Positions 1 through 64,000 of a DNA stretch of 64,000 nt are shown piece after piece. Both the position numbers and the translations under genes were made by a program. Source of the stretch: a virus. The stretch spans positions 1-64,000 of the IMG/VR virus record IMGVR_UViG_3300023178_000019. One strand, 5' to 3'. The notes under the pieces were generated by a model that was given only the letters and a program-made list of their open reading frames with translations, was not told the origin of the DNA and ran no database searches. Numbering within the stretch: the first letter of the stretch is position 1; each line of letters starts with the position of its first letter.

Positions 1-338
1 TAGTGGAGATATTGTTGTTGCACATTTAATAAATCATTTTCAGTAATTGTTACAGTGAACTGACCTTTGGTAGCAGTTGTGGAGCCATCGTCTTGTACTG
101 TGCAATCTCTTTCAATAATCTTTACATTGTTTTCATCAAACACAACCAACACTGGTGTTGTTGTAATTGTTACAGGCTTTTGATCTGCATTAAGCAATCT
201 AAACTGTAATTGATTGTCTATCCCTCTATAAACTTTTAATTGTCTACTATACACTGGTCTATACTCCACAACGAATCCTATATCGTTTGATACAACATCA
301 ACTTTGTTTTCATATAAATATCTAGGTATAAGTTGCAT
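1..338 (-). CDS. Conserved phage protein, N-terminal part (runs off the left edge)
   Basis: This is the first 112 codons of a minus-strand gene that stays open to base 1. It begins MQLIPRYLYENKVDVVSND and reads through a region rich in beta-strand-like and Thr-rich segments. I recall similar N-termini in marine T4-like phages, where they are annotated as structural or hypothetical, but I cannot name a function. The start is supported by AAGGA about 12 bases upstream of the ATG and by a late-type box (GATAAATA) at 367-374. That box suggests late expression and hence a virion role, which is inference. The C-terminus is outside the window. Confidence 0.75.
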   Translation of the reverse strand, partial: MQLIPRYLYENKVDVVSNDIGFVVEYRPVYSRQLKVYRGIDNQLQFRLLNADQKPVTITTTPVLVVFDENNVKIIERDCTVQDDGSTTATKGQFTVTITENDLLNVQQQYLH

Positions 339-366
339 ACAAAAAGGATCCTTAATTTATTTAAAG

Positions 367-374
367 TATTTATC
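367..374 (-). promoter_or_regulatory. T4-type late promoter box
   Basis: The box reads GATAAATA on the minus strand, 28 bases before the ATG at 338. It resembles the T4 late consensus TATAAATA recognised through gp55/gp33. A Shine-Dalgarno-like AAGGA lies between box and start, so this is a leadered transcript. Confidence 0.6.
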
Positions 375-380
375 GCTAAT

Positions 381-752
381 ATGTTATTAAAAGATATAGA
401 AAAAAACTTTCCTTATATTTCTGTCGTCACATATGGTGGACAAGAATATGTAGGAATCATTTCCAATCAAGATCAGTACATTACATCTATGTATGTGTAC
501 ACTAATCTCCGATCTGAAGATGAGCGTAAAGCTTTTTTAGAACTGGGTGATATATGGTGGTGGGAATCTAACAGGATGATACCAATTAATATATTTTTGA
601 GAAAAGACATAGAACCTTTTAGACATGCACTCATAACAATGAATAGCAAAGATGTCAAGGTTACAATTGGCCCTTGTGTTAATTTAAACAACCTTGCAAT
701 AAAACGTGTAAAACGCAAAAGTGTACAGCTAGTTAAAAAACCTAGATCTTAG
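381..752 (+). CDS. Hypothetical phage protein, 123 aa
   Basis: This is a plus-strand gene divergent from the partial gene on its left and convergent with the PolIII-like gene on its right. I chose the ATG at 381 (MLLKDIEKNFPYISVVTYGG). The longer alternative starts with TTG at 333 and would run into the divergent gene. The N-terminal half is beta-like, followed by a Trp-rich stretch (DIWWWES, about residues 59-65), and the last 20 residues are strongly basic (RVKRKSVQLVKKPRS). The basic tail could bind nucleic acid. I do not recognise the family. No clear ribosome site precedes the start. Confidence 0.6.
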   Translation: MLLKDIEKNFPYISVVTYGGQEYVGIISNQDQYITSMYVYTNLRSEDERKAFLELGDIWWWESNRMIPINIFLRKDIEPFRHALITMNSKDVKVTIGPCVNLNNLAIKRVKRKSVQLVKKPRS

Positions 753-768
753 TAAACCAAACGTTTCT

Positions 769-1332
769 TTAGTAGCCATTGAGTTGCTCACACAATAAGT
801 TCATATGTACAACACATGCTATAGCATATGATACAGCATGTGCTTTTTTAAAATAGTATTCACCGTTTTCAGGTTTGATCCAGACTTCTTTTAGTATCGT
901 CTGCCAGTCCTTGTCCGCTAGGTGTCTTTTTGCCGGACGAATTATCGCCAGTGTCGCTGCCAATTGTTCTACCGATGTAGGCTTCAATTGTTTCAACAGA
1001 CTGCTGTGCCCGCTTAGATGAAAGACTTGATCTACGAATTCTTCGTGCTCCAATAGTTCCCATAGTGGTTCCTTTTGCATGAGACTCATTAAATGTGTCT
1101 CATCTTGGATGTCTTTGTATATAGACACATTTAAAAAATCTAATTTAAAATAACCTCTGTCTTCGGCGTTTTTGTAGTCGATAGTAGATAGGTTATCCAC
1201 AGGGTTGTGAGGAATTTCTGTAACATAGACGCCGGTGTTGTGTTTCTTTTCACTATCAAGTTTAGCAACACGGTGTTGTATCTTTGACAACACAATGTCT
1301 CTGTCTGCAAAATCTATGTCAATATCTGGCAT
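769..1332 (-). CDS. Miniature DNA polymerase III alpha (DnaE/PolC palm)-like protein
   Basis: This 187-aa protein carries recognisable pieces of the bacterial replicase active site. PDIDIDF at residues 2-8 matches the PDFDVDF motif with two catalytic aspartates. HNTGVYV at 31-37 matches the HAGGVVI segment. FKLDFLNV at 62-69 matches the KFDFLGL motif that holds the third aspartate (D65 here). LAIIRP (128-133) and KKAHAVSYA (162-170) match later palm/fingers-proximal segments. True DnaE is over 1,100 aa, so the PHP domain, most of the fingers, the beta-binding and the OB domains are absent. Related small proteins occur, to my recollection, in marine T4-like phages next to clamp-loader genes. 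Whether it polymerises DNA is unknown. It overlaps the upstream gene by one base. Confidence 0.7.
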   Translation of the reverse strand: MPDIDIDFADRDIVLSKIQHRVAKLDSEKKHNTGVYVTEIPHNPVDNLSTIDYKNAEDRGYFKLDFLNVSIYKDIQDETHLMSLMQKEPLWELLEHEEFVDQVFHLSGHSSLLKQLKPTSVEQLAATLAIIRPAKRHLADKDWQTILKEVWIKPENGEYYFKKAHAVSYAIACVVHMNLLCEQLNGY

Positions 1333-2033
1333 TATAGATTACTTTCTTTTGCAACATCTTTAACAAGCTGCACATCACTTGGTTTTCTTTTAAATCGCAT
1401 AGCCCAATGTTCAGGGTTAATAACGTGATAAACAAGATTTAATTGTTCGTCATTAAACTTACTTAACATGTCTTTTCCGCTTTTACAATTAAGTAATAGC
1501 CAAGGCGATATCTTTCCGTCTTTAATATGCCACACTGCTCTATTTAAACTAACATAATTAAAATAATGATTCCATGCAGCAGGCTCATTTTCTTCTGCCC
1601 AATCCATCATTGTTTTTACACTACGTTCAAGTGCAGTAGCAACATCTTCTTTAAGAATAAATTCTAGTGCATACTTTTCGTACAGTTCATCTCGTGCCCA
1701 GTGATCTAACTTGACACCGCTTGTAACCACATAATCGATATATCGCTCAGGATATAAAGGTTTGACATTGCTAAGAAAACTGCCAAACTTAACAAAAGCA
1801 TTATAATAGGGGCTTGCACAAAAATCTTCATATGTTTTTTCTTTCTTAGTTCCTGCACTGAGTTTGTAAAATCGTTGAAAGGCATAAAAGCCGTACCTTA
1901 CTCGCTTTTCATCTTTTTGTAAAGAACGTCTCTTCTTTTCACACATATGAGCTGCAAGAGTCTTTTCTCGCATATAACCATTGCCGCAGTATTCGCATTT
2001 GTATGGTTTATCAGAGCTTGACGTCAACGTCAT
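1332..2033 (-). CDS. CCHC zinc-finger phage protein
   Basis: This is a 233-aa protein starting MTLTSSSDKPYKCEYC. Residues C13, C16, H29 and C31 form one C-x2-C-x12-H-x-C zinc-finger-like motif. A basic patch (KKRR) follows, then a long, probably helical body with no motif I know. The start at 2033 was preferred over a longer one at 2081 because it follows GAAGAA and overlaps the upstream gene by only 23 bases. Similar proteins sit near replication genes in marine T4-like phages. Position between a gp62-like and a PolIII-like gene suggests a role in DNA replication or late-gene control, but this is inference. Confidence 0.65.
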   Translation of the reverse strand: MTLTSSSDKPYKCEYCGNGYMREKTLAAHMCEKKRRSLQKDEKRVRYGFYAFQRFYKLSAGTKKEKTYEDFCASPYYNAFVKFGSFLSNVKPLYPERYIDYVVTSGVKLDHWARDELYEKYALEFILKEDVATALERSVKTMMDWAEENEPAAWNHYFNYVSLNRAVWHIKDGKISPWLLLNCKSGKDMLSKFNDEQLNLVYHVINPEHWAMRFKRKPSDVQLVKDVAKESNL

Positions 2034-2478
2034 GTTCTTCAGCCAATTGTTTGAGTTCTTTTTTTGTAGATAGTCTAGCAAGTAATTCTACCTCGTCTTG
2101 TTTCATATTCGGATATATTTCTTCTAATAATTTTATTGCTTTCGAATTAGATTCGGTTTTCTTTTTAAATCCAATGTATGGATGGAATTCTATTTTTCCA
2201 GTTGCTCCGCTCATGCACAATAGTTGCCACATCAGTTCTTGATGACCGGTTTCTTTGCCTACACCGATTGTATTAAAATGTTTGTTATAGTACTTATTTG
2301 TGTTTTCTATTGCACGTTCTTGTTTTTCTCTGTTGCCAGCAACATTACTAACGTATCTATTAAGTAACCAAAAGCCTACACTCTTTTTTTCTTCGTCAGT
2401 AAATTCTTTCCAGGCTCCTTTGTAGTTCATATCTATACAGCCAAGTATTTGTTTTAGATTAAGTTTTTCTTGTGCCAC
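2011..2478 (-). CDS. 62: Putative sliding-clamp loader small subunit (gp62-like)
   Basis: This is a 155-aa helical protein. A central FWLLNRYVSNV segment (about residues 36-46), a WQLLCMSG segment (about 83-90) and a C-terminal run ending in KKELKQLAEEH resemble the Phage_clamp_A family and the C-terminus of T4 gp62 (188 aa). gp62 joins the gp44 ATPase to load the gp45 clamp. Genes 44 and 45 are not in this window, so context is only partial support: it precedes the zinc-finger and PolIII-like genes. It overlaps kdsB upstream by 25 bases. The assignment rests on weak similarity. Confidence 0.45.
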   Translation of the reverse strand: MAQEKLNLKQILGCIDMNYKGAWKEFTDEEKKSVGFWLLNRYVSNVAGNREKQERAIENTNKYYNKHFNTIGVGKETGHQELMWQLLCMSGATGKIEFHPYIGFKKKTESNSKAIKLLEEIYPNMKQDEVELLARLSTKKELKQLAEEHDVDVKL

Positions 2479-3143
2479 TCTTCTGCATCCTCAGGTGTGT
2501 TTATCTCTGTACCATTAAATTGTACACTCAAACAGCCTATTTGCCAACCGTTTTTTAACCAACGCAATTGTTCTAATTGCTCAATTCTTTCCTCTTTAGG
2601 TATAGGCATATCTTGATAACATTGTAAAGCGTTTTTACTATATCCATAAACGCCTAAATGCCATTCGCCATACCCTGTCATACCTCTACCAAACCATAAT
2701 GCATTGTCTCCTGCACGTATCATTTTTACACTGCTAGGATCATCTTGCTTTGCTTCAGGCATATTAGTAAACACTGTGCTTACATTATAATGTTGTAAAC
2801 TAAAAATACATTTGTCTATCATTTCCTTTGTTACGTCTGGCATGTCACCTTGTACATTTATAAAATTATCGTACTCATCAAACTTACGACTAGCAATTGC
2901 TCCGGCACATCTTTCGGTACCGTTTTCATAATCATGTGAATCTATATAAATGCCTACACCAGATGCTTGTGCTGCCTGTGCAATAGTTTTGTTATCTGTT
3001 AGCACATAGGTATCATACCCTGTTGCTTTACAAGCTTCTGCTACTCGTTGTATCATAGGTTTATCCCCTAACATAGTCAGAGGCTTTCCTGGGTATCTTG
3101 TGCTGCCGTATCTAGCGGGAATAAGAATGGCTGATGATGTCAC
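2454..3143 (-). CDS. kdsB: CMP-Kdo synthetase (3-deoxy-manno-octulosonate cytidylyltransferase)
   Basis: KdsB transfers CMP from CTP to Kdo, the activated sugar of the LPS inner core. This 229-aa protein shows the family's N-terminal nucleotide loop (PARYGSTRYPGKPL, residues 9-22), then YENGTERCAGA and FINVQGDMPDV, the counterpart of the VNVQGDEP metal-binding motif. The aspartate after VQG is kept, while the usual GDEP reads GDMP. Length is slightly below the usual 245-250 aa. The start codon is GTG, fixed by a strong GAGGAGG six bases upstream. It overlaps kdsA by 32 bases, so the two Kdo genes are co-transcribed and probably translationally coupled. Confidence 0.88.
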   Translation of the reverse strand: MTSSAILIPARYGSTRYPGKPLTMLGDKPMIQRVAEACKATGYDTYVLTDNKTIAQAAQASGVGIYIDSHDYENGTERCAGAIASRKFDEYDNFINVQGDMPDVTKEMIDKCIFSLQHYNVSTVFTNMPEAKQDDPSSVKMIRAGDNALWFGRGMTGYGEWHLGVYGYSKNALQCYQDMPIPKEERIEQLEQLRWLKNGWQIGCLSVQFNGTEINTPEDAEEWHKKNLI

Positions 3144-3873
3144 GTACTACCTCCTCAAAGTTTTTTAACTTCAACATATTAGGCCCATCGCTTGGTGCAT
3201 TGTCTGGATCAGCATGTACTTCTAAAAAGAAGCTGTCGATGCCCAAAGCAGAAGCAGCACGAGTAAGACCTGGAACGAAATCGCGATTGCCTCCACTTGA
3301 AGTGCCGTTTCCACCCGGCTTCTGTACCGAGTGGGTAGCATCCAATACAATGGGAACGTTATAATTAGTGAGCATATAGTCAAGCCCAGTAAAATCAACA
3401 ACCAGGGTATTATAACCAAAACTTGTACCTCTCTCTGTTATCCATACTTCTTTAGCACCTTCTGTTTTACTTAGTATTCCTTTGACATCCCACGGTGCTA
3501 GGAACTGCCCTTTTTTAATATTTACAATACAGTTTGTTTTACAAGCGGCTTGTATTAAATCTGTTTGACGACATAAGAATGCAGGTATTTGTAAAACATC
3601 TACAATGTCTTTTAGATACTGTATTTGATCTACTTCATGTACATCTGTTAGTGCTTTTACATTTAGTTCGTCTTTTAGCGCAAGTATGTCATGCACAAAT
3701 GGGTGTAAGCCTACCCCACGTTTGCCTGTTACGCTTGTACGATTTGCTTTGTCAAAACTTGCTTTAAAGTAGTAATCAATTCCATACTTGTCGCACACAC
3801 GTTTACACTCACGTGCAATCTCTGCACTCTGTGCTAGTGTTTCGTGTTGGCAGGGTCCTGCAATAATTCTCAT
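3112..3873 (-). CDS. kdsA: Kdo-8-phosphate synthase
   Basis: KdsA condenses phosphoenolpyruvate and arabinose-5-phosphate to Kdo-8-phosphate in the cytosol. The 253-aa protein has AGPCQHE at residues 5-11, FDKANRTS, LTDVHE, FLCRQTDL, ITERGTSFGYN, DATHSVQKPGG and the C-terminal EVHADP, all family signatures. Cys8 in AGPC is the residue typical of the metal-dependent class II enzymes, rather than the Asn of the metal-independent class, so a metalloenzyme is likely. The ATG at 3873 overlaps the upstream stop as ATGA and follows GGAG by eight bases. No phosphatase KdsC or isomerase KdsD is seen, so host enzymes would complete the pathway. Confidence 0.9.
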   Translation of the reverse strand: MRIIAGPCQHETLAQSAEIARECKRVCDKYGIDYYFKASFDKANRTSVTGKRGVGLHPFVHDILALKDELNVKALTDVHEVDQIQYLKDIVDVLQIPAFLCRQTDLIQAACKTNCIVNIKKGQFLAPWDVKGILSKTEGAKEVWITERGTSFGYNTLVVDFTGLDYMLTNYNVPIVLDATHSVQKPGGNGTSSGGNRDFVPGLTRAASALGIDSFFLEVHADPDNAPSDGPNMLKLKNFEEVVRDIISHSYSR

Positions 3874-4583
3874 ATTATTCTCCAATTTTTAGGATTTGAC
3901 AAAGCTCGATTGTAACTGTTTATATTTTCTTTTTTAGTATACAACATGTCGCCCGCTACACAAAAGCGGCTTTGTTGCAATGATTCTTTATTTGTAAATG
4001 TTTTTCCTTCTTCATATTTGTCGCCTTGTCGTTCTTCAATACAATGTTTTAACTTAGACGGAAATATAAAAAGAGAACCTTCTGTTATAGGAAATGAAAT
4101 AATATTACTGTTTATAGACGTCCATTCAGTAATATAGTTACTAAAAAAATGTGCATAAGGTTCGTTAGCATGAGCTTCATTAAAATTATAAATCATAATA
4201 TCTCTATCTTTTCCGTTAGCAATAAAAGGATAATAGGTAAAAGAAATATGATTTTCGGAATGGTCGTGAACATCAATACCACTCTGATTAGTAACATTAA
4301 AAAAGCACTTAGTTAGATGTACATCAAGGGTGTCTGCATTTATATTAAGACATTTAAAATATTCATTGATACTAATTTTTAATTTGTTCATTAATAGATC
4401 ATTAAATATTGTTTCATTTTGTATATTTTCAAATCCAATAAAGTCTTGAGACCTACCTTCATTGTTAGAATTTTTTAAGTATAAATCAAACCAACAGTCT
4501 TTTTCCTTATCTGTAACAGTGTGTAATGTTTCAGATACTACAGTAGGAAATATTAAATGATTATTTACAATCAATTGTTTCAT
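3870..4583 (-). CDS. 2OG-Fe(II) oxygenase-like protein
   Basis: This 237-aa protein fits the phage 2-oxoglutarate/iron oxygenase family (PF13759-like). A histidine pair in GIDVHDHSENH (H106, H108) is followed by a barrel strand (ISFTYYPF), a distal histidine in LKHCIE (H180) and an arginine in QSRFCVA (R206) suited to 2-oxoglutarate binding. The substrate is unknown; relatives hydroxylate proteins, sugars or small molecules. The gene is coupled to kdsA downstream by an ATGA overlap and to the small gene upstream by four bases, placing it in the Kdo operon. A sugar or LPS-related substrate is possible but not shown. Confidence 0.65.
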   Translation of the reverse strand: MKQLIVNNHLIFPTVVSETLHTVTDKEKDCWFDLYLKNSNNEGRSQDFIGFENIQNETIFNDLLMNKLKISINEYFKCLNINADTLDVHLTKCFFNVTNQSGIDVHDHSENHISFTYYPFIANGKDRDIMIYNFNEAHANEPYAHFFSNYITEWTSINSNIISFPITEGSLFIFPSKLKHCIEERQGDKYEEGKTFTNKESLQQSRFCVAGDMLYTKKENINSYNRALSNPKNWRII

Positions 4584-4849
4584 TTACTTTCTTTCGCAAT
4601 ATAATACATCGTAACTAGTTTATCCAGTTGATTTTTTAGTGTAGGATTTGTTGCAGCAACTTCGCACAAATTTATCCATTCACCATAGTCTATTAGCTTA
4701 CCTTGAGCTTTAGCAACGGCAGCCGGATCCCCGCCTACTATCCAGCGAGGTATCTCGGGCTTGTCGCGATAATGAGCGTATACAACACCGTTGCTACGCT
4801 CATATATCAGTGCTTCACCGGGGATTAAATTACCCTTTGGCAGTGTCAT
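4580..4849 (-). CDS. Conserved small phage protein, 89 aa
   Basis: The protein starts MTLPKGNLIPGEALIYERSN and contains PRWIVGGDPAAV at about residues 34-45. I recall close relatives as conserved hypothetical proteins of marine T4-like phages. Function is unknown; the N-terminal half looks beta-rich and the C-terminal half helical, with no membrane segment. It overlaps the transporter gene upstream by 20 bases and the oxygenase gene downstream by four, so it belongs to the same operon. Confidence 0.7.
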   Translation of the reverse strand: MTLPKGNLIPGEALIYERSNGVVYAHYRDKPEIPRWIVGGDPAAVAKAQGKLIDYGEWINLCEVAATNPTLKNQLDKLVTMYYIAKESK

Positions 4850-5486
4850 TTAACTTACCTTTTAGGTAGTTAAGTAATATACCGTATGCCGGTAGGAACA
4901 CAATTAAGCCAACTACAATCTTAGTCAGTGTGTTGTTCTGTGCAACAATGTGCCAGTTCTCACCAATCCAAGTTAAGTTGCCTTCTGCGTCTGTTGAACC
5001 TGCAAATGCCACATAAAAGAATGAATATGTGTCAATGATGTTGGCTGCAATAGTTGAAATTGCTGGCGCTGCCCACCATGCATTTGAACGTTCACGGATT
5101 GCTTGGAAAACATATACATCAAGCATTGTACCAATAGCATATGCAGTACCACTTGCAAATCCTACTCTGTATGCATGTTCATCACCTAGTGCTAATAATA
5201 CTAGCACTGAAGCAATAATAGCAGGAATAATAGCCATTGCTACTACTGCACGACCTGCTTCTTTACCAACCATACGTACTGTTAGGTCAGTTGCTACAAC
5301 AACGATTGGAAACGTAAACGCTGCCGCCGCTAAAGGGAATGATCCAAACAAGGGCAAATCCGCACCTGGAAATAAATCAAACCTAATTGTAACCAAATAA
5401 TTACTTACTGCAATTACTAGTGTGTGTAAGATTACAAGATTTCTAACTAGAGTCTTGTCTACACCGTCTAATAGTTTTGTAAACAT
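4830..5486 (-). CDS. yhhQ: VUT/YhhQ-family queuosine-precursor transporter
   Basis: This 218-aa integral membrane protein has about six hydrophobic segments and the family pattern of the QPTR/YhhQ (Vut_1) transporters. Visible landmarks are SNYLVTIRFDLF near the N-terminus, FTFPIVVVATDLTVRMVGKE (about residues 58-77), GTAYAIGTMLDVYVFQAIRE in the middle and NIIDTYSFFYVAFAG. Family members import preQ0/preQ1 across the inner membrane for queuosine tRNA modification; some phages carry them to feed 7-deazaguanine DNA modification. No other queuosine gene is visible here. The start has AAAGGAAAG upstream. It overlaps the next gene by 20 bases. The family call is firm; the exact substrate is inferred. 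Confidence 0.85.
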   Translation of the reverse strand: MFTKLLDGVDKTLVRNLVILHTLVIAVSNYLVTIRFDLFPGADLPLFGSFPLAAAAFTFPIVVVATDLTVRMVGKEAGRAVVAMAIIPAIIASVLVLLALGDEHAYRVGFASGTAYAIGTMLDVYVFQAIRERSNAWWAAPAISTIAANIIDTYSFFYVAFAGSTDAEGNLTWIGENWHIVAQNNTLTKIVVGLIVFLPAYGILLNYLKGKLNDTAKG

Positions 5487-5487
5487 T

Positions 5488-5859
5488 TTACTTCTTTCCT
5501 TTTGTTACTTCGGTGCCAACTGTTCGACGAACAATATCGTCATGATTAAATTCAGCCCAGTATAGTTCAAAAGCGACACCATCTTCTAAACCTTCAAACT
5601 GGTGAATTTTTCCGGGTTTTACTTGTGTAAAGTCACCCGCTTCAAGAATGGTTTCATCAACCAAACCTTCTTGATCTGCATCTTGCCAAACACGAACAAG
5701 CATCTTGCCCGATTCAACAAAGAATCCGTTCCACTTAAATCTGTGTTCGTGTTCTGAACACTTATAACCTGCATTAAACTCAATACGGTGAAATTCTAGT
5801 ACACCGTTTGCGTGTATAAGTTCTGTATTACCCCAGATCTTTCCTGCTTTAATTCCCAT
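5488..5859 (-). CDS. Single-domain cupin protein
   Basis: This 123-aa small beta-barrel protein has cupin motif 1 (GYKCSEHEHRFKWNGFFVES), with the HEH metal pair, and cupin motif 2 (LEAGDFTQVKPGKIHQFEG), with a conserved GKIHQF histidine. Sugar-nucleotide epimerase and isomerase cupins look like this, but the substrate cannot be read. I chose the ATG at 5859 (MGIKAGKIWG) because TTGGAGA lies eight bases upstream; a longer start at 5895 has none. The gene overlaps the upstream oxygenase gene by 11 bases and lies one base before the transporter gene. Confidence 0.75.
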   Translation of the reverse strand: MGIKAGKIWGNTELIHANGVLEFHRIEFNAGYKCSEHEHRFKWNGFFVESGKMLVRVWQDADQEGLVDETILEAGDFTQVKPGKIHQFEGLEDGVAFELYWAEFNHDDIVRRTVGTEVTKGKK

Positions 5860-6439
5860 TGTTTTCTCCAAAATAATTAAACCATCCTGTAACAATATAC
5901 TTGGTTTCTGTAGAGGAAGGAACTCCTCTATGTGTAAAGGTCCAGTCAGCTGGCCATATTAATGTCAAACCTTTTTCAGGTTTAACTTTTATTTTTTGAT
6001 GAAAGAATTCAGTTTCTCCTCCATCAGTTATATCATTTAAGTACGTCATGAATACCATATGTCTTGTACTAATTTGATATTCAACTCCGCTGCGTTCTGT
6101 ATGCCACTTGTGATATCCTTGAGACGGTTTATATTCTTGTATATTAATGTTATCATTAATTCCCCAAGGACTATAAAAATTTACAAAAGGATAAAGGTTA
6201 ATATATTCTGAAGCAACATCCATTAGTTGAGTTACATATAAATTTGCTAACTGTGCATCTTGCAGATAGCAATCAGTACTATCCTTTACCGTAGCATCTA
6301 CACCATTAGACGAACGTCCTAAAAATTTATTGTTGTTATTTTTAAAATAGTCTATAATTTGATCACATGTATCTAAGTTGTCTAAATACCAACCTCGTAT
6401 AAAATCATTATTATTATGTGTTTGACTATGTACTTGCAT
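5849..6439 (-). CDS. Prolyl-4-hydroxylase-like 2OG-Fe(II) oxygenase
   Basis: The protein has 196 aa. The double-stranded beta-helix motifs are clear: YHKWHTERS gives H113-T-E115, then MTYLNDITDGGETEF (about residues 131-145), H170 in TFTHRG and K180 before a YIVTGWF strand. The order H-x-E...H...K matches the prolyl-hydroxylase type, with Glu in place of the more common Asp as iron ligand. Phage members of this group are common and of unknown target. It starts directly at the end of the upstream conserved gene (one-base overlap). Regulation is through the shared minus-strand operon. Confidence 0.75.
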   Translation of the reverse strand: MQVHSQTHNNNDFIRGWYLDNLDTCDQIIDYFKNNNNKFLGRSSNGVDATVKDSTDCYLQDAQLANLYVTQLMDVASEYINLYPFVNFYSPWGINDNINIQEYKPSQGYHKWHTERSGVEYQISTRHMVFMTYLNDITDGGETEFFHQKIKVKPEKGLTLIWPADWTFTHRGVPSSTETKYIVTGWFNYFGENNGN

Positions 6440-6945
6440 TATAATAATTGTGCGTATTCTATTACTTCACATTGTCTGCTTATATCTTTTACAAAATATG
6501 CACACAAGGATTCATCTCCGTCACTAATTGGTACACTTAATAGTTGTCCATTACGCATTTTTGGGAAGTACCACTTAACGTCATTATAAAAGTTTGTGAT
6601 TTTTATAGATCCAAAATCTATTTTATAACTAGTTAATGGGTTAAAAAGGAATGCTTCAAAACCTCGATCGTTTATACTAGTTAGCGGAAGAATTTCTAAA
6701 TCGTTTCCAGTCTGACTGTCGCCGACCGCCATACACCAATCTATAGGCATCATAATTTCTTTACCATTTATTTCCATAACAATAGCAGGTGCGCTAAATG
6801 ACTCGACAAAAATTAAAGGCATAAAAAAGAAATCAGGATTTTTAGGATCTGAATTATCTAGAACACTAAAATGTATTTCGTCTTCTAATTTATCTGGTAA
6901 ACTATTTAATTTAAAAGTTTTGTTGTCAAGTGTCAATATTTGCAT
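6439..6945 (-). CDS. Conserved phage protein, 168 aa
   Basis: The protein starts MQILTLDNKTFKLNSLPDK. Distinctive stretches are MPLIFVESFSAPAIVMEING, MPIDWCMAVGDSQTGNDLEI, FYNDVKWYFPKMRNGQLLSV and YFVKDISRQCEVIEYAQLL. I recall this as a conserved hypothetical of marine T4-like phages, without known function. It lacks signal peptide or membrane spans and looks like a compact alpha/beta protein. It overlaps the upstream gene by 20 bases and has a GAAGAAAA ribosome-site-like stretch. Confidence 0.7.
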   Translation of the reverse strand: MQILTLDNKTFKLNSLPDKLEDEIHFSVLDNSDPKNPDFFFMPLIFVESFSAPAIVMEINGKEIMMPIDWCMAVGDSQTGNDLEILPLTSINDRGFEAFLFNPLTSYKIDFGSIKITNFYNDVKWYFPKMRNGQLLSVPISDGDESLCAYFVKDISRQCEVIEYAQLL

Positions 6946-7642
6946 TTTTCTTCCTTAGGTAAGATCTAAATCTTTGATAAGCTAGACCAGGTTTAAATTC
7001 CCATATTTTAGTTAATATCCTTTCAGCATCGTCATGGCTAATAAATTCGCAACTTAACTCGTATTCTTCTTCAGTCCCAGGAAGTAGCATAGCTAAAGGT
7101 TCTCCTGCTCTAATATTATAAGTTACTGGATTTTCTTTTATCGGAAATAAGGCAAATAAATTTGATCTATTATAATATTTAAATTCAAAGGTTCCGGGAA
7201 TAATTACATAATCACAAGGAGAAGTTTGATCCCAAGTAGGTTGAATTGAATGCCATTTTATATCTTTATTACATTCCATTAACCAAGGTGATACAAATTT
7301 AACTGCAACGTGATTAGGCCATACTCCTGGCGCTTGTGTGTCTAACTGATGTGTAAATACAACTACTCCCCATTTTTCATTTTGAACTTCAACAGAAGTT
7401 TCACCGTTTGGAAATATTGTAATAGACATATCTTGCCAAGCAGGAATAGTTATTGAATCTGCATATAAATCTAATAATCCTGTACATACTTTTGCATTTA
7501 AAGGCTTATCTGATTTTAAATCATTTTTACCTAACTTTTTAAACCATGACGGCATTTGAGATTTAACAACTGGAAATAAGTCAATAAGACCGGTAGACGG
7601 AGCATAAGCTGTAAGTTTAAGTTTTTCTTTTTTCCTAAACAT
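6926..7642 (-). CDS. Conserved phage protein of unknown function, 238 aa
   Basis: I set the start at ATG 7642 (MFRKKEKLKLTAYAP), whose ATG overlaps the last codons of uvsW by eight bases and which follows an AAGGTGG. A longer reading from 7723 would lie deep inside uvsW. The body is beta-rich (FPNGETSVEVQNEKWGVVVF; NHVAVKFVSPWLMECN; VIIPGTFEFKYYNRSN), somewhat like a cupin or jelly-roll fold. It is followed by a short helical, basic C-terminus. I do not recognise the family. Coupling to uvsW suggests co-expression with recombination functions only. Confidence 0.6.
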   Translation of the reverse strand: MFRKKEKLKLTAYAPSTGLIDLFPVVKSQMPSWFKKLGKNDLKSDKPLNAKVCTGLLDLYADSITIPAWQDMSITIFPNGETSVEVQNEKWGVVVFTHQLDTQAPGVWPNHVAVKFVSPWLMECNKDIKWHSIQPTWDQTSPCDYVIIPGTFEFKYYNRSNLFALFPIKENPVTYNIRAGEPLAMLLPGTEEEYELSCEFISHDDAERILTKIWEFKPGLAYQRFRSYLRKKNANIDT

Positions 7643-9101
7643 TCCAGTCCACCTTTTCAATTGTGAATGGGTACTGCGCCTCTTTGTAAAACTTTTTACG
7701 TTGAGTAAGGTGCCGCTTCGCAAACTTACAAGTGCTTGTAAGATCCCATATTTGTACGAAGTCTTTGTCCTTTGCCTTTCTTACGCCTCTACCTATAGAT
7801 TGAATAACACGAACAAAAGATTTACCAGGCTCAATAAGAACAAGGTTAAAGATCCGAGGAATATTAATCCCAACAGCCGCAACCCCATATGTAGCGATGA
7901 CCACTTGGTTATCACCTGTATTAATCTCGTCATAAGCATCCTTTCGATCTTTTAGCTTAACGTCACCCTTTACAAATGTTGATCCGGGTATTAGTTCTTG
8001 TAGCATTTCGCCTGCACTAATTCTGTCTACAAGTATAAGTGTATTACCTGATTGCCTTACTGTGTTTAGTAGTTTGCCTATATATTCTATTCTGTCTTTA
8101 TTTGTTACTAGATACTTTAATTCTGATTGATAATCAGTGTGTACTTGAGTGTCCATTAATTGTACAATGTTAACATGACACTGTGATAGCACACCTTTGT
8201 CTTGTAATTCCTTAGCACTGATCTGTCCAATTACTGGACCTAATGAAGCGTGGATAGACTCAAACTCAAACTTCTCTTTAGGTACTGTGCCAGTTAGTCC
8301 CCAACGGATAGGAGCGTTGCGTAGGTTGCGTGTAAGCAGATTCTTTAGTACTTCTGCTTTAGCTTGGTGTACTTCGTCGACAATAATAGTGCTTACACCT
8401 TCTAAGAACTCTGCTAGGCTTAATACAGCCGCGCCGTCCTTATGCCGCTTGTCAAGTATATTCAAACTTTGCCAAGTGCATATAGTGTGAGTCTTACCTA
8501 GTTCTTTTCTGTCTCCGAAGTACACCCCTACGTCTAACCCACAATTGATGTAGTCTTCTTCTGTTTGTGTAACAAGTGATTTGTTAGGCACAATCACAAG
8601 ACTACGTCCGTACGGCTCACTAATGTGTGACAGTGTGGCTGTGGTAATTGTTTTACCTGCACCTGTTGCAATTTCCTGCAAGCTCTGTGGGTTTTGTAGA
8701 AAGTTGTTGATTGCTGTAACTTGATAGTCACGCAGAATTATTTCTTCGCCTTCTGCAGGATGACCTTTTGGCCAGCGTACACCTTGGTCTGCCCAGTAAC
8801 GTTCTGTAATAGTAGGAAAGTTAAACTGTACTGGATGTCTATTATCTTCAATGTCAACTATTTGGACGTTATTTTTTTGTAAAGTATCAACAATGACATC
8901 AAGATGATTAACGTAGCCTGTCCCGCCAATACCAAAGAAAGCAACTTTACCGTCCCATCGTCCCAGTTTATACTGGGGCATGTATCGAGCATAAGGCACT
9001 TCAAACTTAAGAGCATTGGAGAGCTTTCTTCTAACATCTACATCTAATCCTTCTAGTTTGATGTTTACTTCATCTTCAATTATTAGTTTGCAACTTGCCA
9101 A
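7635..9101 (-). CDS. uvsW: UvsW superfamily 2 DNA/RNA helicase
   Basis: UvsW is the T4 branch-migrating helicase that dismantles R-loops and remodels forks, switching replication from origin- to recombination-dependent. This 488-aa protein has the N-terminal UvsW domain (YKLGRWDGKVAFF, about residues 44-56), Walker A ATGAGKT (145-151), the DEVH box (242-245), the motif III-like GLTGT and motif VI (QSIGRGVRK near 440). The start is a TTG right after the upstream TAA, preceded by GAGGAAATT. The next ATG would remove most of the N-terminal domain. This makes it an unusual TTG start coupled to the 412-aa gene upstream. Length is close to T4 UvsW (503 aa). Confidence 0.93.
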   Translation of the reverse strand: MASCKLIIEDEVNIKLEGLDVDVRRKLSNALKFEVPYARYMPQYKLGRWDGKVAFFGIGGTGYVNHLDVIVDTLQKNNVQIVDIEDNRHPVQFNFPTITERYWADQGVRWPKGHPAEGEEIILRDYQVTAINNFLQNPQSLQEIATGAGKTITTATLSHISEPYGRSLVIVPNKSLVTQTEEDYINCGLDVGVYFGDRKELGKTHTICTWQSLNILDKRHKDGAAVLSLAEFLEGVSTIIVDEVHQAKAEVLKNLLTRNLRNAPIRWGLTGTVPKEKFEFESIHASLGPVIGQISAKELQDKGVLSQCHVNIVQLMDTQVHTDYQSELKYLVTNKDRIEYIGKLLNTVRQSGNTLILVDRISAGEMLQELIPGSTFVKGDVKLKDRKDAYDEINTGDNQVVIATYGVAAVGINIPRIFNLVLIEPGKSFVRVIQSIGRGVRKAKDKDFVQIWDLTSTCKFAKRHLTQRKKFYKEAQYPFTIEKVDWNV

Positions 9102-10340
9102 TTAAATTTCCTCAATAGATTGTCTTTGAAACCGCATGTACTGAGATGTATTACTATCAAACTGTAGTACTAAATCAAATTCGTTTAGATATGCTTTTGT
9201 TTTTATGTTTGGTCTAATACTTTCTAACATAAGAGCAGTATAAGCATTCCAATCAGATTTGATTAAAGGTTTCGGTATCTTATCGTTAATATACACTATT
9301 TTTGTGTTTTTGTCAAGAGGAGAATTTAGTTTATTGTCTTTAATGTAACTATTAAAGTCATTATTTTTGTCATTATCTAGTCTAAATAAAACTGTAGACT
9401 CAGTGTCATCTAGAATGTTTCTAAAAGCTCTATGTACTTTAACCAAATGATTTAATGGATTGTCAGAAGGTAGTATTACTAAAAGAGGAAATCTTTTTAA
9501 TTCGACTATGCTATATATTAAGTTATCAAACGTGTATTTGTTTGAATTAACCATCACGTTTTTTTGTGTTCTGTTGATTATTTTTTGACTAATAATACTT
9601 AAATTATTAGTACTAATTTCTAAGTCATTTTTGTCAAAATAGTTTAATCCGAATATTTTTTGTTTGTCTTTATAAAGTGCTAAATTTTTAGTTGTAGGTT
9701 TTCCTAACATTTTTTCTAAATTAGTTTTAGCAACATCTGGTAAATGTTTTACTTCAAAGTTATATACACCAGGAATATATAAATGTTTATTGTTATTAAT
9801 TTTTTCTAATTGTTCATATGTTTCAATAAGAAAATCATCTATGTCAAAATTCTTATCTTTAAATATTTCTACCAAACGGTGTATATTTTTTTCATTGAGA
9901 ACAAAATAATGTTCGTGGCTACCTTTTGTATGATGATAGTCGCCTACCTTTTGTATTTTATCTAGTTCTACTATAAGTTTTTTACTAAACGGAAATCTAA
10001 CCTTAATCCACTTTCTATCACTTTTATGCAAATGATAGGGTGTGTTAGGAAACGGATTATCATAATCACAAACTTTAATATATTTGCTTCTATCAATTTC
10101 TCTCAGAGGCATTCTAAGATTTTCTAATTCTACTTCAAAATTAGAATTATTGTCAAATTGATCTTTATATTTTAGTAGTTTTTCTTTTACTAAAGAATAT
10201 TGTCTATCAGTTAATGCTGTTCCCCTAAAGACTTGTCTTCCTATACTTTGTAATATAGAAATGTCGCTAGACTCTATCTTAAACATAGAACTGTTTTTAA
10301 GTCCAACTAATAATTCAAGGTAATCTTCTACTGTATTCAT
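9102..10340 (-). CDS. Conserved phage protein upstream of uvsW, 412 aa
   Basis: This is a Lys/Asn-rich protein beginning MNTVEDYLELLVGLKNSSMF. The N-terminal part (LTDRQYSLVKEKLLKYKDQF; MPLREIDRSKYIKV) is helical and contains a repeated 'I-x-R-x-x' style surface. The C-terminal 150 residues show alternating hydrophobic strands (FPLLVILPSD, KIVYINDK) like a Rossmann-type fold. I recall relatives as hypotheticals in marine T4-like phages. No catalytic motif is evident. It is the first gene of a uvsW operon and is driven by a near-perfect sigma70 promoter only six bases upstream, so it should be early. Confidence 0.65.
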   Translation of the reverse strand: MNTVEDYLELLVGLKNSSMFKIESSDISILQSIGRQVFRGTALTDRQYSLVKEKLLKYKDQFDNNSNFEVELENLRMPLREIDRSKYIKVCDYDNPFPNTPYHLHKSDRKWIKVRFPFSKKLIVELDKIQKVGDYHHTKGSHEHYFVLNEKNIHRLVEIFKDKNFDIDDFLIETYEQLEKINNNKHLYIPGVYNFEVKHLPDVAKTNLEKMLGKPTTKNLALYKDKQKIFGLNYFDKNDLEISTNNLSIISQKIINRTQKNVMVNSNKYTFDNLIYSIVELKRFPLLVILPSDNPLNHLVKVHRAFRNILDDTESTVLFRLDNDKNNDFNSYIKDNKLNSPLDKNTKIVYINDKIPKPLIKSDWNAYTALMLESIRPNIKTKAYLNEFDLVLQFDSNTSQYMRFQRQSIEEI

Positions 10341-10375
10341 AAGTATATTATAACTTAAAACAGTTTAGAAGTCAA
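10341..10375 (-). promoter_or_regulatory. Sigma70-type early promoter for the uvsW operon
   Basis: On the minus strand TTGACT (10375-10370), a 17-base spacer and TATAAT (10352-10347) match the bacterial consensus in 11 of 12 positions. The ATG of the 412-aa gene starts six bases after the -10 box, so transcription should begin at or next to the start codon, giving a leaderless or nearly leaderless early mRNA. No Shine-Dalgarno sequence is present. Confidence 0.75.
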
Positions 10376-11209
10376 GCGTTTAAGTGGTAGTCCTGCAGAA
10401 ATTTCTTCTACTGTATATTCAGTCCAAGCGTAATCGTTTAGCCATTGTGTTCTATCCGGAGTCAATGGTGTTTCTATATCGTGAAGAAAGTCTATGTCGT
10501 TACCAACGTCATACGCTAACGAGCTAGGGCTTACAAACGCTGGAACACCTTCTAGTACACTGTGTATACCAGGATTACTACTATAGCTTACAGTAGCATA
10601 TACGTTGCTGTAGTCTATATCAAAATCGTCATAGCTACCAGGTGTTTGTTTAGGTGTTTGTCTACGAACGTTTTTAAATTCGTGTTCAATGCTGGGTAAT
10701 GTGCATCTAGGATGAGGACGAAAAACAATTGGCCTATCAGTATGTTTTTGTATTTCAGTAATTGTATTCATTACCCAGTTACTCATACTAGGCATATTAA
10801 TCCATTGCAGACTTTTATCGTGTTGCCCGCATATAAGAATGTATTCGCCGTTATTCCGCCAAGGCTTTAGCGAAAGATCCAAAACATTAGCACGATCGCT
10901 GTTATTACCGTTATCACCAAAGTAACCATCTCTATTAATTCCGTTTAATGCAACTTTCCAAGTTGTACCTCTACTTATACCACCTACTTCTAGGACCACG
11001 GTCGGTTTGGATTGTTCCAAGTTCCTTTTCCAGATATCTTTATTCTTAGCCATTCTCCCAGCGAATAGAACACTCCAAATAACATCAACATCAGATACAG
11101 GGTCGTTCCAAACAACGTCATGCCCAGCAGCCACAAGACTGTGAGCAAAGGCATTAAAAACTTCTCTACTATTAAGTGCGCCATAATTTGTCCATAAACT
11201 AAATTTCAT
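10355..11209 (-). CDS. GT-B-like glycan biosynthesis protein
   Basis: The protein has 284 aa. The C-terminal half carries HTDRPIVFRPHPR (about residues 156-168) and a YSSNPGIHSVLEGVPAFVSP segment (about 209-228), typical of GT-B glycosyltransferases of the capsule-synthesis/Kdo-transferase type that bind nucleotide sugar in the second Rossmann domain. The N-terminal half begins like a nucleotide-binding fold (MKFSLWTNYGALNSREVFNA). It is paralogous to the protein at 12686-13627 and to the C-terminal domain of the one at 13609-15303. It probably adds a sugar to a surface or virion glycan; donor and acceptor are unknown. It diverges from the plus-strand GT-A gene. Confidence 0.6.
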   Translation of the reverse strand: MKFSLWTNYGALNSREVFNAFAHSLVAAGHDVVWNDPVSDVDVIWSVLFAGRMAKNKDIWKRNLEQSKPTVVLEVGGISRGTTWKVALNGINRDGYFGDNGNNSDRANVLDLSLKPWRNNGEYILICGQHDKSLQWINMPSMSNWVMNTITEIQKHTDRPIVFRPHPRCTLPSIEHEFKNVRRQTPKQTPGSYDDFDIDYSNVYATVSYSSNPGIHSVLEGVPAFVSPSSLAYDVGNDIDFLHDIETPLTPDRTQWLNDYAWTEYTVEEISAGLPLKRLTSKLF

Positions 11210-11210
11210 A

Positions 11211-11218
11211 TGTAAATA
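11211..11218 (+). promoter_or_regulatory. Late-type box for the plus-strand GT-A gene
   Basis: TGTAAATA on the plus strand lies 32 bases before the ATG at 11251. It is a variant of the late consensus and faces the oppositely oriented box at 11232-11239. Confidence 0.4.
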
Positions 11219-11231
11219 CTTTCATATAGTT

Positions 11232-11239
11232 TATTTACA
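11232..11239 (-). promoter_or_regulatory. Late-type box for the GT-B-like gene
   Basis: TGTAAATA on the minus strand lies 22 bases before the ATG at 11209. Together with the box at 11211-11218 it forms overlapping divergent promoters within a 41-base intergenic space. Confidence 0.4.
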
Positions 11240-11250
11240 CGAGGTACACA

Positions 11251-12087
11251 ATGCCAGCAATAACTGTGGTTACAACATTTCATCCAGACGGGTATTCAAA
11301 ATACGGACAAAGATTTTTAGAAAGTTTTGCAAAACAAGTAGATCCAAGAATTAAATTAGTAGTATATGCTGAAGGAATATTACCTCCTAATCCAGATATA
11401 AGAAGAATAGAAATACTAAGTGCAGAAAAGGCATTACCTAAACTAAATGCATTTAAAGAAAAATATAAAAACGATCCTAGAGCAAACGGCATTCCTCCAG
11501 ATGATATAAAAGCAAGACGCCCAAGAGATTGGCATAAAGCATTTAAGTGGGATGGCATTAGATTTGCTAATAAAACTTATGCAGTATTTGATGCATTTGA
11601 AAAAGGCAAGGATTGGATTGTATGGATGGACGCAGACAGTTACATCCACAGTCACTGGAGTTACGAAGACTTTATATCACTGCTGCCTAACAACACATAC
11701 ATTACATATGTAGGTAGAGGTAAAGGATCACAAACATGGCCCGAGTGCGGATTCTATGGTATGAATAAAAATCATCCTGTGTGTCACGAGTTTATGAAGG
11801 ACTTTGAAGCAATGTATGAAGATGCGGAAAACGGAATGTTTAAGTTAGAAGAATGGCACGACAGTTATATCTTTGGCGAAATATTAAACAAGTATAAAGA
11901 GTTTCCGTCACACGATTATAGTGCAGACATGTATCTTAAGGAAGCTAAGACAGGCGGTGGTGGACATCCACTTATTAATGGTCCGTTAGGTAAATGGATG
12001 GATCACATGAAAGGCGGACGTAAAGACAGTGGCAAAAGTTTGCCTAAAGACTTAATGGTTAACAGAACCGAAGACTATTGGAAATAA
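11251..12087 (+). CDS. GT-A glycosyltransferase
   Basis: This 278-aa protein begins MPAITVVTTFHPDGYSKYGQ, the first strand of a GT-A fold. It has the divalent-metal DxD motif as WMDADSYIH (about residues 125-133), followed by TWPECGFYGMNKNHP and EEWHDSYIFGE, which resemble the acceptor side of family GT2/GT8-like enzymes. A GAGG sequence precedes the ATG. It is one of only two plus-strand genes in the glycan island, and its 3' end overlaps the convergent sulfotransferase gene by 13 bases. The sugar and acceptor are unknown. Confidence 0.7.
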   Translation: MPAITVVTTFHPDGYSKYGQRFLESFAKQVDPRIKLVVYAEGILPPNPDIRRIEILSAEKALPKLNAFKEKYKNDPRANGIPPDDIKARRPRDWHKAFKWDGIRFANKTYAVFDAFEKGKDWIVWMDADSYIHSHWSYEDFISLLPNNTYITYVGRGKGSQTWPECGFYGMNKNHPVCHEFMKDFEAMYEDAENGMFKLEEWHDSYIFGEILNKYKEFPSHDYSADMYLKEAKTGGGGHPLINGPLGKWMDHMKGGRKDSGKSLPKDLMVNRTEDYWK

Positions 12088-12689
12088 TCTCCCCAATATG
12101 TATAATCATCTGAATAATAATCTTTGATTATATCGACATGCTCTTTTGTAACATTTACTAAGACATTAACTTGTGAAGTTGTTTTTGTTTGAGTAGGACG
12201 TATCTTGCATTCTGAAATTTTAGATACATCATCTAAAAATCTAGTACCAATTTCTTGTGTTAAGTAAATGTTATCATAAAAACTAGGATCTTTTTTAAGT
12301 ACAACTACTTGCGGTAATGAGTGCCTTTTTAAATCTATATACTTTTCTCTAAGATAATCGAGATTGTTTATAAAATCTTCCCAGTTGTTTACTTCTTTTT
12401 TAATGTTATTTCTATTTTTTAACATTACACGATCTTTAAAACAACTTACAACTCTTTGCACAGGATCGCGAACAAGTGCATACTTGTAGTCTAGTTCATC
12501 TAAAGAACTATAAGGACTACGTGGTAAGGTTTTCCACCATTCGTCATGTTTTCCTAAAACATGTTTCATCTGTCTGGCTAAGTGCCTTTGTGCTCTAGGA
12601 AATCCTAAAATACTTGTTACACTAGTTGATCCGACTTTTTTACTACAAGCAACATACAGCGTTTTTTGATTTGGAAATTTTACTATCAT
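12075..12689 (-). CDS. PAPS-dependent sulfotransferase-like protein
   Basis: The protein has 204 aa. ACSKKVGSTSV (about residues 14-24) is the 5'-phosphosulfate-binding loop and YALVRDPVQRVVSCFKD (about 70-86) is the 3'-phosphate-binding motif of the Sulfotransfer_2-type family. Members move sulfate from PAPS to a carbohydrate or protein hydroxyl. In a cluster of glycosyltransferases, sulfation of the glycan product is the natural inference. The start overlaps the stop of the gene upstream (ATGA). A second, divergent sulfotransferase lies at 16104-16751. PAPS would be supplied by the host. Confidence 0.75.
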   Translation of the reverse strand: MIVKFPNQKTLYVACSKKVGSTSVTSILGFPRAQRHLARQMKHVLGKHDEWWKTLPRSPYSSLDELDYKYALVRDPVQRVVSCFKDRVMLKNRNNIKKEVNNWEDFINNLDYLREKYIDLKRHSLPQVVVLKKDPSFYDNIYLTQEIGTRFLDDVSKISECKIRPTQTKTTSQVNVLVNVTKEHVDIIKDYYSDDYTYWGDYFQ

Positions 12690-13627
12690 ACATATTGTCT
12701 CATATGTCTCCAGGCTGATCCATCTTCAAGTTCACTAAATTTCCAATGGAACATACTAATACGCTGAAGCCATTTTTCTCTGTCAAACTCTTTAGGTGAT
12801 TCTAATCTACTAAAATCTGAATGTGCTACTTCTGCACATTGGCTAGTGTTAGGATCTGTTATAAATGCATGATAACCTTGTATAATAGGACCAACTATTG
12901 AACTACTATTATGATTAACAACTGCCCAGCATCCATTTAAGTCATCTTCTAAAGAATATCTATTGTTCTGTACTGTAGCAAATTTTACCTGTCTAAGTAG
13001 TCTACTTATTTCACCTGCACGTCTGTTTGTTTGATTATCTTTAGGATGCAATCTTACACGTATAGGTCTATCAGAAAAATTTCTAATAGCATTGCATGTT
13101 TTTATAAGCCACTTGTCTAAACTTAAAGTTCCCATACTCCATCCGCCTTCTCTTTGAGCACAAATTAAAATATGTCCCTTGTCTCGTACTTTATTTTCTA
13201 AAACGATGCCTGTGTCTTTGCTTATTTGTTCCCAACGTTTTGGATCAATATTGTTGTCAAAATAATTTCCTGTATTAGGGAATACTCCGTCAAAACTATA
13301 TCGAAGGTAATGATGTGGCTCGTTTGATTTGTTAGCATACAAAAATAAATTAGCATCTGCGCAACAAACATGCTTATTTTTTGTACAATCTATGACGCTT
13401 TGTCGTAGTCTCAAATGAGGAGCGTTCTTGCCACGTTCATGTTGCCAGCCTTGTATGACTCCAACGTCTGAATCTATTAAATCGTTTCCTTTGTGTAGTA
13501 CACCAATATCGCCGGCTGCATTAACACCTTGCACAAATTTAGTTAAAATGTTAAACTTTTCTTGACTTTTATTTTTGCTAGGTACTACATTGTAGTAACT
13601 AACTACTTTCACTTTACTATCTCCCAA
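12686..13627 (-). CDS. GT-B-like glycan biosynthesis protein
   Basis: The protein has 313 aa. The motif HILICAQREGGWSMGTLSLDK and then FSDRPIRVRLHPKDN (about residues 187-201) match the second Rossmann domain of its paralogues at 10355-11209 and 13609-15303. NHNSSSIVGPIIQGYHAFI corresponds to the donor-binding loop. The first 100 residues resemble an N-terminal GT-B half. The gene overlaps the upstream fusion gene by 19 bases. The product presumably transfers a sugar or sugar phosphate in the same pathway as its neighbours; specificity is unknown. Confidence 0.6.
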   Translation of the reverse strand: MGDSKVKVVSYYNVVPSKNKSQEKFNILTKFVQGVNAAGDIGVLHKGNDLIDSDVGVIQGWQHERGKNAPHLRLRQSVIDCTKNKHVCCADANLFLYANKSNEPHHYLRYSFDGVFPNTGNYFDNNIDPKRWEQISKDTGIVLENKVRDKGHILICAQREGGWSMGTLSLDKWLIKTCNAIRNFSDRPIRVRLHPKDNQTNRRAGEISRLLRQVKFATVQNNRYSLEDDLNGCWAVVNHNSSSIVGPIIQGYHAFITDPNTSQCAEVAHSDFSRLESPKEFDREKWLQRISMFHWKFSELEDGSAWRHMRQYV

Positions 13628-15303
13628 GCATAGCCGTTCATCATTTCTTCTCTATTAAATTGTGCATAACTTAAATGACACATAAGAGAATACATTGTAT
13701 CTTTGTCTGGCATATTTAGATTATTAATTTGTGATAGTTCTGTGTTACATACAGCAGTTGCGCAATTAGGACCTAACGCAATAGCAGGCTTGCCAAAATT
13801 AAGTGCTTCAAGTGCTGCAATACTATTATATGTAACTACACAATAAACATCATTTGCCATTGCTGCTTCTAGTGATTGATTTGTAATTCTGTGTCTACGA
13901 TCAGGTTTTAATCTAATTTCGACAGGACGATCTGTATACTCTTTTAATTGTTCGCTAACCTGCTTTACCCATTCTTCTGGACTCGGTTGATCCCATAACA
14001 TCATAACTTTTTCACTAGGAGGAACAAGTAGAATTTTTCTCCCATCGCCTTTAAACTTTTTGTATTTCCAGTTTAGTAAACGGTCATCAGGTCGATACAT
14101 AATAGGTTGTGTATTTTGTAATGCGTTCTTAGTTACACGATGCCATATTTTAGATTTGCTTCCTTCGTTACCGAAATACCCTGTATCAATAGCATAAAAT
14201 GTACGCTTTGTTTCCCAACAATGCTGTAGAGCTTTTCTACTGCCGCCGCCTAGTCCTCTAATTACTAATGGTGTATCTGTACGTTCTTCAGTCTTCCAAT
14301 CACTTAATCTACCACCACTACCTATTACAAAACTTTGTAAATATTCGTCGTACTGTAATCCGTCTTTGTTATATGCAATTCCCTCTTCAGGATCAATTGC
14401 AGCATTTTTATGAACTGTTCCTTTCATAAATTTATTTTGTATAATTTTCATTGCTTCTTCCTGGGTGTTTCCGTAATACTTACCTGTAGGATCAATTGGT
14501 GTATATATTACTGTTTTTACGGTATCAAGTACTTCACTAGGTAAGGTTAACTCTTCAAATTTTGATCCTTTTGATTTTGCTAAATTTGTCTTTTGTTCTG
14601 CACCTTTTATACCTTCCATTAGATACTTACGTTCTGCTCTGTAGTATTCTAAATTATACTCGCAATCTTTATATTCTTCGAACCAAGGTCCGCCTTCTGT
14701 ATAATGAATAAACTTCGGCTTTCCATCTTCCGGTTCTTTATACCATCCTACTAGCCAGTTCCATTCGTGACTAATTGCACCAATTTCGTTATCTTTTAAC
14801 CAACTAAATCTATGTAGATACTTACCGTCAATATTAGGATCGTTAACAAGGTCTTTTGTTAGTTTTGCGTTACTTGGATGTCCGCAGTTAACTAACATCA
14901 TACTTGACCAATTTTTACGTGGATAGTTTAACTGTTGTCTGCCATCCATTTTTGTGCCTTCTTTAGGCGTATAATCGTGTTGTGCGCACATTAATGCATA
15001 CTTATTGTCAGCTTGATCAAATAATTTTTTTACATCTTCAACAGCAATAAAGTCACAATCAATAAACAATGCCCAACCCTTGAACTGTGCCATTTCTGCT
15101 ATTAAAAATCTTGTAAATGTAAATTCAGTACTAGCAAGTTTGTCTGACTTGCGCCAATATAGCCCGTCTCTTTTTAGTAATCTTTGCTTTAAAGGAATAA
15201 CTTCAATAGGAACTGATGCAGTATCTAACAAACTTTGTTTACAGGCTTGGTAAGCAATATCTTCTCTACTATCCCAGCCTACATATATTCTTAATGGATC
15301 CAT
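13609..15303 (-). CDS. Two-domain glycosyltransferase (GT-A plus GT-B-like)
   Basis: This 564-aa protein is a fusion. Residues 1-230 form a GT-A domain: RIYVGWDSREDIAYQACKQS near the start, the metal motif in ALFIDCDFIAVED, and LMLVNC-type acceptor strands. Residues about 330-564 form a GT-B-like domain: a glycine-rich GLGGGSRKALQHC, KILLVPPSEKVMMLWDQPSP, TDRPVEIRLKPDRRH and YNSIAALEALNFGKPAIALG. The linker near 240-330 is charged. The fusion suggests two sequential sugar additions on one polypeptide. It overlaps the downstream GT-B gene and starts in a TAATG junction with the cytidylyltransferase-cupin gene. Confidence 0.7.
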   Translation of the reverse strand: MDPLRIYVGWDSREDIAYQACKQSLLDTASVPIEVIPLKQRLLKRDGLYWRKSDKLASTEFTFTRFLIAEMAQFKGWALFIDCDFIAVEDVKKLFDQADNKYALMCAQHDYTPKEGTKMDGRQQLNYPRKNWSSMMLVNCGHPSNAKLTKDLVNDPNIDGKYLHRFSWLKDNEIGAISHEWNWLVGWYKEPEDGKPKFIHYTEGGPWFEEYKDCEYNLEYYRAERKYLMEGIKGAEQKTNLAKSKGSKFEELTLPSEVLDTVKTVIYTPIDPTGKYYGNTQEEAMKIIQNKFMKGTVHKNAAIDPEEGIAYNKDGLQYDEYLQSFVIGSGGRLSDWKTEERTDTPLVIRGLGGGSRKALQHCWETKRTFYAIDTGYFGNEGSKSKIWHRVTKNALQNTQPIMYRPDDRLLNWKYKKFKGDGRKILLVPPSEKVMMLWDQPSPEEWVKQVSEQLKEYTDRPVEIRLKPDRRHRITNQSLEAAMANDVYCVVTYNSIAALEALNFGKPAIALGPNCATAVCNTELSQINNLNMPDKDTMYSLMCHLSYAQFNREEMMNGYAWEIVK

Positions 15304-16064
15304 TAGTCTCTTCTTTCAATATCTTCTTCGGTTAGCTCATCACCTAACCAGACTTCAATTACCTTTGCGGTAATATCACCTACGTTTGTTGCTTTGTGCC
15401 AAGTATTAACTGGTATGTCAATACTGTCTCCCGAATAGTATGTTTTATTAATTATGTCATTATTCTCAAATTGTAATGCCATGTGTATTGTACCTTCTAC
15501 AACATGCCAATGTTCTGAACGTTTAAAATGTCGTTGATCGCTAAGACTTTTACCTACATCAAACGCAAGTTTTTTAGTAGCCCAGCCATCGCCTTTATCT
15601 AGCACAGTGTAGTTGCCCCATGCACGTTCTGTAGTAGGTTGAGCCCATTCTTTTAAAATCCAACTGCTTGAATTCTTTTTATCTTCGCCGCCTACACCAA
15701 ATGCAAATTCTACACTAGGATGTCCGCCATATGCTTCGTATTCAGGTGTAGTAGTATTACTTCTATCGCCGCCATTGGCAAATATAATCTTGCCAGTTGT
15801 AGTTGACATTGTATGAAAAATTGCTTGACTTGCACTATTGTCGCTGTCGTCAAATCCTATAACCTTATCTACTACTGCTAGTTCTTTAATAATAGCAACA
15901 CGTTCTTTAAACGGCATAAACGGTTTACCTTTTTTTCGTGTTAACCAATCGTCGCTGTTAACTCCTACGATTAATCGATCTCCTAATTCTCGTGCTGCTT
16001 TAAAATATTCTATATGTCCGGAGTGCAGAGGATCAAATCCTCCTGTGACTAATACTGTTTTCAT
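15303..16064 (-). CDS. Cytidylyltransferase-like/cupin fusion protein
   Basis: This 253-aa protein starts MKTVLVTGGFDPLHSGHIEY. The GGFDPLHSGH loop is the HxGH nucleotidyltransferase motif, and the first about 130 residues resemble the HldE C-terminal adenylyltransferase (paralogue at 42906-44048). Residues about 155-253 form a cupin (RSEHWHVVEGTIHMALQF; DSIDIPVNTWHKATNVGD) like the type II mannose-6-phosphate isomerase cupin. The fusion may activate a sugar phosphate and isomerise it. The ATG at 16064 was chosen because a late box sits exactly five bases before it; an upstream reading from 16148 would cross the divergent gene. Confidence 0.7.
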   Translation of the reverse strand: MKTVLVTGGFDPLHSGHIEYFKAARELGDRLIVGVNSDDWLTRKKGKPFMPFKERVAIIKELAVVDKVIGFDDSDNSASQAIFHTMSTTTGKIIFANGGDRSNTTTPEYEAYGGHPSVEFAFGVGGEDKKNSSSWILKEWAQPTTERAWGNYTVLDKGDGWATKKLAFDVGKSLSDQRHFKRSEHWHVVEGTIHMALQFENNDIINKTYYSGDSIDIPVNTWHKATNVGDITAKVIEVWLGDELTEEDIERRD

Positions 16065-16069
16065 ACAGA

Positions 16070-16077
16070 TATTTATG
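16070..16077 (-). promoter_or_regulatory. Late box with five-base spacing to the start codon
   Basis: CATAAATA on the minus strand ends five bases before the ATG at 16064. In T4 late promoters the start site is about six bases after the box, so the mRNA should begin with the AUG. No Shine-Dalgarno sequence is present. Confidence 0.6.
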
Positions 16078-16090
16078 TACGCATTTAACT

Positions 16091-16098
16091 GATAAATA
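16091..16098 (+). promoter_or_regulatory. Late box with five-base spacing to the start codon
   Basis: GATAAATA on the plus strand ends five bases before the ATG at 16104. It forms a divergent pair with the box at 16070-16077 within a 39-base intergenic space. A leaderless sulfotransferase mRNA is predicted. Confidence 0.65.
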
Positions 16099-16103
16099 TC
16101 TTT

Positions 16104-16751
16104 ATGAGTTACATTATAAATTCTCCTAAACCGGCAATCTTTATACACATACCTAAAACGGCCGGCGCTAGTGTAATTAAATCGTTAAGCAAAGCATACA
16201 AAACTTCTACTATAGAAAATAGCATAACTCAAGATAACAACTTTCACAGTACAATACATCATACAAAAGATATTGTAGATGTTAAAGATTATTTTGTGTT
16301 TAGTATTGTAAGAAATCCGTTTGACAGAGCAGCTAGTTGGTATTTTTTTAGGCAGCAAGTTCTTCAAAAAGGATTAAAACAACTTAAAAAGAATTCGCCA
16401 AAGCCATTAAGAGTAGTTGACGATATGCACAAAGTAACACAAGAACTAGCAGTAATGAACAGCGGATTTAATCCTTGGTTTGATCGTTATGTTAACGAGC
16501 CTTGGGACTACACTTGGTTTTCATTGAGTAACAATCAAAGTGCTTGGCTGTCAGAAGATGTAAAAACTATTATTAAATTTGAGTCAATTAATGACATTAA
16601 AAAATTGTATTTGTTTGAAAATATAGAACTAGGATATGCTAATAAGTCTAAAAATAATGGAAATTATAGAGACTTATTTTCAAACAAAACAAAAAAATTA
16701 GCACAGAAAATTTATGAAGAAGATTTAGATATGTTTAATTACATATTCTAA
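16104..16751 (+). CDS. PAPS-dependent sulfotransferase-like protein
   Basis: The protein has 215 aa. AIFIHIPKTAGASVIKSLSK (residues 11-30) is the canonical 5'-phosphosulfate-binding loop of Sulfotransfer_2 enzymes. FSIVRNPFDRAASWYFFRQQ (about 65-84) is the 3'-phosphate-binding motif. It is better conserved than the homologue at 12075-12689. It would sulfate a glycan hydroxyl using host PAPS. The gene is transcribed alone from its own late box and its last bases overlap the convergent FkbM-family gene by four. Confidence 0.82.
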   Translation: MSYIINSPKPAIFIHIPKTAGASVIKSLSKAYKTSTIENSITQDNNFHSTIHHTKDIVDVKDYFVFSIVRNPFDRAASWYFFRQQVLQKGLKQLKKNSPKPLRVVDDMHKVTQELAVMNSGFNPWFDRYVNEPWDYTWFSLSNNQSAWLSEDVKTIIKFESINDIKKLYLFENIELGYANKSKNNGNYRDLFSNKTKKLAQKIYEEDLDMFNYIF

Positions 16752-17389
16752 ACAGGTGCATATGCTGTATCATCTTCCCATTCTTTAATCTTTTTATATC
16801 CTAAAGAGTAGATCCAATTGTCTAAATCTGTCAAACTATATCCAAAGTTTAAGCACAAGTCGTTTGTTTCTAGTACAATTAAAGGTTTATATTTTTCTAT
16901 AGTATTAACTGCACCTTGCAAAGCAAATAATTCATAACCTTCTAAATCAAACTGTATTAAATCTACATCTTTAATATCTAAATCATCAATAGTAGTAATT
17001 TGTATATTTCCTAAATCTTCTGATATCATATGTTTGCCTGTATTTTTTCTATCTAATACAATACCTTTTTGTTCTTTAATATTTCCTAGACCAAGATTAA
17101 AAATTTGTGCGTTTGTTTTTTCTTTTAGGTTTTCTACTAAGCAATGATGATTTACAGTTTCAGGTTCAAACGTATATACATTATCAAAAGTGTTACAATA
17201 TTGATAAGGATATAGTCCACAATGTCCGCCCGCTTGTATAACAGTTCTATGCGATGTAATCATAGAAGAAATTTCGTTAGGAAAATTAAGATGCCCTGGC
17301 AATGTTAAGTAAGTCCAGGCTTTTCTATCTTTCTTAGGCCAAAGCCATTGTTTGTCTAGTACTTCTCTGTATTGTACATTATATTTCAT
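16748..17389 (-). CDS. FkbM-family SAM-dependent methyltransferase
   Basis: This 213-aa protein has VIQAGGHCGLYPYQYC (about residues 50-65) as the SAM-binding loop, VYTFEPET with the acidic residue after the second strand, and the family hallmark LIQFDLEGYELFALQG (about 144-159). FkbM relatives O-methylate polyketides and sugars. The ATG at 17389 overlaps the upstream methyltransferase gene by 11 bases; a TTG twelve bases further up is the alternative. It is the last gene of the minus-strand glycan operon that begins at uvsX/uvsY. Confidence 0.72.
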   Translation of the reverse strand: MKYNVQYREVLDKQWLWPKKDRKAWTYLTLPGHLNFPNEISSMITSHRTVIQAGGHCGLYPYQYCNTFDNVYTFEPETVNHHCLVENLKEKTNAQIFNLGLGNIKEQKGIVLDRKNTGKHMISEDLGNIQITTIDDLDIKDVDLIQFDLEGYELFALQGAVNTIEKYKPLIVLETNDLCLNFGYSLTDLDNWIYSLGYKKIKEWEDDTAYAPV

Positions 17390-17942
17390 TTTTAAACTCA
17401 ATTTCAGCTGTTATGTATTTTTTAGTTTCGCTTAGTATGTTTTTTATAACTATATCTTTTTGATTAGATTTTTTTCTAATATCAAAAATAATTTTAGAAT
17501 TTTTATGTTTGTGTTTTTGTATCAGATGCTTATATGTAGACGCTGGATAATGAAAGCCGCAGCTAACAGCACTATAAAATAAATCAAATTTTATATTTTT
17601 GTCTATCTGAATGTTATTTGCATCTATAAAAACATACTCCATATTTCTTTCATCATATGTCTTTTTTAAATCTGTAATTTTACTGTAAAATTTAAAATCT
17701 TTTACGCCGCCGTAATTAGCATCACGAGGGTTATCTTTTGTATTATCAAAATCACCGTCTAACAAATATATTTTCGTTCCGAAGGTTTTATGAAAATGTT
17801 CGCTTTCTCTAGCAATACCACATCCTATATCTAACATAGTTTCTACAGGTCCAGTATAAGATGATATTTTTTTAAATATTTTTTCTTTTGACTCGGCATG
17901 ATAAGAGTTATTAAGCCAGCCTGTTATCCACTTATCGTCCAT
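17379..17942 (-). CDS. SAM-dependent methyltransferase-like protein
   Basis: This 187-aa protein has TMLDIGCGIARESEHF (about residues 35-50), motif I of class I methyltransferases, and KIYLLDGDFDNTKDN, the motif II acidic strand. A later LFYSAVSCGFHYP matches the catalytic-side strand. The substrate is not readable; a sugar intermediate fits the cluster. It overlaps the upstream GT25 gene by 11 bases and the FkbM gene downstream by 11. Confidence 0.65.
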   Translation of the reverse strand: MDDKWITGWLNNSYHAESKEKIFKKISSYTGPVETMLDIGCGIARESEHFHKTFGTKIYLLDGDFDNTKDNPRDANYGGVKDFKFYSKITDLKKTYDERNMEYVFIDANNIQIDKNIKFDLFYSAVSCGFHYPASTYKHLIQKHKHKNSKIIFDIRKKSNQKDIVIKNILSETKKYITAEIEFKNEI

Positions 17943-18516
17943 TTTTTAAATCCCAAGTAAAACTAAAGTCGTCTATTACATATGTAACAACAGTATTTAT
18001 TGGGTTATAAAACTGCAAATCAATTATTCCAGTGCATAGCATTGTATCTGCTGGCATTGCACCGTTAGTTTCTACAAAGTTTACAAGTTTTTTTGCACCT
18101 TGAGGACTAACACAATATCCCATTGCGCCGGCCCACCATTCACCTAAATAAATTTCCTTTGCTTTTTTATTAGTAGAAAGTTTAATAACATCATTAAATT
18201 CTACTTCCGGAAAAGATTTATGTATTGTAACATCATGCTCTAATATACAAATAGATTCGTCAAGTTCAATACATTTTTTCCATAATCGATAATGACTTAA
18301 GAAACATCCAACAGTGCCAACACGTTCAAATGATGCAATAGCCTTTTTATATTTAGAATTAATTTTTATGTTATAATCTTTTAACGTTTCTTTTTGTCCG
18401 TTACTACCTTCGAAAAAATATACATCCCAGTTATGCATCCTAGCAGACTTGTATGCTTTTTGTGCCCATTCTACGCTGTTAGGAAAATCAGACAATCGTA
18501 TAATATATGATTTCAT
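17932..18516 (-). CDS. Glycosyltransferase family 25-like protein
   Basis: The protein has 194 aa. VGCFLSHYRLWKKCIELDES (about residues 68-87) followed by ICILEHDVTIH (88-98) is the characteristic GT25 region of LPS galactosyltransferases such as LgtB/LpsA. A GAMGYCVSPQGAKKLV segment matches the acceptor side. These enzymes act at the cytoplasmic face on LPS core sugars. It overlaps the next gene upstream by four bases (ATGA) and is translationally coupled. Length is shorter than typical (about 250 aa). Confidence 0.75.
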   Translation of the reverse strand: MKSYIIRLSDFPNSVEWAQKAYKSARMHNWDVYFFEGSNGQKETLKDYNIKINSKYKKAIASFERVGTVGCFLSHYRLWKKCIELDESICILEHDVTIHKSFPEVEFNDVIKLSTNKKAKEIYLGEWWAGAMGYCVSPQGAKKLVNFVETNGAMPADTMLCTGIIDLQFYNPINTVVTYVIDDFSFTWDLKNGR

Positions 18517-19145
18517 TCTAAATAATTCCTGTATACATTGAGATATTTTTCAGTTTCTTTTTGTTCACCTTTAAGAGTTAAAAACGCACTAGGGTGTTTA
18601 AGTTTACCTATTGTAATCCAAAGTTTATCTGCTGCTTCAAATTTATACTTGTTTGCAAGTTGATTTAATATAGTTTGATCTCTTCCCCACCGCCATTTTT
18701 CAATCGGAGTAGAGGTTAGCTCGCTTGCATATTCTTGTCTAAACCCGTTATCGTTAAATGTAACGAATCCTGCAAGCCATCTGCTTTCTTTATGATGCTT
18801 TAGTACATATTGTTTTTCAAATAATCTCTCTGTAGCAACTTTTCCAATTCTACGTGTGCAAATAGTATCAGCATCAAGAGTTATAACATTTTCGTTATTT
18901 TTAAATTTATTAGCAACAGCTAAAAATCTTACACTTTGTAAATATGATATTTTTGATTCGTCGTTTACAAATTCTCGTTCTTCGGTAGTTATACTAACAT
19001 TATCTAAAGAATTTTCAACAGTAGGATTAACAATATGACAATGTAGATTAATCCAAGGGTTGTGCCTGTGAATACTTTCTAGTAAAGGCACAGCCCATTT
19101 ATTATAGTATTCTTGATCTACACCTAATAAAATATTACACTTCAC
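18513..19145 (-). CDS. GT-A glycosyltransferase (GT8-like)
   Basis: This 210-aa protein starts MKCNILLGVDQEYYNKWAVP. It has SVRFLAVANK before the metal motif VITLDADTICTRRIG (about residues 88-102), then AGFVTFNDNGFRQEY and GRDQTILNQLANKY, the usual order in GT8-like enzymes. It uses a nucleotide sugar and a divalent metal; the sugar is unknown. It is joined to its neighbours on both sides by four-base overlaps. Confidence 0.68.
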   Translation of the reverse strand: MKCNILLGVDQEYYNKWAVPLLESIHRHNPWINLHCHIVNPTVENSLDNVSITTEEREFVNDESKISYLQSVRFLAVANKFKNNENVITLDADTICTRRIGKVATERLFEKQYVLKHHKESRWLAGFVTFNDNGFRQEYASELTSTPIEKWRWGRDQTILNQLANKYKFEAADKLWITIGKLKHPSAFLTLKGEQKETEKYLNVYRNYLE

Positions 19146-19804
19146 TTTTTTGCCTTTGTTAAACTATAAATTTTTTGATCTATTGGTCCTTTAAATATTC
19201 CAAAACTTCTATTAGTAGAATCAAGGGTATTGTAATTAGATCTTTTTTTAAAAACGTGCATTTCCGGTAAAGTATAAACACTAAAATTTTTGTATATAAA
19301 GTTTCTAACACTTACATCAGATGCCCAATGTAATGTTTCTGTATCTAAAATATTATTTGCAAAATTATTAACAATATCAATAATATCTTTTCGAAGGATC
19401 ATCATTGCCATGCCTCCTTCATCGCCGTTCTTTTTTAGTCTACTAATATTAATAGCTTCGTGATTTTTAAAAATATTATTAATTATTTCTTGTGGTATAG
19501 ATTTAAGAGCAATAAGATCAATGTCAGAAACAACAACATTCTCGTTTACTACTGGCATACTTTTCCAACGACTTAGTGCGTAGTACCCTTTAGTATCTCT
19601 TCCTGTTGTATTATACTTTTGTTCTATATCTTCAAAACTAATATTTTCTTGGTTTAAGTAAGATATAGTAGAATTATTAGGTAGTTGATTACCTAAAAAA
19701 TATAAAGAAAATTTTGAGTTAGGATAAAACTGACGAATAGTTAAAGAATACAAATTATAAAAATTATTATAATATGTATTATCGGCAGCAGTGTGGAAGA
19801 TCAT
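19142..19804 (-). CDS. Glycosyltransferase-like protein with a DID metal motif
   Basis: This 220-aa protein starts MIFHTAADNTYYNNFYNLYS. VVVSDIDLIALKSIPQ (about residues 90-105) carries a DxD-type motif (D-I-D) and YALSRWKSMP just before it resembles the R..W segment of GT-A enzymes. EGGMAMMILRKDIID matches the second lobe. The gene starts inside the uvsY stop (ATGA), so translation of the glycan genes is coupled to recombination genes. The family assignment is weaker than for its neighbours. Confidence 0.55.
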   Translation of the reverse strand: MIFHTAADNTYYNNFYNLYSLTIRQFYPNSKFSLYFLGNQLPNNSTISYLNQENISFEDIEQKYNTTGRDTKGYYALSRWKSMPVVNENVVVSDIDLIALKSIPQEIINNIFKNHEAINISRLKKNGDEGGMAMMILRKDIIDIVNNFANNILDTETLHWASDVSVRNFIYKNFSVYTLPEMHVFKKRSNYNTLDSTNRSFGIFKGPIDQKIYSLTKAKK

Positions 19805-20256
19805 ATCGTAGCATCTTCCATTCCTGCTACACGTAGTTTAACTACGTTTGTAATTTGCCACTGCTTTTGATCAAGTGCTTTAAGCACACCTAACCATTTA
19901 TTTCTTATCAATGCAAATTCATTGATAATTTTTTCATAGTCAACTACATCTGCTTCACCGTCAACGTATTTTTCAACGTCACGACTAGACAAAGCTCTTT
20001 GATAGTTTTCAAGATACTTTTTAAAATATGAGCTACGCAATCTACGTAGCTCAATATTTAGATAGTTAAGAATGGCTTCAATTTCTTGTAGTTGATTAAA
20101 ACGATGTTCTACGATGCCTGGCATAGCAGCCGCACTTTTTTCGACATTACCTACGAGCTTACATTCTGCTCGTGCTTGTATCAGTTCTGTTTCAAAAAAA
20201 GATACAGCATCCGGTATTTTAGAAATGTCACGGCTTACTTCACTATACCATCCCAT
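19801..20256 (-). CDS. uvsY: UvsY recombination mediator
   Basis: UvsY loads UvsX recombinase on gp32-coated single-stranded DNA. This 151-aa protein (T4: 137 aa) has the helical, basic core ELRRLRSSYFKKYLENYQRA followed by SSRDVEKYVDGEADVVD (about residues 77-113), as in the UvsY family. It follows uvsX and a small acidic gene with one-base and eight-base overlaps, which is the order seen in marine T4-like phages. Downstream it overlaps a glycosyltransferase gene by four bases. Confidence 0.85.
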   Translation of the reverse strand: MGWYSEVSRDISKIPDAVSFFETELIQARAECKLVGNVEKSAAAMPGIVEHRFNQLQEIEAILNYLNIELRRLRSSYFKKYLENYQRALSSRDVEKYVDGEADVVDYEKIINEFALIRNKWLGVLKALDQKQWQITNVVKLRVAGMEDATI

Positions 20257-20486
20257 TACCAGTCCTCTTCTTCGTCCTCGTATGTTTCTTCATCGTCTAA
20301 TTCTAGATAATAATTAATAGCAGAATCTAGTTGAGCATCTGTTCCGAGTAGTTCTTGGAATGTTTCGTCACTAATGCCATAATCAGCAAGTAGGTCAACA
20401 AAACGCTCAGCTGCCATTTCAATATGTTTCTTATCTAGATATTCTTTGAACATCATCCAAACATCAGCAATTTGATCTTCATTCAT
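20256..20486 (-). CDS. Small acidic protein between uvsX and uvsY
   Basis: This 76-aa protein starts MNEDQIADVWMMFKEYLDKK and ends in an acidic tail (DDEETYEDEEEDW). I recall the same small gene between uvsX and uvsY in marine T4-like phages, with no known function. The acidic tail and the coupling to uvsX (eight-base overlap) suggest a partner of the recombination proteins, by analogy with other acidic accessory tails. This is inference. Confidence 0.75.
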   Translation of the reverse strand: MNEDQIADVWMMFKEYLDKKHIEMAAERFVDLLADYGISDETFQELLGTDAQLDSAINYYLELDDEETYEDEEEDW

Positions 20487-21570
20487 TTACGGTTGGCTCC
20501 TCGATTAGTTCGTCAGTTGCTTCTTCGTCAACTTCAGAGGTATTTACCATAGAAGCTTCTTTAATCAAGTAATCTGACATAACTTTATCGAGTAGTTCAC
20601 CGTTCCAATTTTTACGATATTCAAGTAGTTCTTCACCGTCCACTGTTTCGTAACGCAAGCGATTGCCTTGTTTGACAATAACGCCTTTTGCTTCAAACAG
20701 TTCAAGTAGTCCACTGTAAGGATTCATACCTGTTTCGTATGGAATCTTAACCTGCACACCTTCAAACGGTTTAGCATAACGTGTTTTCATAACCTTACAG
20801 GCTGCACGAATACCACGCACTTCGCTAATCTTGTTACCGTCTTCATCTTCTTTTAGTTTCAACTTCTTCATTGCAACTACAATAGATGATGCATAGATAA
20901 AACCTTGACCACCTGAAATCTTATCATCTGGATCAAACATATCTTGCGATGCGTATGTGTGGTTAGTTGCTACAAGTCCTACATTATGTGAACCAAACAT
21001 GTTAACAGTGTTACGAACAAGTGAAGTCAATGCCTTAGGCTTACGACCCATATCGCCTTTCATATCACCTTTGTTAAACTGATCAACATCTGTAGGTGTT
21101 AACAACATACCTAGTGAGTCAACTACAAACAATACTTTAGGACGGTCTTCTTCCGCCATTGCTTTGTAGTCTGCCATAAACGTACTAATAGTCTTAGCTA
21201 CGTCATCAATCATTGACATGTTAAGTTTTAGTAGTTTATCTTCTGATGTATCTACATCAAGTGCTTGTAGCCATGCTTCGTCAAGTGCGTTCTCTGAGTC
21301 AATCAGTACTACAAAGATACCTTGATCTTGTGCGCTCTTTACAATGTTGCCTGAACAAATGTAAGATTTACCTGCACCTGATTCGCCTGCAAATACACTT
21401 ACTTTGCCTAGTGGAACACCTTTATTCCAATCACCTGAAATAAGATAGTTGAGTGCGTAGTTACCTGTGCTAATCCAATCAGTAGGATCGTTAAATCCTG
21501 CACTCATGCCTGTAATGGATTTAGTTAACGAAGTTCGAAACTTCGTAGGATCGAATGCCTTTGTTGCCAT
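20479..21570 (-). CDS. uvsX: UvsX RecA-like recombinase
   Basis: UvsX polymerises on single-stranded DNA and catalyses strand exchange for recombination-dependent replication. This 363-aa protein (T4: 391) has Walker A GESGAGKS (62-69), a Walker B strand LFVVDSLGML, and the L2-type region around SGGQGFIYASSIV. GGAGATACATATG provides an ideal ribosome site. It follows the gene 32 terminator and heads the uvsX, small-gene, uvsY, glycan operon. The C-terminus is acidic (EVDEEATDELIEEPTVNE), as in many UvsX proteins. Confidence 0.95.
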   Translation of the reverse strand: MATKAFDPTKFRTSLTKSITGMSAGFNDPTDWISTGNYALNYLISGDWNKGVPLGKVSVFAGESGAGKSYICSGNIVKSAQDQGIFVVLIDSENALDEAWLQALDVDTSEDKLLKLNMSMIDDVAKTISTFMADYKAMAEEDRPKVLFVVDSLGMLLTPTDVDQFNKGDMKGDMGRKPKALTSLVRNTVNMFGSHNVGLVATNHTYASQDMFDPDDKISGGQGFIYASSIVVAMKKLKLKEDEDGNKISEVRGIRAACKVMKTRYAKPFEGVQVKIPYETGMNPYSGLLELFEAKGVIVKQGNRLRYETVDGEELLEYRKNWNGELLDKVMSDYLIKEASMVNTSEVDEEATDELIEEPTVNE

Positions 21571-21594
21571 ATGTATCTCCTATCTAAAAAGCAT

Positions 21595-21616
21595 AATGGG
21601 GGATTGCTCCCCCATT
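21595..21616 (-). terminator. Hairpin terminator after gene 32
   Basis: The inverted repeat AATGGGGGA / TCCCCCATT with a four-base loop lies just after the gene 32 stop. On the minus strand it is followed, five bases later, by a short T run. It separates gene 32 from uvsX. Confidence 0.7.
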
Positions 21617-21621
21617 AATTA

Positions 21622-22611
21622 TTACTGTCCTTGACGTGCTCTAATCATTGCTAGAATGTCTTGAGCATTGCCACCTTCTGCAGGAGCCGCTTCAGCCGCT
21701 GGTGCTGGAGTTGCTGCTGGTGCTGCCTCTGCTACTGGAGCAGGTGCTGCCTCAGGTGCAGGTGTTGCCGCTGGTGCAGGAGTACTTGCTGCCGGAGCAA
21801 CAGGATCACCTGTACGTGCTGCCATACCTGCTGGACGGAAGTATTGACCCCATCTAGCTTCGTCATATGCTTCACCGTCTACTGACGCTTCAAACATTTC
21901 TTGCATGACTTTGAGTTCAACTTCACCTGGCTTCTTAGGTAGGAAGTCACTTAGATTAAACAAGCCGTGTGTGTTAACAGCAGCCATTTCTGAATCACCT
22001 AGTGGACGCTCTCTACGTGCCCAATTAGATGTTGAGTAGTCTGCGTATCCGCCTTTGGATGTTTTGTTAAGACGGAAGTCAACACCAGCAGTGTAATCTG
22101 TTGGCAACTCTTCCATATCAGGGTCAAGCAATGCTGACTTGATAATTTCAAAAATTTGCGGACCGATAATAAAGCGTCTAATTGGATTCTCAGGTGCTTC
22201 ATCATCTGCTAGTGGATTATCCACAACAAATCCTTGGAAGATATAAGAGCGTTTCTTCCAATACTTACGACCCATATCTTCTAGACTTGGATCTTTAAAC
22301 CAGCCACGCACTTCGTTAAGAATGTTACATGTCTCGCCGTACATTTCCATACATGGAATTTGTACTTGTACTGGACGTGAATCAGTTTGTCCTTTTATAC
22401 CTGCAAATGGAAGTTTGATAACAAGACGTTCTTTCCAAAAGAAAGTGTTGTCTTGATTGCCATCAGGAAGGAAACGAAGCACTGCGCTTTCGCCTTCTTT
22501 AATATTCCAAAACGGGTAAATTGGGTTTGGACCGCTTGGTCCGTTTGAACCGCCACCTTGACGTGACTCTTGCTCTTTTAGTTTAGCTCTAATTTCTGCT
22601 AATGATGCCAT
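21622..22611 (-). CDS. 32: Single-stranded DNA-binding protein gp32
   Basis: gp32 coats single-stranded DNA during replication, repair and recombination. This 329-aa protein (T4: 301) begins with the cooperativity-type N-terminus MASLAEIRAKLKEQESRQGG, followed by an OB-fold core (YPFWNIKEGESAVLRFLPDG; RLVIKLPFAGIKG). The T4 zinc site (H-C-C-C) is not intact: only two cysteines (PCMEMYGETCN, about residues 106-116) are near its place. The C-terminus is a long Ala/Pro/Glu linker (about 262-312) ending in NAQDILAMIRARQGQ, instead of T4's strongly acidic tail. It has an AGGAGG ribosome site and an overlapping early/late promoter upstream. Confidence 0.9.
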   Translation of the reverse strand: MASLAEIRAKLKEQESRQGGGSNGPSGPNPIYPFWNIKEGESAVLRFLPDGNQDNTFFWKERLVIKLPFAGIKGQTDSRPVQVQIPCMEMYGETCNILNEVRGWFKDPSLEDMGRKYWKKRSYIFQGFVVDNPLADDEAPENPIRRFIIGPQIFEIIKSALLDPDMEELPTDYTAGVDFRLNKTSKGGYADYSTSNWARRERPLGDSEMAAVNTHGLFNLSDFLPKKPGEVELKVMQEMFEASVDGEAYDEARWGQYFRPAGMAARTGDPVAPAASTPAPAATPAPEAAPAPVAEAAPAATPAPAAEAAPAEGGNAQDILAMIRARQGQ

Positions 22612-22671
22612 AGTAATGCCTCCTATAATTTATGCCTATGTGCTTTGTGCCTTTTTAACTTTGTAGCACAG

Positions 22672-22705
22672 TATTTATAATACTATCAACTACTTAGTAT
22701 GTCAA
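22672..22705 (-). promoter_or_regulatory. Overlapping early and late promoter for gene 32
   Basis: TTGACA (22705-22700), a 17-base spacer and TATTAT (22682-22677) form a strong sigma70 promoter. The late box TATAAATA (22679-22672), a perfect T4 consensus, overlaps the -10 element. One site can therefore serve host polymerase early and the phage-modified polymerase late, which fits the need for gp32 throughout infection. Confidence 0.75.
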
Positions 22706-22739
22706 GCCTTTTTTAAAGAAAAACTTGAAAAACTTTTAG

Positions 22740-22755
22740 AGGGCTTTACAGCCCT
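22740..22755 (-). terminator. Hairpin terminator containing a stop codon in its loop
   Basis: AGGGCT and AGCCCT pair around a four-base loop, and the loop holds the TAA stop codon of the 615-aa gene (22746-22748). A T-rich stretch follows on the minus strand. Termination is placed directly at the gene end, before the gene 32 promoter. Confidence 0.6.
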
Positions 22756-24593
22756 GCTAATCTTACAATATCTGCTGATTCAGTACTAGCAACTTGGTCT
22801 CCCATTGCCATTAACTTTCTTAGCATTTCTTTATCGCCTTTGGCTTTGGCTTGTTTTATTAATTTTTCCCAAGTTTCTCTATTTGGGATTTGTAATGTTT
22901 TTGACCACTCGTCGTCGGTAGGTGTTAATGTATCCATAAGTTCTGGATCTCTATAGCCAATTACTTCTGCTACACGACTATTGATACGCTCAATAAACTG
23001 TTTTGCAGGATTAATAAACTCCTCACCATAATCTTTTTCTACCATAGTAAGAACTGCTGTTTCACCTTTTGGGAAGTTGCCTGTTGTATAATCAAAATAC
23101 GAAAGGATAAACTCGCCTAACGGTGTTTTGTCATCTTCTTGTTCGATTTTAATCTTTTCGCCGTCCGGTCCGTCGATCTCATCGCCTTTTTTCTTGCCAT
23201 TCATTTTGGCTTGACGTACTGCATGTGCAAATGCATTGCCTTCGTCTGCGTCAGTTTCTTTTTCGCTAAATTGACCCATTAACTCTTCAAATGCATCATC
23301 TATTGCTTCGTCAGTCGTGCCTGAACGTGTTGTTAGGCCGCCTTTTAACTCTTGATATACGTCTTGTAGTTCATTGTGGAACTTATGTCCAAAGCCACTC
23401 TTTCTAATATGATTATACATACACACTCTAGGATCATTTAAACAGCCGTCGATAATACGTCTGATAGCAAAATCATCCATGCCGTTGTCTTGCATAATTT
23501 GAGTCATCATATTTAATTGTGCTTCGTATTGTGCCTGACGATCTGCTCTGGCTTGTTGAAAGTCTTGCCACTTACTTTTAATCCAATCAACAATACCTTC
23601 GTCTAATTGATCAGGTCCTAGTTCTTCTGCTTTAGTTGCTTCACTTACAAGATTATAAATGTATGGGAAAACATCTTGTAGTTCTTCGTTAAATTGCTTA
23701 ATAGTAAGTTGATCAATCCAGTTTTCTGCAACATCATTTGGAACATCTTCTAGTACAGGTGCTTCATATGATTCTGCTGCTTCTTTATAAAAACTTTCTT
23801 TTTGAAGATTTTGAATTTCTTTTTTAATGTTTGCTGCACGTTCTTTAACAACATCAACATACCCTGCTAGGCTTTCTGCCATTACACTTGAACGCTTCAT
23901 GTATGAATTAAATTTACGCAACTTTGAAAGTTCTTCTGATAGTCCAGTAATATGTTTACCAAAGTCGTCGTATGGATTACCACCTTCGGCAACATGACGA
24001 GCCATTGCTCTTGCACCACTTAAATGCTTGTAAGGATATTTAAATTTTTCACCTTCTGCATTCTCTACAAATATTGCAGATATCTTTTGACTACGTGCAG
24101 TAGCACTTTCGGTATTAATTGCCTCAGTGTGTTTAATAGATAGCTTTGCATTACCTATTTTTTGAAAACTTGTTTTGTTTGTTCCATACATTTTTGATTC
24201 GTTCATTTGATCTTCCTCAGAGCGATTTGTAGCTAAAAAGTCATAATCTCTTTTGTCTAAATTTGACTTAGTTATATTCCTTGTATCAAAATTTAACATA
24301 CGTTTCTTACTAAACGTGCGAAGTTCTTTTAAAAAGTTATACCAGTTATCTCTAGTTGCTGAGTCTTCGTTTGCAACAAAATCGTCACCATACATAACAC
24401 TTAAATTTTCTTCATCAATTGATATACTTACTTGTCCTAAGACTCTATCCGATTCTTTGTATTCAAAATCAAAAAATCTAGCATCAGTTGGTACATTAGT
24501 AACTTCACCATCACCATTACCGATAGTAACTCCTGGGAATCTACCTCTAATTTTATTAAAAAGTTCTTCTGCGATATTGTCTAGGTTTTTCAT
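22746..24593 (-). CDS. Large phage protein downstream of terminase, 615 aa
   Basis: The ATG at 24593 (MKNLDNIAEELFNKIRGRFP) is supported by a late box exactly five bases upstream. The protein is long, charged and mostly helical: a middle part rich in Lys/Glu (ERAANIKKEIQNLQKES), a region NWIDQLTIKQFNEELQDVFP (about residues 297-316), and a C-terminal IPNRETWEKLIKQAKAKGDK. No enzyme motif is visible. Late expression and the place between terminase and gene 32 suggest a virion or assembly protein. I do not recognise the family. Confidence 0.6.
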   Translation of the reverse strand: MKNLDNIAEELFNKIRGRFPGVTIGNGDGEVTNVPTDARFFDFEYKESDRVLGQVSISIDEENLSVMYGDDFVANEDSATRDNWYNFLKELRTFSKKRMLNFDTRNITKSNLDKRDYDFLATNRSEEDQMNESKMYGTNKTSFQKIGNAKLSIKHTEAINTESATARSQKISAIFVENAEGEKFKYPYKHLSGARAMARHVAEGGNPYDDFGKHITGLSEELSKLRKFNSYMKRSSVMAESLAGYVDVVKERAANIKKEIQNLQKESFYKEAAESYEAPVLEDVPNDVAENWIDQLTIKQFNEELQDVFPYIYNLVSEATKAEELGPDQLDEGIVDWIKSKWQDFQQARADRQAQYEAQLNMMTQIMQDNGMDDFAIRRIIDGCLNDPRVCMYNHIRKSGFGHKFHNELQDVYQELKGGLTTRSGTTDEAIDDAFEELMGQFSEKETDADEGNAFAHAVRQAKMNGKKKGDEIDGPDGEKIKIEQEDDKTPLGEFILSYFDYTTGNFPKGETAVLTMVEKDYGEEFINPAKQFIERINSRVAEVIGYRDPELMDTLTPTDDEWSKTLQIPNRETWEKLIKQAKAKGDKEMLRKLMAMGDQVASTESADIVRLAGL

Positions 24594-24598
24594 ATTAG

Positions 24599-24606
24599 TA
24601 TTTATC
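24599..24606 (-). promoter_or_regulatory. Late box overlapping the terminase stop codon
   Basis: GATAAATA on the minus strand; its first two bases are part of the TGA stop of gene 17 (24605-24607). It ends five bases before the ATG at 24593 and predicts a leaderless mRNA. Confidence 0.65.
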
Positions 24607-26185
24607 AATAGTTTGTAGATATGAAGATTGGCATTGGTGCATCATAATCGTCTATGTCTTCTGCTTGATTAAACGTGTCGTATACTCTTGGATCCCAATC
24701 TTTAAGAACATCCATCATCCTTATAGCAAGTAATGTTGCACTTACTAAATCGTCTGTCATACCTACTTTAGCTTGAAAACTTGTATTAGTAGCAACAAAT
24801 CCTTTTAATTCAGATATTAAAGGTTTTGAATGTACAGTCATTCTATCATTTTCAATCATAGTTTTTAAACGACTACACGCTGTAATCTTTGTGCTGTGTG
24901 TAGTATTAAACCCTTTACGAAACTTGCGCACATGTCCTTTGCGAATAGGTTCAGACACAAATAGTCCTGGTATATTCTCTTCCCCAAAATCGTTTATAAC
25001 GATTAGTGCTGCTTCTCCGATACCGTTATTTTCTACACTCCAATATACTCCATTGGGATTATTAGTTTCATTTGCAACATATGTACAAATATCTGACAGT
25101 ACACGTATTTGTCCTGGTATAGCAGTTGTATTGTGTTGCCATTCTGCAACCTGTTCGTATGTAGGAAGTTCTATGACTTGAATTGCTGCATAGTCGCCGC
25201 CTGTACCCATTGATGGATCAAGTGCTACACAATAAGTATACTGACTGGTTGGCTTTTTATACCAACGTGTTTGTCCCATATTAATAATTGGAGACACACC
25301 TTCCATTACTGCTAATTTAATACTGTTAATAAGTGTTTCATCAAATACTAAGAATTCGCAGCCGTATTCACGTCTAAATTTTTCTTCACCAATACGTCCA
25401 ATTTCTGCCACTTTCCATTCTTCGTCACGATCTGGATGTTCTTCCCAACTTGCTCTAAATGCATGAAATCCGTTTACGCCTACTTCTTGTTCGTTACCGT
25501 GTTCGTCAAACTTTTGTTCTGCTTGTTTCCAAATAGTAGCAAATGTATCTTCGTCTGAGTTTGGTGTGCTTGTTATAATAGCACGACCACCTGTTGCTAG
25601 TGTAGGTGATATTGAAGTCCAAAACTCTTCCGCAATGTTAGGTTGTACAAACGCAAACTCGTCACAGTATAGTAATGAGATACTCATACCACGTCCTGTG
25701 TTGCCTGTTGTTGTTTGTGATACAATACGTGATCCGTTTTCGAACTCAATGCTACCTTTGTTATATGAAGTAACACCTGCTCTAATATGGTCTGGACACA
25801 TCTCGTATACATATCTAATACGTTGCATAATTTCTTGTGCACCTGTGTATTTGTGTGCGGCAATAAGAATAGTTTGATCTGGATTAAACATAGCATACCA
25901 ACAAAGATATATTGCGGCACAGGTAGTTTTACCTGTTTGCCTTGGCATCATATTAATATTAAAACGATAACTGTGATACGAATGCATCAAACGTAACTGG
26001 TACTCGTATGGCTCAAACAACAATTTACCTTTTACAGGATGTTGAATATAACCAAAATGTTTTGCAAAATACAGATATCCTTCATCGGGATCCATACACA
26101 ATGCAAGATCTTGTATTTGTTGTTCAGTATATGTTTCTTTTGTATTAGCCTTTTTGGTTAATACACCGTCTAAACTTTTACTCAT
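24605..26185 (-). CDS. 17: Terminase large subunit gp17
   Basis: gp17 is the DNA-packaging ATPase and nuclease. This 526-aa protein (T4: 610) has Walker A NMMPRQTGKTT (about residues 79-89), Walker B SLLYCDEFAFV with catalytic Glu (about 170-180), the coupling motif ITSTPN, and the RNase H-like nuclease centre at VALDPSMGTGGDYAA and later TDDLVSATLLA. The ATG at 26185 (MSKSLDGVLTKK) was chosen over 26212 because the longer form would overlap the terminator upstream. It carries a TAAATAC box four bases before the ATG and no ribosome site. Confidence 0.95.
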   Translation of the reverse strand: MSKSLDGVLTKKANTKETYTEQQIQDLALCMDPDEGYLYFAKHFGYIQHPVKGKLLFEPYEYQLRLMHSYHSYRFNINMMPRQTGKTTCAAIYLCWYAMFNPDQTILIAAHKYTGAQEIMQRIRYVYEMCPDHIRAGVTSYNKGSIEFENGSRIVSQTTTGNTGRGMSISLLYCDEFAFVQPNIAEEFWTSISPTLATGGRAIITSTPNSDEDTFATIWKQAEQKFDEHGNEQEVGVNGFHAFRASWEEHPDRDEEWKVAEIGRIGEEKFRREYGCEFLVFDETLINSIKLAVMEGVSPIINMGQTRWYKKPTSQYTYCVALDPSMGTGGDYAAIQVIELPTYEQVAEWQHNTTAIPGQIRVLSDICTYVANETNNPNGVYWSVENNGIGEAALIVINDFGEENIPGLFVSEPIRKGHVRKFRKGFNTTHSTKITACSRLKTMIENDRMTVHSKPLISELKGFVATNTSFQAKVGMTDDLVSATLLAIRMMDVLKDWDPRVYDTFNQAEDIDDYDAPMPIFISTNY

Positions 26186-26189
26186 ATTG

Positions 26190-26197
26190 TATTTAAC
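26190..26197 (-). promoter_or_regulatory. Late-type box before gene 17
   Basis: GTTAAATA on the minus strand, followed by C-A-A-T and the ATG at 26185. It is a weaker match to the late consensus and belongs to the four-base-spaced group also seen before 37772 and 39062. Confidence 0.45.
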
Positions 26198-26225
26198 CAA
26201 AAAAATAGGCACTAAAGTGCCTATT
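26198..26225 (-). terminator. Hairpin terminator upstream of gene 17
   Basis: AATAGGCACT pairs with AGTGCCTATT around a very short loop, and on the minus strand a run of seven T residues follows. This is a classic intrinsic terminator for the operon ending at 26246. Confidence 0.8.
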
Positions 26226-26245
26226 GATTCATCTGGGGGGATGTA

Positions 26246-26977
26246 TTATTTTTTACGGCAAGATCCTGGCTCGCCTCTTTTCTTACCCGGAACTTTTTCA
26301 TAACCGTCCCAGCACTTGTCGTATACTTTACTGTTGCCGTGTGCTTCGTCTACGTCTGAGTCAGTCTTTTTTTTTGACTTGGCTGCGTGTACTGCTTTAC
26401 GCTGTGCATCGTTAGCATACTTGCCTTCGAGTGCTTTCATTAATTGTTCTTTAATTGATTCAACAGCCATTGCATTATCGCCATCTTGTGCTTTAGCATA
26501 CATTTTCTTTTGTTTGTTAATACCGCCCGAAAGTGTTTTAGTCATATAATGATGATCTTGGTACTCTGGTGCGCCTTCTGCATCTTCAGGTGCATTTTCA
26601 AAATCTTCTTCTTCTTCTTCGGCTTCTTCTACACCCATAATTGCTGCTTTCATTGCAGCCATATCAGGCTCGCCTGTGTTGTGCGAGTCTTTATCAATAT
26701 GTGCATCGTGTGCCATTGGCATATCTACATGTTGTTCAATACCAGCTGCTTGTTGCATTAGTGAAATTAAATCTGCAACATTGTCTTTTCCTGAAGCAGT
26801 AACACTAACTGTAACTGGTTGTTCTTGTGTTGGCGCTGACATCTCTCCCATGCCGCATTCTTGTAATGATTCTAAAATTACTTTCATGTCATTCACATCT
26901 TTTGCAGCCGCTGAAGGTTTTTTTCCTTTTTCAGCTGCATCAAAGTTTTTTAGTATGTCTAGCATATTGTTGCTCAT
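26246..26977 (-). CDS. Acidic phage protein with a Cys-containing C-terminal module
   Basis: This 243-aa protein starts MSNNMLDILKNFDAAEKGKK. It has a Met/Ala-rich middle, an acidic run (VEEAEEEEEDFENAPEDAEG, about residues 116-135) and a C-terminal module KCWDGYEKVPGKKRGEPGSC that resembles the short basic DUF5872-like motif found at the ends of many marine virus proteins. The rest is low complexity and probably disordered. Expression with terminase and head genes suggests a virion or assembly role. Function is not known. Confidence 0.6.
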   Translation of the reverse strand: MSNNMLDILKNFDAAEKGKKPSAAAKDVNDMKVILESLQECGMGEMSAPTQEQPVTVSVTASGKDNVADLISLMQQAAGIEQHVDMPMAHDAHIDKDSHNTGEPDMAAMKAAIMGVEEAEEEEEDFENAPEDAEGAPEYQDHHYMTKTLSGGINKQKKMYAKAQDGDNAMAVESIKEQLMKALEGKYANDAQRKAVHAAKSKKKTDSDVDEAHGNSKVYDKCWDGYEKVPGKKRGEPGSCRKK

Positions 26978-26979
26978 TT

Positions 26980-27537
26980 TTAACTCCCTACAGCACTAGT
27001 GCTGTTTTCTGTGTTTTCTATATCTTTGGAATCGCCTGTAGGTACGCCTTCAGTTGGATCGTAACCTCTTTCTTTACGAGCAACTTCTAATTCTTTTAGT
27101 AAATCCATTACTCTATTTGTAGCAACTGCTTCTTGTGCGCTTTCGCCGCCCATATCATCTTCACCAATAATTGGCTTATATTCTGTATCTTCTTTTTCTT
27201 GTTGTTCGAGCTCAACAGGTTCGCCTGGAACTCTTACATTCAAGTGTGTATGATCAATACAGCAACAGTCAACAAGATAACGTTCTAGTATATGTCCGAC
27301 TGTTGGATAGCTTACTTCTGCTTCAAACGTATGCACTTCCATATTTTGTAATTGTGGAAAATCCATTGGTGTTTCTTGAATAGGTGTTCTCTTTGGACCG
27401 TTAAAGCTAACCAAGTCAAACTTTTCTAATGCAGTTTTCATTGTGCTTTCGCAGCCTTCAGGTAAATCACCTGCAACTCTAATAATAAAGTTATAAGTCT
27501 TTTTAGATTCTGTTAAAATTTCACTAAATTTACGCAT
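26980..27537 (-). CDS. Conserved phage protein, 185 aa
   Basis: The protein starts MRKFSEILTESKKTYNFIIR. The first 110 residues form an alpha/beta domain with MEVHTFEAEVSYPTVGHILE (about residues 66-85), a motif I recall in several marine phage proteins of unknown function. Residues 110-185 are acidic and probably disordered. An AGGAAAA ribosome site and a late box (27559-27566) precede it. A structural role is likely but unproven. Confidence 0.6.
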   Translation of the reverse strand: MRKFSEILTESKKTYNFIIRVAGDLPEGCESTMKTALEKFDLVSFNGPKRTPIQETPMDFPQLQNMEVHTFEAEVSYPTVGHILERYLVDCCCIDHTHLNVRVPGEPVELEQQEKEDTEYKPIIGEDDMGGESAQEAVATNRVMDLLKELEVARKERGYDPTEGVPTGDSKDIENTENSTSAVGS

Positions 27538-27557
27538 GTTGGTTTTCCTATTATATG

Positions 27558-28061
27558 TTATTTATCCTTATCTAGGCCTTTTAACCTTTCTAAGAGACTG
27601 TTTCTGTCAGTAACAACATAACCTTCACCGTTTATCATGCCTTCATCACCCGGTGAAGAATCGTTATCTAATTTTTGTTTTTTAAGTTGCAATTCTATCA
27701 TTTTTAATTTTTTATCCATTTTTGCAACTTTAGCATCTAGACTAGTTTTAAGCATTGTGCCTGCAACTTCCATAATTCTACCAGCATAACGACTTTCAAC
27801 ATTCATGCCTAAGTCCATCAAGTCATCATATGCAGTCATTGCTTTGTCTGCAACTTCGTTTAATTCTTTGTCTGCCATATCGCCCAAGCCTTTCACAGCT
27901 GGTAAAGCACTGGCAATTTTATCAAACTCGGCAATGTCACGGAACGTTTGTTCTTGTTGTTCTAATTCGTACTGTTTTTGATCTTTTTCTTTTTCTTCTG
28001 CTTTATCAATAATATTTTTATTTTCAGGCAAATTTAAAAGTTCTTCTAATTTTTTAGTCAT
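27558..28061 (-). CDS. 16: Terminase small subunit gp16-like
   Basis: This 167-aa helical protein (T4 gp16: 164 aa) has a charged N-terminal coiled-coil-like stretch, a central region ESRYAGRIMEVAGTMLKTSL (about residues 89-108) and KVAKMDKKLKMIELQLKKQK following it, as in the gp16 family, which forms the ring that binds packaging DNA. The final part has DSSPGDEGMINGEGYVVTDR. Position between gene 4 and gene 17 fits. Sequence identity to T4 is low, so the name rests on pattern, size and neighbours. Confidence 0.65.
   Translation of the reverse strand: MTKKLEELLNLPENKNIIDKAEEKEKDQKQYELEQQEQTFRDIAEFDKIASALPAVKGLGDMADKELNEVADKAMTAYDDLMDLGMNVESRYAGRIMEVAGTMLKTSLDAKVAKMDKKLKMIELQLKKQKLDNDSSPGDEGMINGEGYVVTDRNSLLERLKGLDKDK
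27559..27566 (-). promoter_or_regulatory. Late box inside the last codons of gene 16
   Basis: GATAAATA on the minus strand overlaps the final GAT-AAA-TAA codons of the upstream gene 16-like coding sequence. It lies 21 bases before the ATG at 27537, which has its own ribosome site. Confidence 0.6.
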
Positions 28062-28085
28062 TGTGTCACCATTATATGCTAGTAT

Positions 28086-28093
28086 TATTTATC
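28086..28093 (-). promoter_or_regulatory. Late box containing the gene 4 stop codon
   Basis: GATAAATA on the minus strand; the TAA within it is the stop codon of gene 4 (28089-28091). It lies 24 bases before the gene 16 ATG. Confidence 0.6.
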
Positions 28094-28529
28094 GCCTGCG
28101 GCCTCCTTGGTGAAACATATCGCCTTCGTTTATAATTCTAAAAATTATTCCCTTTTGTTTACACCATGCTCTTGCTGATTCCCATTTTGCTTGATTAATA
28201 ACATAATGAGCTTGGTTAGCTCTACTACGACCTAGTTTTTCTCTTACGGTTTGGTTTGATGGCTTAACTTCTATTAATTCGACTCGTTGTTTACCATTTT
28301 TGTCTGCATATACAATAAAAAAGTCTGGAACATAAATTGTATGTTTTCCTGTTAATGGATTTCTATATGGTATGCGTATCGCTTCCGAAGCCCATTGACT
28401 AACACTTGGATGTGCATCACAAAACTTCATAAATGTAAATTCCCAACTACTTCTATAAGTTGGTGTTTTATTACCTACATATTTTTCAGGGTTTTGTGGT
28501 GTAAATTTTCCTTGTGCAAACTTAGCCAT
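28089..28529 (-). CDS. 4: Head completion protein gp4
   Basis: gp4 closes the packaged T4 head and has a nuclease-like fold. This 146-aa protein (T4: 150) begins MAKFAQGKFTPQNPEKYVGN and has TYRSSWEFTFMKFCDAHPSV (about residues 24-43), IPYRNPLTGKHTIYVPDFF (about 53-71) and VELIEVKPSNQT (about 82-93). The PDFF and E-x-K elements match the TnsA/restriction-endonuclease-like core kept in this family. It overlaps the subtilase gene upstream by eight bases. Confidence 0.92.
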   Translation of the reverse strand: MAKFAQGKFTPQNPEKYVGNKTPTYRSSWEFTFMKFCDAHPSVSQWASEAIRIPYRNPLTGKHTIYVPDFFIVYADKNGKQRVELIEVKPSNQTVREKLGRSRANQAHYVINQAKWESARAWCKQKGIIFRIINEGDMFHQGGRRR

Positions 28530-30528
28530 TTCTTCTCAACTGCAATCCATTCTTAAACACAAAACTACCTCTTACACTAAGTGTTTTTTCTAGAGGAGTT
28601 GTGATTGGTATATTAGCATTGTATATAACCCTAGCAGGGCCACCATTCAAGCTATTTAGATCCGACCATGCTGTGTCTTCTGGACCGGTTGGATCACTAC
28701 CTATATAGAAATTAGTTGACGATTGTGTTTGTACTTCGGATTGTATCCAACTACGTAAGTCTTCGTAAGTCCAATTTCTATTATATTGAATTACAGTTGA
28801 TAAAAATCCTGCTGCTACTGGACATGCTGCTGATGTTCCACCGAATCGAGTATCTCTACAATCCTGTGTTCCTAAGTCAGTATAATTATCGTCTAGTCTT
28901 GCTGTATCTACACCGTATGTACCTACTGTAGCTGCTAGTGTGCCATCTGCTGGAGCATAAAAATCTATAGCATTACCCATATCACTGTAATTGACTTTTT
29001 GTTCTTTACTCGATGGTATTAGATCATCTAATGCGCCGATGTTTATACCTGGAAACTTAACTGTAGTGTTTCCTTGAAAGGTAAGACTTTCTGTCTTACC
29101 TATATGTTGAGGGAATCCTCGTCTGTTAGTAGTTCCAGTTACTGCAAACCCAAAACTAAACCAAGCATTGTCGTATACTCCTTCATTGGTATTGTCTCCG
29201 ATATGATTGTCGTAATTAGGATGGTCTGGGTTTACTTGTTGCTGATTACTATTGCCTGCGGCACAAACATATATAACACCTTCGTCAACTAATTCTTTAG
29301 CTGCTTGTGTCATTGAATTATCATACATTTCAGACTTCCAACGTCCGCCGTCGCCGGCTGATCCTAAATATCTTATAAATTCTGGTTCGGTAGTATATGC
29401 AACTGCTGGATCATTTCTCCAAAAATAATAACTAGCCGATTTATCAACTCTAAATCCCCAACTATTAGAACTTATTGTAGGATCTTTTGTTCCATATTTA
29501 GGATTAATAGGTTTATACTTGTGAAATATTTTTTGTATATCAAATCCTACATCCCAGTCTACTCTGCCGCCGCCGATATGATTAAGATGCCACTTGTTAG
29601 CATTATATGCCCAACCTTGAGTTCTACCATATGTTAAACCTGCACATTGGGTTCCATGAGTTCCAGATGCAGTAGTAGGATATGAATTATTGTTACCGTT
29701 ATTACCTGTACGAGTATATAGGTTTTCTATTTGTATTGATCCAAATTCTGCAAACTGCGGAGAACGTTGATTTGTTTGTTCCCACCATGCTCGTGCTGCT
29801 GTTTCGGTTGGAACAATAGTGCCGTCCCAACGAGTTTCTAATCTAGTTGGATCAGCATCAAACCATTCTGGATCAATATAGTACGGAGAATCAAATACAA
29901 TATCGAGTAAATCACAGTAGCCATTTCCAGGCAATACATTTCCGCCTTTATAATTTACAGGATTAACAGCATTTGTAACTCCTCTGTTAATAAATTCTAC
30001 ATGACCAAACCAACATCCGTTATCGCAAACAATAACATCAACATCTTCTCCTGCACCGTGTGTAGGTATAGCACTATCTATAATAGTGCTATCGTTATTA
30101 CCATTTTGTAACCACGGACTGACTTTTTCTGTTAGTCTTAATAACTGACTGGTATTTCTATTTAATGCGTTAGTATTAAAATTTCCATTACCGTACCATA
30201 TTTGAGCGTTTTCGTATGCTTGTTCATAACGTTGATATATTGTTGGATTTTCAAAAAGTAAGTCGTCTTCTGGAACATTATACAAATCTTTGTTATGTTT
30301 AAAATCTAAATTAATAAATTGTATTCTTGAATCGTTTTTTAATAATTCTGCTTCTTCATCAGTTAATAAAAATATTCCTCTAGTTGGACTATGTTCTACA
30401 TGATCTGTACACTCAACTTCTCTTACCGGAATAGCTTCTATTGAAGATCCAGGATTACACAATTCATTGTGTACTTCATTAAATTGCTCTGCTGTATGTG
30501 TTCCTATAGCATAATAGTTTTCTGACAT
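28522..30528 (-). CDS. Subtilisin-like serine peptidase (S8) in the virion gene block
   Basis: This 668-aa protein has the complete S8 triad: D169 in VIVCDNGCW, H291 in GTHGTQCAG, S566 in GGTSAACPVAAG, with the oxyanion N426 in CAAGNSN. Residues 1-140 are a separate N-terminal region that could be a prodomain; no signal peptide is seen, so it is not a secreted host-type protease. The region after residue 600 ends in TPLEKTLSVRGSFVFKNGLQLRRNG. The place between a tail-fibre gene and gene 4 suggests that it is packaged or processes virion or fibre proteins. T4's own prohead protease (gp21) is an unrelated family. Confidence 0.9.
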   Translation of the reverse strand: MSENYYAIGTHTAEQFNEVHNELCNPGSSIEAIPVREVECTDHVEHSPTRGIFLLTDEEAELLKNDSRIQFINLDFKHNKDLYNVPEDDLLFENPTIYQRYEQAYENAQIWYGNGNFNTNALNRNTSQLLRLTEKVSPWLQNGNNDSTIIDSAIPTHGAGEDVDVIVCDNGCWFGHVEFINRGVTNAVNPVNYKGGNVLPGNGYCDLLDIVFDSPYYIDPEWFDADPTRLETRWDGTIVPTETAARAWWEQTNQRSPQFAEFGSIQIENLYTRTGNNGNNNSYPTTASGTHGTQCAGLTYGRTQGWAYNANKWHLNHIGGGRVDWDVGFDIQKIFHKYKPINPKYGTKDPTISSNSWGFRVDKSASYYFWRNDPAVAYTTEPEFIRYLGSAGDGGRWKSEMYDNSMTQAAKELVDEGVIYVCAAGNSNQQQVNPDHPNYDNHIGDNTNEGVYDNAWFSFGFAVTGTTNRRGFPQHIGKTESLTFQGNTTVKFPGINIGALDDLIPSSKEQKVNYSDMGNAIDFYAPADGTLAATVGTYGVDTARLDDNYTDLGTQDCRDTRFGGTSAACPVAAGFLSTVIQYNRNWTYEDLRSWIQSEVQTQSSTNFYIGSDPTGPEDTAWSDLNSLNGGPARVIYNANIPITTPLEKTLSVRGSFVFKNGLQLRRNG

Positions 30529-30537
30529 AATGTTTCC

Positions 30538-31884
30538 TTATACTATTGGGCTTGTATCTAATCTTAACCAAGTACCGTTTTGATAAACTTGGAACCTATT
30601 GTCATCTGTGTTATAGATCATATCTCCGTTTTCAGCAGTTAGTGCATCTCTTTGTGCGTTTGTAAAATTTGCAAGTTTAAATGGACTTTGTGTTACTTCA
30701 ACTCTTGTACTAGCTGTTAGTAAAATGTTAGATTCTGAAAACAATTCAGGAGCACCTGTACCTGCTGTTGTTATTTCGCCATTCACTGTAAATTTGTTGT
30801 TAACAACTAAATCATTTTCAACAGTTAAATCGCTACTCATAATCATAGAAGGAGTAACTGTAATTGCACTAGAATCGTCTGTATCAATTACACTTGCAGC
30901 AAAACTAAAATTACCTACAGTATCGCCTACAATACCCGATAAGTCAACAGTATTGCCGTTACTAATTGATAAATCAGTTCCTGCTAATGTAAGTGTTTGA
31001 CTGTCTGTTTCTGAAGTAATAAATCCTTGACTTAACACAAATGATTGTGTTGCAAAAGATGACAAATCTCCCGGAGTTAGATATCCTTGTCCCGTTACAA
31101 ATGATTGTGTTGCAAATCCTTGACCTAACACAAACGATTCTGTTGCAAAGTTTGGTTTGTTAATTAAGTCGTTATAATCGCCGCTAAAGCCTGCTAGTAA
31201 GTTGTCAGTGTCTTCTAATTCGTTAACGTCACCTGGAATAACAGGACGTCCTGTTAAACTAAAATAATCTCCATCAAACGCTTCTGCTGCTAATTGAAAT
31301 ACACTTAAATCAGGAGTATCTGTTAAATCGTTATAGCTTCCGCTAAACAAAACAGGTAAATCAGACAAATCATTATAACTTCCTGCCGGCGGTACTGCAA
31401 ATGAAAAATTCCCAAAGCCGTCTGTTTTTAAAAACTGTCCTGCTAATCCGTCGGATATTCCTAAATTTAATATACTAGTCGGAATTGTTGGACGATTTTC
31501 TAAATCATCAAATGATCCTGAAAACGCTGATGCAGACAATGGTGAATTATAGTTAGAAGGAGTAACTTCAGAGGTATCTAGTAGTAGTTTGTGCCAGCCA
31601 CCGGCATGAGCAAAATATAATGCACCTTCATCATGCACATGCATTATCATACCCATGTAAGTAGATGGAGAAATACTATTTAAATCGCTACGTGTTTCTA
31701 CGGTATTTCTATAATAAATTTTATTAGATCCAAAATCTATGTCATCTGACAATAGTGTAGATCCATTACCTATTGTATTGTATATTTCATCAAAATTAAG
31801 GTTAATTTTATTTGATGCATTTCTTAAAGAATCTCCAGATCCATCGTTTGGATTAACCCCTCTATTAAGTATTTCTTTAGCCAT
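30538..31884 (-). CDS. Tail fibre-like virion protein
   Basis: This 448-aa protein begins MAKEILNRGVNPNDGSGDSL. The 'NDGSGDSLRNASNKINLNFD' pattern is the recurrent N-terminal module of marine T4-like fibre proteins. The shaft has repeats of the form GSYNDLSDLPVL, GSYNDLTDTPDL, GDYNDLINKPNF, then ATQSFVLGQGF-type repeats (about residues 240-290). The C-terminus ends DNRFQVYQNGTWLRLDTSPIV, a short module that often caps phage fibres. It would be trimeric and mediate host contact; receptor unknown. Confidence 0.75.
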   Translation of the reverse strand: MAKEILNRGVNPNDGSGDSLRNASNKINLNFDEIYNTIGNGSTLLSDDIDFGSNKIYYRNTVETRSDLNSISPSTYMGMIMHVHDEGALYFAHAGGWHKLLLDTSEVTPSNYNSPLSASAFSGSFDDLENRPTIPTSILNLGISDGLAGQFLKTDGFGNFSFAVPPAGSYNDLSDLPVLFSGSYNDLTDTPDLSVFQLAAEAFDGDYFSLTGRPVIPGDVNELEDTDNLLAGFSGDYNDLINKPNFATESFVLGQGFATQSFVTGQGYLTPGDLSSFATQSFVLSQGFITSETDSQTLTLAGTDLSISNGNTVDLSGIVGDTVGNFSFAASVIDTDDSSAITVTPSMIMSSDLTVENDLVVNNKFTVNGEITTAGTGAPELFSESNILLTASTRVEVTQSPFKLANFTNAQRDALTAENGDMIYNTDDNRFQVYQNGTWLRLDTSPIV

Positions 31885-31888
31885 TGTG

Positions 31889-32359
31889 CTATTCTCCGTC
31901 TATAGTTACTAGCTCGCTATCCAACGTAGTTTCTGTACTACTAAGATCTTTATCACTTGTAATTTCATCAGTTGTAAAATTAATTGGATTGCCTTCGATT
32001 ATATTTCTAGATTCAAATGTTGCTATTCTTCGTTCTTTTCGATAACCTATAACACTAGTTCTTTTTCTATCATAATTTAAAATTTCAGCAACTACAGAAC
32101 TTAACTGTGTTCCGCTATACTTTTTAAGCGTATCTAACAATTTAAAAATTTTTATATTTTCATTTTTTGCTTGTTGTAATAAAACATTACTAACTGCTAT
32201 TGCTGCTGATCTTTCAAAACCTTGTGTTTCAAAAAATGCAACAACAGTATTTAGATCATTGTCTGCTAAGTTTAATACTCTAGAATAATAAGTGTCAAAA
32301 TACAAATTAGTTCTAGCATCAGTTTTTTTAGATATGTTTATTGGTAAACTACTACTCAT
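31889..32359 (-). CDS. Phage protein in the tail cluster, 156 aa
   Basis: This protein has a helical core (NTVVAFFETQGFERSAAIAV, about residues 39-58) and an acidic, Thr/Ser-rich C-terminus. I recall similar proteins in marine T4-like phages as structural or hypothetical. It overlaps the upstream tube-like gene by four bases (ATGA) and precedes the fibre gene, so a baseplate or fibre-attachment role is possible. Function is unknown. Confidence 0.6.
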   Translation of the reverse strand: MSSSLPINISKKTDARTNLYFDTYYSRVLNLADNDLNTVVAFFETQGFERSAAIAVSNVLLQQAKNENIKIFKLLDTLKKYSGTQLSSVVAEILNYDRKRTSVIGYRKERRIATFESRNIIEGNPINFTTDEITSDKDLSSTETTLDSELVTIDGE

Positions 32360-33594
32360 TGTCTTGTACCTTCTAAGACTTCTTTTCTGTATGCTTCTTT
32401 TTCTGTTTCAGGAAGTGCATTCCAAGCACTAATTAAATCATTTATTCCATTACCACCAGTGCTTAAGAAAGTACCTTTAAATTGTTGTATTGCTAACGAA
32501 TCTAATTTTGCAGGATTATTTTGTAATGATTGCGCTGTTACATTTACATTTCTGGCTGCTGTACTATTTGTTGTAATTGTAGTCGGTGAAGAAGATACAA
32601 TGTTTTGTGCGCCATCGGCACCTTGTGTTTTAGGTATAATTATATCACTTATACCTCCAATGTCGTCTGTATTTGTTACTGTAGAAATGCTACTAAGCAA
32701 AGGATTGCTTACTGATGTCGGAAACGTATTAGTCCCTTCTGTTCTATTACCAATATTAGTTTCAAATGAAGCAGGCGGTGTTCTAACTGATACATCATTT
32801 GGATCTAATTGTGTTGTTGTATTAATATTAGCTAGTGGACTTGGAAAAGAGTCGTAGTGTGCAAATCCAAATGCTATAGGATCGCCATCGGGTCCTACTT
32901 GAACAGTACCTCTACTATAATGCACTGCTTCGTATTGTACTGTAATAGTATTTTGCATCATGCCGCTGCCATCGGAATTATCAACAGAATCATGTTCCCA
33001 ATTTGTAATAATCGGATTTACTAATGTGTAAGTTGTGTATTGAGTTCTTGCAATTTGAGATAACTGTATTCTTTTAAAAAACGGAACACTTAAATTATTA
33101 TCTAATCCAAAACGAAATTGGTTTCTTTCTCTGCTCTTATAAGTGTTATCTCCGTCGCCTGCTTTGTTAAATGCTCCAGGCTGACTAGCATGCCAGCCGT
33201 CTGCGTAATACCATCTATAATATGCTTCTAACAAAGCAGTAGTAACACCGTGATTATCGTCATGAAATGTAAGTGTTATTGGCTGATATTGAATACTTGT
33301 TTGAATATGCTTAGTTCTATTATATTTCTTTTTAGTTTCAACATTTGCTGTAAATCTAGGCAAATCTGCTTGTTTAACTAGTAGTCCTATTTCAGTATTA
33401 TATTTCTCTATTAATCCTGGATTAATATCTTTAACCCCAGGATCGATTCCAAACCAACAATGATAAAGAAACTTTGTTTTAGGAGCAAATTTAAAATTTT
33501 GATTTGTATATAATCTAGCCGCATGGTTGTAATCAAGCAATGTAATGCCGTCTTGTTTTCCTCCAAGGCTATCTCGAAAAGCGTTAGTACTCAT
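32356..33594 (-). CDS. Tail-tube-like virion protein (gp48/gp54 type candidate)
   Basis: In this 412-aa protein, residues 35-230 resemble a tail-tube fold: KTKFLYHCWFGIDPG, then LLVKQADLPRFTANVETKKK, then SIQYQPITLTFHDDNHGVTT and ITVQYEAVHYSRGTV. The C-terminal 180 residues are Thr/Ser/Asn-rich with no motif. T4 uses tube paralogues (gp48, gp54) to start tube growth on the baseplate; this protein, next to gene 19, may be such an initiator. That is inference. A late box lies exactly five bases before the ATG. Confidence 0.6.
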   Translation of the reverse strand: MSTNAFRDSLGGKQDGITLLDYNHAARLYTNQNFKFAPKTKFLYHCWFGIDPGVKDINPGLIEKYNTEIGLLVKQADLPRFTANVETKKKYNRTKHIQTSIQYQPITLTFHDDNHGVTTALLEAYYRWYYADGWHASQPGAFNKAGDGDNTYKSRERNQFRFGLDNNLSVPFFKRIQLSQIARTQYTTYTLVNPIITNWEHDSVDNSDGSGMMQNTITVQYEAVHYSRGTVQVGPDGDPIAFGFAHYDSFPSPLANINTTTQLDPNDVSVRTPPASFETNIGNRTEGTNTFPTSVSNPLLSSISTVTNTDDIGGISDIIIPKTQGADGAQNIVSSSPTTITTNSTAARNVNVTAQSLQNNPAKLDSLAIQQFKGTFLSTGGNGINDLISAWNALPETEKEAYRKEVLEGTRQ

Positions 33595-33599
33595 ACAAA

Positions 33600-33607
33600 T
33601 ATTTATC
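33600..33607 (-). promoter_or_regulatory. Late box with five-base spacing to the start codon
   Basis: GATAAATA on the minus strand ends five bases before the ATG at 33594; no ribosome site. A leaderless mRNA is predicted. Confidence 0.65.
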
Positions 33608-33632
33608 TAATATTATTATGTATGTAGATAAT

Positions 33633-33660
33633 AAAAAAGGAGCTCTAAGAGCCCCTTTTT
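33633..33660 (-). terminator. Hairpin terminator after gene 19
   Basis: GGGGCTC and GAGCTCC pair around a TTA loop, flanked on the minus strand by five A residues before and six T residues after. It isolates the abundant tube gene from the next unit. Confidence 0.8.
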
Positions 33661-33675
33661 AAATAAAGATATTTT

Positions 33676-34302
33676 TTATGCGCCGCCGCCGGTAATTAAA
33701 CTACCGCTGCCCCTCGGTACAGCAACACCAATACCACCATCAGCATCTGTTTGGATTGCGTTGTCGTATTGGACTTCTAATGTAACTGTAACTGGTTCAT
33801 TATTTTGATATGCTAGTGTGTTGTAGTTAGCATTTGTAATAAAGCATCCGTATAGTTCAAATGTTTCAAGTACATTTGGTGTATAAACTCCGTTACCACC
33901 ATCTAAGATTTCAATACGTGTTGTAAATTTATAATCTTGTCCTGAAACCGGGCTTGACTGCTCCATAAAGTCGAATTGTTTCTGTAGCTGTTCGCCAACA
34001 AGTTTTTGTACAGCATTGTTCACGTCTTCACGTAAGTTTAGTGTAATCGGTGACCATGTGTGCTTACCTGCTAAGTATGCTTTTGAGTTATACGCATGTA
34101 TTTCCATTGGCTCAAATGCAACTGTCGGACGAGTTACGTCAACAACTTGTTTTGTAAGTTCCGTTGTTGGTGTTGAAACTCCAAAGTTTTCCAGCGACAC
34201 CCTAAAGCGGTACTGGAGCTTCGGCATCAACAGACCCTGGCTAGCGGCACTGTCGCCGCTTGCTAGTGGAACTGTAATTTTTGATAATGATGAGATTGCC
34301 AT
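33676..34302 (-). CDS. 19: Tail tube protein gp19
   Basis: gp19 forms the inner tail tube. This 208-aa protein (T4: 163) has LQYRFRVSLENFG (about residues 29-41), QVVDVTRPTVAFEPMEIHAY (about 52-71), WSPITLNLREDVNNAV and EPVTVTLEVQYDNAI, the order typical for T4-type tubes. A TAGGAGC ribosome site and a late box (34326-34333) precede it, and a strong terminator follows, as expected for a highly expressed unit. Confidence 0.88.
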   Translation of the reverse strand: MAISSLSKITVPLASGDSAASQGLLMPKLQYRFRVSLENFGVSTPTTELTKQVVDVTRPTVAFEPMEIHAYNSKAYLAGKHTWSPITLNLREDVNNAVQKLVGEQLQKQFDFMEQSSPVSGQDYKFTTRIEILDGGNGVYTPNVLETFELYGCFITNANYNTLAYQNNEPVTVTLEVQYDNAIQTDADGGIGVAVPRGSGSLITGGGA

Positions 34303-34325
34303 TTAATTTGCTCCTAGTTCAATAG

Positions 34326-34333
34326 TATTTATC
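34326..34333 (-). promoter_or_regulatory. Late promoter box for gene 19
   Basis: GATAAATA on the minus strand directly after the sheath stop codon, 23 bases before the gene 19 ATG. The gene has its own ribosome site. Confidence 0.65.
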
Positions 34334-34334
34334 A

Positions 34335-37300
34335 TTACGCTTCACCACTTATTTCGCCTGTATTTTTCAAGCGTAGTGGAATGTAGATAAACTCAATACT
34401 CTTAACAGGTTCAATAGCAATGTCTACATATAGTTCATTACGATCAATTCTTGCTGGAGTGTTGTTAGTTTCATCGCACACAACTAAGAAGTCAAATAGT
34501 GCTCTTTGGCCAACAAGTTCAAGTAGTAAACTTTCAACTTGTCCTTTGATTTCATCACGTGTGATTTTATCATTTGGTTCAAAGATATATGGCTTCGCAA
34601 GTTGATTAAGTTGGCTACGTAAATAAACTACTAATCTTGCAACGTTAATTCTGTCTAGCGAACTTGCGCCTCTAGCACGAGTTTTCTGTCCAAAGTTAAC
34701 AAGTCCTGCACCTGTAATAAACGTAATTGGGTTTACACCTTGTGCATATAATGTATCTCTTTGTCCTTCATTTAGTGGTGTGCTTACAAATTCTCCTTCG
34801 CTGTTAATAAAGCCAGTTGAACTTGCATTGTTAATGCCGCCACGTCTTGTACCTGCTGGTGCAAACCATGGATAGCTAACTTGGTCACTTAGTGCAATAG
34901 TTCTTAGCATCATGTGGCTTGGCGGAACAACAACATTGTTACCAAAGTTGTCGCTTGTAAAGCCCCATGGATAAAACACACCTAAATATTCGTCATTAGT
35001 AACAAGACCATCGTCATTGTCTTCTACTGCTGCACGAACGTTTGTTGCCCATTCATTTAATGAAGTAGCATCTGGTGTTAATCTTGCTGGCGAATCGCCA
35101 ACTACAAATGCTGTTAATCCTCTATCAGCGTTAAGTGTTACTAGTTCGCCAATTAGTTCTGGATAACCTGGGCAAGATATTAAGTTAAATCTACGTGCAT
35201 CTTCGTTGCGTATTTCGTCGTTTGAATTAACAACTGCTTGTAGTTTTTGTACAACAACTTTACGCTGTGCGTTGCGCCCAAAGCTGCCTGAACCATCTAC
35301 ATTGTTTGCACTTTCAGTTACCCAACGATCAGCAGCATAGTTTACCATCGATTCGTCACCAAAGCGTAAGTTAACGTCTGTTGTATCAACATAATTCTTT
35401 TCGAAACGCTTAACATTAAATCCACTTCTGCGTGTATTGAATAGCAATGTTCCGCTTGGATACAATGCTGGATCTGGACAATCAGGATCTACATAATTTA
35501 CTGCAAGCAAATCTGTAATATCTGCTGCTGTGTTTCCTGTTGCTCCACTTGACCCATAACGTGCATCTGCAAAAACAATACCGTTTTCTGTTGTTTGATC
35601 ACCGTTGTCTACTAAAATCCAACGATCAGTACTTTTACGATATTTGTAAATTACTGGATAGTTTTCTAAGTCTGAAGTGTCAATCCATAAATCGCCTTCT
35701 ACTAATGCACTACTACCATCTGATTGTGTAGTTGGTTGTGATGCACTTACAATAGGCCCGTTAGCATCTGTGCTATTGCTTAATGAATAAACTGGGCTGT
35801 CCGGATGTCTATATCCAACCCATTTGTTACCGTCATTGATCATAATGTCAACTTCATCAACAATTGAGTTATACCATAGTGTTCCTGTTTCGGCAGTATT
35901 TGTTGGTTCGTTTTCTGATGCTGTGTAACTTAGTACTTCCCAATTACTTACTCTGTACTGAACAGGATTACCTAATGAATTATCAATTCCTGGTTCGTCT
36001 GATACAAAGCGTGTTGAAGTACTAATACCTAATGCAGTAAGCATTGGCGCAAAACTACTTGCAACATCAACAAATTTCATTTCGCCGCCTTGGCTATGTT
36101 TAATAACAACTGCATTGTTTTCATCAACTGATGCACTTACATACGGAATGTTTGCACTTGTAATTGCTGCTGCAATAGCAATAGCAGTATCAGCTGCTGT
36201 TGACTGTGCTTCAACTTCAATTAGTCCTGGAACATCGCTGCTGAACACTGCTGAACCTGGTGAAGTTGCAGTAATTAACATTTTGTAAGTTTCACCATCT
36301 GTGAAGTTTGATAGTGTAATTGGTTGTGAAGAAACTTGAGTATTTCCAACTGTGCCTCTTTTAAATATTTTAAATGTACCTAACGGATCACTGTCTCCTG
36401 CAACATTTGATTGTACATATAAATCACCTATTTGTAAATTTGATCCGCCACCTGTTCTGTCTAGTTCAACTAGAGCAGATTCATTTGTTGGATAAATCGG
36501 TGCTTCAATAGAATCCCATAATTTAGTATCGTCATTCCATTGTCTAACTCTCCAGCGAGCACCACCGTTTGGTGTAGTTGTTTTAAGCCATACACTTCCT
36601 GTTGGACGGCCATTATATGCAGTTCCTACTTTAAATGTGTCTGGAATTTGTGTGTGCTTACTAATTTGTACTGCTGGAATTAAATAAGTTCCTGCATCAA
36701 TATTTAAGAACTCTAAAACCGCTGTAGATGCATTTGAACCTGCTGCAAACTCTAATGATGTTGTTGAACTACCATCATTGTAAAATGCAATCTCTCCGCT
36801 TATTACGGCTGCTCTTATACCCGGAATTGATAGTCCGTTAATTGTTGCTGCTATGTCTGTAACAGTTTCGCCAGTAGTAACAGTAATAACAGTTCCATTT
36901 AATACAAAAACGTCTGAGCCTTCATCTGTTGAATCGTCGCCAAATGTTGTACTTGTTTTGCTACTAACTACAGTTGGAACGGCATCCTTCCAAGCAGTTG
37001 AACCTAGCTCAACCCAACCTGCGCTTGCTCTATACCAAACTTTGTTAAGAGTAGTTACAGCAACGACTGCATAATCTCCAACTGAGCCAATTGAGCCTAG
37101 TGGTGTATAATCTTCGTTTTCGTAATCTATAACGTCTGATTGACTTGTAATAACAATAGGTGTTTGTGTTGTAAATGATTGTCCGCCTGTTATAGTTTCA
37201 CTTGCATTATTCCATTCCTGGATACCAAATGCACTTGAACCAGTATCTAACCAATATGTTCCTGCATCTGGAAATGCTGTTGGAACTGATGATTGAGGAA

Positions 37301-37658
37301 CTAGTTGTTTTAAGTCTATGTCGGCTCTTACAACCCATGCTCTGTTGCTTACACCTAAATATGAATAAGCTGCTTGTAATCCGTATTCACTTAATTCTGA
37401 ACCGTGAATTGGATTATTGCTTGCATCAATTTGGAAAACTGGGTCGCCAAATGTTTCAGCTAGGTCACGTTGCGATGTCATTAAATAAGGCTTACCGGCA
37501 TTTTCTGCTAGTGTACCTATCGCTGTTCCTGATCCTGAAGCATTTAGTTTGTTCTCTTGCGATGCAACAAAAATTACTGGTACAGTTCCTGGTTCAGCGG
37601 GAGTGTAAAAACTCTCGTCTACTACGCTAACCTGTACACCTGGTGATACTAATGCCAT
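34335..37658 (-). CDS. 18: Tail sheath protein gp18 (enlarged)
   Basis: gp18 is the contractile sheath. The ATG at 37658 (MALVSPGVQVSVVDESFYTP) is preceded by CAGGAGATTAAA. N-terminal PGVQVSVVDES and the C-terminal part (RTIALSDQVSYPWFAPAGTR; INVARLVVYLRSQLNQLAKP; VDIAIEPVKSIEFIYIPLRL) match the family. At 1,107 aa it is far longer than T4 gp18 (659). The extra middle carries several Trp-rich inserts (GTYWLDTG; GSVWLKTT; GTLWYNS; GDLWIDTS), likely surface domains. Such enlarged sheaths occur in marine relatives. Confidence 0.93.
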   Translation of the reverse strand: MALVSPGVQVSVVDESFYTPAEPGTVPVIFVASQENKLNASGSGTAIGTLAENAGKPYLMTSQRDLAETFGDPVFQIDASNNPIHGSELSEYGLQAAYSYLGVSNRAWVVRADIDLKQLVPQSSVPTAFPDAGTYWLDTGSSAFGIQEWNNASETITGGQSFTTQTPIVITSQSDVIDYENEDYTPLGSIGSVGDYAVVAVTTLNKVWYRASAGWVELGSTAWKDAVPTVVSSKTSTTFGDDSTDEGSDVFVLNGTVITVTTGETVTDIAATINGLSIPGIRAAVISGEIAFYNDGSSTTSLEFAAGSNASTAVLEFLNIDAGTYLIPAVQISKHTQIPDTFKVGTAYNGRPTGSVWLKTTTPNGGARWRVRQWNDDTKLWDSIEAPIYPTNESALVELDRTGGGSNLQIGDLYVQSNVAGDSDPLGTFKIFKRGTVGNTQVSSQPITLSNFTDGETYKMLITATSPGSAVFSSDVPGLIEVEAQSTAADTAIAIAAAITSANIPYVSASVDENNAVVIKHSQGGEMKFVDVASSFAPMLTALGISTSTRFVSDEPGIDNSLGNPVQYRVSNWEVLSYTASENEPTNTAETGTLWYNSIVDEVDIMINDGNKWVGYRHPDSPVYSLSNSTDANGPIVSASQPTTQSDGSSALVEGDLWIDTSDLENYPVIYKYRKSTDRWILVDNGDQTTENGIVFADARYGSSGATGNTAADITDLLAVNYVDPDCPDPALYPSGTLLFNTRRSGFNVKRFEKNYVDTTDVNLRFGDESMVNYAADRWVTESANNVDGSGSFGRNAQRKVVVQKLQAVVNSNDEIRNEDARRFNLISCPGYPELIGELVTLNADRGLTAFVVGDSPARLTPDATSLNEWATNVRAAVEDNDDGLVTNDEYLGVFYPWGFTSDNFGNNVVVPPSHMMLRTIALSDQVSYPWFAPAGTRRGGINNASSTGFINSEGEFVSTPLNEGQRDTLYAQGVNPITFITGAGLVNFGQKTRARGASSLDRINVARLVVYLRSQLNQLAKPYIFEPNDKITRDEIKGQVESLLLELVGQRALFDFLVVCDETNNTPARIDRNELYVDIAIEPVKSIEFIYIPLRLKNTGEISGEA

Positions 37659-37696
37659 TTTAATCTCCTGTTGGATAGTGTATTGTTTATTACATG

Positions 37697-37704
37697 TATT
37701 TACC
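37697..37704 (-). promoter_or_regulatory. Late-type box for the sheath gene
   Basis: GGTAAATA on the minus strand, 38 bases before the gene 18 ATG, with a CAGGAGAT ribosome site in between. Confidence 0.45.
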
Positions 37705-37759
37705 AATTAAAAGAAAAAACTCTGTGCAAATACCCCCGAAAAAGGGACCGAAAAGGTGA

Positions 37760-37767
37760 GGTAAATA
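37760..37767 (+). promoter_or_regulatory. Late-type box for the HNH-like gene
   Basis: GGTAAATA on the plus strand, then C-A-G-T and the ATG at 37772. It has the same four-base spacing as the boxes before 26185 and 39062, and no ribosome site at the usual distance (GGTGAG is part of the box region). Confidence 0.45.
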
Positions 37768-37771
37768 CAGT

Positions 37772-38107
37772 ATGCGACCATTATGTAAATGCGGACAGCG
37801 TCCGGCAGCTATAAATTATAAAAAAGGAAACAAAATTTACTATCGTAAATTGTGTGAGACGTGCCTACGCAACGGATTAGGACACGGAATACCAAAATGG
37901 AAGCAAGCAGGATATATTAAAAAAGATACTTGTGAAAAATGTGGTTATACAAGCAAGCATCAAGAACAGTTTAACGTGTTTCATATTGACGGCAACTTAG
38001 AAAATTGCCGTCCTAGCAATTTAAAAACAGTGTGTGCTAACTGTCAACGTATTCTGCAAAAAACTGGGGTGCAGTGGAAACAGGGAGACTTAATCCCTGA
38101 TTTTTAA
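37772..38107 (+). CDS. HNH endonuclease-like zinc protein
   Basis: This 111-aa protein has CKCG at residues 5-8, CETC at 28-31, CEKCGYTSKHQEQFNVFHIDGN (split by the HID of an HNH-like centre, about 54-75) and a final CANCQR with paired cysteines. The order C..C, H-x-D-G-N, N..N-L, C..C fits an HNH/zinc-ribbon nuclease; substrate and activity are not shown. The gene is on the plus strand alone, and its last 71 bases run antisense through the 3' end of the dNMP kinase gene. Confidence 0.65.
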   Translation: MRPLCKCGQRPAAINYKKGNKIYYRKLCETCLRNGLGHGIPKWKQAGYIKKDTCEKCGYTSKHQEQFNVFHIDGNLENCRPSNLKTVCANCQRILQKTGVQWKQGDLIPDF

Positions 38108-38597
38108 AAATAGTACGCATTAGCATTGCTACATTCTTTTCTAGACGCTTTAGATCGCCGTTGTTGTCAATTGTGTAATCACACATCCATTGTTCAATTG
38201 TCATTGAATTGTTATCTTCATGCGGCAAGTGGTCTGAACGATCTACCCAAATAGCATAATCAAAAATTTCTTCGTTTTGCATTGCAAAAAATTCACGTTT
38301 GTTGCGAAGTCCGCAGTATATGTCATGTTCTGCAAATAAATTACGTCCTAGTCTAGCAAGATCATCTTTACAATAATCATGTATCATGTCATACCATAGT
38401 TTACGATGATTGTGCCTATCTGCATAACATTCTTCTTCGTCAGTATAACTGTACTTGTCTTTTAATTCATCAAAAATAAACAATTCACTACAAAATTTAG
38501 AACTAGACTGAAATGAATATCCGTAAAGTTCTAGCATTTCGCAAACAGTGTCTTTGCCGTGTCTGCCGTGTCCTACAACAAGTAGTTTAGGTAACAT
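38037..38597 (-). CDS. 1: Deoxynucleoside monophosphate kinase-like protein
   Basis: This 186-aa protein has the P-loop VVGHGRHGKDTVCEML (residues 7-22), then the lid and base-binding helices (LARLGRNLFAEHDIYCGLRN) and VWVDRS-type strand IWVDRSDHLP. It resembles T4 gp1 (241 aa), which phosphorylates dGMP, dTMP and hydroxymethyl-dCMP to feed phage DNA synthesis. It is expressed from a perfect sigma70 promoter and has a GGAGAT ribosome site, so it is an early gene placed among late ones. Confidence 0.75.
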   Translation of the reverse strand: MLPKLLVVGHGRHGKDTVCEMLELYGYSFQSSSKFCSELFIFDELKDKYSYTDEEECYADRHNHRKLWYDMIHDYCKDDLARLGRNLFAEHDIYCGLRNKREFFAMQNEEIFDYAIWVDRSDHLPHEDNNSMTIEQWMCDYTIDNNGDLKRLEKNVAMLMRTIFKNQGLSLPVSTAPQFFAEYVDS

Positions 38598-38624
38598 TAA
38601 TTAATCTCCACATAGTATAATTTT

Positions 38625-38653
38625 ATTATATGTTATTAATGATATTTTGTCAA
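38625..38653 (-). promoter_or_regulatory. Consensus sigma70 promoter for the dNMP kinase gene
   Basis: TTGACA (38653-38648), a 17-base spacer and TATAAT (38630-38625) match the consensus in all twelve positions. The gene starts 27 bases after the -10 box, with a GGAGAT ribosome site. No late box is near. Confidence 0.82.
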
Positions 38654-38659
38654 CCTATA

Positions 38660-38872
38660 TTACCACTTAGCAACACTTTTCAACCGTTTTTGTGAACGAA
38701 TAGCATCCATAATACGAAGTATTTGTTTCTTTTTATTGCCAGGGCGATCATAATGATTTTTTGATGCCCAAGTTTGATCTGCTTCTAGTTGTTCAGCAAA
38801 CTTTTCACCTAACAACTTTTCTAAGTACGATAAGTCCTCATTACTTAGGTCTTGTATCTTCCGTGAAACCAT
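38660..38872 (-). CDS. Small basic phage protein, 70 aa
   Basis: This protein starts MVSRKIQDLSNEDLSYLEKL and ends in a basic segment (PGNKKKQILRIMDAIRSQKR). GGAG lies about ten bases before the ATG at 38872. A longer reading from 38974 would overlap the upstream small gene heavily and has no ribosome site. The two small genes overlap by 32 bases. Function unknown; helix-rich and possibly DNA-binding. Confidence 0.55.
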   Translation of the reverse strand: MVSRKIQDLSNEDLSYLEKLLGEKFAEQLEADQTWASKNHYDRPGNKKKQILRIMDAIRSQKRLKSVAKW

Positions 38873-39062
38873 TCTGTCTATCTCTCCATGCTTGTTCGAA
38901 CTGTTCTGCATAGTCGTACAAAGGTGCACCATTGCAACCGTCATACCATAGACGTTTGAAATAACCTTCTGCACTTGCTACTACTGTTTCTGGGGTGGCG
39001 TCAAGGTGGCCCTTGACCATGTAAAATAATCTGTACTCTTCTTTAAGATCATTTCTTAACAT
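38841..39062 (-). CDS. Small phage protein, 73 aa
   Basis: This protein starts MLRNDLKEEYRLFYMVKGHL and contains AEGYFKRLWYDGCNGAPLYD. I do not recognise it. It is preceded by a TAAATAC late-type box four bases before the ATG and lacks a ribosome site. It is co-transcribed with the 70-aa gene that overlaps its end. Confidence 0.55.
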   Translation of the reverse strand: MLRNDLKEEYRLFYMVKGHLDATPETVVASAEGYFKRLWYDGCNGAPLYDYAEQFEQAWRDRQNGFTEDTRPK

Positions 39063-39066
39063 ACAG

Positions 39067-39074
39067 TATTTACA
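39067..39074 (-). promoter_or_regulatory. Late-type box before the 73-aa gene
   Basis: TGTAAATA on the minus strand, then C-T-G-T and the ATG at 39062: a four-base-spaced, leaderless-type arrangement. Confidence 0.45.
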
Positions 39075-39110
39075 TTACTGTTACATTTAGTGCGCTAACA
39101 TTGGGGTATT

Positions 39111-39860
39111 TTAGCCGATTGTAAATCCGTAACCTACGCCACCAGCAACTTGCTGAATTACATCTTGCTCTAGTTTTTCCATTTCTTGCATTGCTTCATT
39201 TTTAAGATCATTACCATTAAGGGTTGACCCACCTTGTGGTCCTGCAATAGTAGCAAACTTTGAACGTGCTTCGCCTAACATATATTTACAGTTTGCCAAA
39301 GTATAATCTTTAATCCACTGCTTTGCTAGATAATCATCAAGTAGTTGCTCGTCTGGACGATAATTGTACGCCATGAGCATTAGTGTTTCGTCTGTTCTCG
39401 GACGCTGTAATAATGTAAGTTTATGTGTTGTAGGATTCCATTTGAATTCGATGAACGATCCAAACATACGTCCTACAAGTTCTTGGTATTGGCTAAACAA
39501 ATCATATGTTGCTAGTCCTCCCATATTAGATGAACTTAACAGATATGTGTTAGTGTACGCAAGGTTAAATGGTTCAAACAAAGTGCCGCCGTCTCCGCCG
39601 CCTGTTCTTGATCCAATTGATCTACGAAAGATTCTTCGAACTTCAATAACTTCGTTTGGAAGTGTGTATTCATTTGTATCTTCCATAGTTTCCATAAACA
39701 AATACGATTCTTCTACACTGTTATCTGAACGCTGTCTAAATTTAGTTAATGATTTAACTAAAGCAGTTTCATAATGGATAGGATCTAGTTCGACATCGAC
39801 CATGCCGCCGCCTAGCATTGCGTGGACGTAGTCAAATATTTCTTGTTTTTGTGTAGCCAT
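39111..39860 (-). CDS. 13: Neck protein gp13
   Basis: gp13 with gp14 forms the T4 neck that joins head and tail. This 249-aa protein (T4: 309) has MLGGGMVDVELDPIHYETAL (about residues 15-34), TLFEPFNLAYTNTYLLSSSN (about 92-111), QYQELVGRMFGSFIEFKWNP (about 124-143) and YMLGEARSKFATIAGPQGGS, which I recall as the conserved gp13 pattern in marine T4-like phages. It diverges from gene 14, with the two late boxes back to back. CGGAGAA is the ribosome site. Confidence 0.82.
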   Translation of the reverse strand: MATQKQEIFDYVHAMLGGGMVDVELDPIHYETALVKSLTKFRQRSDNSVEESYLFMETMEDTNEYTLPNEVIEVRRIFRRSIGSRTGGGDGGTLFEPFNLAYTNTYLLSSSNMGGLATYDLFSQYQELVGRMFGSFIEFKWNPTTHKLTLLQRPRTDETLMLMAYNYRPDEQLLDDYLAKQWIKDYTLANCKYMLGEARSKFATIAGPQGGSTLNGNDLKNEAMQEMEKLEQDVIQQVAGGVGYGFTIG

Positions 39861-39881
39861 ATATAAAGTTCTCCGATATAG

Positions 39882-39889
39882 TATTTATC
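39882..39889 (-). promoter_or_regulatory. Late promoter box for gene 13
   Basis: GATAAATA on the minus strand, 21 bases before the gene 13 ATG, separated by four bases from the opposing gene 14 box. Confidence 0.65.
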
Positions 39890-39893
39890 TTTC

Positions 39894-39901
39894 GATAAAT
39901 A
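39894..39901 (+). promoter_or_regulatory. Late promoter box for gene 14, leaderless type
   Basis: GATAAATA on the plus strand ends five bases before the ATG at 39907. An alternative ATG at 39901 lies within the box and would be upstream of the predicted start site. Confidence 0.7.
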
Positions 39902-39906
39902 TGTGT

Positions 39907-41010
39907 ATGCCAAGACTTAGCTTATATAAACCCGAACGTGGTAACGATTTTAACTTCCTAGATAAACAAATTCTAGAGATGTTTACTGTTGGTGGTACAG
40001 ACATACATGTATACAAATATATCGGTACTGATGACGGAACAACCGTTAAAGATCATACTCAAATACAAGATTTAATGTTTCTTGAAAATCGAGATAGAAA
40101 ATACGATCAAGATATTTACAGACTTAGAGGCATATACAATGTACAAGATCAAGATTTTGATTTAAGTCAGTTTGGTTTGTTTTTAAGCAACGACACATTG
40201 TTTATGACAGTTCATATACGCAGCAGTGTTGAAACTATTGGTAGAAAAATTATGCCTGGTGATGTATTTGAGTTGCCGCATTTAATAGATGAATATGCAG
40301 AAAATGATGCCAGTGTTGCTCTTAAAAGATTCTACGTTGTAGAAGATATTAATCGTGCTGCTGAAGGATTTTCACAAACATGGTATCCGCACTTATATCG
40401 TGTAAAACTAAAACAAATATACGACGGACAAGAATATAAAGATATTTTAGATTTACCAGCAAGTGAAGATGCGCCCGATGGAGATACTTTAAGAGATATA
40501 TTATCTACATACGAAAGAGAAATGAATATTACTACAGGAGTAATACAAGAAGCAACAGAAGAAACTCAAAAAAGCGGATATGATATCAGTCATTACTTTT
40601 CAGTATCCGTTGACGACAACGGTATAGTAGAATTAACTGAAACAAAAGACGCAGACGGTTTATCCGAGATGGCGCCGCCTGATAGAGCAGGATACAAAGG
40701 ATATATTATTGGTGATTCTATTTCACCTAATGGAGAAGCATTTGGCTTTGGAGTTCAGTTTCCGGCAGAGCCAGAAACTAATGATTATTTTTTAAGAACA
40801 GATTTTTTACCTAATAGATTGTTTCAATTTAGAAATAATAAATGGAACAAAATTTACGATGTTAAACGTGCATTTGTTTACGGTGCAGATGAAACTAATA
40901 CCCAGCGTGGCACATTTATTAATAATACCAATACTAATAATATAGGTGGCGAAGTAACCGAAGAAAGACAAAGTATTTCTCAAGCACTAAAACCTAAGGC
41001 GGATAACTAA
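39907..41010 (+). CDS. 14: Neck protein gp14
   Basis: gp14 is the second neck protein. In this 367-aa protein (T4: 256) the N-terminal 200 residues fit: MPRLSLYKPERGNDFNFLDK, DRKYDQDIYRLRGIYNVQDQ, FGLFLSNDTLFMTVHI and RFYVVEDINRAAEGFSQTWY. The C-terminal part carries an extra module (PETNDYFLRTDFLPNRLFQF...NNKWNKIYD) not in T4, like the inserts in gp15 and gp18 here. The start at 39907 is set by the late box. It overlaps gene 15 by one base (TAATG). Confidence 0.85.
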   Translation: MPRLSLYKPERGNDFNFLDKQILEMFTVGGTDIHVYKYIGTDDGTTVKDHTQIQDLMFLENRDRKYDQDIYRLRGIYNVQDQDFDLSQFGLFLSNDTLFMTVHIRSSVETIGRKIMPGDVFELPHLIDEYAENDASVALKRFYVVEDINRAAEGFSQTWYPHLYRVKLKQIYDGQEYKDILDLPASEDAPDGDTLRDILSTYEREMNITTGVIQEATEETQKSGYDISHYFSVSVDDNGIVELTETKDADGLSEMAPPDRAGYKGYIIGDSISPNGEAFGFGVQFPAEPETNDYFLRTDFLPNRLFQFRNNKWNKIYDVKRAFVYGADETNTQRGTFINNTNTNNIGGEVTEERQSISQALKPKADN

Positions 41011-42434
41011 TGCAACATTTTTATGATGGACAAATACGTAGATATCTTACACAAATAGTTAGATTGTTTGGACAATTTAGTTATAAAGACGGTAAGGGTA
41101 GACTAGTACAAGTTCCAGTTACATACGGCGACTTAACAAGACAAGTAGGAAGTATCCTTAGAGATAATTCTGAAAATAAAATTCCTAGCGCACCAAGAAT
41201 GGCTGTGTATATAACCGGACTAGAAATGGATACTTCACGTCTAGCAGATAGCAGTTATGTTAATAAGCTAAACATTAGAGAACGTGCATATGATGTAGAC
41301 GGCCAAGAATATTTAAATAAAGCAGGTAAAAATTATACAGTAGAACGTATAATGCCAACCCCTTATACTCTTACTGTAAACGTAGACATATGGACTACTA
41401 ATACGGATCAAAAATTACAAATACTTGAACAAATTTTTATGTTGTTTAATCCTAGTTTAGAAATACAAACAACAGACAATTATATCGATTGGACTAGTTT
41501 AAGTGTTTTAAATATAGATAACATAAACTTTAGTAGTAGAAGTATACCAACTGGTACTGAAAGTGAAATTGATGTTGCTTCGATTAGTTTAACAACACCT
41601 ATCTTTATTAGTCCTCCTGCAAAAGTTAAAAAATTAGGAGTTATTAGTAAAATAATTACAGCAGTATTTGCAGATCACGGATTAGAAGTTAATATAGACG
41701 AAACTGCTTACACACAAAGTTTAGTTGAACAAAAAATTAAAGAGAACGAAGAAACAGACAAAGTTAATAGTCAACCAGATGAAGCATTGACTAATGAAAG
41801 TGCATTAGTAGTAACTACATATCAAGATTATGGATTAGAAGTGTTTGATGGTGTTGCAAGATTATTAAAGAATGGTGTTAATCGAAACGATACATGGACT
41901 GCTTGGAACATTGCGCAACCATTTACATTTGAACCTGGAATTACACAATTACGATTACAACGTGCAAACGGTTTAGAAATAGTATTTACTATTGATAGTA
42001 TTGATACTACAGACGAAACACGACTTATACTAAATGCTCCTGATGCAGAAACATTACCAGCAGATTCTGTTATACCAGGTCCTGCTGGTGACAAAACATA
42101 TGTTGATTATATTATAGATCCACTAAGATTTGATCCAATGCAATCGCAATCAAATAATAGACTTTTATTATTAGGTAGTATAGGTGATCCTAATAATACT
42201 AATGGCGCTCTGGCATGGAAGAATTCAGATAACTCAGATTTTGTAGCAAGTGAAAATGATATTGTAGAATGGGACGGTTCACGCTGGCACATTGTTTTTG
42301 ATGCTAGTGAAGAAACTAACGAAGCATTTGTAACTAATCTAAACACACAAACACAATACAAATGGACAGGCGAGTATTGGATACTCTCTTATGAAGGAGA
42401 ATATCCAAATGGCTCTTGGAGGTTTACATACTAA
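41010..42434 (+). CDS. 15: Tail sheath stabiliser and completion protein gp15 (enlarged)
   Basis: gp15 caps the T4 tail and binds the neck. Residues 1-215 fit: MQHFYDGQIRRYLTQIVRLF, VPVTYGDLTRQVGSILRDNS, IMPTPYTLTVNVDIWTTNTD and ISLTTPIFISPPAKVKKLG. T4 gp15 is 272 aa; this one has 474. The extra part includes an acidic linker and two Trp-rich segments (NGALAWKNSDNSDFVASEND; YKWTGEYWILSYEG) that resemble the additions in gp14 and gp18. It is the second gene of the plus-strand neck operon. Confidence 0.85.
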   Translation: MQHFYDGQIRRYLTQIVRLFGQFSYKDGKGRLVQVPVTYGDLTRQVGSILRDNSENKIPSAPRMAVYITGLEMDTSRLADSSYVNKLNIRERAYDVDGQEYLNKAGKNYTVERIMPTPYTLTVNVDIWTTNTDQKLQILEQIFMLFNPSLEIQTTDNYIDWTSLSVLNIDNINFSSRSIPTGTESEIDVASISLTTPIFISPPAKVKKLGVISKIITAVFADHGLEVNIDETAYTQSLVEQKIKENEETDKVNSQPDEALTNESALVVTTYQDYGLEVFDGVARLLKNGVNRNDTWTAWNIAQPFTFEPGITQLRLQRANGLEIVFTIDSIDTTDETRLILNAPDAETLPADSVIPGPAGDKTYVDYIIDPLRFDPMQSQSNNRLLLLGSIGDPNNTNGALAWKNSDNSDFVASENDIVEWDGSRWHIVFDASEETNEAFVTNLNTQTQYKWTGEYWILSYEGEYPNGSWRFTY

Positions 42435-42447
42435 GATAATTATTAGT

Positions 42448-42879
42448 ATGAAAGACATTATTTGTAGTGGTGCATTAATTTATTCTCTAAAGTCTAAAAT
42501 GTTTCTATTTCTGCATAGAGCAAACGGAAGCCGTAATAATGTTTGGGGCTTAGTTGGTGGAACTAACGAAGGTTTAGAAACACCCTGGGAAGGTTTGCGC
42601 AGAGAAATTGAAGAAGAAATAGGCTCTATAAATATAAAGAAAACTATTCCTTTAGAAACATTTGTATCTAACGATTCTAAGTTCCAGTTCCATACATATC
42701 TTTGCGTTATCGAAGATATTTTTATTCCTAAACTTAATAACGAGCATGACGGATTTGCTTGGGTAGAATTTAGTAAATGGCCGAAACCTTTACACTCAGG
42801 TTTGCAAAGCACTCTCAATAGAAAAAGTAATATTACTAAATTAAAAACAGTAATCGAAGTAATAGATTTACTTGACTAA
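42448..42879 (+). CDS. NUDIX hydrolase
   Basis: This 143-aa protein (MKDIICSGALIYSLKSKMFL) has a full NUDIX box at about residues 36-58: G-TNEGL-E, TPWEGLR, REIEEEIG, with the catalytic REIEEE core. These enzymes cleave nucleoside diphosphates linked to another group, such as NDP-sugars, NADH or damaged dNTPs. Immediately downstream lie ADP-heptose genes, so control of ADP-sugar levels is one possibility among several. The start follows gene 15 by 13 bases; the ATG at 42448 is preferred to one inside gene 15 at 42391. Confidence 0.82.
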   Translation: MKDIICSGALIYSLKSKMFLFLHRANGSRNNVWGLVGGTNEGLETPWEGLRREIEEEIGSINIKKTIPLETFVSNDSKFQFHTYLCVIEDIFIPKLNNEHDGFAWVEFSKWPKPLHSGLQSTLNRKSNITKLKTVIEVIDLLD

Positions 42880-42900
42880 TAATCATAAAGGTAGTATAAT
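42872..42900 (+). promoter_or_regulatory. Near-consensus sigma70 promoter for the heptose cassette
   Basis: TTGACT (42872-42877), a 17-base spacer and TATAAT (42895-42900), 11 of 12 consensus positions. The hldE ATG follows after five bases, so the mRNA probably begins at or beside the AUG. Much of the promoter lies in or just after the NUDIX stop codon, among late genes. Confidence 0.78.
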
Positions 42901-42905
42901 AAATT

Positions 42906-44048
42906 ATGTCTAAAGTATTAGTTATTGGTGATTTAATAAATGATAGGTATATTTTTGGTTCTTCGACTAGGTTAAGTCCTGAAGCACCTGTACCTATTGT
43001 AAGTCAGGATCGTATAGAAGAATTTCTTGGTGGCGCAGGACTTGTTTATAACAACTTAAAAAGTTTAGGCGTCGATGCAACTTTATTAGAATACGACGAT
43101 CCAAAAAGTGAAAAAACTCGTGTAATCTGTGATGGCCATTATGTTACAAGAATAGACGACGATCGTTATGCTAACGGATTAGATATTTACAATGATATTA
43201 AAAAATTAGATTTATCTAATTTTGAATATGTTATTCTTAGCGATTACAATAAAGGTGTATTAGAATATTCAAAAGATATTATTGCACATCTTAATAGTTT
43301 TGATTGTAAAGTTATTGTAGATCCTAAACGCCACGTTAGTTGTTATGACGGGGCTTGGTTAGTAAAACCTAATTACAAAGAATACAAAGAATTAGGGTTT
43401 GAAAAATGGGACGGTAATATAATTGTCACTAATTCTAGTAAAACTACTACTGCTGAATTTGATTTAAAACGTTATGTTTCGCAACCTGAACCTTTAGAAG
43501 TTAATGATGTAACCGGAGCCGGAGATTGTTTTCTTGCTGCATTTGTTTATGCGCTAACTAAAGGGTATGATTATCAAAAAGCATTAGATTTAGCAAATAG
43601 AGGATCAACTGAAAGTGTAAAACACGTAGGTACATATATTCTTACTGAAAAAGACTTGAATAAACGTATTGTTTTTACTAACGGATGTTTTGATGTATTG
43701 CACAAAGGTCATCTTACATTACTAAAAGAAGCTCGCAGTTTAGGTGATAAACTTGTAGTAGGACTGAATAGTGACGGTAGTGTAAAACGCTTAAAGGGAG
43801 ACAACAGACCGTTTAACGATCTTGAAACAAGACGAGAACAATTAGAACTTATTCCGTATGTAGACGAAGTTATTGTATTTCATGAAGATACGCCATATGA
43901 GCTTATTAAAGAACTAAAGCCAGACTTAATTGTTAAAGGTGGAGACTATACTGTAGAAGAAATTGTAGGACATGATTTAGCACCTGTGCATATTGTACCT
44001 ACAGTACAAGGTTACAGTACAACAAAAATTTTAGAGGCGTCTGTATGA
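42906..44048 (+). CDS. hldE: Bifunctional heptose-7-phosphate kinase/heptose-1-phosphate adenylyltransferase
   Basis: HldE phosphorylates D-glycero-D-manno-heptose-7-phosphate and later adenylates heptose-1-phosphate to ADP-heptose. Residues 1-245 are a PfkB/ribokinase-type kinase: GDLINDRYIFGSSTRLSPEA at the start, an FLGGAGLVYNN segment and DVTGAGDCF (201-209) with catalytic Asp in GAGD. Residues 253-380 are the nucleotidyltransferase: FTNGCFDVLHKGHL (257-270) and IVKGGDYTVEEIVG. E. coli HldE is 477 aa, so the kinase half is compact. hldD overlaps the end by four bases. Together with hldD and gmhB this covers all steps after GmhA. Confidence 0.92.
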   Translation: MSKVLVIGDLINDRYIFGSSTRLSPEAPVPIVSQDRIEEFLGGAGLVYNNLKSLGVDATLLEYDDPKSEKTRVICDGHYVTRIDDDRYANGLDIYNDIKKLDLSNFEYVILSDYNKGVLEYSKDIIAHLNSFDCKVIVDPKRHVSCYDGAWLVKPNYKEYKELGFEKWDGNIIVTNSSKTTTAEFDLKRYVSQPEPLEVNDVTGAGDCFLAAFVYALTKGYDYQKALDLANRGSTESVKHVGTYILTEKDLNKRIVFTNGCFDVLHKGHLTLLKEARSLGDKLVVGLNSDGSVKRLKGDNRPFNDLETRREQLELIPYVDEVIVFHEDTPYELIKELKPDLIVKGGDYTVEEIVGHDLAPVHIVPTVQGYSTTKILEASV

Positions 44049-44863
44049 AAATTTTAATTACTGGACACAAAGGATTTATTGGACAAAATCTAACTCTTAG
44101 ATTACAAGACGAACACGAGCTATCAGGATATGAATGGCAAGCTGATTATTTGCCTGAAGTTGAAGGCTATGATTGGGTTATTCATTTAGGTGCTATTTCA
44201 AGCACAGCTGAACGTAATGTTGATAAGATCATGTTACAAAATTATGAATTTTCAAAATGGTTGTTTAATCAATGTAATCTAAAAGGTGTAAATTTTCAAT
44301 ATGCATCTAGTGCAAGTGTATATGGACCATACGAAAAGTTTAAAGAAGAAGATCCAAAACAACCACAAAGTCCGTATGCTTGGAGCAAGTATCTTTTTGA
44401 TAGATGGGTTACTGGACTCTCAAAAAGAAACATTATAGTTCAAGGATTTAGATATTTTAATGTATACGGTCCTTTAGAAGACCACAAAGGACATCAAGCA
44501 AGTCCTATAACTAAATTTACTAATCAAGCAAAAGAAACTGGTACTATTTCTTTATTTGAAAACAGCGACAAATACAAAAGAGATTTTATTTTTGTAGGCG
44601 ATGTATGTGAAGCACATAAAAAATTATTATCTAGTGATGTTTCCGACATTTATAATATAGGAACAGGAACTACTACAAGTTTTCAACAAATAGCAGACAT
44701 TATTGCTAAAAAATATGATGCAAAAATTAAATATGTACCGATGCCGGATCATTTAGCAAATCAATATCAAGAGTACACATGTGCAGACAATTCAAAATTA
44801 AGTAATATTGTAAAAATTAATTTTACAACAGTAGAGGAATATATAAATGGATCAGCCAACTAG
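44045..44863 (+). CDS. hldD: ADP-L-glycero-D-manno-heptose 6-epimerase
   Basis: HldD inverts C6 of ADP-D,D-heptose to give the LPS donor ADP-L,D-heptose. This 272-aa protein (E. coli: 310) is a short-chain dehydrogenase/epimerase: GHKGFIGQN nucleotide loop (7-15), VIHLGAISSTAER (about 55-67), YASSASVYGP, the Y-x3-K pair in SPYAWSKYLFD, and FRYFNVYGPLEDHKGHQASP with the heptose-epimerase HKG...S pattern. Four-base overlap with hldE upstream and 17-base overlap with the cupin gene downstream make it part of one tight operon. Confidence 0.9.
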   Translation: MKILITGHKGFIGQNLTLRLQDEHELSGYEWQADYLPEVEGYDWVIHLGAISSTAERNVDKIMLQNYEFSKWLFNQCNLKGVNFQYASSASVYGPYEKFKEEDPKQPQSPYAWSKYLFDRWVTGLSKRNIIVQGFRYFNVYGPLEDHKGHQASPITKFTNQAKETGTISLFENSDKYKRDFIFVGDVCEAHKKLLSSDVSDIYNIGTGTTTSFQQIADIIAKKYDAKIKYVPMPDHLANQYQEYTCADNSKLSNIVKINFTTVEEYINGSAN

Positions 44864-45233
44864 AAAGTCAGGTGTAGATCAAAAAGGTTGGGGCTACGAA
44901 ATGATTTGGGCCACAAATGATTTATACTGCGGAAAAATTATGGTGTTTACTAGAGCTGGAGCAAAAACTAGTATGCACTTTCATAAAGAAAAAGACGAAA
45001 CTTGGTTTGTAAACAACGGCAAATTTAAGGTTGCATACATTGATACAAAAAATTCAAAACTACATGAAAAAGAACTTAATGAAGGCGAAGTTTGGAGGAA
45101 TCCTCCATTACAGCCACATCAATTAATTTGTCTTTCGAAAGAAGGAAGTGTTACAGAAGTTAGCACTCCAGATAGTGTTGAAGACAACTATAGAATTATT
45201 CCCGGCGACAGTCAAGTATTAAGCGAAGAATAA
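44847..45233 (+). CDS. Cupin protein in the heptose cassette
   Basis: In this 128-aa protein, the cupin signatures GAKTSMHFHKEKDETWFVNN (about residues 38-57) and LNEGEVWRNPPLQPHQLICL (about 77-96) show HFH...E and a second histidine in PHQL, as in type II mannose-6-phosphate isomerase cupins. In this cassette it might isomerise or sequester a heptose intermediate; GmhA, the missing sedoheptulose isomerase, is a different fold, so it is not an obvious replacement. Function is inference. Confidence 0.75.
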   Translation: MDQPTRKSGVDQKGWGYEMIWATNDLYCGKIMVFTRAGAKTSMHFHKEKDETWFVNNGKFKVAYIDTKNSKLHEKELNEGEVWRNPPLQPHQLICLSKEGSVTEVSTPDSVEDNYRIIPGDSQVLSEE

Positions 45234-45234
45234 A

Positions 45235-45933
45235 ATGTATAGCATAAACTGGAGCAATAAAAAATCAGACAACACTGTATCCGATAAAAAAGAATCTGCG
45301 ATTCGATACAGTACAGATAAAACAGAAGAAGAATATAATATTCCATTCTACGATACTGTGAATAATATTGCACCAAAAGTTGTTGTAGGTTTAGATAGAG
45401 ACGGTGTTATTAATGTTGATCGTGGAGACTATACCTACAAGGTAGACGACTTTGAACCGATCGAAGGTAGTTTAAAAGCAATAGCTAAAATTCGTAGACT
45501 AGGTCATAAAATTGTTATTATAACAAATCAAGGCGGTATAAGTAAAGGCATTTATACTCAAAACGATGTTGACACTGTACATAATCATATGTTTAATTTA
45601 TTAGGTGAAGCAGGCTGTGCAAGTATAGATGCTCTTTATTATAGCGAAACTAGTGCTAGATGGGACCAGTATGCAAAACCTAATACCGGTATGTTTAAAA
45701 GATGTGAAAAAGAATTTCCTTTTATTAAATTTTCAAAAGGATTTTATGTAGGCGATAAAATATCAGATCTAAAAGCTGCTTTTAAAATGGGAGCAAAGCC
45801 TGTACTAGTAAAAACAGGCTACGGAAATGAAACGTTAAAAGAACTTAACAAGTTTTCTAATCAAAAAATTAAAAAGAAAACTATTGTTTTTGATAATTTA
45901 TCTAGCTTTGCTGATTGGTTATCTCGTCGATAG
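45235..45933 (+). CDS. gmhB: Heptose-1,7-bisphosphate 7-phosphatase-like HAD protein
   Basis: GmhB removes the 7-phosphate from heptose bisphosphate. This 232-aa protein has the HAD motifs VGLDRDGVINVDRG (D54/D56), VIITNQGGISKGIY and FYVGDKISDLKAAF. Residues 1-48 are an extra N-terminal segment. The Cys/His zinc loop of many GmhB proteins is missing: where it would be, the sequence reads YYSETSARWDQYAKPNTGMF. Histidinol-phosphatase is a less likely alternative. It ends by overlapping the convergent 2OG-oxygenase gene by 32 bases. Confidence 0.85.
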   Translation: MYSINWSNKKSDNTVSDKKESAIRYSTDKTEEEYNIPFYDTVNNIAPKVVVGLDRDGVINVDRGDYTYKVDDFEPIEGSLKAIAKIRRLGHKIVIITNQGGISKGIYTQNDVDTVHNHMFNLLGEAGCASIDALYYSETSARWDQYAKPNTGMFKRCEKEFPFIKFSKGFYVGDKISDLKAAFKMGAKPVLVKTGYGNETLKELNKFSNQKIKKKTIVFDNLSSFADWLSRR

Positions 45934-46525
45934 CTATTCCAAAATTTGCACTAATAGTGGATCTTAATTCATCAGCCTTGTGTGTTGATACATAATGATC
46001 TAAACTAGCAGGAAAGAAAATAATATCCCCTTCTTCTAGCGGCGGCGTAACTCTTCTTCCCATAAACGGTTTGTTTGTAAAGCATTGTGCAAGATGTACC
46101 GGAAAATGACTGTAACTAGAATCATAAAAAGAAAAACTTGCACTGTTTGGTGGTAACTTTAACATATATGCACAGCTAATTACTAAATTTCCACCACTAT
46201 GGGAATGTACTTCTTGGTATTGTCCTTTTGTATATCTATTTGCCCATGCTTGTCCGTACATTTTTTCACATGCTTCTTGTGACAATCCTATAGAATATGC
46301 ATATTCGTCTACTAAATTATAAACAGTTTTAAAAAACAAATGCCAAGGAAATAAACTATTTTTTTCATCATTTTGAATTGTTGTTCTACAGTCACAATCC
46401 CAAAATGTTGCTTGATCAAAATTATCTTCAGACTCAATAAAAGGAGTAAATCCTTTTAAAATTTCTTCGTGATTAGGCATTTTTGTTTTATATACAGGTG
46501 TGCCAAAAATTACATTAAGACTCAT
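45902..46525 (-). CDS. 2OG-Fe(II) oxygenase-like protein
   Basis: The protein has 207 aa. YTKGQYQEVHSHSGGNLVIS (about residues 98-117) carries the first iron histidines (H-S-H), GDIIFFPASLDHYVSTHKA (about 163-181) the distal histidine, and ELRSTISANFGI the arginine for 2-oxoglutarate. This is the same general family as the protein at 3870-4583. Its gene overlaps the carbamoyltransferase gene upstream by 11 bases, so it may hydroxylate the same sugar or acceptor. The exact substrate is unknown. Confidence 0.7.
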   Translation of the reverse strand: MSLNVIFGTPVYKTKMPNHEEILKGFTPFIESEDNFDQATFWDCDCRTTIQNDEKNSLFPWHLFFKTVYNLVDEYAYSIGLSQEACEKMYGQAWANRYTKGQYQEVHSHSGGNLVISCAYMLKLPPNSASFSFYDSSYSHFPVHLAQCFTNKPFMGRRVTPPLEEGDIIFFPASLDHYVSTHKADELRSTISANFGIAIDEITNQQS

Positions 46526-48308
46526 TTTTTACCTTTACTAACTTTTTCTTTTCTGGCAAATACAAATATTCAATTTTACTTTTTGCTAGTGTATGGAATG
46601 CATCTTCTAAAGTTTCAACTAGAGGATCGCCGCCTAAATTAAAACTTGTATTAAAAATAATCGGACAACCTGTCTTTTCTTTAAAGGCTTTAATCAAATC
46701 ATAGTAGTTTGCATTTTGTTCTCTGTTAACAGTTTGAATACGGCAAGTTCCGTCTACGTGAATAATAGCAGGAATCTTTTCTTCTACTCCGGGCTGACAA
46801 TTAACAGCATACATCATTGTAGGAGAGTTTTTCATACCTCGCAAGTCAAACCATTCATGCACATCTTCTTCTAGAATAGATCCTGCAAATGGGCGGAAAT
46901 ATTCTCTGTTTTTAACACGATTTACAAAATCTTTTCCGTCAGGATCTGTTGGATCATAAAGAATACTTCTATTACCTAATGCACGTGGGCCGTTTTCACT
47001 ACGTCCTTGAAATATTGTAACAATATTTTTGTTTGTAATTAAGTCGATAACATCTTCATTAGTAGCATCTGTAACTTCGGCAGAGTATTTTTTTGCTAGT
47101 TGTTGGATATCACCTTCTGTAATTTTATAATCTGGTCCTAGATAAACAGTTTCAGCTTGAGAATCAATCGACATATCTTTAGTAAGACTTCTATGTAACC
47201 ACAATGCTGCACCCATTGCAGTGCCGCCGTCATTTGAAACCGGCTCTACATAAAGATTAATATCATTGTCTATCTCTTTTAAATAATGATAATTTGCAAC
47301 ACAATTCAACCCATATCCACCGCTTATAACAACATTTTTAATTCCTGTAGATTCAACAGCATGTTTTATTAGTTGAGTTACCGCTGCTTGAGATTCTACT
47401 TGTACTGCATATGCCATATCTCTTCTATTTTGGCATAGTGTTGCATCTTCTTCACCTTTGTCAATCAAATAACTATATAAATTTTCGTTTAGAATAGAAC
47501 CGTTTGGATATCTCGGAACAAATAAACTTCTATTACTTACTGGAATAGGCAAATCAGTATATGGATCAAATACCGGAGGAATTAAATCATTAGGTTTACC
47601 ATATGGAAATAATCCCATAGTTTTTCCAGCTTCAATGGCATCCCAGCCACAGTATTCTGTTACACCCTCATAACACTTAACAATGCCTGCTCTATCAGAT
47701 AACGAAGTTGAAAATTTACCTATTTCTTTACCAAAAATATCTTGATCAGGTGCTGTAAGTTCTGCTGTTGGCAGATAGTCTCTACAACCCATAGTTTTAA
47801 AAAGAGTTTGTATATTGTCTGGATATGTACATTTATATAATGTTTCAGTTTCCCACATATGTTTTATAGATCCGTCAACTTCTAAATCAAAACAAGTCCC
47901 AGCACCGTCAACAATAACTGCTACTGCTTCTTCAAAGCCACTTCTATAAAATGCTAAACTGGCATGCATTTTATGATGTAGTTTAGATACATCGATTACT
48001 TGTGGATGCGGATCCCAAGGCGGAGAATACTCTATTAGACCTACTTTTCTAGCAAGACCTGTGTAAATATCCTCAGCAGTATAATCAACTCTACCAGCTG
48101 TTTCTGCAAGAGTTTGTGTATGCGATATTACCATGTAATCAAGTTTGTCTGTATACTCTAAAATTTTTAGAATTGACGCTAACGGTCCTCCATCGTACTT
48201 TTTACGAGTAAGTCTTTCTTCTTCAATAGAAAAAACTATTTCTCCATCTTTTAATAAGCATACTCCAGCATTGTGTCCTCTAGCAAGTCCTGCTATCCAC
48301 ATACTCAT
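46515..48308 (-). CDS. NodU/TobZ-type O-carbamoyltransferase
   Basis: This family forms carbamoyl-adenylate from carbamoyl phosphate and ATP and transfers the carbamoyl group to a hydroxyl, often of a sugar. The 597-aa protein has a Kae1-like domain (GLARGHNAGVCLLKDGEIVF; KLHHKMHASLAFYRSGFEEA with the metal histidines; VVISGGYGLNCVANYHYLKE) and the C-terminal carbamoyltransferase domain (FQGRSENGPRALGNRSIL; IIFNTSFNLGGDPLVE). Full length and motifs suggest activity. Overlaps: ATGA with the GT9-like gene upstream, 11 bases with the oxygenase downstream. A heptose residue is a plausible acceptor. Confidence 0.9.
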   Translation of the reverse strand: MSMWIAGLARGHNAGVCLLKDGEIVFSIEEERLTRKKYDGGPLASILKILEYTDKLDYMVISHTQTLAETAGRVDYTAEDIYTGLARKVGLIEYSPPWDPHPQVIDVSKLHHKMHASLAFYRSGFEEAVAVIVDGAGTCFDLEVDGSIKHMWETETLYKCTYPDNIQTLFKTMGCRDYLPTAELTAPDQDIFGKEIGKFSTSLSDRAGIVKCYEGVTEYCGWDAIEAGKTMGLFPYGKPNDLIPPVFDPYTDLPIPVSNRSLFVPRYPNGSILNENLYSYLIDKGEEDATLCQNRRDMAYAVQVESQAAVTQLIKHAVESTGIKNVVISGGYGLNCVANYHYLKEIDNDINLYVEPVSNDGGTAMGAALWLHRSLTKDMSIDSQAETVYLGPDYKITEGDIQQLAKKYSAEVTDATNEDVIDLITNKNIVTIFQGRSENGPRALGNRSILYDPTDPDGKDFVNRVKNREYFRPFAGSILEEDVHEWFDLRGMKNSPTMMYAVNCQPGVEEKIPAIIHVDGTCRIQTVNREQNANYYDLIKAFKEKTGCPIIFNTSFNLGGDPLVETLEDAFHTLAKSKIEYLYLPEKKKLVKVKNES

Positions 48309-49285
48309 ACATTTTCTCCGAAATTTTCTTTTGGTTGTTTAGGTGCAGTCTTAATAGACTTACCTACAGTTTGTTTAATTGATTTTACGATATCATTAAT
48401 ATGTTCTTTGCTCATATTCATTGCTTTATCGTTTAATCTATCTGGTTCTTCTTCAGTACTTACACGTATAGGACTATAAACTCTTCTACCGTCTCCTATA
48501 TCAAACACTGTTATATCTTTGTCATTTAGATAAGTTGTGTTGATAGGAAAAGTACTTCCTGTAATTACAGTTGCTTGTTTTCCTAAAGATTTTGCAATAT
48601 GTTGTCCTACACTGTCACAACCTAAGAAATGATCAGCTGCTTCTATTACACCTGCCCATATTCTAATATCCGGTATTTGAGGTTGTGCAAGCGGAGTGTT
48701 ATCGCCGTCTTCATTATAAAATGGTAAGGGAAGTTCACTCATAATAATAACACCATAATCTTGTTTCAGTTGATTAGCAATATCAAGCATATCTTCTGCT
48801 CTAAAACTTCTAGATGTTTGGTCTATTAAACTTTCTTCAACACCTCGGCCAAATGGTTGTATTACAATAACTTTATTAAATCCAGTAACATCTTTTACTT
48901 CTTGTACTACTGATTTTCCATTATGCTGTTCTGATTTATTAAGATATATGTTAGGTATAGGTACTTCTCTTATGCCTTGTTTATTAATTTCAATATCAAA
49001 TGCTTGTGCAAGACTACATTTTTGATTATAATATTCCCATATACGATATGGTTCTGGACTTACACAATTTCTATCTTTGATATATTGTTCAAATAATCCT
49101 TTATGCCATACATCGTATGCACGTCTATGAAGTGTAGGATGTCCTTTATAAAAGTCAGTTCCGCCTTCGCAAACAATAATAAAATCGTCATTTGGATTTT
49201 CTTTTTCATATAGTTCAAGTGCTGGAATTGAGGTTATAACACGACCGGCACCGCCGTTAATAAAGAATGCTGTAGATCTAGTCAT
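48305..49285 (-). CDS. GT9 heptosyltransferase-like protein
   Basis: GT9 enzymes move L,D-heptose from ADP-heptose onto LPS inner core. In this 326-aa protein the N-terminus INGGAGRVITSIPALELYEK (residues 9-28) corresponds to the family's G-x-GD-x-x-x-x-P-A loop, GFNKVIVIQPFGRGVEESL to the second-domain start, and AADHFLGCDSVGQHIAKSLG (about 217-236) to the 'D-S-G-x-x-H-x-A' donor site (D-S-V-G-Q-H here). The donor would be supplied by the cassette at 42.9-45.9 kb. The family is likely; sugar specificity is inferred from context. It starts the operon after a perfect late box. Confidence 0.75.
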   Translation of the reverse strand: MTRSTAFFINGGAGRVITSIPALELYEKENPNDDFIIVCEGGTDFYKGHPTLHRRAYDVWHKGLFEQYIKDRNCVSPEPYRIWEYYNQKCSLAQAFDIEINKQGIREVPIPNIYLNKSEQHNGKSVVQEVKDVTGFNKVIVIQPFGRGVEESLIDQTSRSFRAEDMLDIANQLKQDYGVIIMSELPLPFYNEDGDNTPLAQPQIPDIRIWAGVIEAADHFLGCDSVGQHIAKSLGKQATVITGSTFPINTTYLNDKDITVFDIGDGRRVYSPIRVSTEEEPDRLNDKAMNMSKEHINDIVKSIKQTVGKSIKTAPKQPKENFGENV

Positions 49286-49311
49286 TAAGATACCTTTTTG
49301 TAATTACAAAA

Positions 49312-49319
49312 TATTTATA
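49312..49319 (-). promoter_or_regulatory. Perfect T4 late promoter box for the GT9/carbamoyltransferase operon
   Basis: TATAAATA on the minus strand, 26 bases before the ATG at 49285, with AAAAGG near the start. This puts the transfer and carbamoylation genes under late control, whereas the convergent donor-synthesis cassette has a sigma70 promoter. Confidence 0.7.
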
Positions 49320-49360
49320 GTACACTTGATCCTATAATTACAAAAATGGTTTCATAAAAA

Positions 49361-49384
49361 AAGGCTGTACAAATATACAGCCTT
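49361..49384. terminator. Bidirectional hairpin terminator
   Basis: AAGGCTGTA pairs with TACAGCCTT around a CAAATA loop, with A-run and T-run on both sides, so it can work in either direction. It follows the minus-strand adhesin operon that ends at 49405. Confidence 0.82.
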
Positions 49385-49404
49385 TTAAGTTTTATATGTA
49401 ACAG

Positions 49405-50244
49405 TTATTCACCGTATGGGTTATTAGAATCATAGCCTTCAACGCCATACTCTTCATTTAGTTCATCACACTCTGGCCAACAAGAATCAACAAAGATTAA
49501 ATCAATTCCTGCATCTTGCATTACTTGCGGAAAGTCTCTAAGACGTTGCTTGTATGTTTCGATGCCTGCGGCTCTGTCTGCATCTACGCTTGAAAAAACC
49601 ATTGCCGGTGCATCTGCTTCGGCAAGTCTTTGGTTTCTCTCAACTTTTATCATAGGCCATGTCTGAGGTAGTCCCATTACATCTACGTTTGAATTTTTAT
49701 ATAGGTCTAACGAATTAGTTTCAAAGTTCCATATAGATTTTTTATCATCGTATAACTCGTCTGGATGAATTGGATATTCGTATGAAAAATGTCCATACCC
49801 TTCAATCGGAGTTGCAGGGATTGTTTTTTCACCAGGAGTTTCCTCCCAATCTTCTAAATCTTTATAATTATCATGATAATCTGATAAAACTTCAGCACCC
49901 AATGGATCTACAGTAGCATCGAGTTTAATAAGTTCTACTTCTTCTGGAATTTGACTAAAATCTTGTGTGATTTCTCTTGCTTCAAATTCTCTCCATACAG
50001 ACTCAAATGATCCTACAGGATTTGCTCCTTCCGTATCCTTCCAAGCATAAAAATAAAGATACTTAGGTCCTTTATATGTCATACTAATTGTTTCTGTTGT
50101 TTCACCGTCTAGATAATTATCATTAGGACAATCATATGTATAATTTACCTCAACCCACTCAGTACCGTGTTCATCAGTATCTGTTATAGTACGATAATCA
50201 ACTACTTCGCTTTCTAATTCATCATTTAAATTGTCATCAGCCAT
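49405..50244 (-). CDS. Acidic virion-associated protein candidate, 279 aa
   Basis: This protein starts MADDNLNDELESEVVDYRTI and is very acidic throughout. Short landmarks are YLYFYAWKDTEGANP, SIWNFETNSLDLYKN and LIFVDSCWPECDELNEEYGV. It has no known domain. It is the last gene of a minus-strand adhesin block and starts three bases after the Cys-rich gene, with GGAGATAATTA as ribosome site. A fibre-tip or fibre-chaperone role is possible. Confidence 0.6.
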   Translation of the reverse strand: MADDNLNDELESEVVDYRTITDTDEHGTEWVEVNYTYDCPNDNYLDGETTETISMTYKGPKYLYFYAWKDTEGANPVGSFESVWREFEAREITQDFSQIPEEVELIKLDATVDPLGAEVLSDYHDNYKDLEDWEETPGEKTIPATPIEGYGHFSYEYPIHPDELYDDKKSIWNFETNSLDLYKNSNVDVMGLPQTWPMIKVERNQRLAEADAPAMVFSSVDADRAAGIETYKQRLRDFPQVMQDAGIDLIFVDSCWPECDELNEEYGVEGYDSNNPYGE

Positions 50245-50247
50245 TAA

Positions 50248-51111
50248 TTATCTCCAAGTAATTCTTACTAGTCCAGGATTTCCAGGTGTACCTCTACAGT
50301 TTCCTAAATCCTGTCCACACGTTGCTTTAATTAGATTTGACCCTGCCTTGGCAATTTGTCTAAATCCTTTACAACAATTTGTACAACCGCAGTACTTAGT
50401 ACCTGTCTGCATAGCATATTCGTGTCTATTTTTAATACCCCATGATTCTGATGTAGCACTTGCTCGTGAACCACAGTTCATGTTTGATCTGTATCTGTTA
50501 AAATAAGATTCGTTACCTAAGTCAACAAAATCCCATTTACAACCAATACATAGTCCTAAGTTACACATGCCTTCACTTCTGTTACCTTGGTTGATACAGA
50601 AGCATACACAATATAGATTGTATCCGCCTCTTCCGCCCGGTACACATCCGCAACATATACCCGATCCGCTAAACCAACTACCACATCCTCTTGGTGCATC
50701 ACAACAAGCCGTAAAACACCCACAACCGTTATTGGTTGTACCATTGCCGCCTGCTCCTACACAGTAGTTGTAACTACATCCTGGTACAAACTGTCCATCA
50801 ATTCTTCTAATAGTCTTCCGACCATAATATCCAGCATAAGCGCCACAACTTGCAATGTCGCAGAAACAGTTTCTACAACATTGGCCTGCTCCCGAGCCGC
50901 CGCCACTCCATACTTCAAATGTTATCTCTGATGCACACGTTGGTGCCGACCAACTTCCGCAACGTCCGCAGTGCGCTCGACATCCGTGCGGACCGTTACA
51001 CACTGAGCATGTATTAAAACATTGAAACATGCCCCCAGAGGTAACACCTTGTGTTCTTTGGCACGTTCCGTCTGGAAATCTAATACCATCTGCGTATAAA
51101 CAAGTTGCCAT
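50248..51111 (-). CDS. Extremely cysteine-rich glycine-rich protein (37 Cys in 287 aa)
   Basis: The N-terminus MATCLYADGIRFPDGTCQRT contains a 'GIRFPDGT' fibre-tip-like motif. The body is Gly- and Cys-rich with CC and CxC pairs (GQCCRNCFCDIASC; GSGICCGCVPGGRGGYN; YCGCTNCCKG). I count 37 cysteines, about 13% of residues. The C-terminus GTPGNPGLVRITWR has the Gly-rich strand ending typical of phage and bacterial fibre tips. There is no signal peptide. It likely forms a disulfide-stabilised or metal-binding adhesin at the tail-fibre tip; this is inference from composition and from its position beside the S74 fibre. Confidence 0.7.
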   Translation of the reverse strand: MATCLYADGIRFPDGTCQRTQGVTSGGMFQCFNTCSVCNGPHGCRAHCGRCGSWSAPTCASEITFEVWSGGGSGAGQCCRNCFCDIASCGAYAGYYGRKTIRRIDGQFVPGCSYNYCVGAGGNGTTNNGCGCFTACCDAPRGCGSWFSGSGICCGCVPGGRGGYNLYCVCFCINQGNRSEGMCNLGLCIGCKWDFVDLGNESYFNRYRSNMNCGSRASATSESWGIKNRHEYAMQTGTKYCGCTNCCKGFRQIAKAGSNLIKATCGQDLGNCRGTPGNPGLVRITWR

Positions 51112-53316
51112 TTATTCCTCTCCTTTTAAACTATTTATTTCTGCTTTTAGTTCTTTGATTGCTTCAACTAATAATGGTACAAGTCTTTCGTATTGCAATG
51201 TTATGTAGTCATTGCCTGAAATACTTTCACCTTCTTCTCCTCTATCAAATGGAGCATCGTGAATCACTTGAGGAAGAACTTTTTGAACCTCTTGCGCTAT
51301 TAAACCTACTTCTTCGACTTCAGCACTAAATCCAGCTTCAATGGCTGTTTCATTCCAGTTATATGTTATACCGTTTAGTGACATAACTTTATCTAATGCA
51401 CTGTCAATGTTTTTAATATTTGTTTTAAGTCTTGCATCTGAAGTATTTGAAATAATATTTTCAGTAGCAGTAATACGTCCTGCAACGTTTGGATCTGCTG
51501 TGTTAACACCAATACAACGTACACTTGTAAGATTTTTGCTTGAGTCAAACAAATCATTGCCTGCCATTTTAATAGCACCAACGTTTACGTTAATACCTGT
51601 ATCGTCTAAAATTTGGAACCAAATTTTATTTGAATCTTCTGGTTCTTTAAAGTCTAATCCTTCAGGTGTTGCAAGTATTTCACAGTCAACGCCTGAGTCA
51701 CTTGAACCATTAAATGTAATACCTGGATTAGTAGTACCGTATAAGTTTATTTTACCGCCGTTATTATTAATAGTACCGTTAATAGTATGTGAGTCACTTG
51801 TTGCATTACCTAGTGTGCCGTTACCGTTATAACTAAAGTTACCACTTGCACTTAGACTTGTAAATGCACCTGAACTAGCACTACTTGCACCGATTGACAT
51901 ATTGTTAATTGTACCACTACCCGGGTTAAGTGTTAGTGACCCTGCTGGTGATATAGTAACTGTACCTGTACCACTTGGTGACATAGTTACGTTAGCATTA
52001 TTTGGTGAAAATGTAACTGTTGAGTTAGCATCGAGTGTTGTAAACTGTCCAGTACTTCTTGATACGTTACCAATTGCGCCTACAAAGCCGCCTCCTGAAT
52101 AAACACGTTTAGCAATACTTGCACCACCTTCACAACGTAACTGTCCTGTGTCACCTGTTGCATTTGTTGCTTCACCTGTGCCTGTAATATCTACTACACC
52201 ACTTGCTGTTACACTTGTAAAAGTACCTGTATTGCTACTTACGTTACCAATTGGACCTTGGAAACTACCTGAATAAAGTGCTCCGCTTACACCTAATCCG
52301 CCTGTTATAACTACTGTACCTGTTGTAGTATTAGTTGATGCTGTATTTGCTGTAAATGTTGTTGCACCGCTTGATGTTAGTGTAGTAAATGCACCTGTAT
52401 TAGCTGTACCGCTGCCAACTGGCCCATTGATTCCGCCTGCGTAGATTGATCCACCTACGCCTACACCACCTGTTACAACTACTGCACCGCTTCCTGTTCC
52501 TGAACTTGCTGTTGCAGAGCTAAGTGTTACATTACCACTTGCGTTAAGTGTTGTAAATCTACCAGTTCCTGGTGTTGTAGCACCAATATTCATGCCATCT
52601 ATTGTACCTGCACTGTCAGAACTAATTGTTACTGTAGTACCTGATCCTATTACTACTGGACCATCTGGATCTATAGTAACTGCTGAACCTGCATCTGTTG
52701 GAGAAATTGTAACAGTTTGTCCTGACGTTGTAAATTCAATGTTACCTGGAAAACTTGTAGTTTCTCCTGCATCACCGATTGATACTGTACCCGTACTAGA
52801 ACTTAAATTTAAGTTTCCTGCAGGACGAATAGTTGCTTGTCCGCCTGGCTGTATTGAGACGGAGGATTGCGGACTAATGTCAACTGTTCCTGTTCCTGTT
52901 GGTTTAATTTGTATGTTTTCATCTGCAGGATTAAGTTCTACTGGACCATCTGCATTTAGTACATCATTAAATGTAACTGGTAATTCAAATACTGTAGTAC
53001 CTGCTAACGCACTTGTTAGAACGTAATTAGTACCGTCTGATGTTAAAGTATAAGTTGAGTTTGTTGGAATATCAATCTCAGTACCTAGTGTAACACCGTT
53101 ACCAGTAATTTGTCCTGCTGCTGTACTAAGAGTAATCATATCAGCAGTAGCATTATAAAATGTTTGTTTGCTACCAGGGAAAAATACAGGACTTACCATT
53201 TCAACTGTATATCCCGGAGTTCCGGTTAAACTGATAATTCCACCTGTAAACGCATAGGTAAATTCTGTTGCTCCGGTTACTTCTAGCGTTTGTGGTGCTG
53301 TATTATAACGTGCCAT
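51112..53316 (-). CDS. Tail fibre/spike with C-terminal S74 intramolecular chaperone
   Basis: The protein has 734 aa. The C-terminal about 110 residues (SDARLKTNIKNIDSALDKVM; GLIAQEVQKVLPQVIHD; ITLQYERLVPLLVEAIKELK) are a Peptidase_S74 chaperone that trimerises the shaft and normally cleaves itself off at the Ser of the SDAR-LK site. The rest is Gly/Ser/Thr-rich with at least four loose repeats of about 56-60 residues (for example NTGAFTTLTSSGATTFTANT and VVITGGLGVSGALYSGSFQG). It has no ribosome site of note and starts one unit after the small virion gene. Confidence 0.85.
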   Translation of the reverse strand: MARYNTAPQTLEVTGATEFTYAFTGGIISLTGTPGYTVEMVSPVFFPGSKQTFYNATADMITLSTAAGQITGNGVTLGTEIDIPTNSTYTLTSDGTNYVLTSALAGTTVFELPVTFNDVLNADGPVELNPADENIQIKPTGTGTVDISPQSSVSIQPGGQATIRPAGNLNLSSSTGTVSIGDAGETTSFPGNIEFTTSGQTVTISPTDAGSAVTIDPDGPVVIGSGTTVTISSDSAGTIDGMNIGATTPGTGRFTTLNASGNVTLSSATASSGTGSGAVVVTGGVGVGGSIYAGGINGPVGSGTANTGAFTTLTSSGATTFTANTASTNTTTGTVVITGGLGVSGALYSGSFQGPIGNVSSNTGTFTSVTASGVVDITGTGEATNATGDTGQLRCEGGASIAKRVYSGGGFVGAIGNVSRSTGQFTTLDANSTVTFSPNNANVTMSPSGTGTVTISPAGSLTLNPGSGTINNMSIGASSASSGAFTSLSASGNFSYNGNGTLGNATSDSHTINGTINNNGGKINLYGTTNPGITFNGSSDSGVDCEILATPEGLDFKEPEDSNKIWFQILDDTGINVNVGAIKMAGNDLFDSSKNLTSVRCIGVNTADPNVAGRITATENIISNTSDARLKTNIKNIDSALDKVMSLNGITYNWNETAIEAGFSAEVEEVGLIAQEVQKVLPQVIHDAPFDRGEEGESISGNDYITLQYERLVPLLVEAIKELKAEINSLKGEE
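51900..52600 (-). repeat. Coding repeats in the S74 fibre shaft
   Basis: Successive units of about 170-180 bases encode segments of the form 'S(T)GxFTTLxASGxxTF...VVITGGxGVxGxxYxG'. At least four diverged copies are seen. They encode beta-structured shaft modules, not a nucleic-acid repeat element. Confidence 0.6.
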
Positions 53317-53331
53317 TCTTTATTCCCCTAA

Positions 53332-53652
53332 TTACGTTGTAGATGTTTCAATGCCGTACACAGTAACTCCAACATTTGATGCATCTGTGTTTACTACTAT
53401 ATTTAGTCCACCTTGCATAACTAAGCCTGTGCGTTCAAACACACCGTTTGGAATAATAATTGTATTCCATTCGATCCATTCTTCATCATTTGGCACGCCT
53501 GTAGTTGCCATTGCTAATTTCATTGAAATAGCGTTTTGGTTTCTATTAGTAATTGAAACGTTTGCTACTGCATATGTACCGACCGGAACAGTATATACAG
53601 TGGTGTCTGTATTTAATGTTAAGTCTTGTACTCCTAGTCTTCCTGTTGCCAT
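53332..53652 (-). CDS. Small virion structural protein, 106 aa
   Basis: This protein starts MATGRLGVQDLTLNTDTTVY. A beta-rich sandwich-like pattern (TYAVANVSITNRNQNAISMK; EEWIEWNTIIIPNGVFERTG; LNIVVNTDASNVGVTVYGIE) resembles small phage decoration or fibre-associated proteins. I recall near relatives in marine T4-like phages annotated as virion proteins. It lies between the giant protein and the S74 fibre and is probably part of the same structure. Function is not known. Confidence 0.65.
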   Translation of the reverse strand: MATGRLGVQDLTLNTDTTVYTVPVGTYAVANVSITNRNQNAISMKLAMATTGVPNDEEWIEWNTIIIPNGVFERTGLVMQGGLNIVVNTDASNVGVTVYGIETSTT

Positions 53653-53668
53653 TTTTAATTCTCCGTCC

Positions 53669-56600
53669 TTATCTGCTTAAGAAGTATCCAAGTGCTACTG
53701 GAGCTCCATCAATACCACCTGTAAAATTCATTTTTGCTTTAATATTTAGCTGTCCGCCACTTGTAGTTGTTATTTCATCATTTGCAATGAATACAACACC
53801 TGCTGTAAGTGTGTTAACGTTCAAGCTACTCTGACCGCCACCAATCTGTGCTGTAATGTAGCTCTTAATTGCACGTTGCGTTGGAACAATACTATCACTA
53901 TTTTCAGTAAAGAATGGATCTGTACTGAACTGTGTAATAATTGCTGATCCAATACCAACAGCAATACCACCAAGTTGCAATGACTGCAAGCCTGCTAAGT
54001 TAAACGCATCAGCATCCAACGTCGCAGTACCTGTTGACTGTTGAACTCCAAACAGTCCGCCAACGTTAAAGTTACCATCTTGGTCAGTACTTGTAAAGAA
54101 CACTCGACCACCGCCACTACTTAATTGTTGTCTATTAATATCTGCTGTAGTAATATCAACAAATGGATAGTTCGTTTTAGCTTGGTTTCCTGTACCAATA
54201 TACAAGAAGTCATGTCCAGTTAGTCGTACTTGTGAGTATTTGTTAGTTGTAACAACTCTTGTACCATCTTTTGGTGCATTTAATGTTACTAGTCCTGGAC
54301 TAATTTGGAAAGTTGCTGTATAACTTCCAGGTTGTCCTATAACATTACTAATTGTAACTAGTTTGTAATATGATCCAGGAATATTATCAAACTCAACATT
54401 TGATCCAGGTTCTGGTAATTCAAACAAGCCTCTTAGTGCAATAAATGTGCTTGGTTGATACAAGTCTGCGTTACCGTCGCCGCCTAGCTCTGCTGTTGCT
54501 GTTGTATAACCTGCACCTCTATTAGTAAATGTTGGGTTAGCTAACGCACCATTTCTAATTCTCGAATTAACAGCTACATCGATAGTTGCGTTCGGATCGC
54601 CAATTGTTGCTTTTGGACTTCCTGCAAATGTTGCTGTACCTATAGCAGTTGGTGCTACAGTTTCAATATCAAAACTTGCTCCTCCATCAAGTAAGCTAAT
54701 TTCTATATCTGTTCCAGCTATTGCCGAAATGTAGTACTTGACTTCGGAATCAATACCAATTGCTGCTAAACCGTCTCCGTCAAAGTTGATAGGTTGTCCT
54801 ACAAACAAGTTAGACACTGTGTTTAGTTCAATTGTGTTTGGTGCAGTTGTACTTACAATAGAACCTTGTGTAAATCCTGAACCCGGTTCTCTTAATGTAA
54901 ATGCTACAATAGAATCTGTATCTACATAAGTTCTACCATTTGGTCTAGCACCAGTTTCAATCCACTTTGCACCATTGCTGCCGCTACTAGTAACAGCAGC
55001 CCAGATTGGAACATTACTTGGATTACCAAATGCTACCGCTGCAAACCCAGCAGTATCACCTGTAGTTCTATCTGTCCAAATAACACCGTCTTGTGAAGTT
55101 GCAAAAGTACCTCCAATTGGTCCTGATGCTAAAAATAGTCCTTGACCATATTGTACATCACTCCATCCTGATGAACTAATATTAGCAAGTGATGTTGATC
55201 CTGCTGACCAGTTTTGACCAAAGTCATAACTTATAGCCTGTTCACCTGCTGAACCAATTGCAACAAAACGTCCATTACCGTATGCAACCTTCATCCAATT
55301 AGTTGAAGAACCAGGTAATGCGCCACCTACAGTCCAAGTAATACCGTTTGAGCTATAAGACGTATATCCGTTATCGTTAATAGCAACAAATGTTGTACCA
55401 CCATATGCTACACTTACAAAAGTACCTGCAGGTGGTGTAGTATTATCACGTGATACCCAGTTTTCGCCGTCTGTTGATGTTCCTGCTGATCCTGATCCGC
55501 CTGTACCACCAACTACAACCCATACACCGTTACCAAATGCAATATCATTAAAGTTTGAATTTGGTAGTGCTGAACCTGCTGCCCAAACAGCGCCAGGAGC
55601 ATCTGTTTGTGTTAAGTATGCATTATTAGTTGATCCAGGAGCAATAGCAACCCATCTAGCATCTTCATCAGTAATTGTTACTGTTGGTTGTGAAGTATAA
55701 CCGGAACCTCTAAGTAAAATACCATCATTATCTTCGTCAATAGTAATAGTTGCTACACCTCTGTTATCAAGTGTTGCAGTTACTTCAGCTTGTACTGAAG
55801 CTCCTCCGCCTGTGATAGTTACAGTTGGAGCAGTTAAGTAGTTATTACCTTTTGTGTCAACAATAATTTCAGTAACCTTGTCTGTTTCAGCAGTTACTGT
55901 CGGTGCTTGTGAATAACCTGCACCAGTACTTGTAATGATAATCTCTTGGATAATACCGTCTTTAACTGTTGCAACAGCACTTGCGCCGCCGCCACCTGCT
56001 GTTGGCGTAAACACAATAGTCGGAGCAGTTACAAAACCAGTGCCGCCATTAATTACATTTACTCTTGCAATCTGTGTCGGACCTGGTAAACCAATACTAT
56101 TAATTTCACCTAGCTCTGCTTCAAGTATTGCACCTGAACCACCTAGTCCGCCGATAACTGCTGTTGCTGTTGCTCCTGTGCCGCCGCCAAATGCGCTTGC
56201 ACTCCAGTTACCTGTTGCTGGTAATACACCAGCTTGTACCCAAGTTTTACCATCTAATGAGTAATCAGTTTGTGTACCATTATTTGGTAATGCTATATAT
56301 CTACCCATTGCAAAATCAACTCTATCAAAACCAATAGCGTCTGCTGTAGTAGTATTATTTGCAGTAAATCCTGGCTCTGTATAATGTACTGACGGTTCAA
56401 TAGTATAACCAGTTGTTAAGTCTAGCCCTGCTACTGCTGCTTTACCTGGAATAACATTATCCCAACCAGCTGTATACATTGCAACACTTTGACCTGTTGT
56501 AGTTATTAGTGTTGCTGCTGCTCCTCCAACGGAATCACTTAGCTGAATAGTGCCGTCTAAGTTATTTGTAATAACGTAGTAAACATTGCTAGGTGAATTA

Positions 56601-59600
56601 CCTTCATCTAAACCGCCTACACTTGCATTTAAGTAAACTGGATCATCTACGCTAAGATGCTCATAGTTTCCAGTTATAGTAACAATGTTTGTCGTTGCAG
56701 TTGTAGCAGTAATTGTAAATGGCTCAATGCTTGGTTTATAAACAGTTGCATTTTTAGTACCATTATTAAATCGTAATATCTTAGCATACTGTCCTACACC
56801 TGAACCTGCTGTAATTTGTACATTCATTCCTGAATATGCATTACTTAGAGCAAAGTCAGTAGCAGCTAGTGTGATATATGTTGGATCGCCGCCTTGCGCA
56901 ACGTTTTGAGCAGTTACATAATCCTCACCGCCGATACCGTTGCCATCGTTTAAATCGATGATACGTGTTTCAACAACAGCACTATCTCTAAATTCATCAT
57001 CGTCTGCTGCTGCATTAAATCCTGTACCACTGATTGCAAATTCTGCATTGGTGTAATCTCTACCAGCGTTGCTGAACTCAAATCCTAGAACTTCTTCTTC
57101 TCCGTCTGTTGCTACACTATATATTGTTGCTTCTTGTGATAAGTTATCAACTATTGCTGTAATTGGTTCTTCACCTGTGTCAGTACCTTCAGCAATAACA
57201 CCATATGTACCATAAGATGAGTTACCATTTGTAGCACGAATACGTCCGCCAAAGTCTGCTAAGTAACCTGAATAGTTATAGTATGCGAACACAGAAACAA
57301 GTTCTGTTAATGAGTTGTTACCGCTACACCATACGCCAATACCATCACTTAGTACTTGTGTAAAGTCGTTTGAAACAATAGATCTGTTACCGCCTGCGTG
57401 TAACGCACCGTCAATTTTACAACCAACACAACCAACACCAAATGTTGTTACGTTTTGTACATAACAAGATTTGTTAGTTACCCATGCTTCGGTATCATTT
57501 GGACCAAACCCTGGATCAAGTGATACATAAGAGCCTGCTGTTGGACGTCTTGTTCCAAAGTCATTAAGTTCTGTTAAGTTTCCACGTAGTCCATTAACTG
57601 TTTGGTTACGTACACCAGTTGCGTTTCTTACATGATACATATCTGATTTTTCAGAACCATTAACCGCATTTAAGTATAGCTCACCTGCTTTCCAAACTTT
57701 GTGATTTCCTGGATATTGTAAATCGTATACAATAGCATCAATATAACGCTCCATGTCTCTACGGCATAGAGCAGGATCATATGCATATCTAGCAACACTA
57801 GATCCAGAAGCTACATCAAGTACTAGAGGTTCGCCGCCTCTGGTATCAGAAATTTCAACACCTGTTGTATCTACAATAGATGAAACATAATAAGTTTGTC
57901 CTGCTACTAGTTCGCCAAATGCATTTTCGTCAAACACAATAGGATCGTTAACTATTAAGTTGTGGGCACTAGTGAATCTAATAGTTCCTGGAGAACCTTC
58001 AATGTCAGTTACAGTTCCACCATAACTTTGTGTGATCCAAGCTGTTGCCTCGTTTGCTAAGAAGTTTCTATTTGCTTTAAGTATATCAACAGCATTGATT
58101 GTTTCTGTATCACCGAAGTACGTAATAGTTCCATGAATTTCTGGAGTGTTTCCGTTACCTTTGTCTAGCATATTAATAATAATATCCATTAACGAATTAG
58201 TACGCTTTTTAGCTAATGCACTACCGTCAATGTATGTAGCAATTACATTTTTTAGTTCTCTATAAGATTGTACAGTAGCATTCTTTTGCGCTCCTAAAAC
58301 TAAGTCTGCTTGTGTACCTCTATAGTATGCCTGTGCAACAATTTGTGTTAAGTAGTTGGTGTTATTCATCATATCTCTACCAACTGCTTCTACAATATAA
58401 CCTACATCTCTTTCACACTTAGCTACATCATAGTCAAGTGTTGGATACTTATCTGCAATAAATGATGTAATAGCTGCCTTAATTGAAGATAAAGAACCAG
58501 TTAAGTTTGTGAACTGCTGTTGTAATGTTCCAGAAACACCAGTAATGCTACCTGTTTGATAAATGTATGCAGTAGCAATTATATCGTTTTGATCATCTGC
58601 TTCATAAGTAGGTCCATTAAAGTATCCTGACAAAGTAAACGTTGTTGGATTAACAATGGACTTAACATAGTATGTTTCAAAGTCTTGGAACTCGTCTAAG
58701 AATTGGACAATGTCGCCTACACGTAAGTTGTGATTAACGTCACAAATAAACCCATTACTAGATATGCCAGTTACTGTAACACGAGGTCTTAATTGTTGAT
58801 CGTTTATGCTATCATAAACTATTGTCATTAATTCTTCAACTTTAGCTAAAGATCCGGCATCACCTACTGGCTGAAGTGAATCTCTTATTACTGGTTCAAC
58901 ATATCCTTGTAATGGTCCTGGACTTACGGCACTGTTTACTGCTAATCCAGTAACAATTTGTTTTGCATAATCATATGCAGCAAGTGTAGCAGTTTTCTCA
59001 TCTTCGCTAATAACTAATTCATTATCACCGTTAATGTCTTTCTGATAGTAAAATTCTGCAAATTTTACTGATGCATAATTACTGTTATAAGTTAAATCAT
59101 ATCTTAATGCATCAACTAACATTCCAACATCTCGTTCACACTTGGTTTGATTATATGTTAGTGATGGATACTCTTGATTTAAAAACTCAATTACTTCAGC
59201 TGTTACATATGCTTTATTTTCCCAAATAATGCTTGCTGCTGCAACATCTGCTGTGTCAGCATCACTAGGTTCAACCCATTTAGCAACTGGAATTTTGCCG
59301 CCGTTAATGTAATTTGTTAAGTCTTCAATTAATAAGTTTACTGAAGCGTTTGCTGATACTGTTGCAACACGTCTTACTTTTTGTGCCATAAACTCCATGC
59401 TACCAACAGTTGCATATAGTTCATTATTAACAACTTCTAAAGCAGATGCAATAAGTCTATAATAACTCATTCCAGCTTTTGTAGTTGCAAAGTTTGATCC
59501 GGTATATAAATCTCTAGCAAGTGCATCAACAATTAACCCTGCATCACGTCTGCAAGTATCTTGATTGTATTCTAGTTCTTGATGGAATTTTTCTACCCAA

Positions 59601-62600
59601 AACACAACATCTTCAACAATTTCATTTTTACGATTTAAAATTCTATTATACGCTGTTGTTGTTTCAATTTGCTGCCAACTATTTGCAATTTCGATAGCAG
59701 TGTTTGCTTCGCCGTTGTTAATATAGTCAAGTACATCTTGTACTCTATCTTCAGCAAATTCAATTGATGCTGCGTTACCCGGAGTACCGCTTGTATCTTG
59801 TACTTCTGTTACACCTGGGCTAGTAGTTACAGTAGTTTCTGCAATGACTTCTGCAACAACAACTTTTAATCTTGCATACGCTGCAAGAGTTGCTGGAAGT
59901 TCGTTTGCACTAATTGTTAGTACAAAGTTTGAATAGTATGCGCTACCTGCAATCTCTGACTGTGTATTACCGCCATATGTTAAATCATAACGTACTGCAT
60001 CAAGTATATAACCTACATCACGGATGCAACGATCTTGTCCGTCAGCACTAATAGATCCCCATATAACATCGTAACCGTTATTAGAATCTTCTAACCAATG
60101 ACGTATTTCATCTTGGATAAATGCATGGTTAGCAACAATTTGCGCTGCTGCATCACCGTATGTTGTAGTAACACCAGTTGTGTTTGATGCTGTAGCATAA
60201 GCAGTATCACTAAAGTCTACTGTATTGTAACCCGGTGCTGTTGGAAATACAGTTGGCGGTAATGCTGCTAAACCGTTTTGAACAATGGTGTTCATATCTT
60301 TAATTAGTTTGTATGCACGATCGCCATCTTTTCTAGTTCCAGGTTCGGATATAACTCCGATAGTAAGTTCTGTTATTGCTGAATTTAAGAATCTAACAGT
60401 TGATAGTGTTTCTTGTAGTTGACTATTTAGAACTAGTTCTGTTGATACTGTACCTCTACGATATGCTATAGCATTTTGTACTGACAAGTAATTACTATCA
60501 AAAATTACGTCATAACCAATACCGTCGATCATATAACCAACATCTCTTTTGCAAAGATCTTTGTTATATGTTAAAGTAGGATACACAAAATCAATATAAT
60601 CAACTAATGCATCTTGTATAACCGGAGTTCTTTCTGTTAACACATTTTTTAATTTTTCTAAAGCATTGTCAGTCCAAGCAGTTGAAGGCTTAATTAATGC
60701 TGGAGCTAATGCAGTGTCAGCAGTATTATAAATTTCTTGTGTTCTGTCTTGAGCAAATGTACCTGCACCAAGTGAACCTGCTGTTCCATTAGTATCCTGT
60801 GTATCGGCATTACTTGTAGATTTTGTAATTGCATTACCTTGTGCAATATCTGAAATAATATCTATAAGTCTTTGCTGTGCATCAAGTGTTTCGGTTTTTT
60901 GACTTGCACCTCTTACAAATGCGCCGTCTAAATCATAAAATAATCTAGATTGAATAATAGTTGCTAAGTTACCTCTATATGTTAAATCATATTTTACTGC
61001 TTCAATCTGTTCATCTAAATCTTCTAACCACTGTGCTTTTGAATCTGAGTCTAAACCTACCCAGAATGCACCATGGTTATCTGTCATATATGCATCTATT
61101 TCAGAAATGATAAAGTCTTTGTTAGCAGTAATAAGTCTACGTGCATTAAAGAATCCTGTATCATAGTTTGTTGGATCAGTGTATGTATAACTAGTTGGAA
61201 TTGAACCTGATCCGTTTTCTAAAATATCTATAATTAAGTTTGTACTTTCATCTACTTTTGCTGTTCTAGTTGAGTAATACTTAATTCTATCTCTCGTATA
61301 TTCAATTGTTCCTAGTGTTGGTTCTAGTTGACTATCAATTACAAGTTCTGCAGAACTAATTGCTCTACGATAAGACATGCCTGCTTTTAGTGAACGGAAT
61401 GTACTTCCAAATAAAACATCATATTCTAAAGCGTCTACAATATAGCCAATGTCTCTTTCACACTTAGCTTGATCATAATCTAGATCCGGATAATTTTCAT
61501 TAACCCAGTTAGTTGCACCTGTTTGAATACTAGATTTTACATTAGTAAAATCTGTAACTATAGATTGTACAACAGTATCAGTCCAGCTAGTATCTGGAAG
61601 TATCGGTGTTGGTAATGTACCGTCTGTGTCAATAGTATCATAAATTTCTTGAATACGTGCATCTGCAAATGTTTCTGCACCTGCACTACCTGCTGTTCCT
61701 GAAGTGTCTTGAGTTTCAGTATTTCCTGCTGTCGGAGTAATTGTTGTTTCAGTAATTACATCTCCGATAATTGATTTTAAATGTGCGTATGTAGCAAGCG
61801 TTTCTGCTTTTTTACCAGTACCGTAAACTGGGTTACCATTTACAAAATAACTTCTTGCTGCTACTGTAGTTTCTAAATTACCGCCATAAGTTAAATCGTA
61901 ACGTAGTGCATCGATAATATATTTTGTGTCTCTTTCACAGTTTGCAGTATCAAATGTAAATAATGCATCAAATGGTGCAATAGTATTATCAACTTGGAAT
62001 TGAATCCAGGCTGTTTGTTCTGCTACTATGAAATCTCTGTTTGCTTCAAGTTGTGCAACAGCGTTTGCAAATCCCGCATCGCTTGCGTTGTTTGTACCGC
62101 TTGTAGGTGTTGGACCAACTTCTGGTAAGTCTGGTACAACTTGTAACCCATTTGCAAGTACATCAGTTATAACTTCAACGCCATTGTTTAGTCTGTTTGT
62201 TGAAGCTGTGTTTCCAGCATATCCGTTTACATACTGCTGATCTACGTTATTTCCAGTAGTCTTAGCAATCTCAACATTTTGTAAAATGTCATCAGCTACG
62301 TCTTTAATTCTGTTTAATGCACTAGTTGTTTTGTTTACATCATTTGCTAATTCTGGTATTGCTGTTTGAGGTTGTACAACACTTGTACGTAGTTCGTCTC
62401 CTACTACCGCAGTATATTCCGGAAGAATCATTGGAAGTACTTCGTTGTATGTACCTGTTTTAATAAACACTGTAGTATTTGGAAGAATAGGTAATGCAAT
62501 AGCAGTGTTAGAACCTGCAACAATACCGTTTACAACAATGTCTAATAATTCATTTGCTTTTGCTGCGCCAACTTCTTCAGCAGTTAAATTAAAGTCGATA

Positions 62601-64000
62601 ACTTGCTGGGCTCTATCTTCTAACTCAATTCCAATTAATGACTGATAACTAACTGGAGATCTATTATTAAGAACTGTTGAAACAAACTCTTTTAATTTTG
62701 TATAAACCTCTTCGTTAATTTTTTTCTGTTCTTGAACTTCTTGAGAAACATAATTGTTACTTTCAACACTAAATGTGTAAGTATTTACATAATACAAGTT
62801 AGTTGCTGTTGTGGTTTTTAATGTGCCACCTCTTGAAATATCGTAGATTAGTCCGTCAATAATAGTAGCGCAATCTGCTTCTAGATTATCAAAGTTTACA
62901 GATGCGTTACCTTCCATAGTACCTGTATCATCTGTAAGTATTAATGATATACCACCTTGGGTGTCACTAATTCTAAATTCTGTTGAACTTACAATAGCAT
63001 CAACATAATATTGTGTTCCAGCTGTTACGCCGCCTAATGTTCCATCAAATACAATTGGTATGCCGTCACGTAATTTTTCTGTGCTATTACATGTAAAAGT
63101 ACGTGTACCACTTGCAGAAGCAGTTATAGTAACTTTATAATTATTCTTTACCCATGCTGTAGATTCTTTAATTAAGAACTGTTTGTTATTTTTTAGAATA
63201 TCTCTAGTTTGAGGGTTTAAATAACCTTCTCTAATTTGATCTAGTGCATAGCGTACACTTGCCCAAGGTTTGTCGATTGTTAATCCAGATTCTGGTGCAG
63301 GCGTATCTGTACCTAAAGGACCAACATAAACAACATTATCAATTAGTCCATAGTTTGCCCAGTCTGGGAAACCATCTGTTGCACGAAGAATCTGACCATC
63401 AACACCGATTGGTAATCTTGTTGGACCGTTGTTACCAAAGTAAACTAAATCACCTTCTGCTTCGAGTGCTAGTGCTTCAGACCCGATTGTTAAGATATTC
63501 CAATAATCTGCAACTAGATCGTTATCTGGTCTGTTTGCAGTTTCTGATGTGTGTTTTTGTGTACAAATAAATGAACTTGCACCATAAATTACAACATCTC
63601 CTACATGATAATCGTTAGCAGGTACCCAAGTAGATGAATAACCAGTATGTGTAACTGTGTCAATGACACCGCCTGTTTCGCCTGTTACAGTAACTACAAT
63701 GTCGTTTGCAGGAGTTGTTCCTCCAACATCTGCACCTGAAATAGTTATAACATCATTGTCAGCATAACCTGTACCAGCATATCCTGTTGATATACTGACT
63801 GTGTAAACTGTATTTGACTTAACAACATCAAAACGTGCTCCTGAACCACTGCCTGATTCGTTAGTACCAGAAACTTGTGAGAAAGACTCAGTACTTCTTG
63901 TCCAGTTAATACCAGAGTTTAGTCTACTCCAGTAAGTATCGTTCGGTGGTTCAAAATCTAAACTATCTGCAATAGCTACATAGGTATTACCGCCAAGTCT
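53669..64000 (-). CDS. Giant repetitive virion protein (at least 3,443 aa; 5' end beyond the window)
   Basis: The reading frame stays open from the stop at 53669 to base 64000, so an ATG at 62917 is internal; the real start is outside. From N- to C-terminus in the window: a region with GYAGTGYADNDVITISGADV-type strands; about ten repeats of a 'C-x-RDVGYIVDALxYDL' module; a beta-helix-like region (KIDGALHAGGNRSIVSNDF; SVFAYYNYSGYLADFGGRIR); a block with five Asp-box-like SxDGxxW motifs; then domains ending in GLQSLQLGGIAVGIGSAIIT. It resembles the giant structural proteins of marine T4-like phages. A long fibre or baseplate appendage is likely. Confidence 0.85.
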   Translation of the reverse strand, partial: RLGGNTYVAIADSLDFEPPNDTYWSRLNSGINWTRSTESFSQVSGTNESGSGSGARFDVVKSNTVYTVSISTGYAGTGYADNDVITISGADVGGTTPANDIVVTVTGETGGVIDTVTHTGYSSTWVPANDYHVGDVVIYGASSFICTQKHTSETANRPDNDLVADYWNILTIGSEALALEAEGDLVYFGNNGPTRLPIGVDGQILRATDGFPDWANYGLIDNVVYVGPLGTDTPAPESGLTIDKPWASVRYALDQIREGYLNPQTRDILKNNKQFLIKESTAWVKNNYKVTITASASGTRTFTCNSTEKLRDGIPIVFDGTLGGVTAGTQYYVDAIVSSTEFRISDTQGGISLILTDDTGTMEGNASVNFDNLEADCATIIDGLIYDISRGGTLKTTTATNLYYVNTYTFSVESNNYVSQEVQEQKKINEEVYTKLKEFVSTVLNNRSPVSYQSLIGIELEDRAQQVIDFNLTAEEVGAAKANELLDIVVNGIVAGSNTAIALPILPNTTVFIKTGTYNEVLPMILPEYTAVVGDELRTSVVQPQTAIPELANDVNKTTSALNRIKDVADDILQNVEIAKTTGNNVDQQYVNGYAGNTASTNRLNNGVEVITDVLANGLQVVPDLPEVGPTPTSGTNNASDAGFANAVAQLEANRDFIVAEQTAWIQFQVDNTIAPFDALFTFDTANCERDTKYIIDALRYDLTYGGNLETTVAARSYFVNGNPVYGTGKKAETLATYAHLKSIIGDVITETTITPTAGNTETQDTSGTAGSAGAETFADARIQEIYDTIDTDGTLPTPILPDTSWTDTVVQSIVTDFTNVKSSIQTGATNWVNENYPDLDYDQAKCERDIGYIVDALEYDVLFGSTFRSLKAGMSYRRAISSAELVIDSQLEPTLGTIEYTRDRIKYYSTRTAKVDESTNLIIDILENGSGSIPTSYTYTDPTNYDTGFFNARRLITANKDFIISEIDAYMTDNHGAFWVGLDSDSKAQWLEDLDEQIEAVKYDLTYRGNLATIIQSRLFYDLDGAFVRGASQKTETLDAQQRLIDIISDIAQGNAITKSTSNADTQDTNGTAGSLGAGTFAQDRTQEIYNTADTALAPALIKPSTAWTDNALEKLKNVLTERTPVIQDALVDYIDFVYPTLTYNKDLCKRDVGYMIDGIGYDVIFDSNYLSVQNAIAYRRGTVSTELVLNSQLQETLSTVRFLNSAITELTIGVISEPGTRKDGDRAYKLIKDMNTIVQNGLAALPPTVFPTAPGYNTVDFSDTAYATASNTTGVTTTYGDAAAQIVANHAFIQDEIRHWLEDSNNGYDVIWGSISADGQDRCIRDVGYILDAVRYDLTYGGNTQSEIAGSAYYSNFVLTISANELPATLAAYARLKVVVAEVIAETTVTTSPGVTEVQDTSGTPGNAASIEFAEDRVQDVLDYINNGEANTAIEIANSWQQIETTTAYNRILNRKNEIVEDVVFWVEKFHQELEYNQDTCRRDAGLIVDALARDLYTGSNFATTKAGMSYYRLIASALEVVNNELYATVGSMEFMAQKVRRVATVSANASVNLLIEDLTNYINGGKIPVAKWVEPSDADTADVAAASIIWENKAYVTAEVIEFLNQEYPSLTYNQTKCERDVGMLVDALRYDLTYNSNYASVKFAEFYYQKDINGDNELVISEDEKTATLAAYDYAKQIVTGLAVNSAVSPGPLQGYVEPVIRDSLQPVGDAGSLAKVEELMTIVYDSINDQQLRPRVTVTGISSNGFICDVNHNLRVGDIVQFLDEFQDFETYYVKSIVNPTTFTLSGYFNGPTYEADDQNDIIATAYIYQTGSITGVSGTLQQQFTNLTGSLSSIKAAITSFIADKYPTLDYDVAKCERDVGYIVEAVGRDMMNNTNYLTQIVAQAYYRGTQADLVLGAQKNATVQSYRELKNVIATYIDGSALAKKRTNSLMDIIINMLDKGNGNTPEIHGTITYFGDTETINAVDILKANRNFLANEATAWITQSYGGTVTDIEGSPGTIRFTSAHNLIVNDPIVFDENAFGELVAGQTYYVSSIVDTTGVEISDTRGGEPLVLDVASGSSVARYAYDPALCRRDMERYIDAIVYDLQYPGNHKVWKAGELYLNAVNGSEKSDMYHVRNATGVRNQTVNGLRGNLTELNDFGTRRPTAGSYVSLDPGFGPNDTEAWVTNKSCYVQNVTTFGVGCVGCKIDGALHAGGNRSIVSNDFTQVLSDGIGVWCSGNNSLTELVSVFAYYNYSGYLADFGGRIRATNGNSSYGTYGVIAEGTDTGEEPITAIVDNLSQEATIYSVATDGEEEVLGFEFSNAGRDYTNAEFAISGTGFNAAADDDEFRDSAVVETRIIDLNDGNGIGGEDYVTAQNVAQGGDPTYITLAATDFALSNAYSGMNVQITAGSGVGQYAKILRFNNGTKNATVYKPSIEPFTITATTATTNIVTITGNYEHLSVDDPVYLNASVGGLDEGNSPSNVYYVITNNLDGTIQLSDSVGGAAATLITTTGQSVAMYTAGWDNVIPGKAAVAGLDLTTGYTIEPSVHYTEPGFTANNTTTADAIGFDRVDFAMGRYIALPNNGTQTDYSLDGKTWVQAGVLPATGNWSASAFGGGTGATATAVIGGLGGSGAILEAELGEINSIGLPGPTQIARVNVINGGTGFVTAPTIVFTPTAGGGGASAVATVKDGIIQEIIITSTGAGYSQAPTVTAETDKVTEIIVDTKGNNYLTAPTVTITGGGASVQAEVTATLDNRGVATITIDEDNDGILLRGSGYTSQPTVTITDEDARWVAIAPGSTNNAYLTQTDAPGAVWAAGSALPNSNFNDIAFGNGVWVVVGGTGGSGSAGTSTDGENWVSRDNTTPPAGTFVSVAYGGTTFVAINDNGYTSYSSNGITWTVGGALPGSSTNWMKVAYGNGRFVAIGSAGEQAISYDFGQNWSAGSTSLANISSSGWSDVQYGQGLFLASGPIGGTFATSQDGVIWTDRTTGDTAGFAAVAFGNPSNVPIWAAVTSSGSNGAKWIETGARPNGRTYVDTDSIVAFTLREPGSGFTQGSIVSTTAPNTIELNTVSNLFVGQPINFDGDGLAAIGIDSEVKYYISAIAGTDIEISLLDGGASFDIETVAPTAIGTATFAGSPKATIGDPNATIDVAVNSRIRNGALANPTFTNRGAGYTTATAELGGDGNADLYQPSTFIALRGLFELPEPGSNVEFDNIPGSYYKLVTISNVIGQPGSYTATFQISPGLVTLNAPKDGTRVVTTNKYSQVRLTGHDFLYIGTGNQAKTNYPFVDITTADINRQQLSSGGGRVFFTSTDQDGNFNVGGLFGVQQSTGTATLDADAFNLAGLQSLQLGGIAVGIGSAIITQFSTDPFFTENSDSIVPTQRAIKSYITAQIGGGQSSLNVNTLTAGVVFIANDEITTTSGGQLNIKAKMNFTGGIDGAPVALGYFLSR
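55076..56264 (-). repeat. Asp-box-like repeats, probable beta-propeller
   Basis: Five motifs of the type S-x-(D/N)-G-x-x-W (SLDGKTW, STDGENW, SSNGITW, SQDGVIW, and a longer SYDFGQNW) are spaced along about 390 residues, each followed by hydrophobic strands with 'VAYGN' or 'IAFGN'. This is typical of a sialidase/BNR-type propeller, a fold that often binds sugars. Confidence 0.65.
57740..62880 (-). repeat. About ten diverged 'C-x-RDVGYI-DAL-YDL' modules
   Basis: Copies centre near 57.75, 58.41, 59.13, 59.54, 60.03, 60.54, 61.00, 61.45, 61.93 and 62.87 kb, so the spacing is about 0.4-0.9 kb. Examples are CERDIGYIVDALEYDVLFGS, CIRDVGYILDAVRYDLTYGG and CRRDAGLIVDALARDLYTGS. They alternate with helical segments ending in 'NKDFIISEI' or 'VANHAFIQDEI'. 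Confidence 0.75.

Follow-up and report, generated by a model that had tools for sequence, protein, structure and literature searches.

A highly conserved VUT/COG1738 transporter gene of large marine phages and its putative link to 7-deazaguanine-based DNA modification

Introduction

In Escherichia coli, the COG1738 protein YhhQ performs the salvage of preQ0 and preQ1 and serves the formation of queuosine in tRNA; the COG1738 family is heterogeneous, and other purines are possible substrates of its members (PMC5372724). Phage-borne YhhQ genes accompanied by a deazaguanine pathway are already known (PMC6884629), and the archaeal viruses HCTV-1 and HCTV-16 encode YhhQ together with a preQ0/G+ pathway (PMC8651126). 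Where a viral YhhQ accompanies the preQ0/G+ pathway, a role in supplying or recovering bases for exchange in phage DNA has been inferred (PMC6884629, PMC8651126).

The locus studied here lies in a window of 64,000 nucleotides, which corresponds to positions 1 to 64,000 of the IMG/VR record IMGVR_UViG_3300023178_000019 and is part of a record of 98,563 bases classed as linear. A preliminary description of this window reported a VUT/YhhQ-type transporter gene and regarded it as an unusual phage gene; given the cultured phages compared below and the published cases (PMC6884629; PMC8651126), a phage-borne YhhQ is less unusual than was claimed. What appears to be new is the combination, in a widespread jumbo-phage lineage, of a QueC-less set of deazaguanine genes with a divergent protein of predicted TGT/DpdA fold, and a transporter gene that relocates while being highly conserved.

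Results

The transporter gene and its family

The transporter gene and its neighbours in the window are the following:
2454-3143, minus strand: KdsB, Kdo synthesis
3112-3885, minus strand: KdsA, Kdo synthesis
4580-4849, minus strand: open reading frame of 89 amino acids, overlapping the 3' end of the VUT gene by 20 nt
4830-5486, minus strand: VUT/COG1738 transporter gene, ATG start, 218 amino acids, intact
5488-5895, minus strand: cupin (Cupin_2, Pfam), directly 5' of the VUT gene
5849-6439: 2OG-Fe(II) oxygenase

The gene product belongs to the VUT/COG1738 family and is predicted to be a transporter of the inner membrane. It matches PF02592 (Vut_1) with E=5.9e-20 and 72.6 bits against a cut-off of 27.2, as well as TIGR00697 (queuosine precursor transporter) with 94.3 bits against a cut-off of 50.95, and its PHROG assignment is phrog_4899. 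The family call of the preliminary description is therefore confirmed, but the 151.7 bits obtained with NF008406 (YhhQ equivalog) stay below the cut-off of 252, and by this rule the protein is a VUT/COG1738 member and no YhhQ orthologue. In an alignment of the window VUT with Salmonella YhhQ, the VUTs of three cultured phages and three bacterial homologues, it keeps the motifs common to bacterial, cultured-phage and marine-phage members, while the marine VUTs differ from the other aligned members in marine-specific loops. No close bacterial relative was found by a pattern scan, and the bacterial matches in 274 genomes of one class had 38-45% identity. The Kdo, cupin and oxygenase neighbours named earlier were also recovered. 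KdsA and KdsB (2454-3885) occur as well in G001, the nearest large relative, and were not found in G002-G006. Elsewhere in the window, a second sugar-related cluster (42906-48308) encodes a PfkB-type kinase, an NAD-dependent epimerase, a cupin and a carbamoyltransferase, and positions 28522-30528 on the minus strand, amid structural genes, encode a protein of 668 aa that has a subtilase (Peptidase_S8) domain.

Conservation and selection

When the window record was compared with G002-G006, VUT was the best conserved of the proteins aligned over at least 70%, with 87-92% identity, these relatives having been picked by VUT similarity, which favours a high identity and inflates the contrast with other proteins (capsid protein, 79% in G002; terminase, 61% in G003). 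The VUT of locus L178, found through the c11 protein described below instead of VUT similarity, is 68% identical. In the same comparison with G002-G006, the four-fold sites of VUT are 33-54% identical, against 30-44% for the other genes pooled; being only slightly above those of the other shared genes, they led us to reject the view that recent transfer by itself explains the conservation. These data point to strong purifying selection on VUT. Since relatives are encoded in many viral contigs and synonymous change far exceeds amino-acid change, the sequence comparisons indicate that 4830-5486 is a real gene under selection.

Relatives and gene contexts

When viral contigs were scanned with the window protein, 277 IMG/VR stretches were found to encode relatives, the best 80 of which have 84-100% protein identity. 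These 80 and the window make up the 81 loci sorted into gene contexts:
Context A (window type), 39 loci: UvsW, cupin, VUT, often with the 89-aa reading frame and KdsA-KdsB
Context B, 17 loci: a glycosyltransferase-like gene, and FolE, which in most cases adjoins VUT directly on its 5' side
Context C, 17 loci: order FolE, IMPDH-type, PRTase, VUT, cupin, QueE
Context D, 8 loci: others

The cupin is close to VUT in 55 of the 81 loci (contexts A and C) and is a possible functional partner. The 89-aa reading frame, without a match in Pfam or PHROGs, comes after VUT in 31 loci (contexts A and D). On the VUT tree, in which many forks within the marine clade are poorly supported and two bacterial rows translated in wrong frames (bacL165 and bacL168) were disregarded, 12 context changes are needed against a minimum possible of 3, so that the gene has moved repeatedly among contexts.

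In context C, the PRTase (for example L026:10241-10735, plus strand) and the IMPDH/GMP-reductase-type gene (L029:7250-8320, plus strand) adjoin FolE and VUT, and their products could recycle guanine freed by base exchange. At some loci VUT or QueE is adjoined by cluster 44 (L054:11181-12197, plus strand), whose protein of 338 aa resembles an amidinotransferase by eye and had only a weak match, to phrog_25854.

Deazaguanine genes in the relatives

FolE (phrog_2197) was found in 15 of the 23 VUT-bearing IMG/VR records searched, fragments included, and canonical QueD in G001, G003 and G012. A further family, cluster 14, is QueE-like (phrog_2076, E=1e-51). A profile search gave no credible match to QueC in the 23 IMG/VR records, although the same profile detects QueC in phage 2.275.O and in 14 of 14 control genomes; the matches in G001 (15 bits) and G002 (12 bits) cover short stretches and were judged to be chance. 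The minimal preQ0 set (FolE, QueD, QueE, QueC; Hutinet 2019) is thus incomplete in the relatives. For QueF, nothing in the relatives rose above the profile cut-off, and two weak candidates in G018 and G003 (13-15 bits) were set aside, being located inside FolE genes. With neither QueC nor QueF found, no recognised enzyme of these phages makes or uses preQ0, the known substrate of YhhQ, and the substrate of VUT may not be preQ0. Five stretches compared with Rfam gave no match at the gathering threshold, and hence no known preQ1 riboswitch.

A second protein of the set, c10, seems to have the fold of QueD: the top 26 PDB matches of its model are all QueD/PTPS, an assignment coming solely from this fold search of a predicted model, since only one weak match (2hfq, E 0.052) came from a profile search against the sequences of the PDB and the hhalign comparison with canonical QueD was not significant. 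In a rough alignment c10 is without the Cys and His that stand in the active site of canonical QueD. Canonical QueD stands alongside a c10-type protein, close to FolE and QueE, in phages ACP17 and phiST. Since canonical QueD is present in these two phages and in the relatives, c10 is less likely to be QueD itself than a second enzyme in a route without QueC. A CDG decarboxylase was reportedly proposed, and phage DNA with plain 7-deazaguanine reportedly described, by Cui et al. in 2023; we take as a lead that c10 may correspond to this decarboxylase.

A divergent protein of predicted TGT/DpdA fold

The c11 protein (cluster 11), of about 483 aa and without Pfam or PHROG match, was recognised by reading the motifs of the cluster, which include GDSGG, and by a fold search of its model. 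The AlphaFold2 model (pLDDT 85.5) matched with E<1e-3 only seven TGT entries and the DNA preQ0 insertase DpdA (7ui4) in the PDB, with modest TM-scores to TGT of 0.36-0.42 over the query, and no PDB sequence was matched in a profile search. The model thus suggests a TGT/DpdA fold for c11. Two residues, D108 (motif GDSGG) and D289 (motif FD(S/C)A), do not vary among 17 sequences; by these motifs and general knowledge of the family, they are candidate counterparts of the two catalytic aspartates of TGT. No Cys cluster like the zinc site of TGT was seen in c11. As a route to DpdA or TGT in the records, PF01702 and phrog_887 yielded nothing usable, an 11-bit match in G007 being judged chance.

The c11 gene (for example L042:712-2163, plus strand; further loci L171-L250) was found in 14 of the 23 VUT-bearing IMG/VR records searched, fragments included, and at least 596 IMG/VR stretches encode a member of the family. 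In 80 c11 loci taken from these, many of them short so that the counts are lower bounds, c10 is present in 72, FolE in 39 and QueE in 30, and VUT lies within the flanks of only 6. The deazaguanine block is therefore widespread, with VUT as an accessory of a subset. Other partners of the block in the same 80 loci are cluster 31 (78 loci), sliding-clamp-like by eye, and c21 (75 loci). A group-1-type glycosyltransferase, cluster 6 (L034:4191-5357, plus strand), lies inside the block in 62 of them and could glycosylate the modified base, or be unrelated.

The window record and the position of the block

Six-frame searches of the whole 98.5-kb record gave no TGT, phrog_887 DpdA, QueC, FolE, QueD/PTPS, c11 or QueF, a profile built from the QueE proteins of the relatives gave no match, and no tRNA gene was found on it. 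Among the genes that the preliminary description had singled out as informative (dpdA, queC, folE and tgt-like genes), none was thus found on the record, while FolE and the TGT/DpdA-like c11 do occur in relatives and QueC was found in neither.

The capsid protein of the record has its best matches in T4-like jumbo phages, with 71% identity to Vibrio phage 2.275.O and Sinorhizobium phage Phosso and an identity of about 68% to Serratia BF, Pectobacterium CBB and Cronobacter GAP32. The terminases of the record and of PA5oct share 54.5% identity. Since the genomes of these matched phages have about 287-470 kb, the record is probably half of its genome or less.

The nearest large relative, G001 (236,751 b), has a cupin-VUT-KdsA-KdsB context like that of the window and a VUT 93% identical to it, and carries these genes at the following positions:
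55.8 kb: VUT
158839: canonical QueD
216108-217703: c11
219004: c10
223850: FolE
224515: QueE

The window record matches the structural region of the larger relatives, and its collinearity with G001 is confined to roughly the first 62 kb of the latter. The G001 block lies at 216-225 kb, and its counterpart would therefore fall outside the window record. The earlier statement that the window holds no other deazaguanine gene is accordingly true, but it reflects the fragment, the block of the relatives lying outside the shared part.

In other lineages VUT is inside the deazaguanine block and often touches FolE; of the 17 context-B loci, 15 have FolE either overlapping VUT or at most 75 nt away on its 5' side. 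In locus L018, which is of the window type (UvsW, cupin, 89-aa reading frame, KdsA, KdsB), the FolE gene has a 13-nt overlap with VUT, and its product shares 88-90% identity with the FolE proteins of context B, as if the FolE-VUT pair had moved together. In three cultured phages, too, VUT stands beside deazaguanine genes.

Discussion

Taken together, these data make it probable, in our opinion, that the VUT of the window serves a modification of phage DNA by base exchange, with a putative substrate of the 7-deazaguanine type. FolE, QueD and QueE would lead from GTP to 7-carboxy-7-deazaguanine (CDG), c10 as a QueD-fold paralogue would act on an intermediate of the QueC-less route, and c11 would swap guanine in the phage DNA for the modified base. 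VUT would import or recover a 7-deazaguanine-type base, giving a larger pool, and the remaining genes of the system would probably be in the part of the genome missing from the 98.5-kb record. Between the two roles named in the preliminary description, modification of tRNA or of phage DNA, the second is favoured, since relatives with a near-identical VUT encode FolE, QueE, QueD-fold and TGT/DpdA-fold proteins and often have VUT inside this block. Several points stand against a role in DNA modification: no partner gene was found on the window's own record, QueC and QueF were not found either, the TM-scores of c11 with TGT are modest, and the block occurs without VUT in most phages, as in PA5oct, which gave no VUT match, and in the flanks of all but 6 of the 80 c11 loci. 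A more specific version, in which the base carried by the marine VUT clade differs from preQ0 (it could be 7-deazaguanine, the carboxy form of the latter, or the guanine that the exchange sets free) and serves a QueC-less DNA modification with a new transglycosylase subfamily, in a large and mostly uncultured jumbo-phage lineage, is possible and is advanced here tentatively.

A function in tRNA queuosine, where VUT would import preQ0, preQ1 or queuine during infection so that host or phage tRNAs with a GUN anticodon keep their modification and translation remains efficient, is the role of E. coli YhhQ (PMC5372724) and was proposed by Hutinet et al. for DpdA-less phages with preQ0-pathway genes (PMC6884629). 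The tRNAs of G003 include tRNA-Asn(GUU) and tRNA-Asp(GUC), both Q substrates, but none of the 11 tRNAs of G001 has a GUN anticodon and no tRNA gene was found on the window record; with QueF not found in the relatives, and with the VUT-linked c11 unrecognised by PF01702, the tRNA-TGT model, we regard this function as rather unlikely. The order FolE, IMPDH-type, PRTase, VUT of context C would suit a salvage of purines, in which VUT moves guanine or an ordinary purine and works with the PRTase and the IMPDH/GMP-reductase-type enzyme in guanine recycling or nucleotide synthesis, and the heterogeneity of COG1738, which may carry other purines (PMC5372724), together with the score of the window VUT below the YhhQ equivalog cut-off, is in agreement with it. 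Such a salvage is plausible and could be combined with DNA modification by recycling the guanine freed in the exchange, but as an explanation of its own it appears quite unlikely, the recurrent direct neighbour of VUT across contexts being FolE, as in the pair of L018, and the PRTase and IMPDH genes not being found near VUT in context A. It is very improbable that VUT in window-type phages is a cargo gene, unlinked from deazaguanine metabolism and doing an unrelated job amid the Kdo and oxygenase genes: the relocations among at least four contexts and the position apart from the block in window-type genomes would fit, whereas G001, itself of the window type, retains both VUT and the block, and an identity of 87-93% in spite of far-diverged synonymous sites shows that constraint is not relaxed.

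With DNA modification as the preferred role of VUT, a gene that looked odd and alone points to a DNA-modification system that probably exists in an abundant group of aquatic phages. As the c11 type is unseen by Pfam and PHROGs and occurs in at least 596 viral stretches, many "hypothetical" genes of jumbo phages may encode base-exchange enzymes. The question is also raised why a QueC-less pathway keeps a transporter of the preQ0 family better conserved than the capsid protein.

Comparison with known systems

The window VUT shares its family and motifs with E. coli YhhQ, as reflected by the TIGR00697 score, and is 39% identical to Salmonella YhhQ. The closest parallels for a viral VUT with 7-deazaguanine genes are Pantoea phage Vid5, the Providencia phages PSTCR4/7 and Vibrio phage 2.275.O, where VUT lies inside a preQ0/G+ cluster. 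Their VUTs are only 34-36% identical to that of the window, they have QueC or Gat-QueC whereas the marine relatives are without QueC, and, unlike them, the window-type genomes keep VUT away from the block.

For the enzymes, the parallels are found in other phages. Cellulophaga phage phiST and Acidovorax phage ACP17 have a homologue of c10 grouped with FolE, canonical QueD and QueE, the set also carried by G001, with no QueC annotated in the stretch of these two phages; unlike G001, they gave no match to VUT or to c11. The transglycosylase of ACP17 may be gp123 or gp124 (L254:4698-6997, plus strand), two hypothetical proteins with genes located between those for FolE and for the c10 homologue. 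Pseudomonas phage PA5oct (Arenbergviridae), which gave no VUT match and has no FolE annotated in the stretch read, carries homologues of c11 (40% identity) and c10 (60%) and an annotated QueE, besides the related terminase. The carrier of the window VUT is a large marine virus of bacteria in which a base-swap strategy known in other phages would be assembled differently.

Follow-up and report, generated by a model that had tools for sequence, protein, structure and literature searches.

Glycosyltransferase–carbamoyltransferase genes of marine phages adjoin genes for hyper-cysteine tail-tip-like proteins and often accompany a separable, putative heptose-synthesis module

As we analysed a 64,000-nucleotide stretch of viral DNA (IMG/VR record IMGVR_UViG_3300023178_000019, positions 1 to 64,000; hereafter the window), we identified a glycosyltransferase-like gene followed by an O-carbamoyltransferase gene (GT-CT) whose relatives keep constant company with unusual structural genes. 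One to three tail-tip-like proteins with 7–15% cysteine were encoded near GT-CT in all 103 testable nonredundant loci and were absent from all eight heptose loci without GT-CT. This linkage is the surprising part of the finding, and we found no earlier report of it. The reading that we favour, with a likelihood of about one half, is that GT-CT acts late and glycosylates and O-carbamoylates the hyper-cysteine tail tip rather than modifying host lipopolysaccharide (LPS).

The six open reading frames (ORFs) of the first-pass annotation were confirmed at 42906-49285. Its gene list had omitted a cupin between hldD and gmhB (44847-45233, plus strand), and its coordinates left out the natural context of the operon, where genes for the tail fibre, the hyper-cysteine tip protein and a chaperone occupy 49405-53316. 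The features of the locus are as follows:

42391..42879, plus strand: Nudix hydrolase (PF00293, E 3e-13), always next upstream of hldE in loci of the window type
42872..42900, plus strand: sigma70-type promoter TTGACT-17-TATAAT, 11/12 match
42906..44048, plus strand: hldE-like protein, putative heptose-7-P kinase fused to heptose-1-P nucleotidyltransferase; 380 aa, shortened (NCBIfam HldE, 4e-83)
44045..44863, plus strand: hldD-like ADP-heptose 6-epimerase of 272 aa whose dinucleotide-binding region is short (HldD model, 3e-71)
44847..45233, plus strand: cupin, candidate sugar-phosphate isomerase, accompanying hld genes in nearly all relatives
45235..45933, plus strand: gmhB-like HAD phosphatase lacking the zinc-loop cysteines (PRK08942, 4e-40)
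45902..46525, minus strand: 2OG-Fe(II) oxygenase, at the variable end of module A (PF13759, 2OG-FeII_Oxy_5, 2e-13)
46515..48308, minus strand: O-carbamoyltransferase, NodU/TobZ superfamily (PF16861, Carbam_trans_C, 1e-59; PF02543, 1e-23)
48305..49285, minus strand: GT-B glycosyltransferase-like protein, phrog_8954; GT9/TibC-like fold, Arg15 at the WaaC/TibC Asp position
49312..49319, minus strand: T4-type late promoter TATAAATA, 34 nt ahead of the GT start codon
49359..49386, no strand: terminator-like palindromic hairpin flanked by T runs, separating module A from the tail-fibre operon
49405..50244, minus strand: tail-fibre assembly chaperone-like protein (Phage_tail_APC, 1e-6; phrog_4912 tail fiber assembly, 1.5e-5)
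50248..51111, minus strand: hyper-cysteine, Gly-rich putative tail-tip protein, the proposed substrate; 12.9% Cys and 17.4% Gly by composition
51112..53316, minus strand: tail fibre ending in an S74 chaperone domain (Peptidase_S74, 3.5e-18)

We refer to hldE-hldD-cupin-gmhB as module B and to GT-CT, often with a 2OG oxygenase, as module A. The hldE and hldD genes overlap by 4 nt, start/stop overlaps join the GT, carbamoyltransferase and oxygenase on the minus strand, and the oxygenase reading frame extends 32 nt into gmhB; the Nudix gene adjoins hldE in relatives both with and without GT-CT. By sequence comparison, the family matches of the heptose, carbamoyltransferase and oxygenase genes are far above chance, and the catalytic motifs of the cassette, the GT base excepted, are retained in relatives.

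Hyper-cysteine ORFs occurred in 99 of 101 loci, compared with 2 of 766 other ORFs. The two exceptions were one locus (L070) that has matches to the tip family and a Vibrio phage without the carbamoyltransferase; hyper-cysteine ORFs are likewise encoded by two distant carriers (L313 and L314). The association gives a Fisher P value of about 2e-11, which is descriptive only because the loci are related, and their shared ancestry means that the counts are not independent events. Because the window clade offered too few of the closest tip relatives, the converse association was tested in named phages and in loci without GT-CT; in the named collection, hyper-cysteine homologues appeared only in GT-CT carriers and at one contig end from the same single cell. 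Tip, chaperone or fibre genes lie just upstream of the GT in 66/70 loci. The window's tip protein has a sub-threshold Gly_rich_2 match, and the best matches of its low-confidence model (pLDDT 62) are the cyanophage Pam3 fiber and the Bxb1 tail tip. Virion proteins had been named earlier as one of two possible targets of the system, and the linkage lends that suggestion support. Tail-fibre loci are insertion hot spots, which counts against the tip as target.

The two modules carry different promoters. The sigma70-type promoter ends 5 nt ahead of the hldE ATG, the transcript probably being leaderless, and a TTGA/TATAAT promoter precedes hldE in 32 of 60 distinct relatives, the late motif being found there in none of the 60. 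The motif NATAAATA occurs in 52/96 distinct GT upstream regions (5.6 in shuffled sequences) and close to zero times upstream of other cassette genes; the tip gene has its own late-type motif, AATAAATA, at -28. Since the exact motif TATAAATA is rarer than chance across the window (4 found, 10.2 expected), the late-promoter claim rests on conservation across relatives. Judged from these motifs, module A has a conserved late promoter of T4 type, and module B has a conserved sigma70 promoter and is probably expressed early.

The putative heptose enzymes are short phage forms of bacterial enzymes. A PfkB domain, a nucleotidyltransferase domain and the GAGD and HxGH motifs are all present in the hldE-like protein, and D139, GAGD (D207) and HxGH (H266/H269) are kept in 60/60 distinct sequences, but the protein's kinase part is about 245 aa long where the model has 315 positions, and its score of 279.6 bits lies under the NCBIfam HldE equivalog cut-off of 521. 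The hldD-like protein is 40% identical to E. coli HldD, matches PDB 1eq2 at 5e-47 and has the catalytic S/Y/K and HKG motifs, with a full-length score of 240 bits (equivalog cut-off 274.6). The gmhB-like protein scores 137 bits (cut-off 178) and has the DxD catalytic pair and conserved Lys (D56 in 55/56 and K148 in 56/56 sequences), whereas the zinc-binding Cys loop was absent in the aligned sequences inspected. The assignment of ADP-heptose-type enzymes is supported, and synthesis from heptose-7-phosphate is plausible, but GmhA (SIS_2) was found neither in the phage's own record nor in 12 related records, all partial. The cupin was present in every locus with hld genes in three locus sets (17/17, 59/59 and 39/39); its profile matches D-lyxose isomerase (5e-6), and 11 of 15 members match the GMP_PMI model. 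This invariant cupin is predicted to be an isomerase and may stand in for GmhA, and the evidence suggests that the names phrog_1238 'phosphoheptose isomerase' and phrog_7851 'cysteine dioxygenase' are misleading annotations.

Both superfamily domains of the carbamoyltransferase scored above cut-off (Carbam_trans_N 84.9 bits, cut-off 24; Carbam_trans_C 201.1 bits, cut-off 27), supporting the earlier O-carbamoyltransferase call, and the protein matched PDB 7xb6 (6e-57), TobZ (6e-41) and phrog_1601 (6e-164). An oxygenase homologue lies within 9 kb in 34/57 loci. The heptosyltransferase-like call for the GT holds for the GT9-like fold and fails for Pfam GT9 membership and the catalytic Asp. Against PF01075 the GT reaches 12.7 bits (gathering cut-off 22; sub-threshold E 0.078), with no Pfam GT9 match at E<=0.001, and 13/41 relatives match weakly (best E 0.0014); a PDB profile search found nothing, and an hhalign profile-profile comparison with WaaC/WaaF was not significant. 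The AlphaFold (AF2) model (pLDDT 86) was matched by Foldseek to the GT9 structure 3tov (1e-9, TM 0.64), WaaC (1e-7) and TibC (1e-7), the nearest solved folds including WaaC/WaaF and TibC; this points to a GT-B/GT9 fold, with family membership at fold level only, at 9–12% identity. The catalytic Asp of the N-terminal GD motif (WaaC Asp13, TibC Asp110) is replaced by Arg15, invariant in 41 sequences within an N-G-G-x-G-R motif, and a weak local hhalign alignment pairs AGR with the MGD of the catalytic-Asp motif. As the fold is GT9/TibC-like and the Asp is lacking, heptosyl specificity, acceptor residue and step order enter the proposal below as predictions. A distant homologue in Vibrio phage D505 sits among structural genes. 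The only bacterial homologues were on seven MAG contigs; on each of these a carbamoyltransferase adjoins the GT, tail-tip/fibre genes are present on most, and we therefore read them as misbinned phage.

The combination had been thought new. We found GT-like, carbamoyltransferase, heptose kinase, nucleotidyltransferase, small HAD, cupin and epimerase genes together in P-SSM2, S-SSM7, S-CAM1, S-CAM3 and Sf-FS3, and the cassette is conserved in these cyanophages, in P-SSM5 and in hundreds of IMG/VR contigs, so that the proposed search for co-occurrence in phages came out positive. Part of it was already named functionally linked LPS genes by Sullivan 2010 (PMC3037559); the cassette is conserved but previously uninterpreted, having been annotated piecemeal with no assigned function that we could find. 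The carbamoyltransferase is <=600 nt from the GT in 63/73 nonredundant GT loci, and the GT is directly upstream in 65 of 68 carbamoyltransferase loci, the other three being GT-CT-CT. GT-CT, hldC, hldK, cupin and hldD occur together in 59/59 testable S-CAM1-like loci. The halves do not, as had been suggested, form one obligate system: within the stretch examined, 28/102 nonredundant GT-CT loci have no hld genes nearby, eight loci have hldE-hldD-cupin without GT-CT, and the promoters differ. With 28 of 102 loci lacking hld genes, heptose need not be the donor.

Our proposal builds on observed gene identities, promoter types, conserved active-site motifs (the catalytic base of the GT excluded) and the linkage of GT-CT with hyper-cysteine genes, and from these we infer enzyme activities, heptose donor, tip acceptor, step order and benefit to the phage. 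Module B would make ADP-heptose from sedoheptulose-7-phosphate, probably early, and the cupin may serve in GmhA's place. Late, the GT would attach a sugar, in the simplest case heptose, to the Gly-rich hyper-cysteine tip protein encoded just upstream, the carbamoyltransferase would O-carbamoylate that sugar, and the host-binding tip would be matured or protected. A bolder version, which we consider a long shot, has the tip's cysteine thiols (or adjoining residues) accepting the heptose-type sugar before O-carbamoylation, giving a dense, thiol-capped receptor-binding surface formed only late, with the cupin a previously unrecognised sedoheptulose-7-phosphate isomerase.

The first-pass annotation had put host LPS first. 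GT-CT could place carbamoylated heptose on the LPS or capsule of the host and so block superinfection or mask receptors, and the tail-fibre location would then reflect co-inheritance of receptor-binding and receptor-masking genes. WaaC/WaaF are among the GT's nearest folds, cyanophage sugar clusters were earlier read as LPS genes (PMC3037559), and the window phage encodes KdsA/KdsB and has a second glycosyltransferase-like island. We nevertheless consider this unlikely and favour decoration of the phage's own tip because hyper-cysteine genes adjoin GT-CT, a strict linkage that receptor masking does not predict, because the GT has a late promoter, and because both heptose and Kdo are missing from the LPS of marine Synechococcus (PMC4515613), the host of several cultured carriers. 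For the window phage itself, no photosystem gene, sought as a cyanophage marker, was found in its own record, and its terminase is nearest to those of jumbo phages such as PA5oct (54%). Its KdsA/KdsB also fit a surface polysaccharide bearing Kdo/heptose, counter to a tip target. The two halves could instead be unrelated, module B supplying ADP-heptose to other phage or host glycosyltransferases while GT-CT puts a host nucleotide sugar on the tip, or the carbamoyltransferase directly modifies side chains hydroxylated by 2OG oxygenases. The modules occur apart and under different promoters; the heptose genes of P-TIM68 belong to a sugar operon, and the stretch examined there contains no carbamoyltransferase; S-CAM8 has, between its tail-fibre genes, a related carbamoyltransferase adjoined by several 2OG oxygenases but by no GT. 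Yet the invariable company of the S-CAM1-like loci and the heptosyltransferases as nearest solved relatives of the GT fold make this reading, too, rather improbable.

Two further explanations fare worse. Sullivan 2010 (PMC3037559) raised the option of 'stuffer DNA', and the shortened enzymes would suit largely non-functional or drifting sugar genes; active-site residues kept in dozens of diverged copies, conserved promoters and fixed gene order make this very unlikely. DNA hypermodification, for which we see scarcely any chance, would draw on the superfamily shared with the phage-associated enzyme shown experimentally to carbamoylate 5-hydroxymethylcytosine (5hmC; eLife 2021, PMC8670742). That system travels with thymidylate-synthase/dCMP-hydroxymethylase homologues, whereas a thymidylate-synthase partner (PF00303) was found in neither the phage's own record (0/1) nor the related ones (0/12), all partial, and 5hmC-type carbamoylation was rejected on this ground. 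On unmodified contigs, carbamoyltransferases adjoin glycosyltransferases (PMC8670742), as in the window.

Sugar genes of marine phages are customarily classed as LPS genes whose use is unknown. Through the linkage, a widespread cassette gains a specific and testable target, the hyper-cysteine tip protein, and is set apart from heptose synthesis, and the existence of cultured carriers (P-SSM2, S-CAM1, S-CAM3, S-SSM7) makes the question directly testable. If true, abundant ocean phages would add sugars and carbamoyl groups to the tip with which they recognise their hosts, and this would matter for host range, for the prediction of receptor-binding proteins and for how stable the phages are in oxygenated seawater.

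Among known systems, the bacterial HldE-HldD-GmhB pathway shares its enzyme set and motifs with module B, but the phage enzymes are shortened, and the partial records yielded an invariant cupin and no SIS-type GmhA. NodU/TobZ O-carbamoyltransferases share both domains and the conserved residues, although the phage protein lies far under the NodU equivalog cut-off (146.6 bits against 1000). The 5hmC carbamoyltransferase is likewise of phage origin and the same superfamily, whereas for the window gene, which stands in a tail-fibre context, no thymidylate-synthase-type partner was found in the partial records. With WaaC/WaaF (GT9), the phage GT shares the fold and a phosphate-binding D-S/T-x-G-like motif, at 12% identity, with Arg at the Asp13 position and a score under the Pfam cut-off. 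TibC/Aah autotransporter heptosyltransferases (BAHT) are among its best GT-B matches, and TibC, which adds heptose to autotransporter adhesins, is a precedent for protein heptosylation; the phage GT has neither their N-terminal beta-barrel, its model opening with a Rossmann strand at residue 5, nor the clustered four-Cys iron finger or an Asp110 equivalent. The cyanophage cassette T4-GC 302-308 (P-SSM2, S-SSM7, S-CAM1, S-CAM3) shares the families, the tail-fibre neighbourhood and the upstream hyper-cysteine tip genes. In that cassette the kinase and the nucleotidyltransferase are encoded separately and in the reversed order, the epimerase gene lies on the other strand, and gmhB is replaced by a HAD of 107-116 aa, whereas in the window one fused gene follows the order of bacterial HldE and the two modules converge.

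The virus record is 98.6 kb long, of which the window covers 64 kb; its gene content is of myovirus type, and the terminase is closest to those of jumbo phages such as PA5oct (54%). The six heptose, glycosyltransferase-like (GT), carbamoyltransferase (CT) and oxygenase genes that the first-pass annotation had placed at 42906-49285 were confirmed there as ORFs, the minus-strand GT, CT and oxygenase genes converging on plus-strand gmhB.

42391-42879 (+), Nudix, family match
42906-44048 (+), hldE-like, family match
44045-44863 (+), hldD-like, family match
44847-45233 (+), cupin, family match
45235-45933 (+), gmhB-like, family match
46525-45902 (-), 2OG-Fe(II) oxygenase, family match
48308-46515 (-), CT, family match
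49285-48305 (-), GT
50244-49405 (-), tail-assembly chaperone-like protein, upstream of GT on the same strand
51111-50248 (-), cysteine-rich, Gly-rich protein, likewise upstream
53316-51112 (-), S74 tail fibre, likewise upstream

The cysteine-rich protein of the window (12.9% Cys) belongs to a class of 240-370 aa with 7-15% Cys and mostly 14-21% Gly; among 766 other ORFs the median was 1.5% Cys, and only 2 reached 6%. Of 101 nonredundant GT loci, 99 have one to three such hyper-Cys proteins within 5 kb upstream. At one exception, L070, tip-family matches were found, and its near-twin L069 has hyper-Cys genes just past the 5 kb limit; the other is Vibrio phage D505 (78 kb). Its distant GT homologue (L214:8983-9720) lies inside a structural gene cluster, and neither a CT nor a hyper-Cys protein was found at that locus. 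In loci of at least 13 kb, a hyper-Cys protein was present in all 103 testable GT-CT loci and in 0 of 8 without GT-CT, a tally that left out L156 as untestable (the sequence stops 1 kb upstream of GT) and whose script scored L313 and L314, GT-CT carriers outside the search set, as lacking GT-CT. In these two most distant carriers, proteins of 9-11% Cys adjoin GT-CT. An iterated profile family united all 374 hyper-Cys sequences, window copy included, and in named phages homologues occurred only in GT-CT carriers, save for one contig end, from the same single cell. The structures closest to a low-confidence model of the tip protein (pLDDT 62) were the cyanophage Pam3 fibre and the Bxb1 tail tip. 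Our literature search of open-licence papers found no description of this linkage.

The combination of sugar genes, earlier thought new, is already on record: GT, CT and heptose genes occur together in P-SSM2, P-SSM5, S-SSM7, S-CAM1, S-CAM3 and Sf-FS3, as well as in single-cell marine viruses, and T4-GC 304, 305, 307 and 308 were reported to co-occur as LPS genes that may be functionally linked (Sullivan 2010, PMC3037559). In IMG/VR, 440 stretches encode GT and 537 encode HldE. Across nonredundant loci from IMG/VR and phages, CT lay within 600 nt of GT in 63/73, tail tip, chaperone or fibre genes directly upstream of GT in 66/70, and hld genes within 9 kb downstream in 39/57. Starting from S-CAM1-like CTs, GT was directly upstream in 65/68, and hldC, hldK, cupin and hldD were all present in 59/59. 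Five loci (L161, L129, L157, L111, L128) carry hldE-hldD-cupin without GT-CT, a tail-fibre gene following next or one small gene later, and no hld gene was seen in 28 of 102 GT-CT loci; heptose synthesis and GT-CT are therefore separable neighbours that often travel together. Between tail-fibre genes of Synechococcus phage S-CAM8 (L311), a second CT type lies amid several 2OG-Fe(II) oxygenases and adjoins a 30% Gly, cysteine-poor tail protein, with no GT neighbour.

A T4-type late element, NATAAATA, preceded GT in 52 of 96 distinct upstream sequences, versus 5.6 in dinucleotide shuffles, and was found 0-2 times upstream of each of CT, hldE, hldK, hldC, hldD and cupin. Late-type elements in the window also stand ahead of several other genes, among them the 39860 gene and those for the tail tube and the cysteine-rich protein. 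A conserved sigma70 promoter lies ~5 nt before the hldE ATG in 32 of 60 relatives; from this and the late element on GT we infer that precursor synthesis would be early and transfer late. Strong sigma70 promoters at 42872-42906 (+) and upstream of 10340 (-) end ~5 nt before the ATG, which suggests that phage transcripts may be leaderless at both sites.

Host LPS and virion proteins had both been proposed as targets. Heptose and Kdo are both absent from the LPS of marine Synechococcus (PMC4515613), so that an inner-core LPS role is unlikely in cultured Synechococcus phages; the late promoter and the strict hyper-Cys tip coupling further demote host LPS and, with the fixed position, point to the tip protein as putative acceptor of a sugar later carbamoylated by CT. 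GT would place the sugar, heptose being the candidate, on Cys, Ser or Thr of the tip protein, CT would then carbamoylate it, and the variable 2OG oxygenase may hydroxylate protein or sugar. The tip linkage that emerged is both more specific and less expected. The window phage also carries adjacent kdsB and kdsA (CMP-Kdo synthesis; 2454-3885, -); its KdsA passes the NCBIfam cut-off (344 vs 242 bits), and just 14 of the 50,697 phage records hold relatives, among them cyanophage S-SCSM2R, which has both genes. Elsewhere, a queuosine/preQ0 precursor transporter-like gene (4830-5486, -; TIGR00697 over cut-off) hints at possible deazaguanine metabolism, and a second sugar island (10355-20256) holds ORFs resembling glycosyltransferases and sulfotransferases; of those scanned against PHROG, most gave no match.

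In 60/60 distinct relatives, HldE has kept both the GAGD motif of the kinase and the HxGH motif of the nucleotidyltransferase. HldD (40% identity with E. coli HldD) and GmhB retain their catalytic residues, the GmhB zinc loop being absent; all three, being short phage forms, score under the equivalog cut-offs. Both CT domains exceed the cut-off and match solved O-carbamoyltransferases including TobZ. A search for a SIS-type GmhA gave none in the phage's own record or in 12 related ones, each of them a partial record. Wherever hld genes were present in three sets of loci (17/17, 59/59 and 39/39), so was the cupin, which P-TIM68 also has beside its hld genes, without CT. By profile the cupin is similar to D-lyxose isomerase, weakly to mannose-6-phosphate isomerase, and also to oxalate decarboxylase. 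It is a tentative candidate for replacing GmhA, since isomerisation of sedoheptulose-7-phosphate to manno-heptose-7-phosphate chemically parallels that of fructose-6-phosphate to mannose-6-phosphate. Sedoheptulose-7-phosphate is a transketolase product, and in P-TIM68 a transketolase-annotated gene (L007:8847-9992) lies directly upstream of the phage heptose kinase. The phrog_1238/T4-GC 306 genes annotated 'phosphoheptose isomerase' in two compared loci (L003:16915-17259, L005:12768-13091) look like a putative small HAD phosphatase in place of gmhB, judging from the DxDGT motif.

Two comparisons with known systems follow. At 15303-16148 (-) of the window, an HldE-type nucleotidyltransferase is joined in one protein with a cupin of mannose-6-phosphate-isomerase type (PF01050, 9e-21). 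Bacterial ManC has this domain pairing too, with a nucleotidyltransferase of another type. A Pfam search with GT at E<=0.001 gave no match; its AlphaFold model (pLDDT 86) had structural matches in GT9, in WaaC and in TibC, a heptosyltransferase acting on adhesins (E 1e-9 to 1e-7, 9-12% identity). TibC is a precedent for the modification of adhesin proteins by a heptosyltransferase with this class of fold; its candidate catalytic base, an Asp, was located by superposition on WaaC (PMC4358343). In a weak alignment, an invariant Arg of the phage GT takes the position of this Asp. The modelled fold and phosphate site are thus GT9-like, which does not fix the donor or mechanism.
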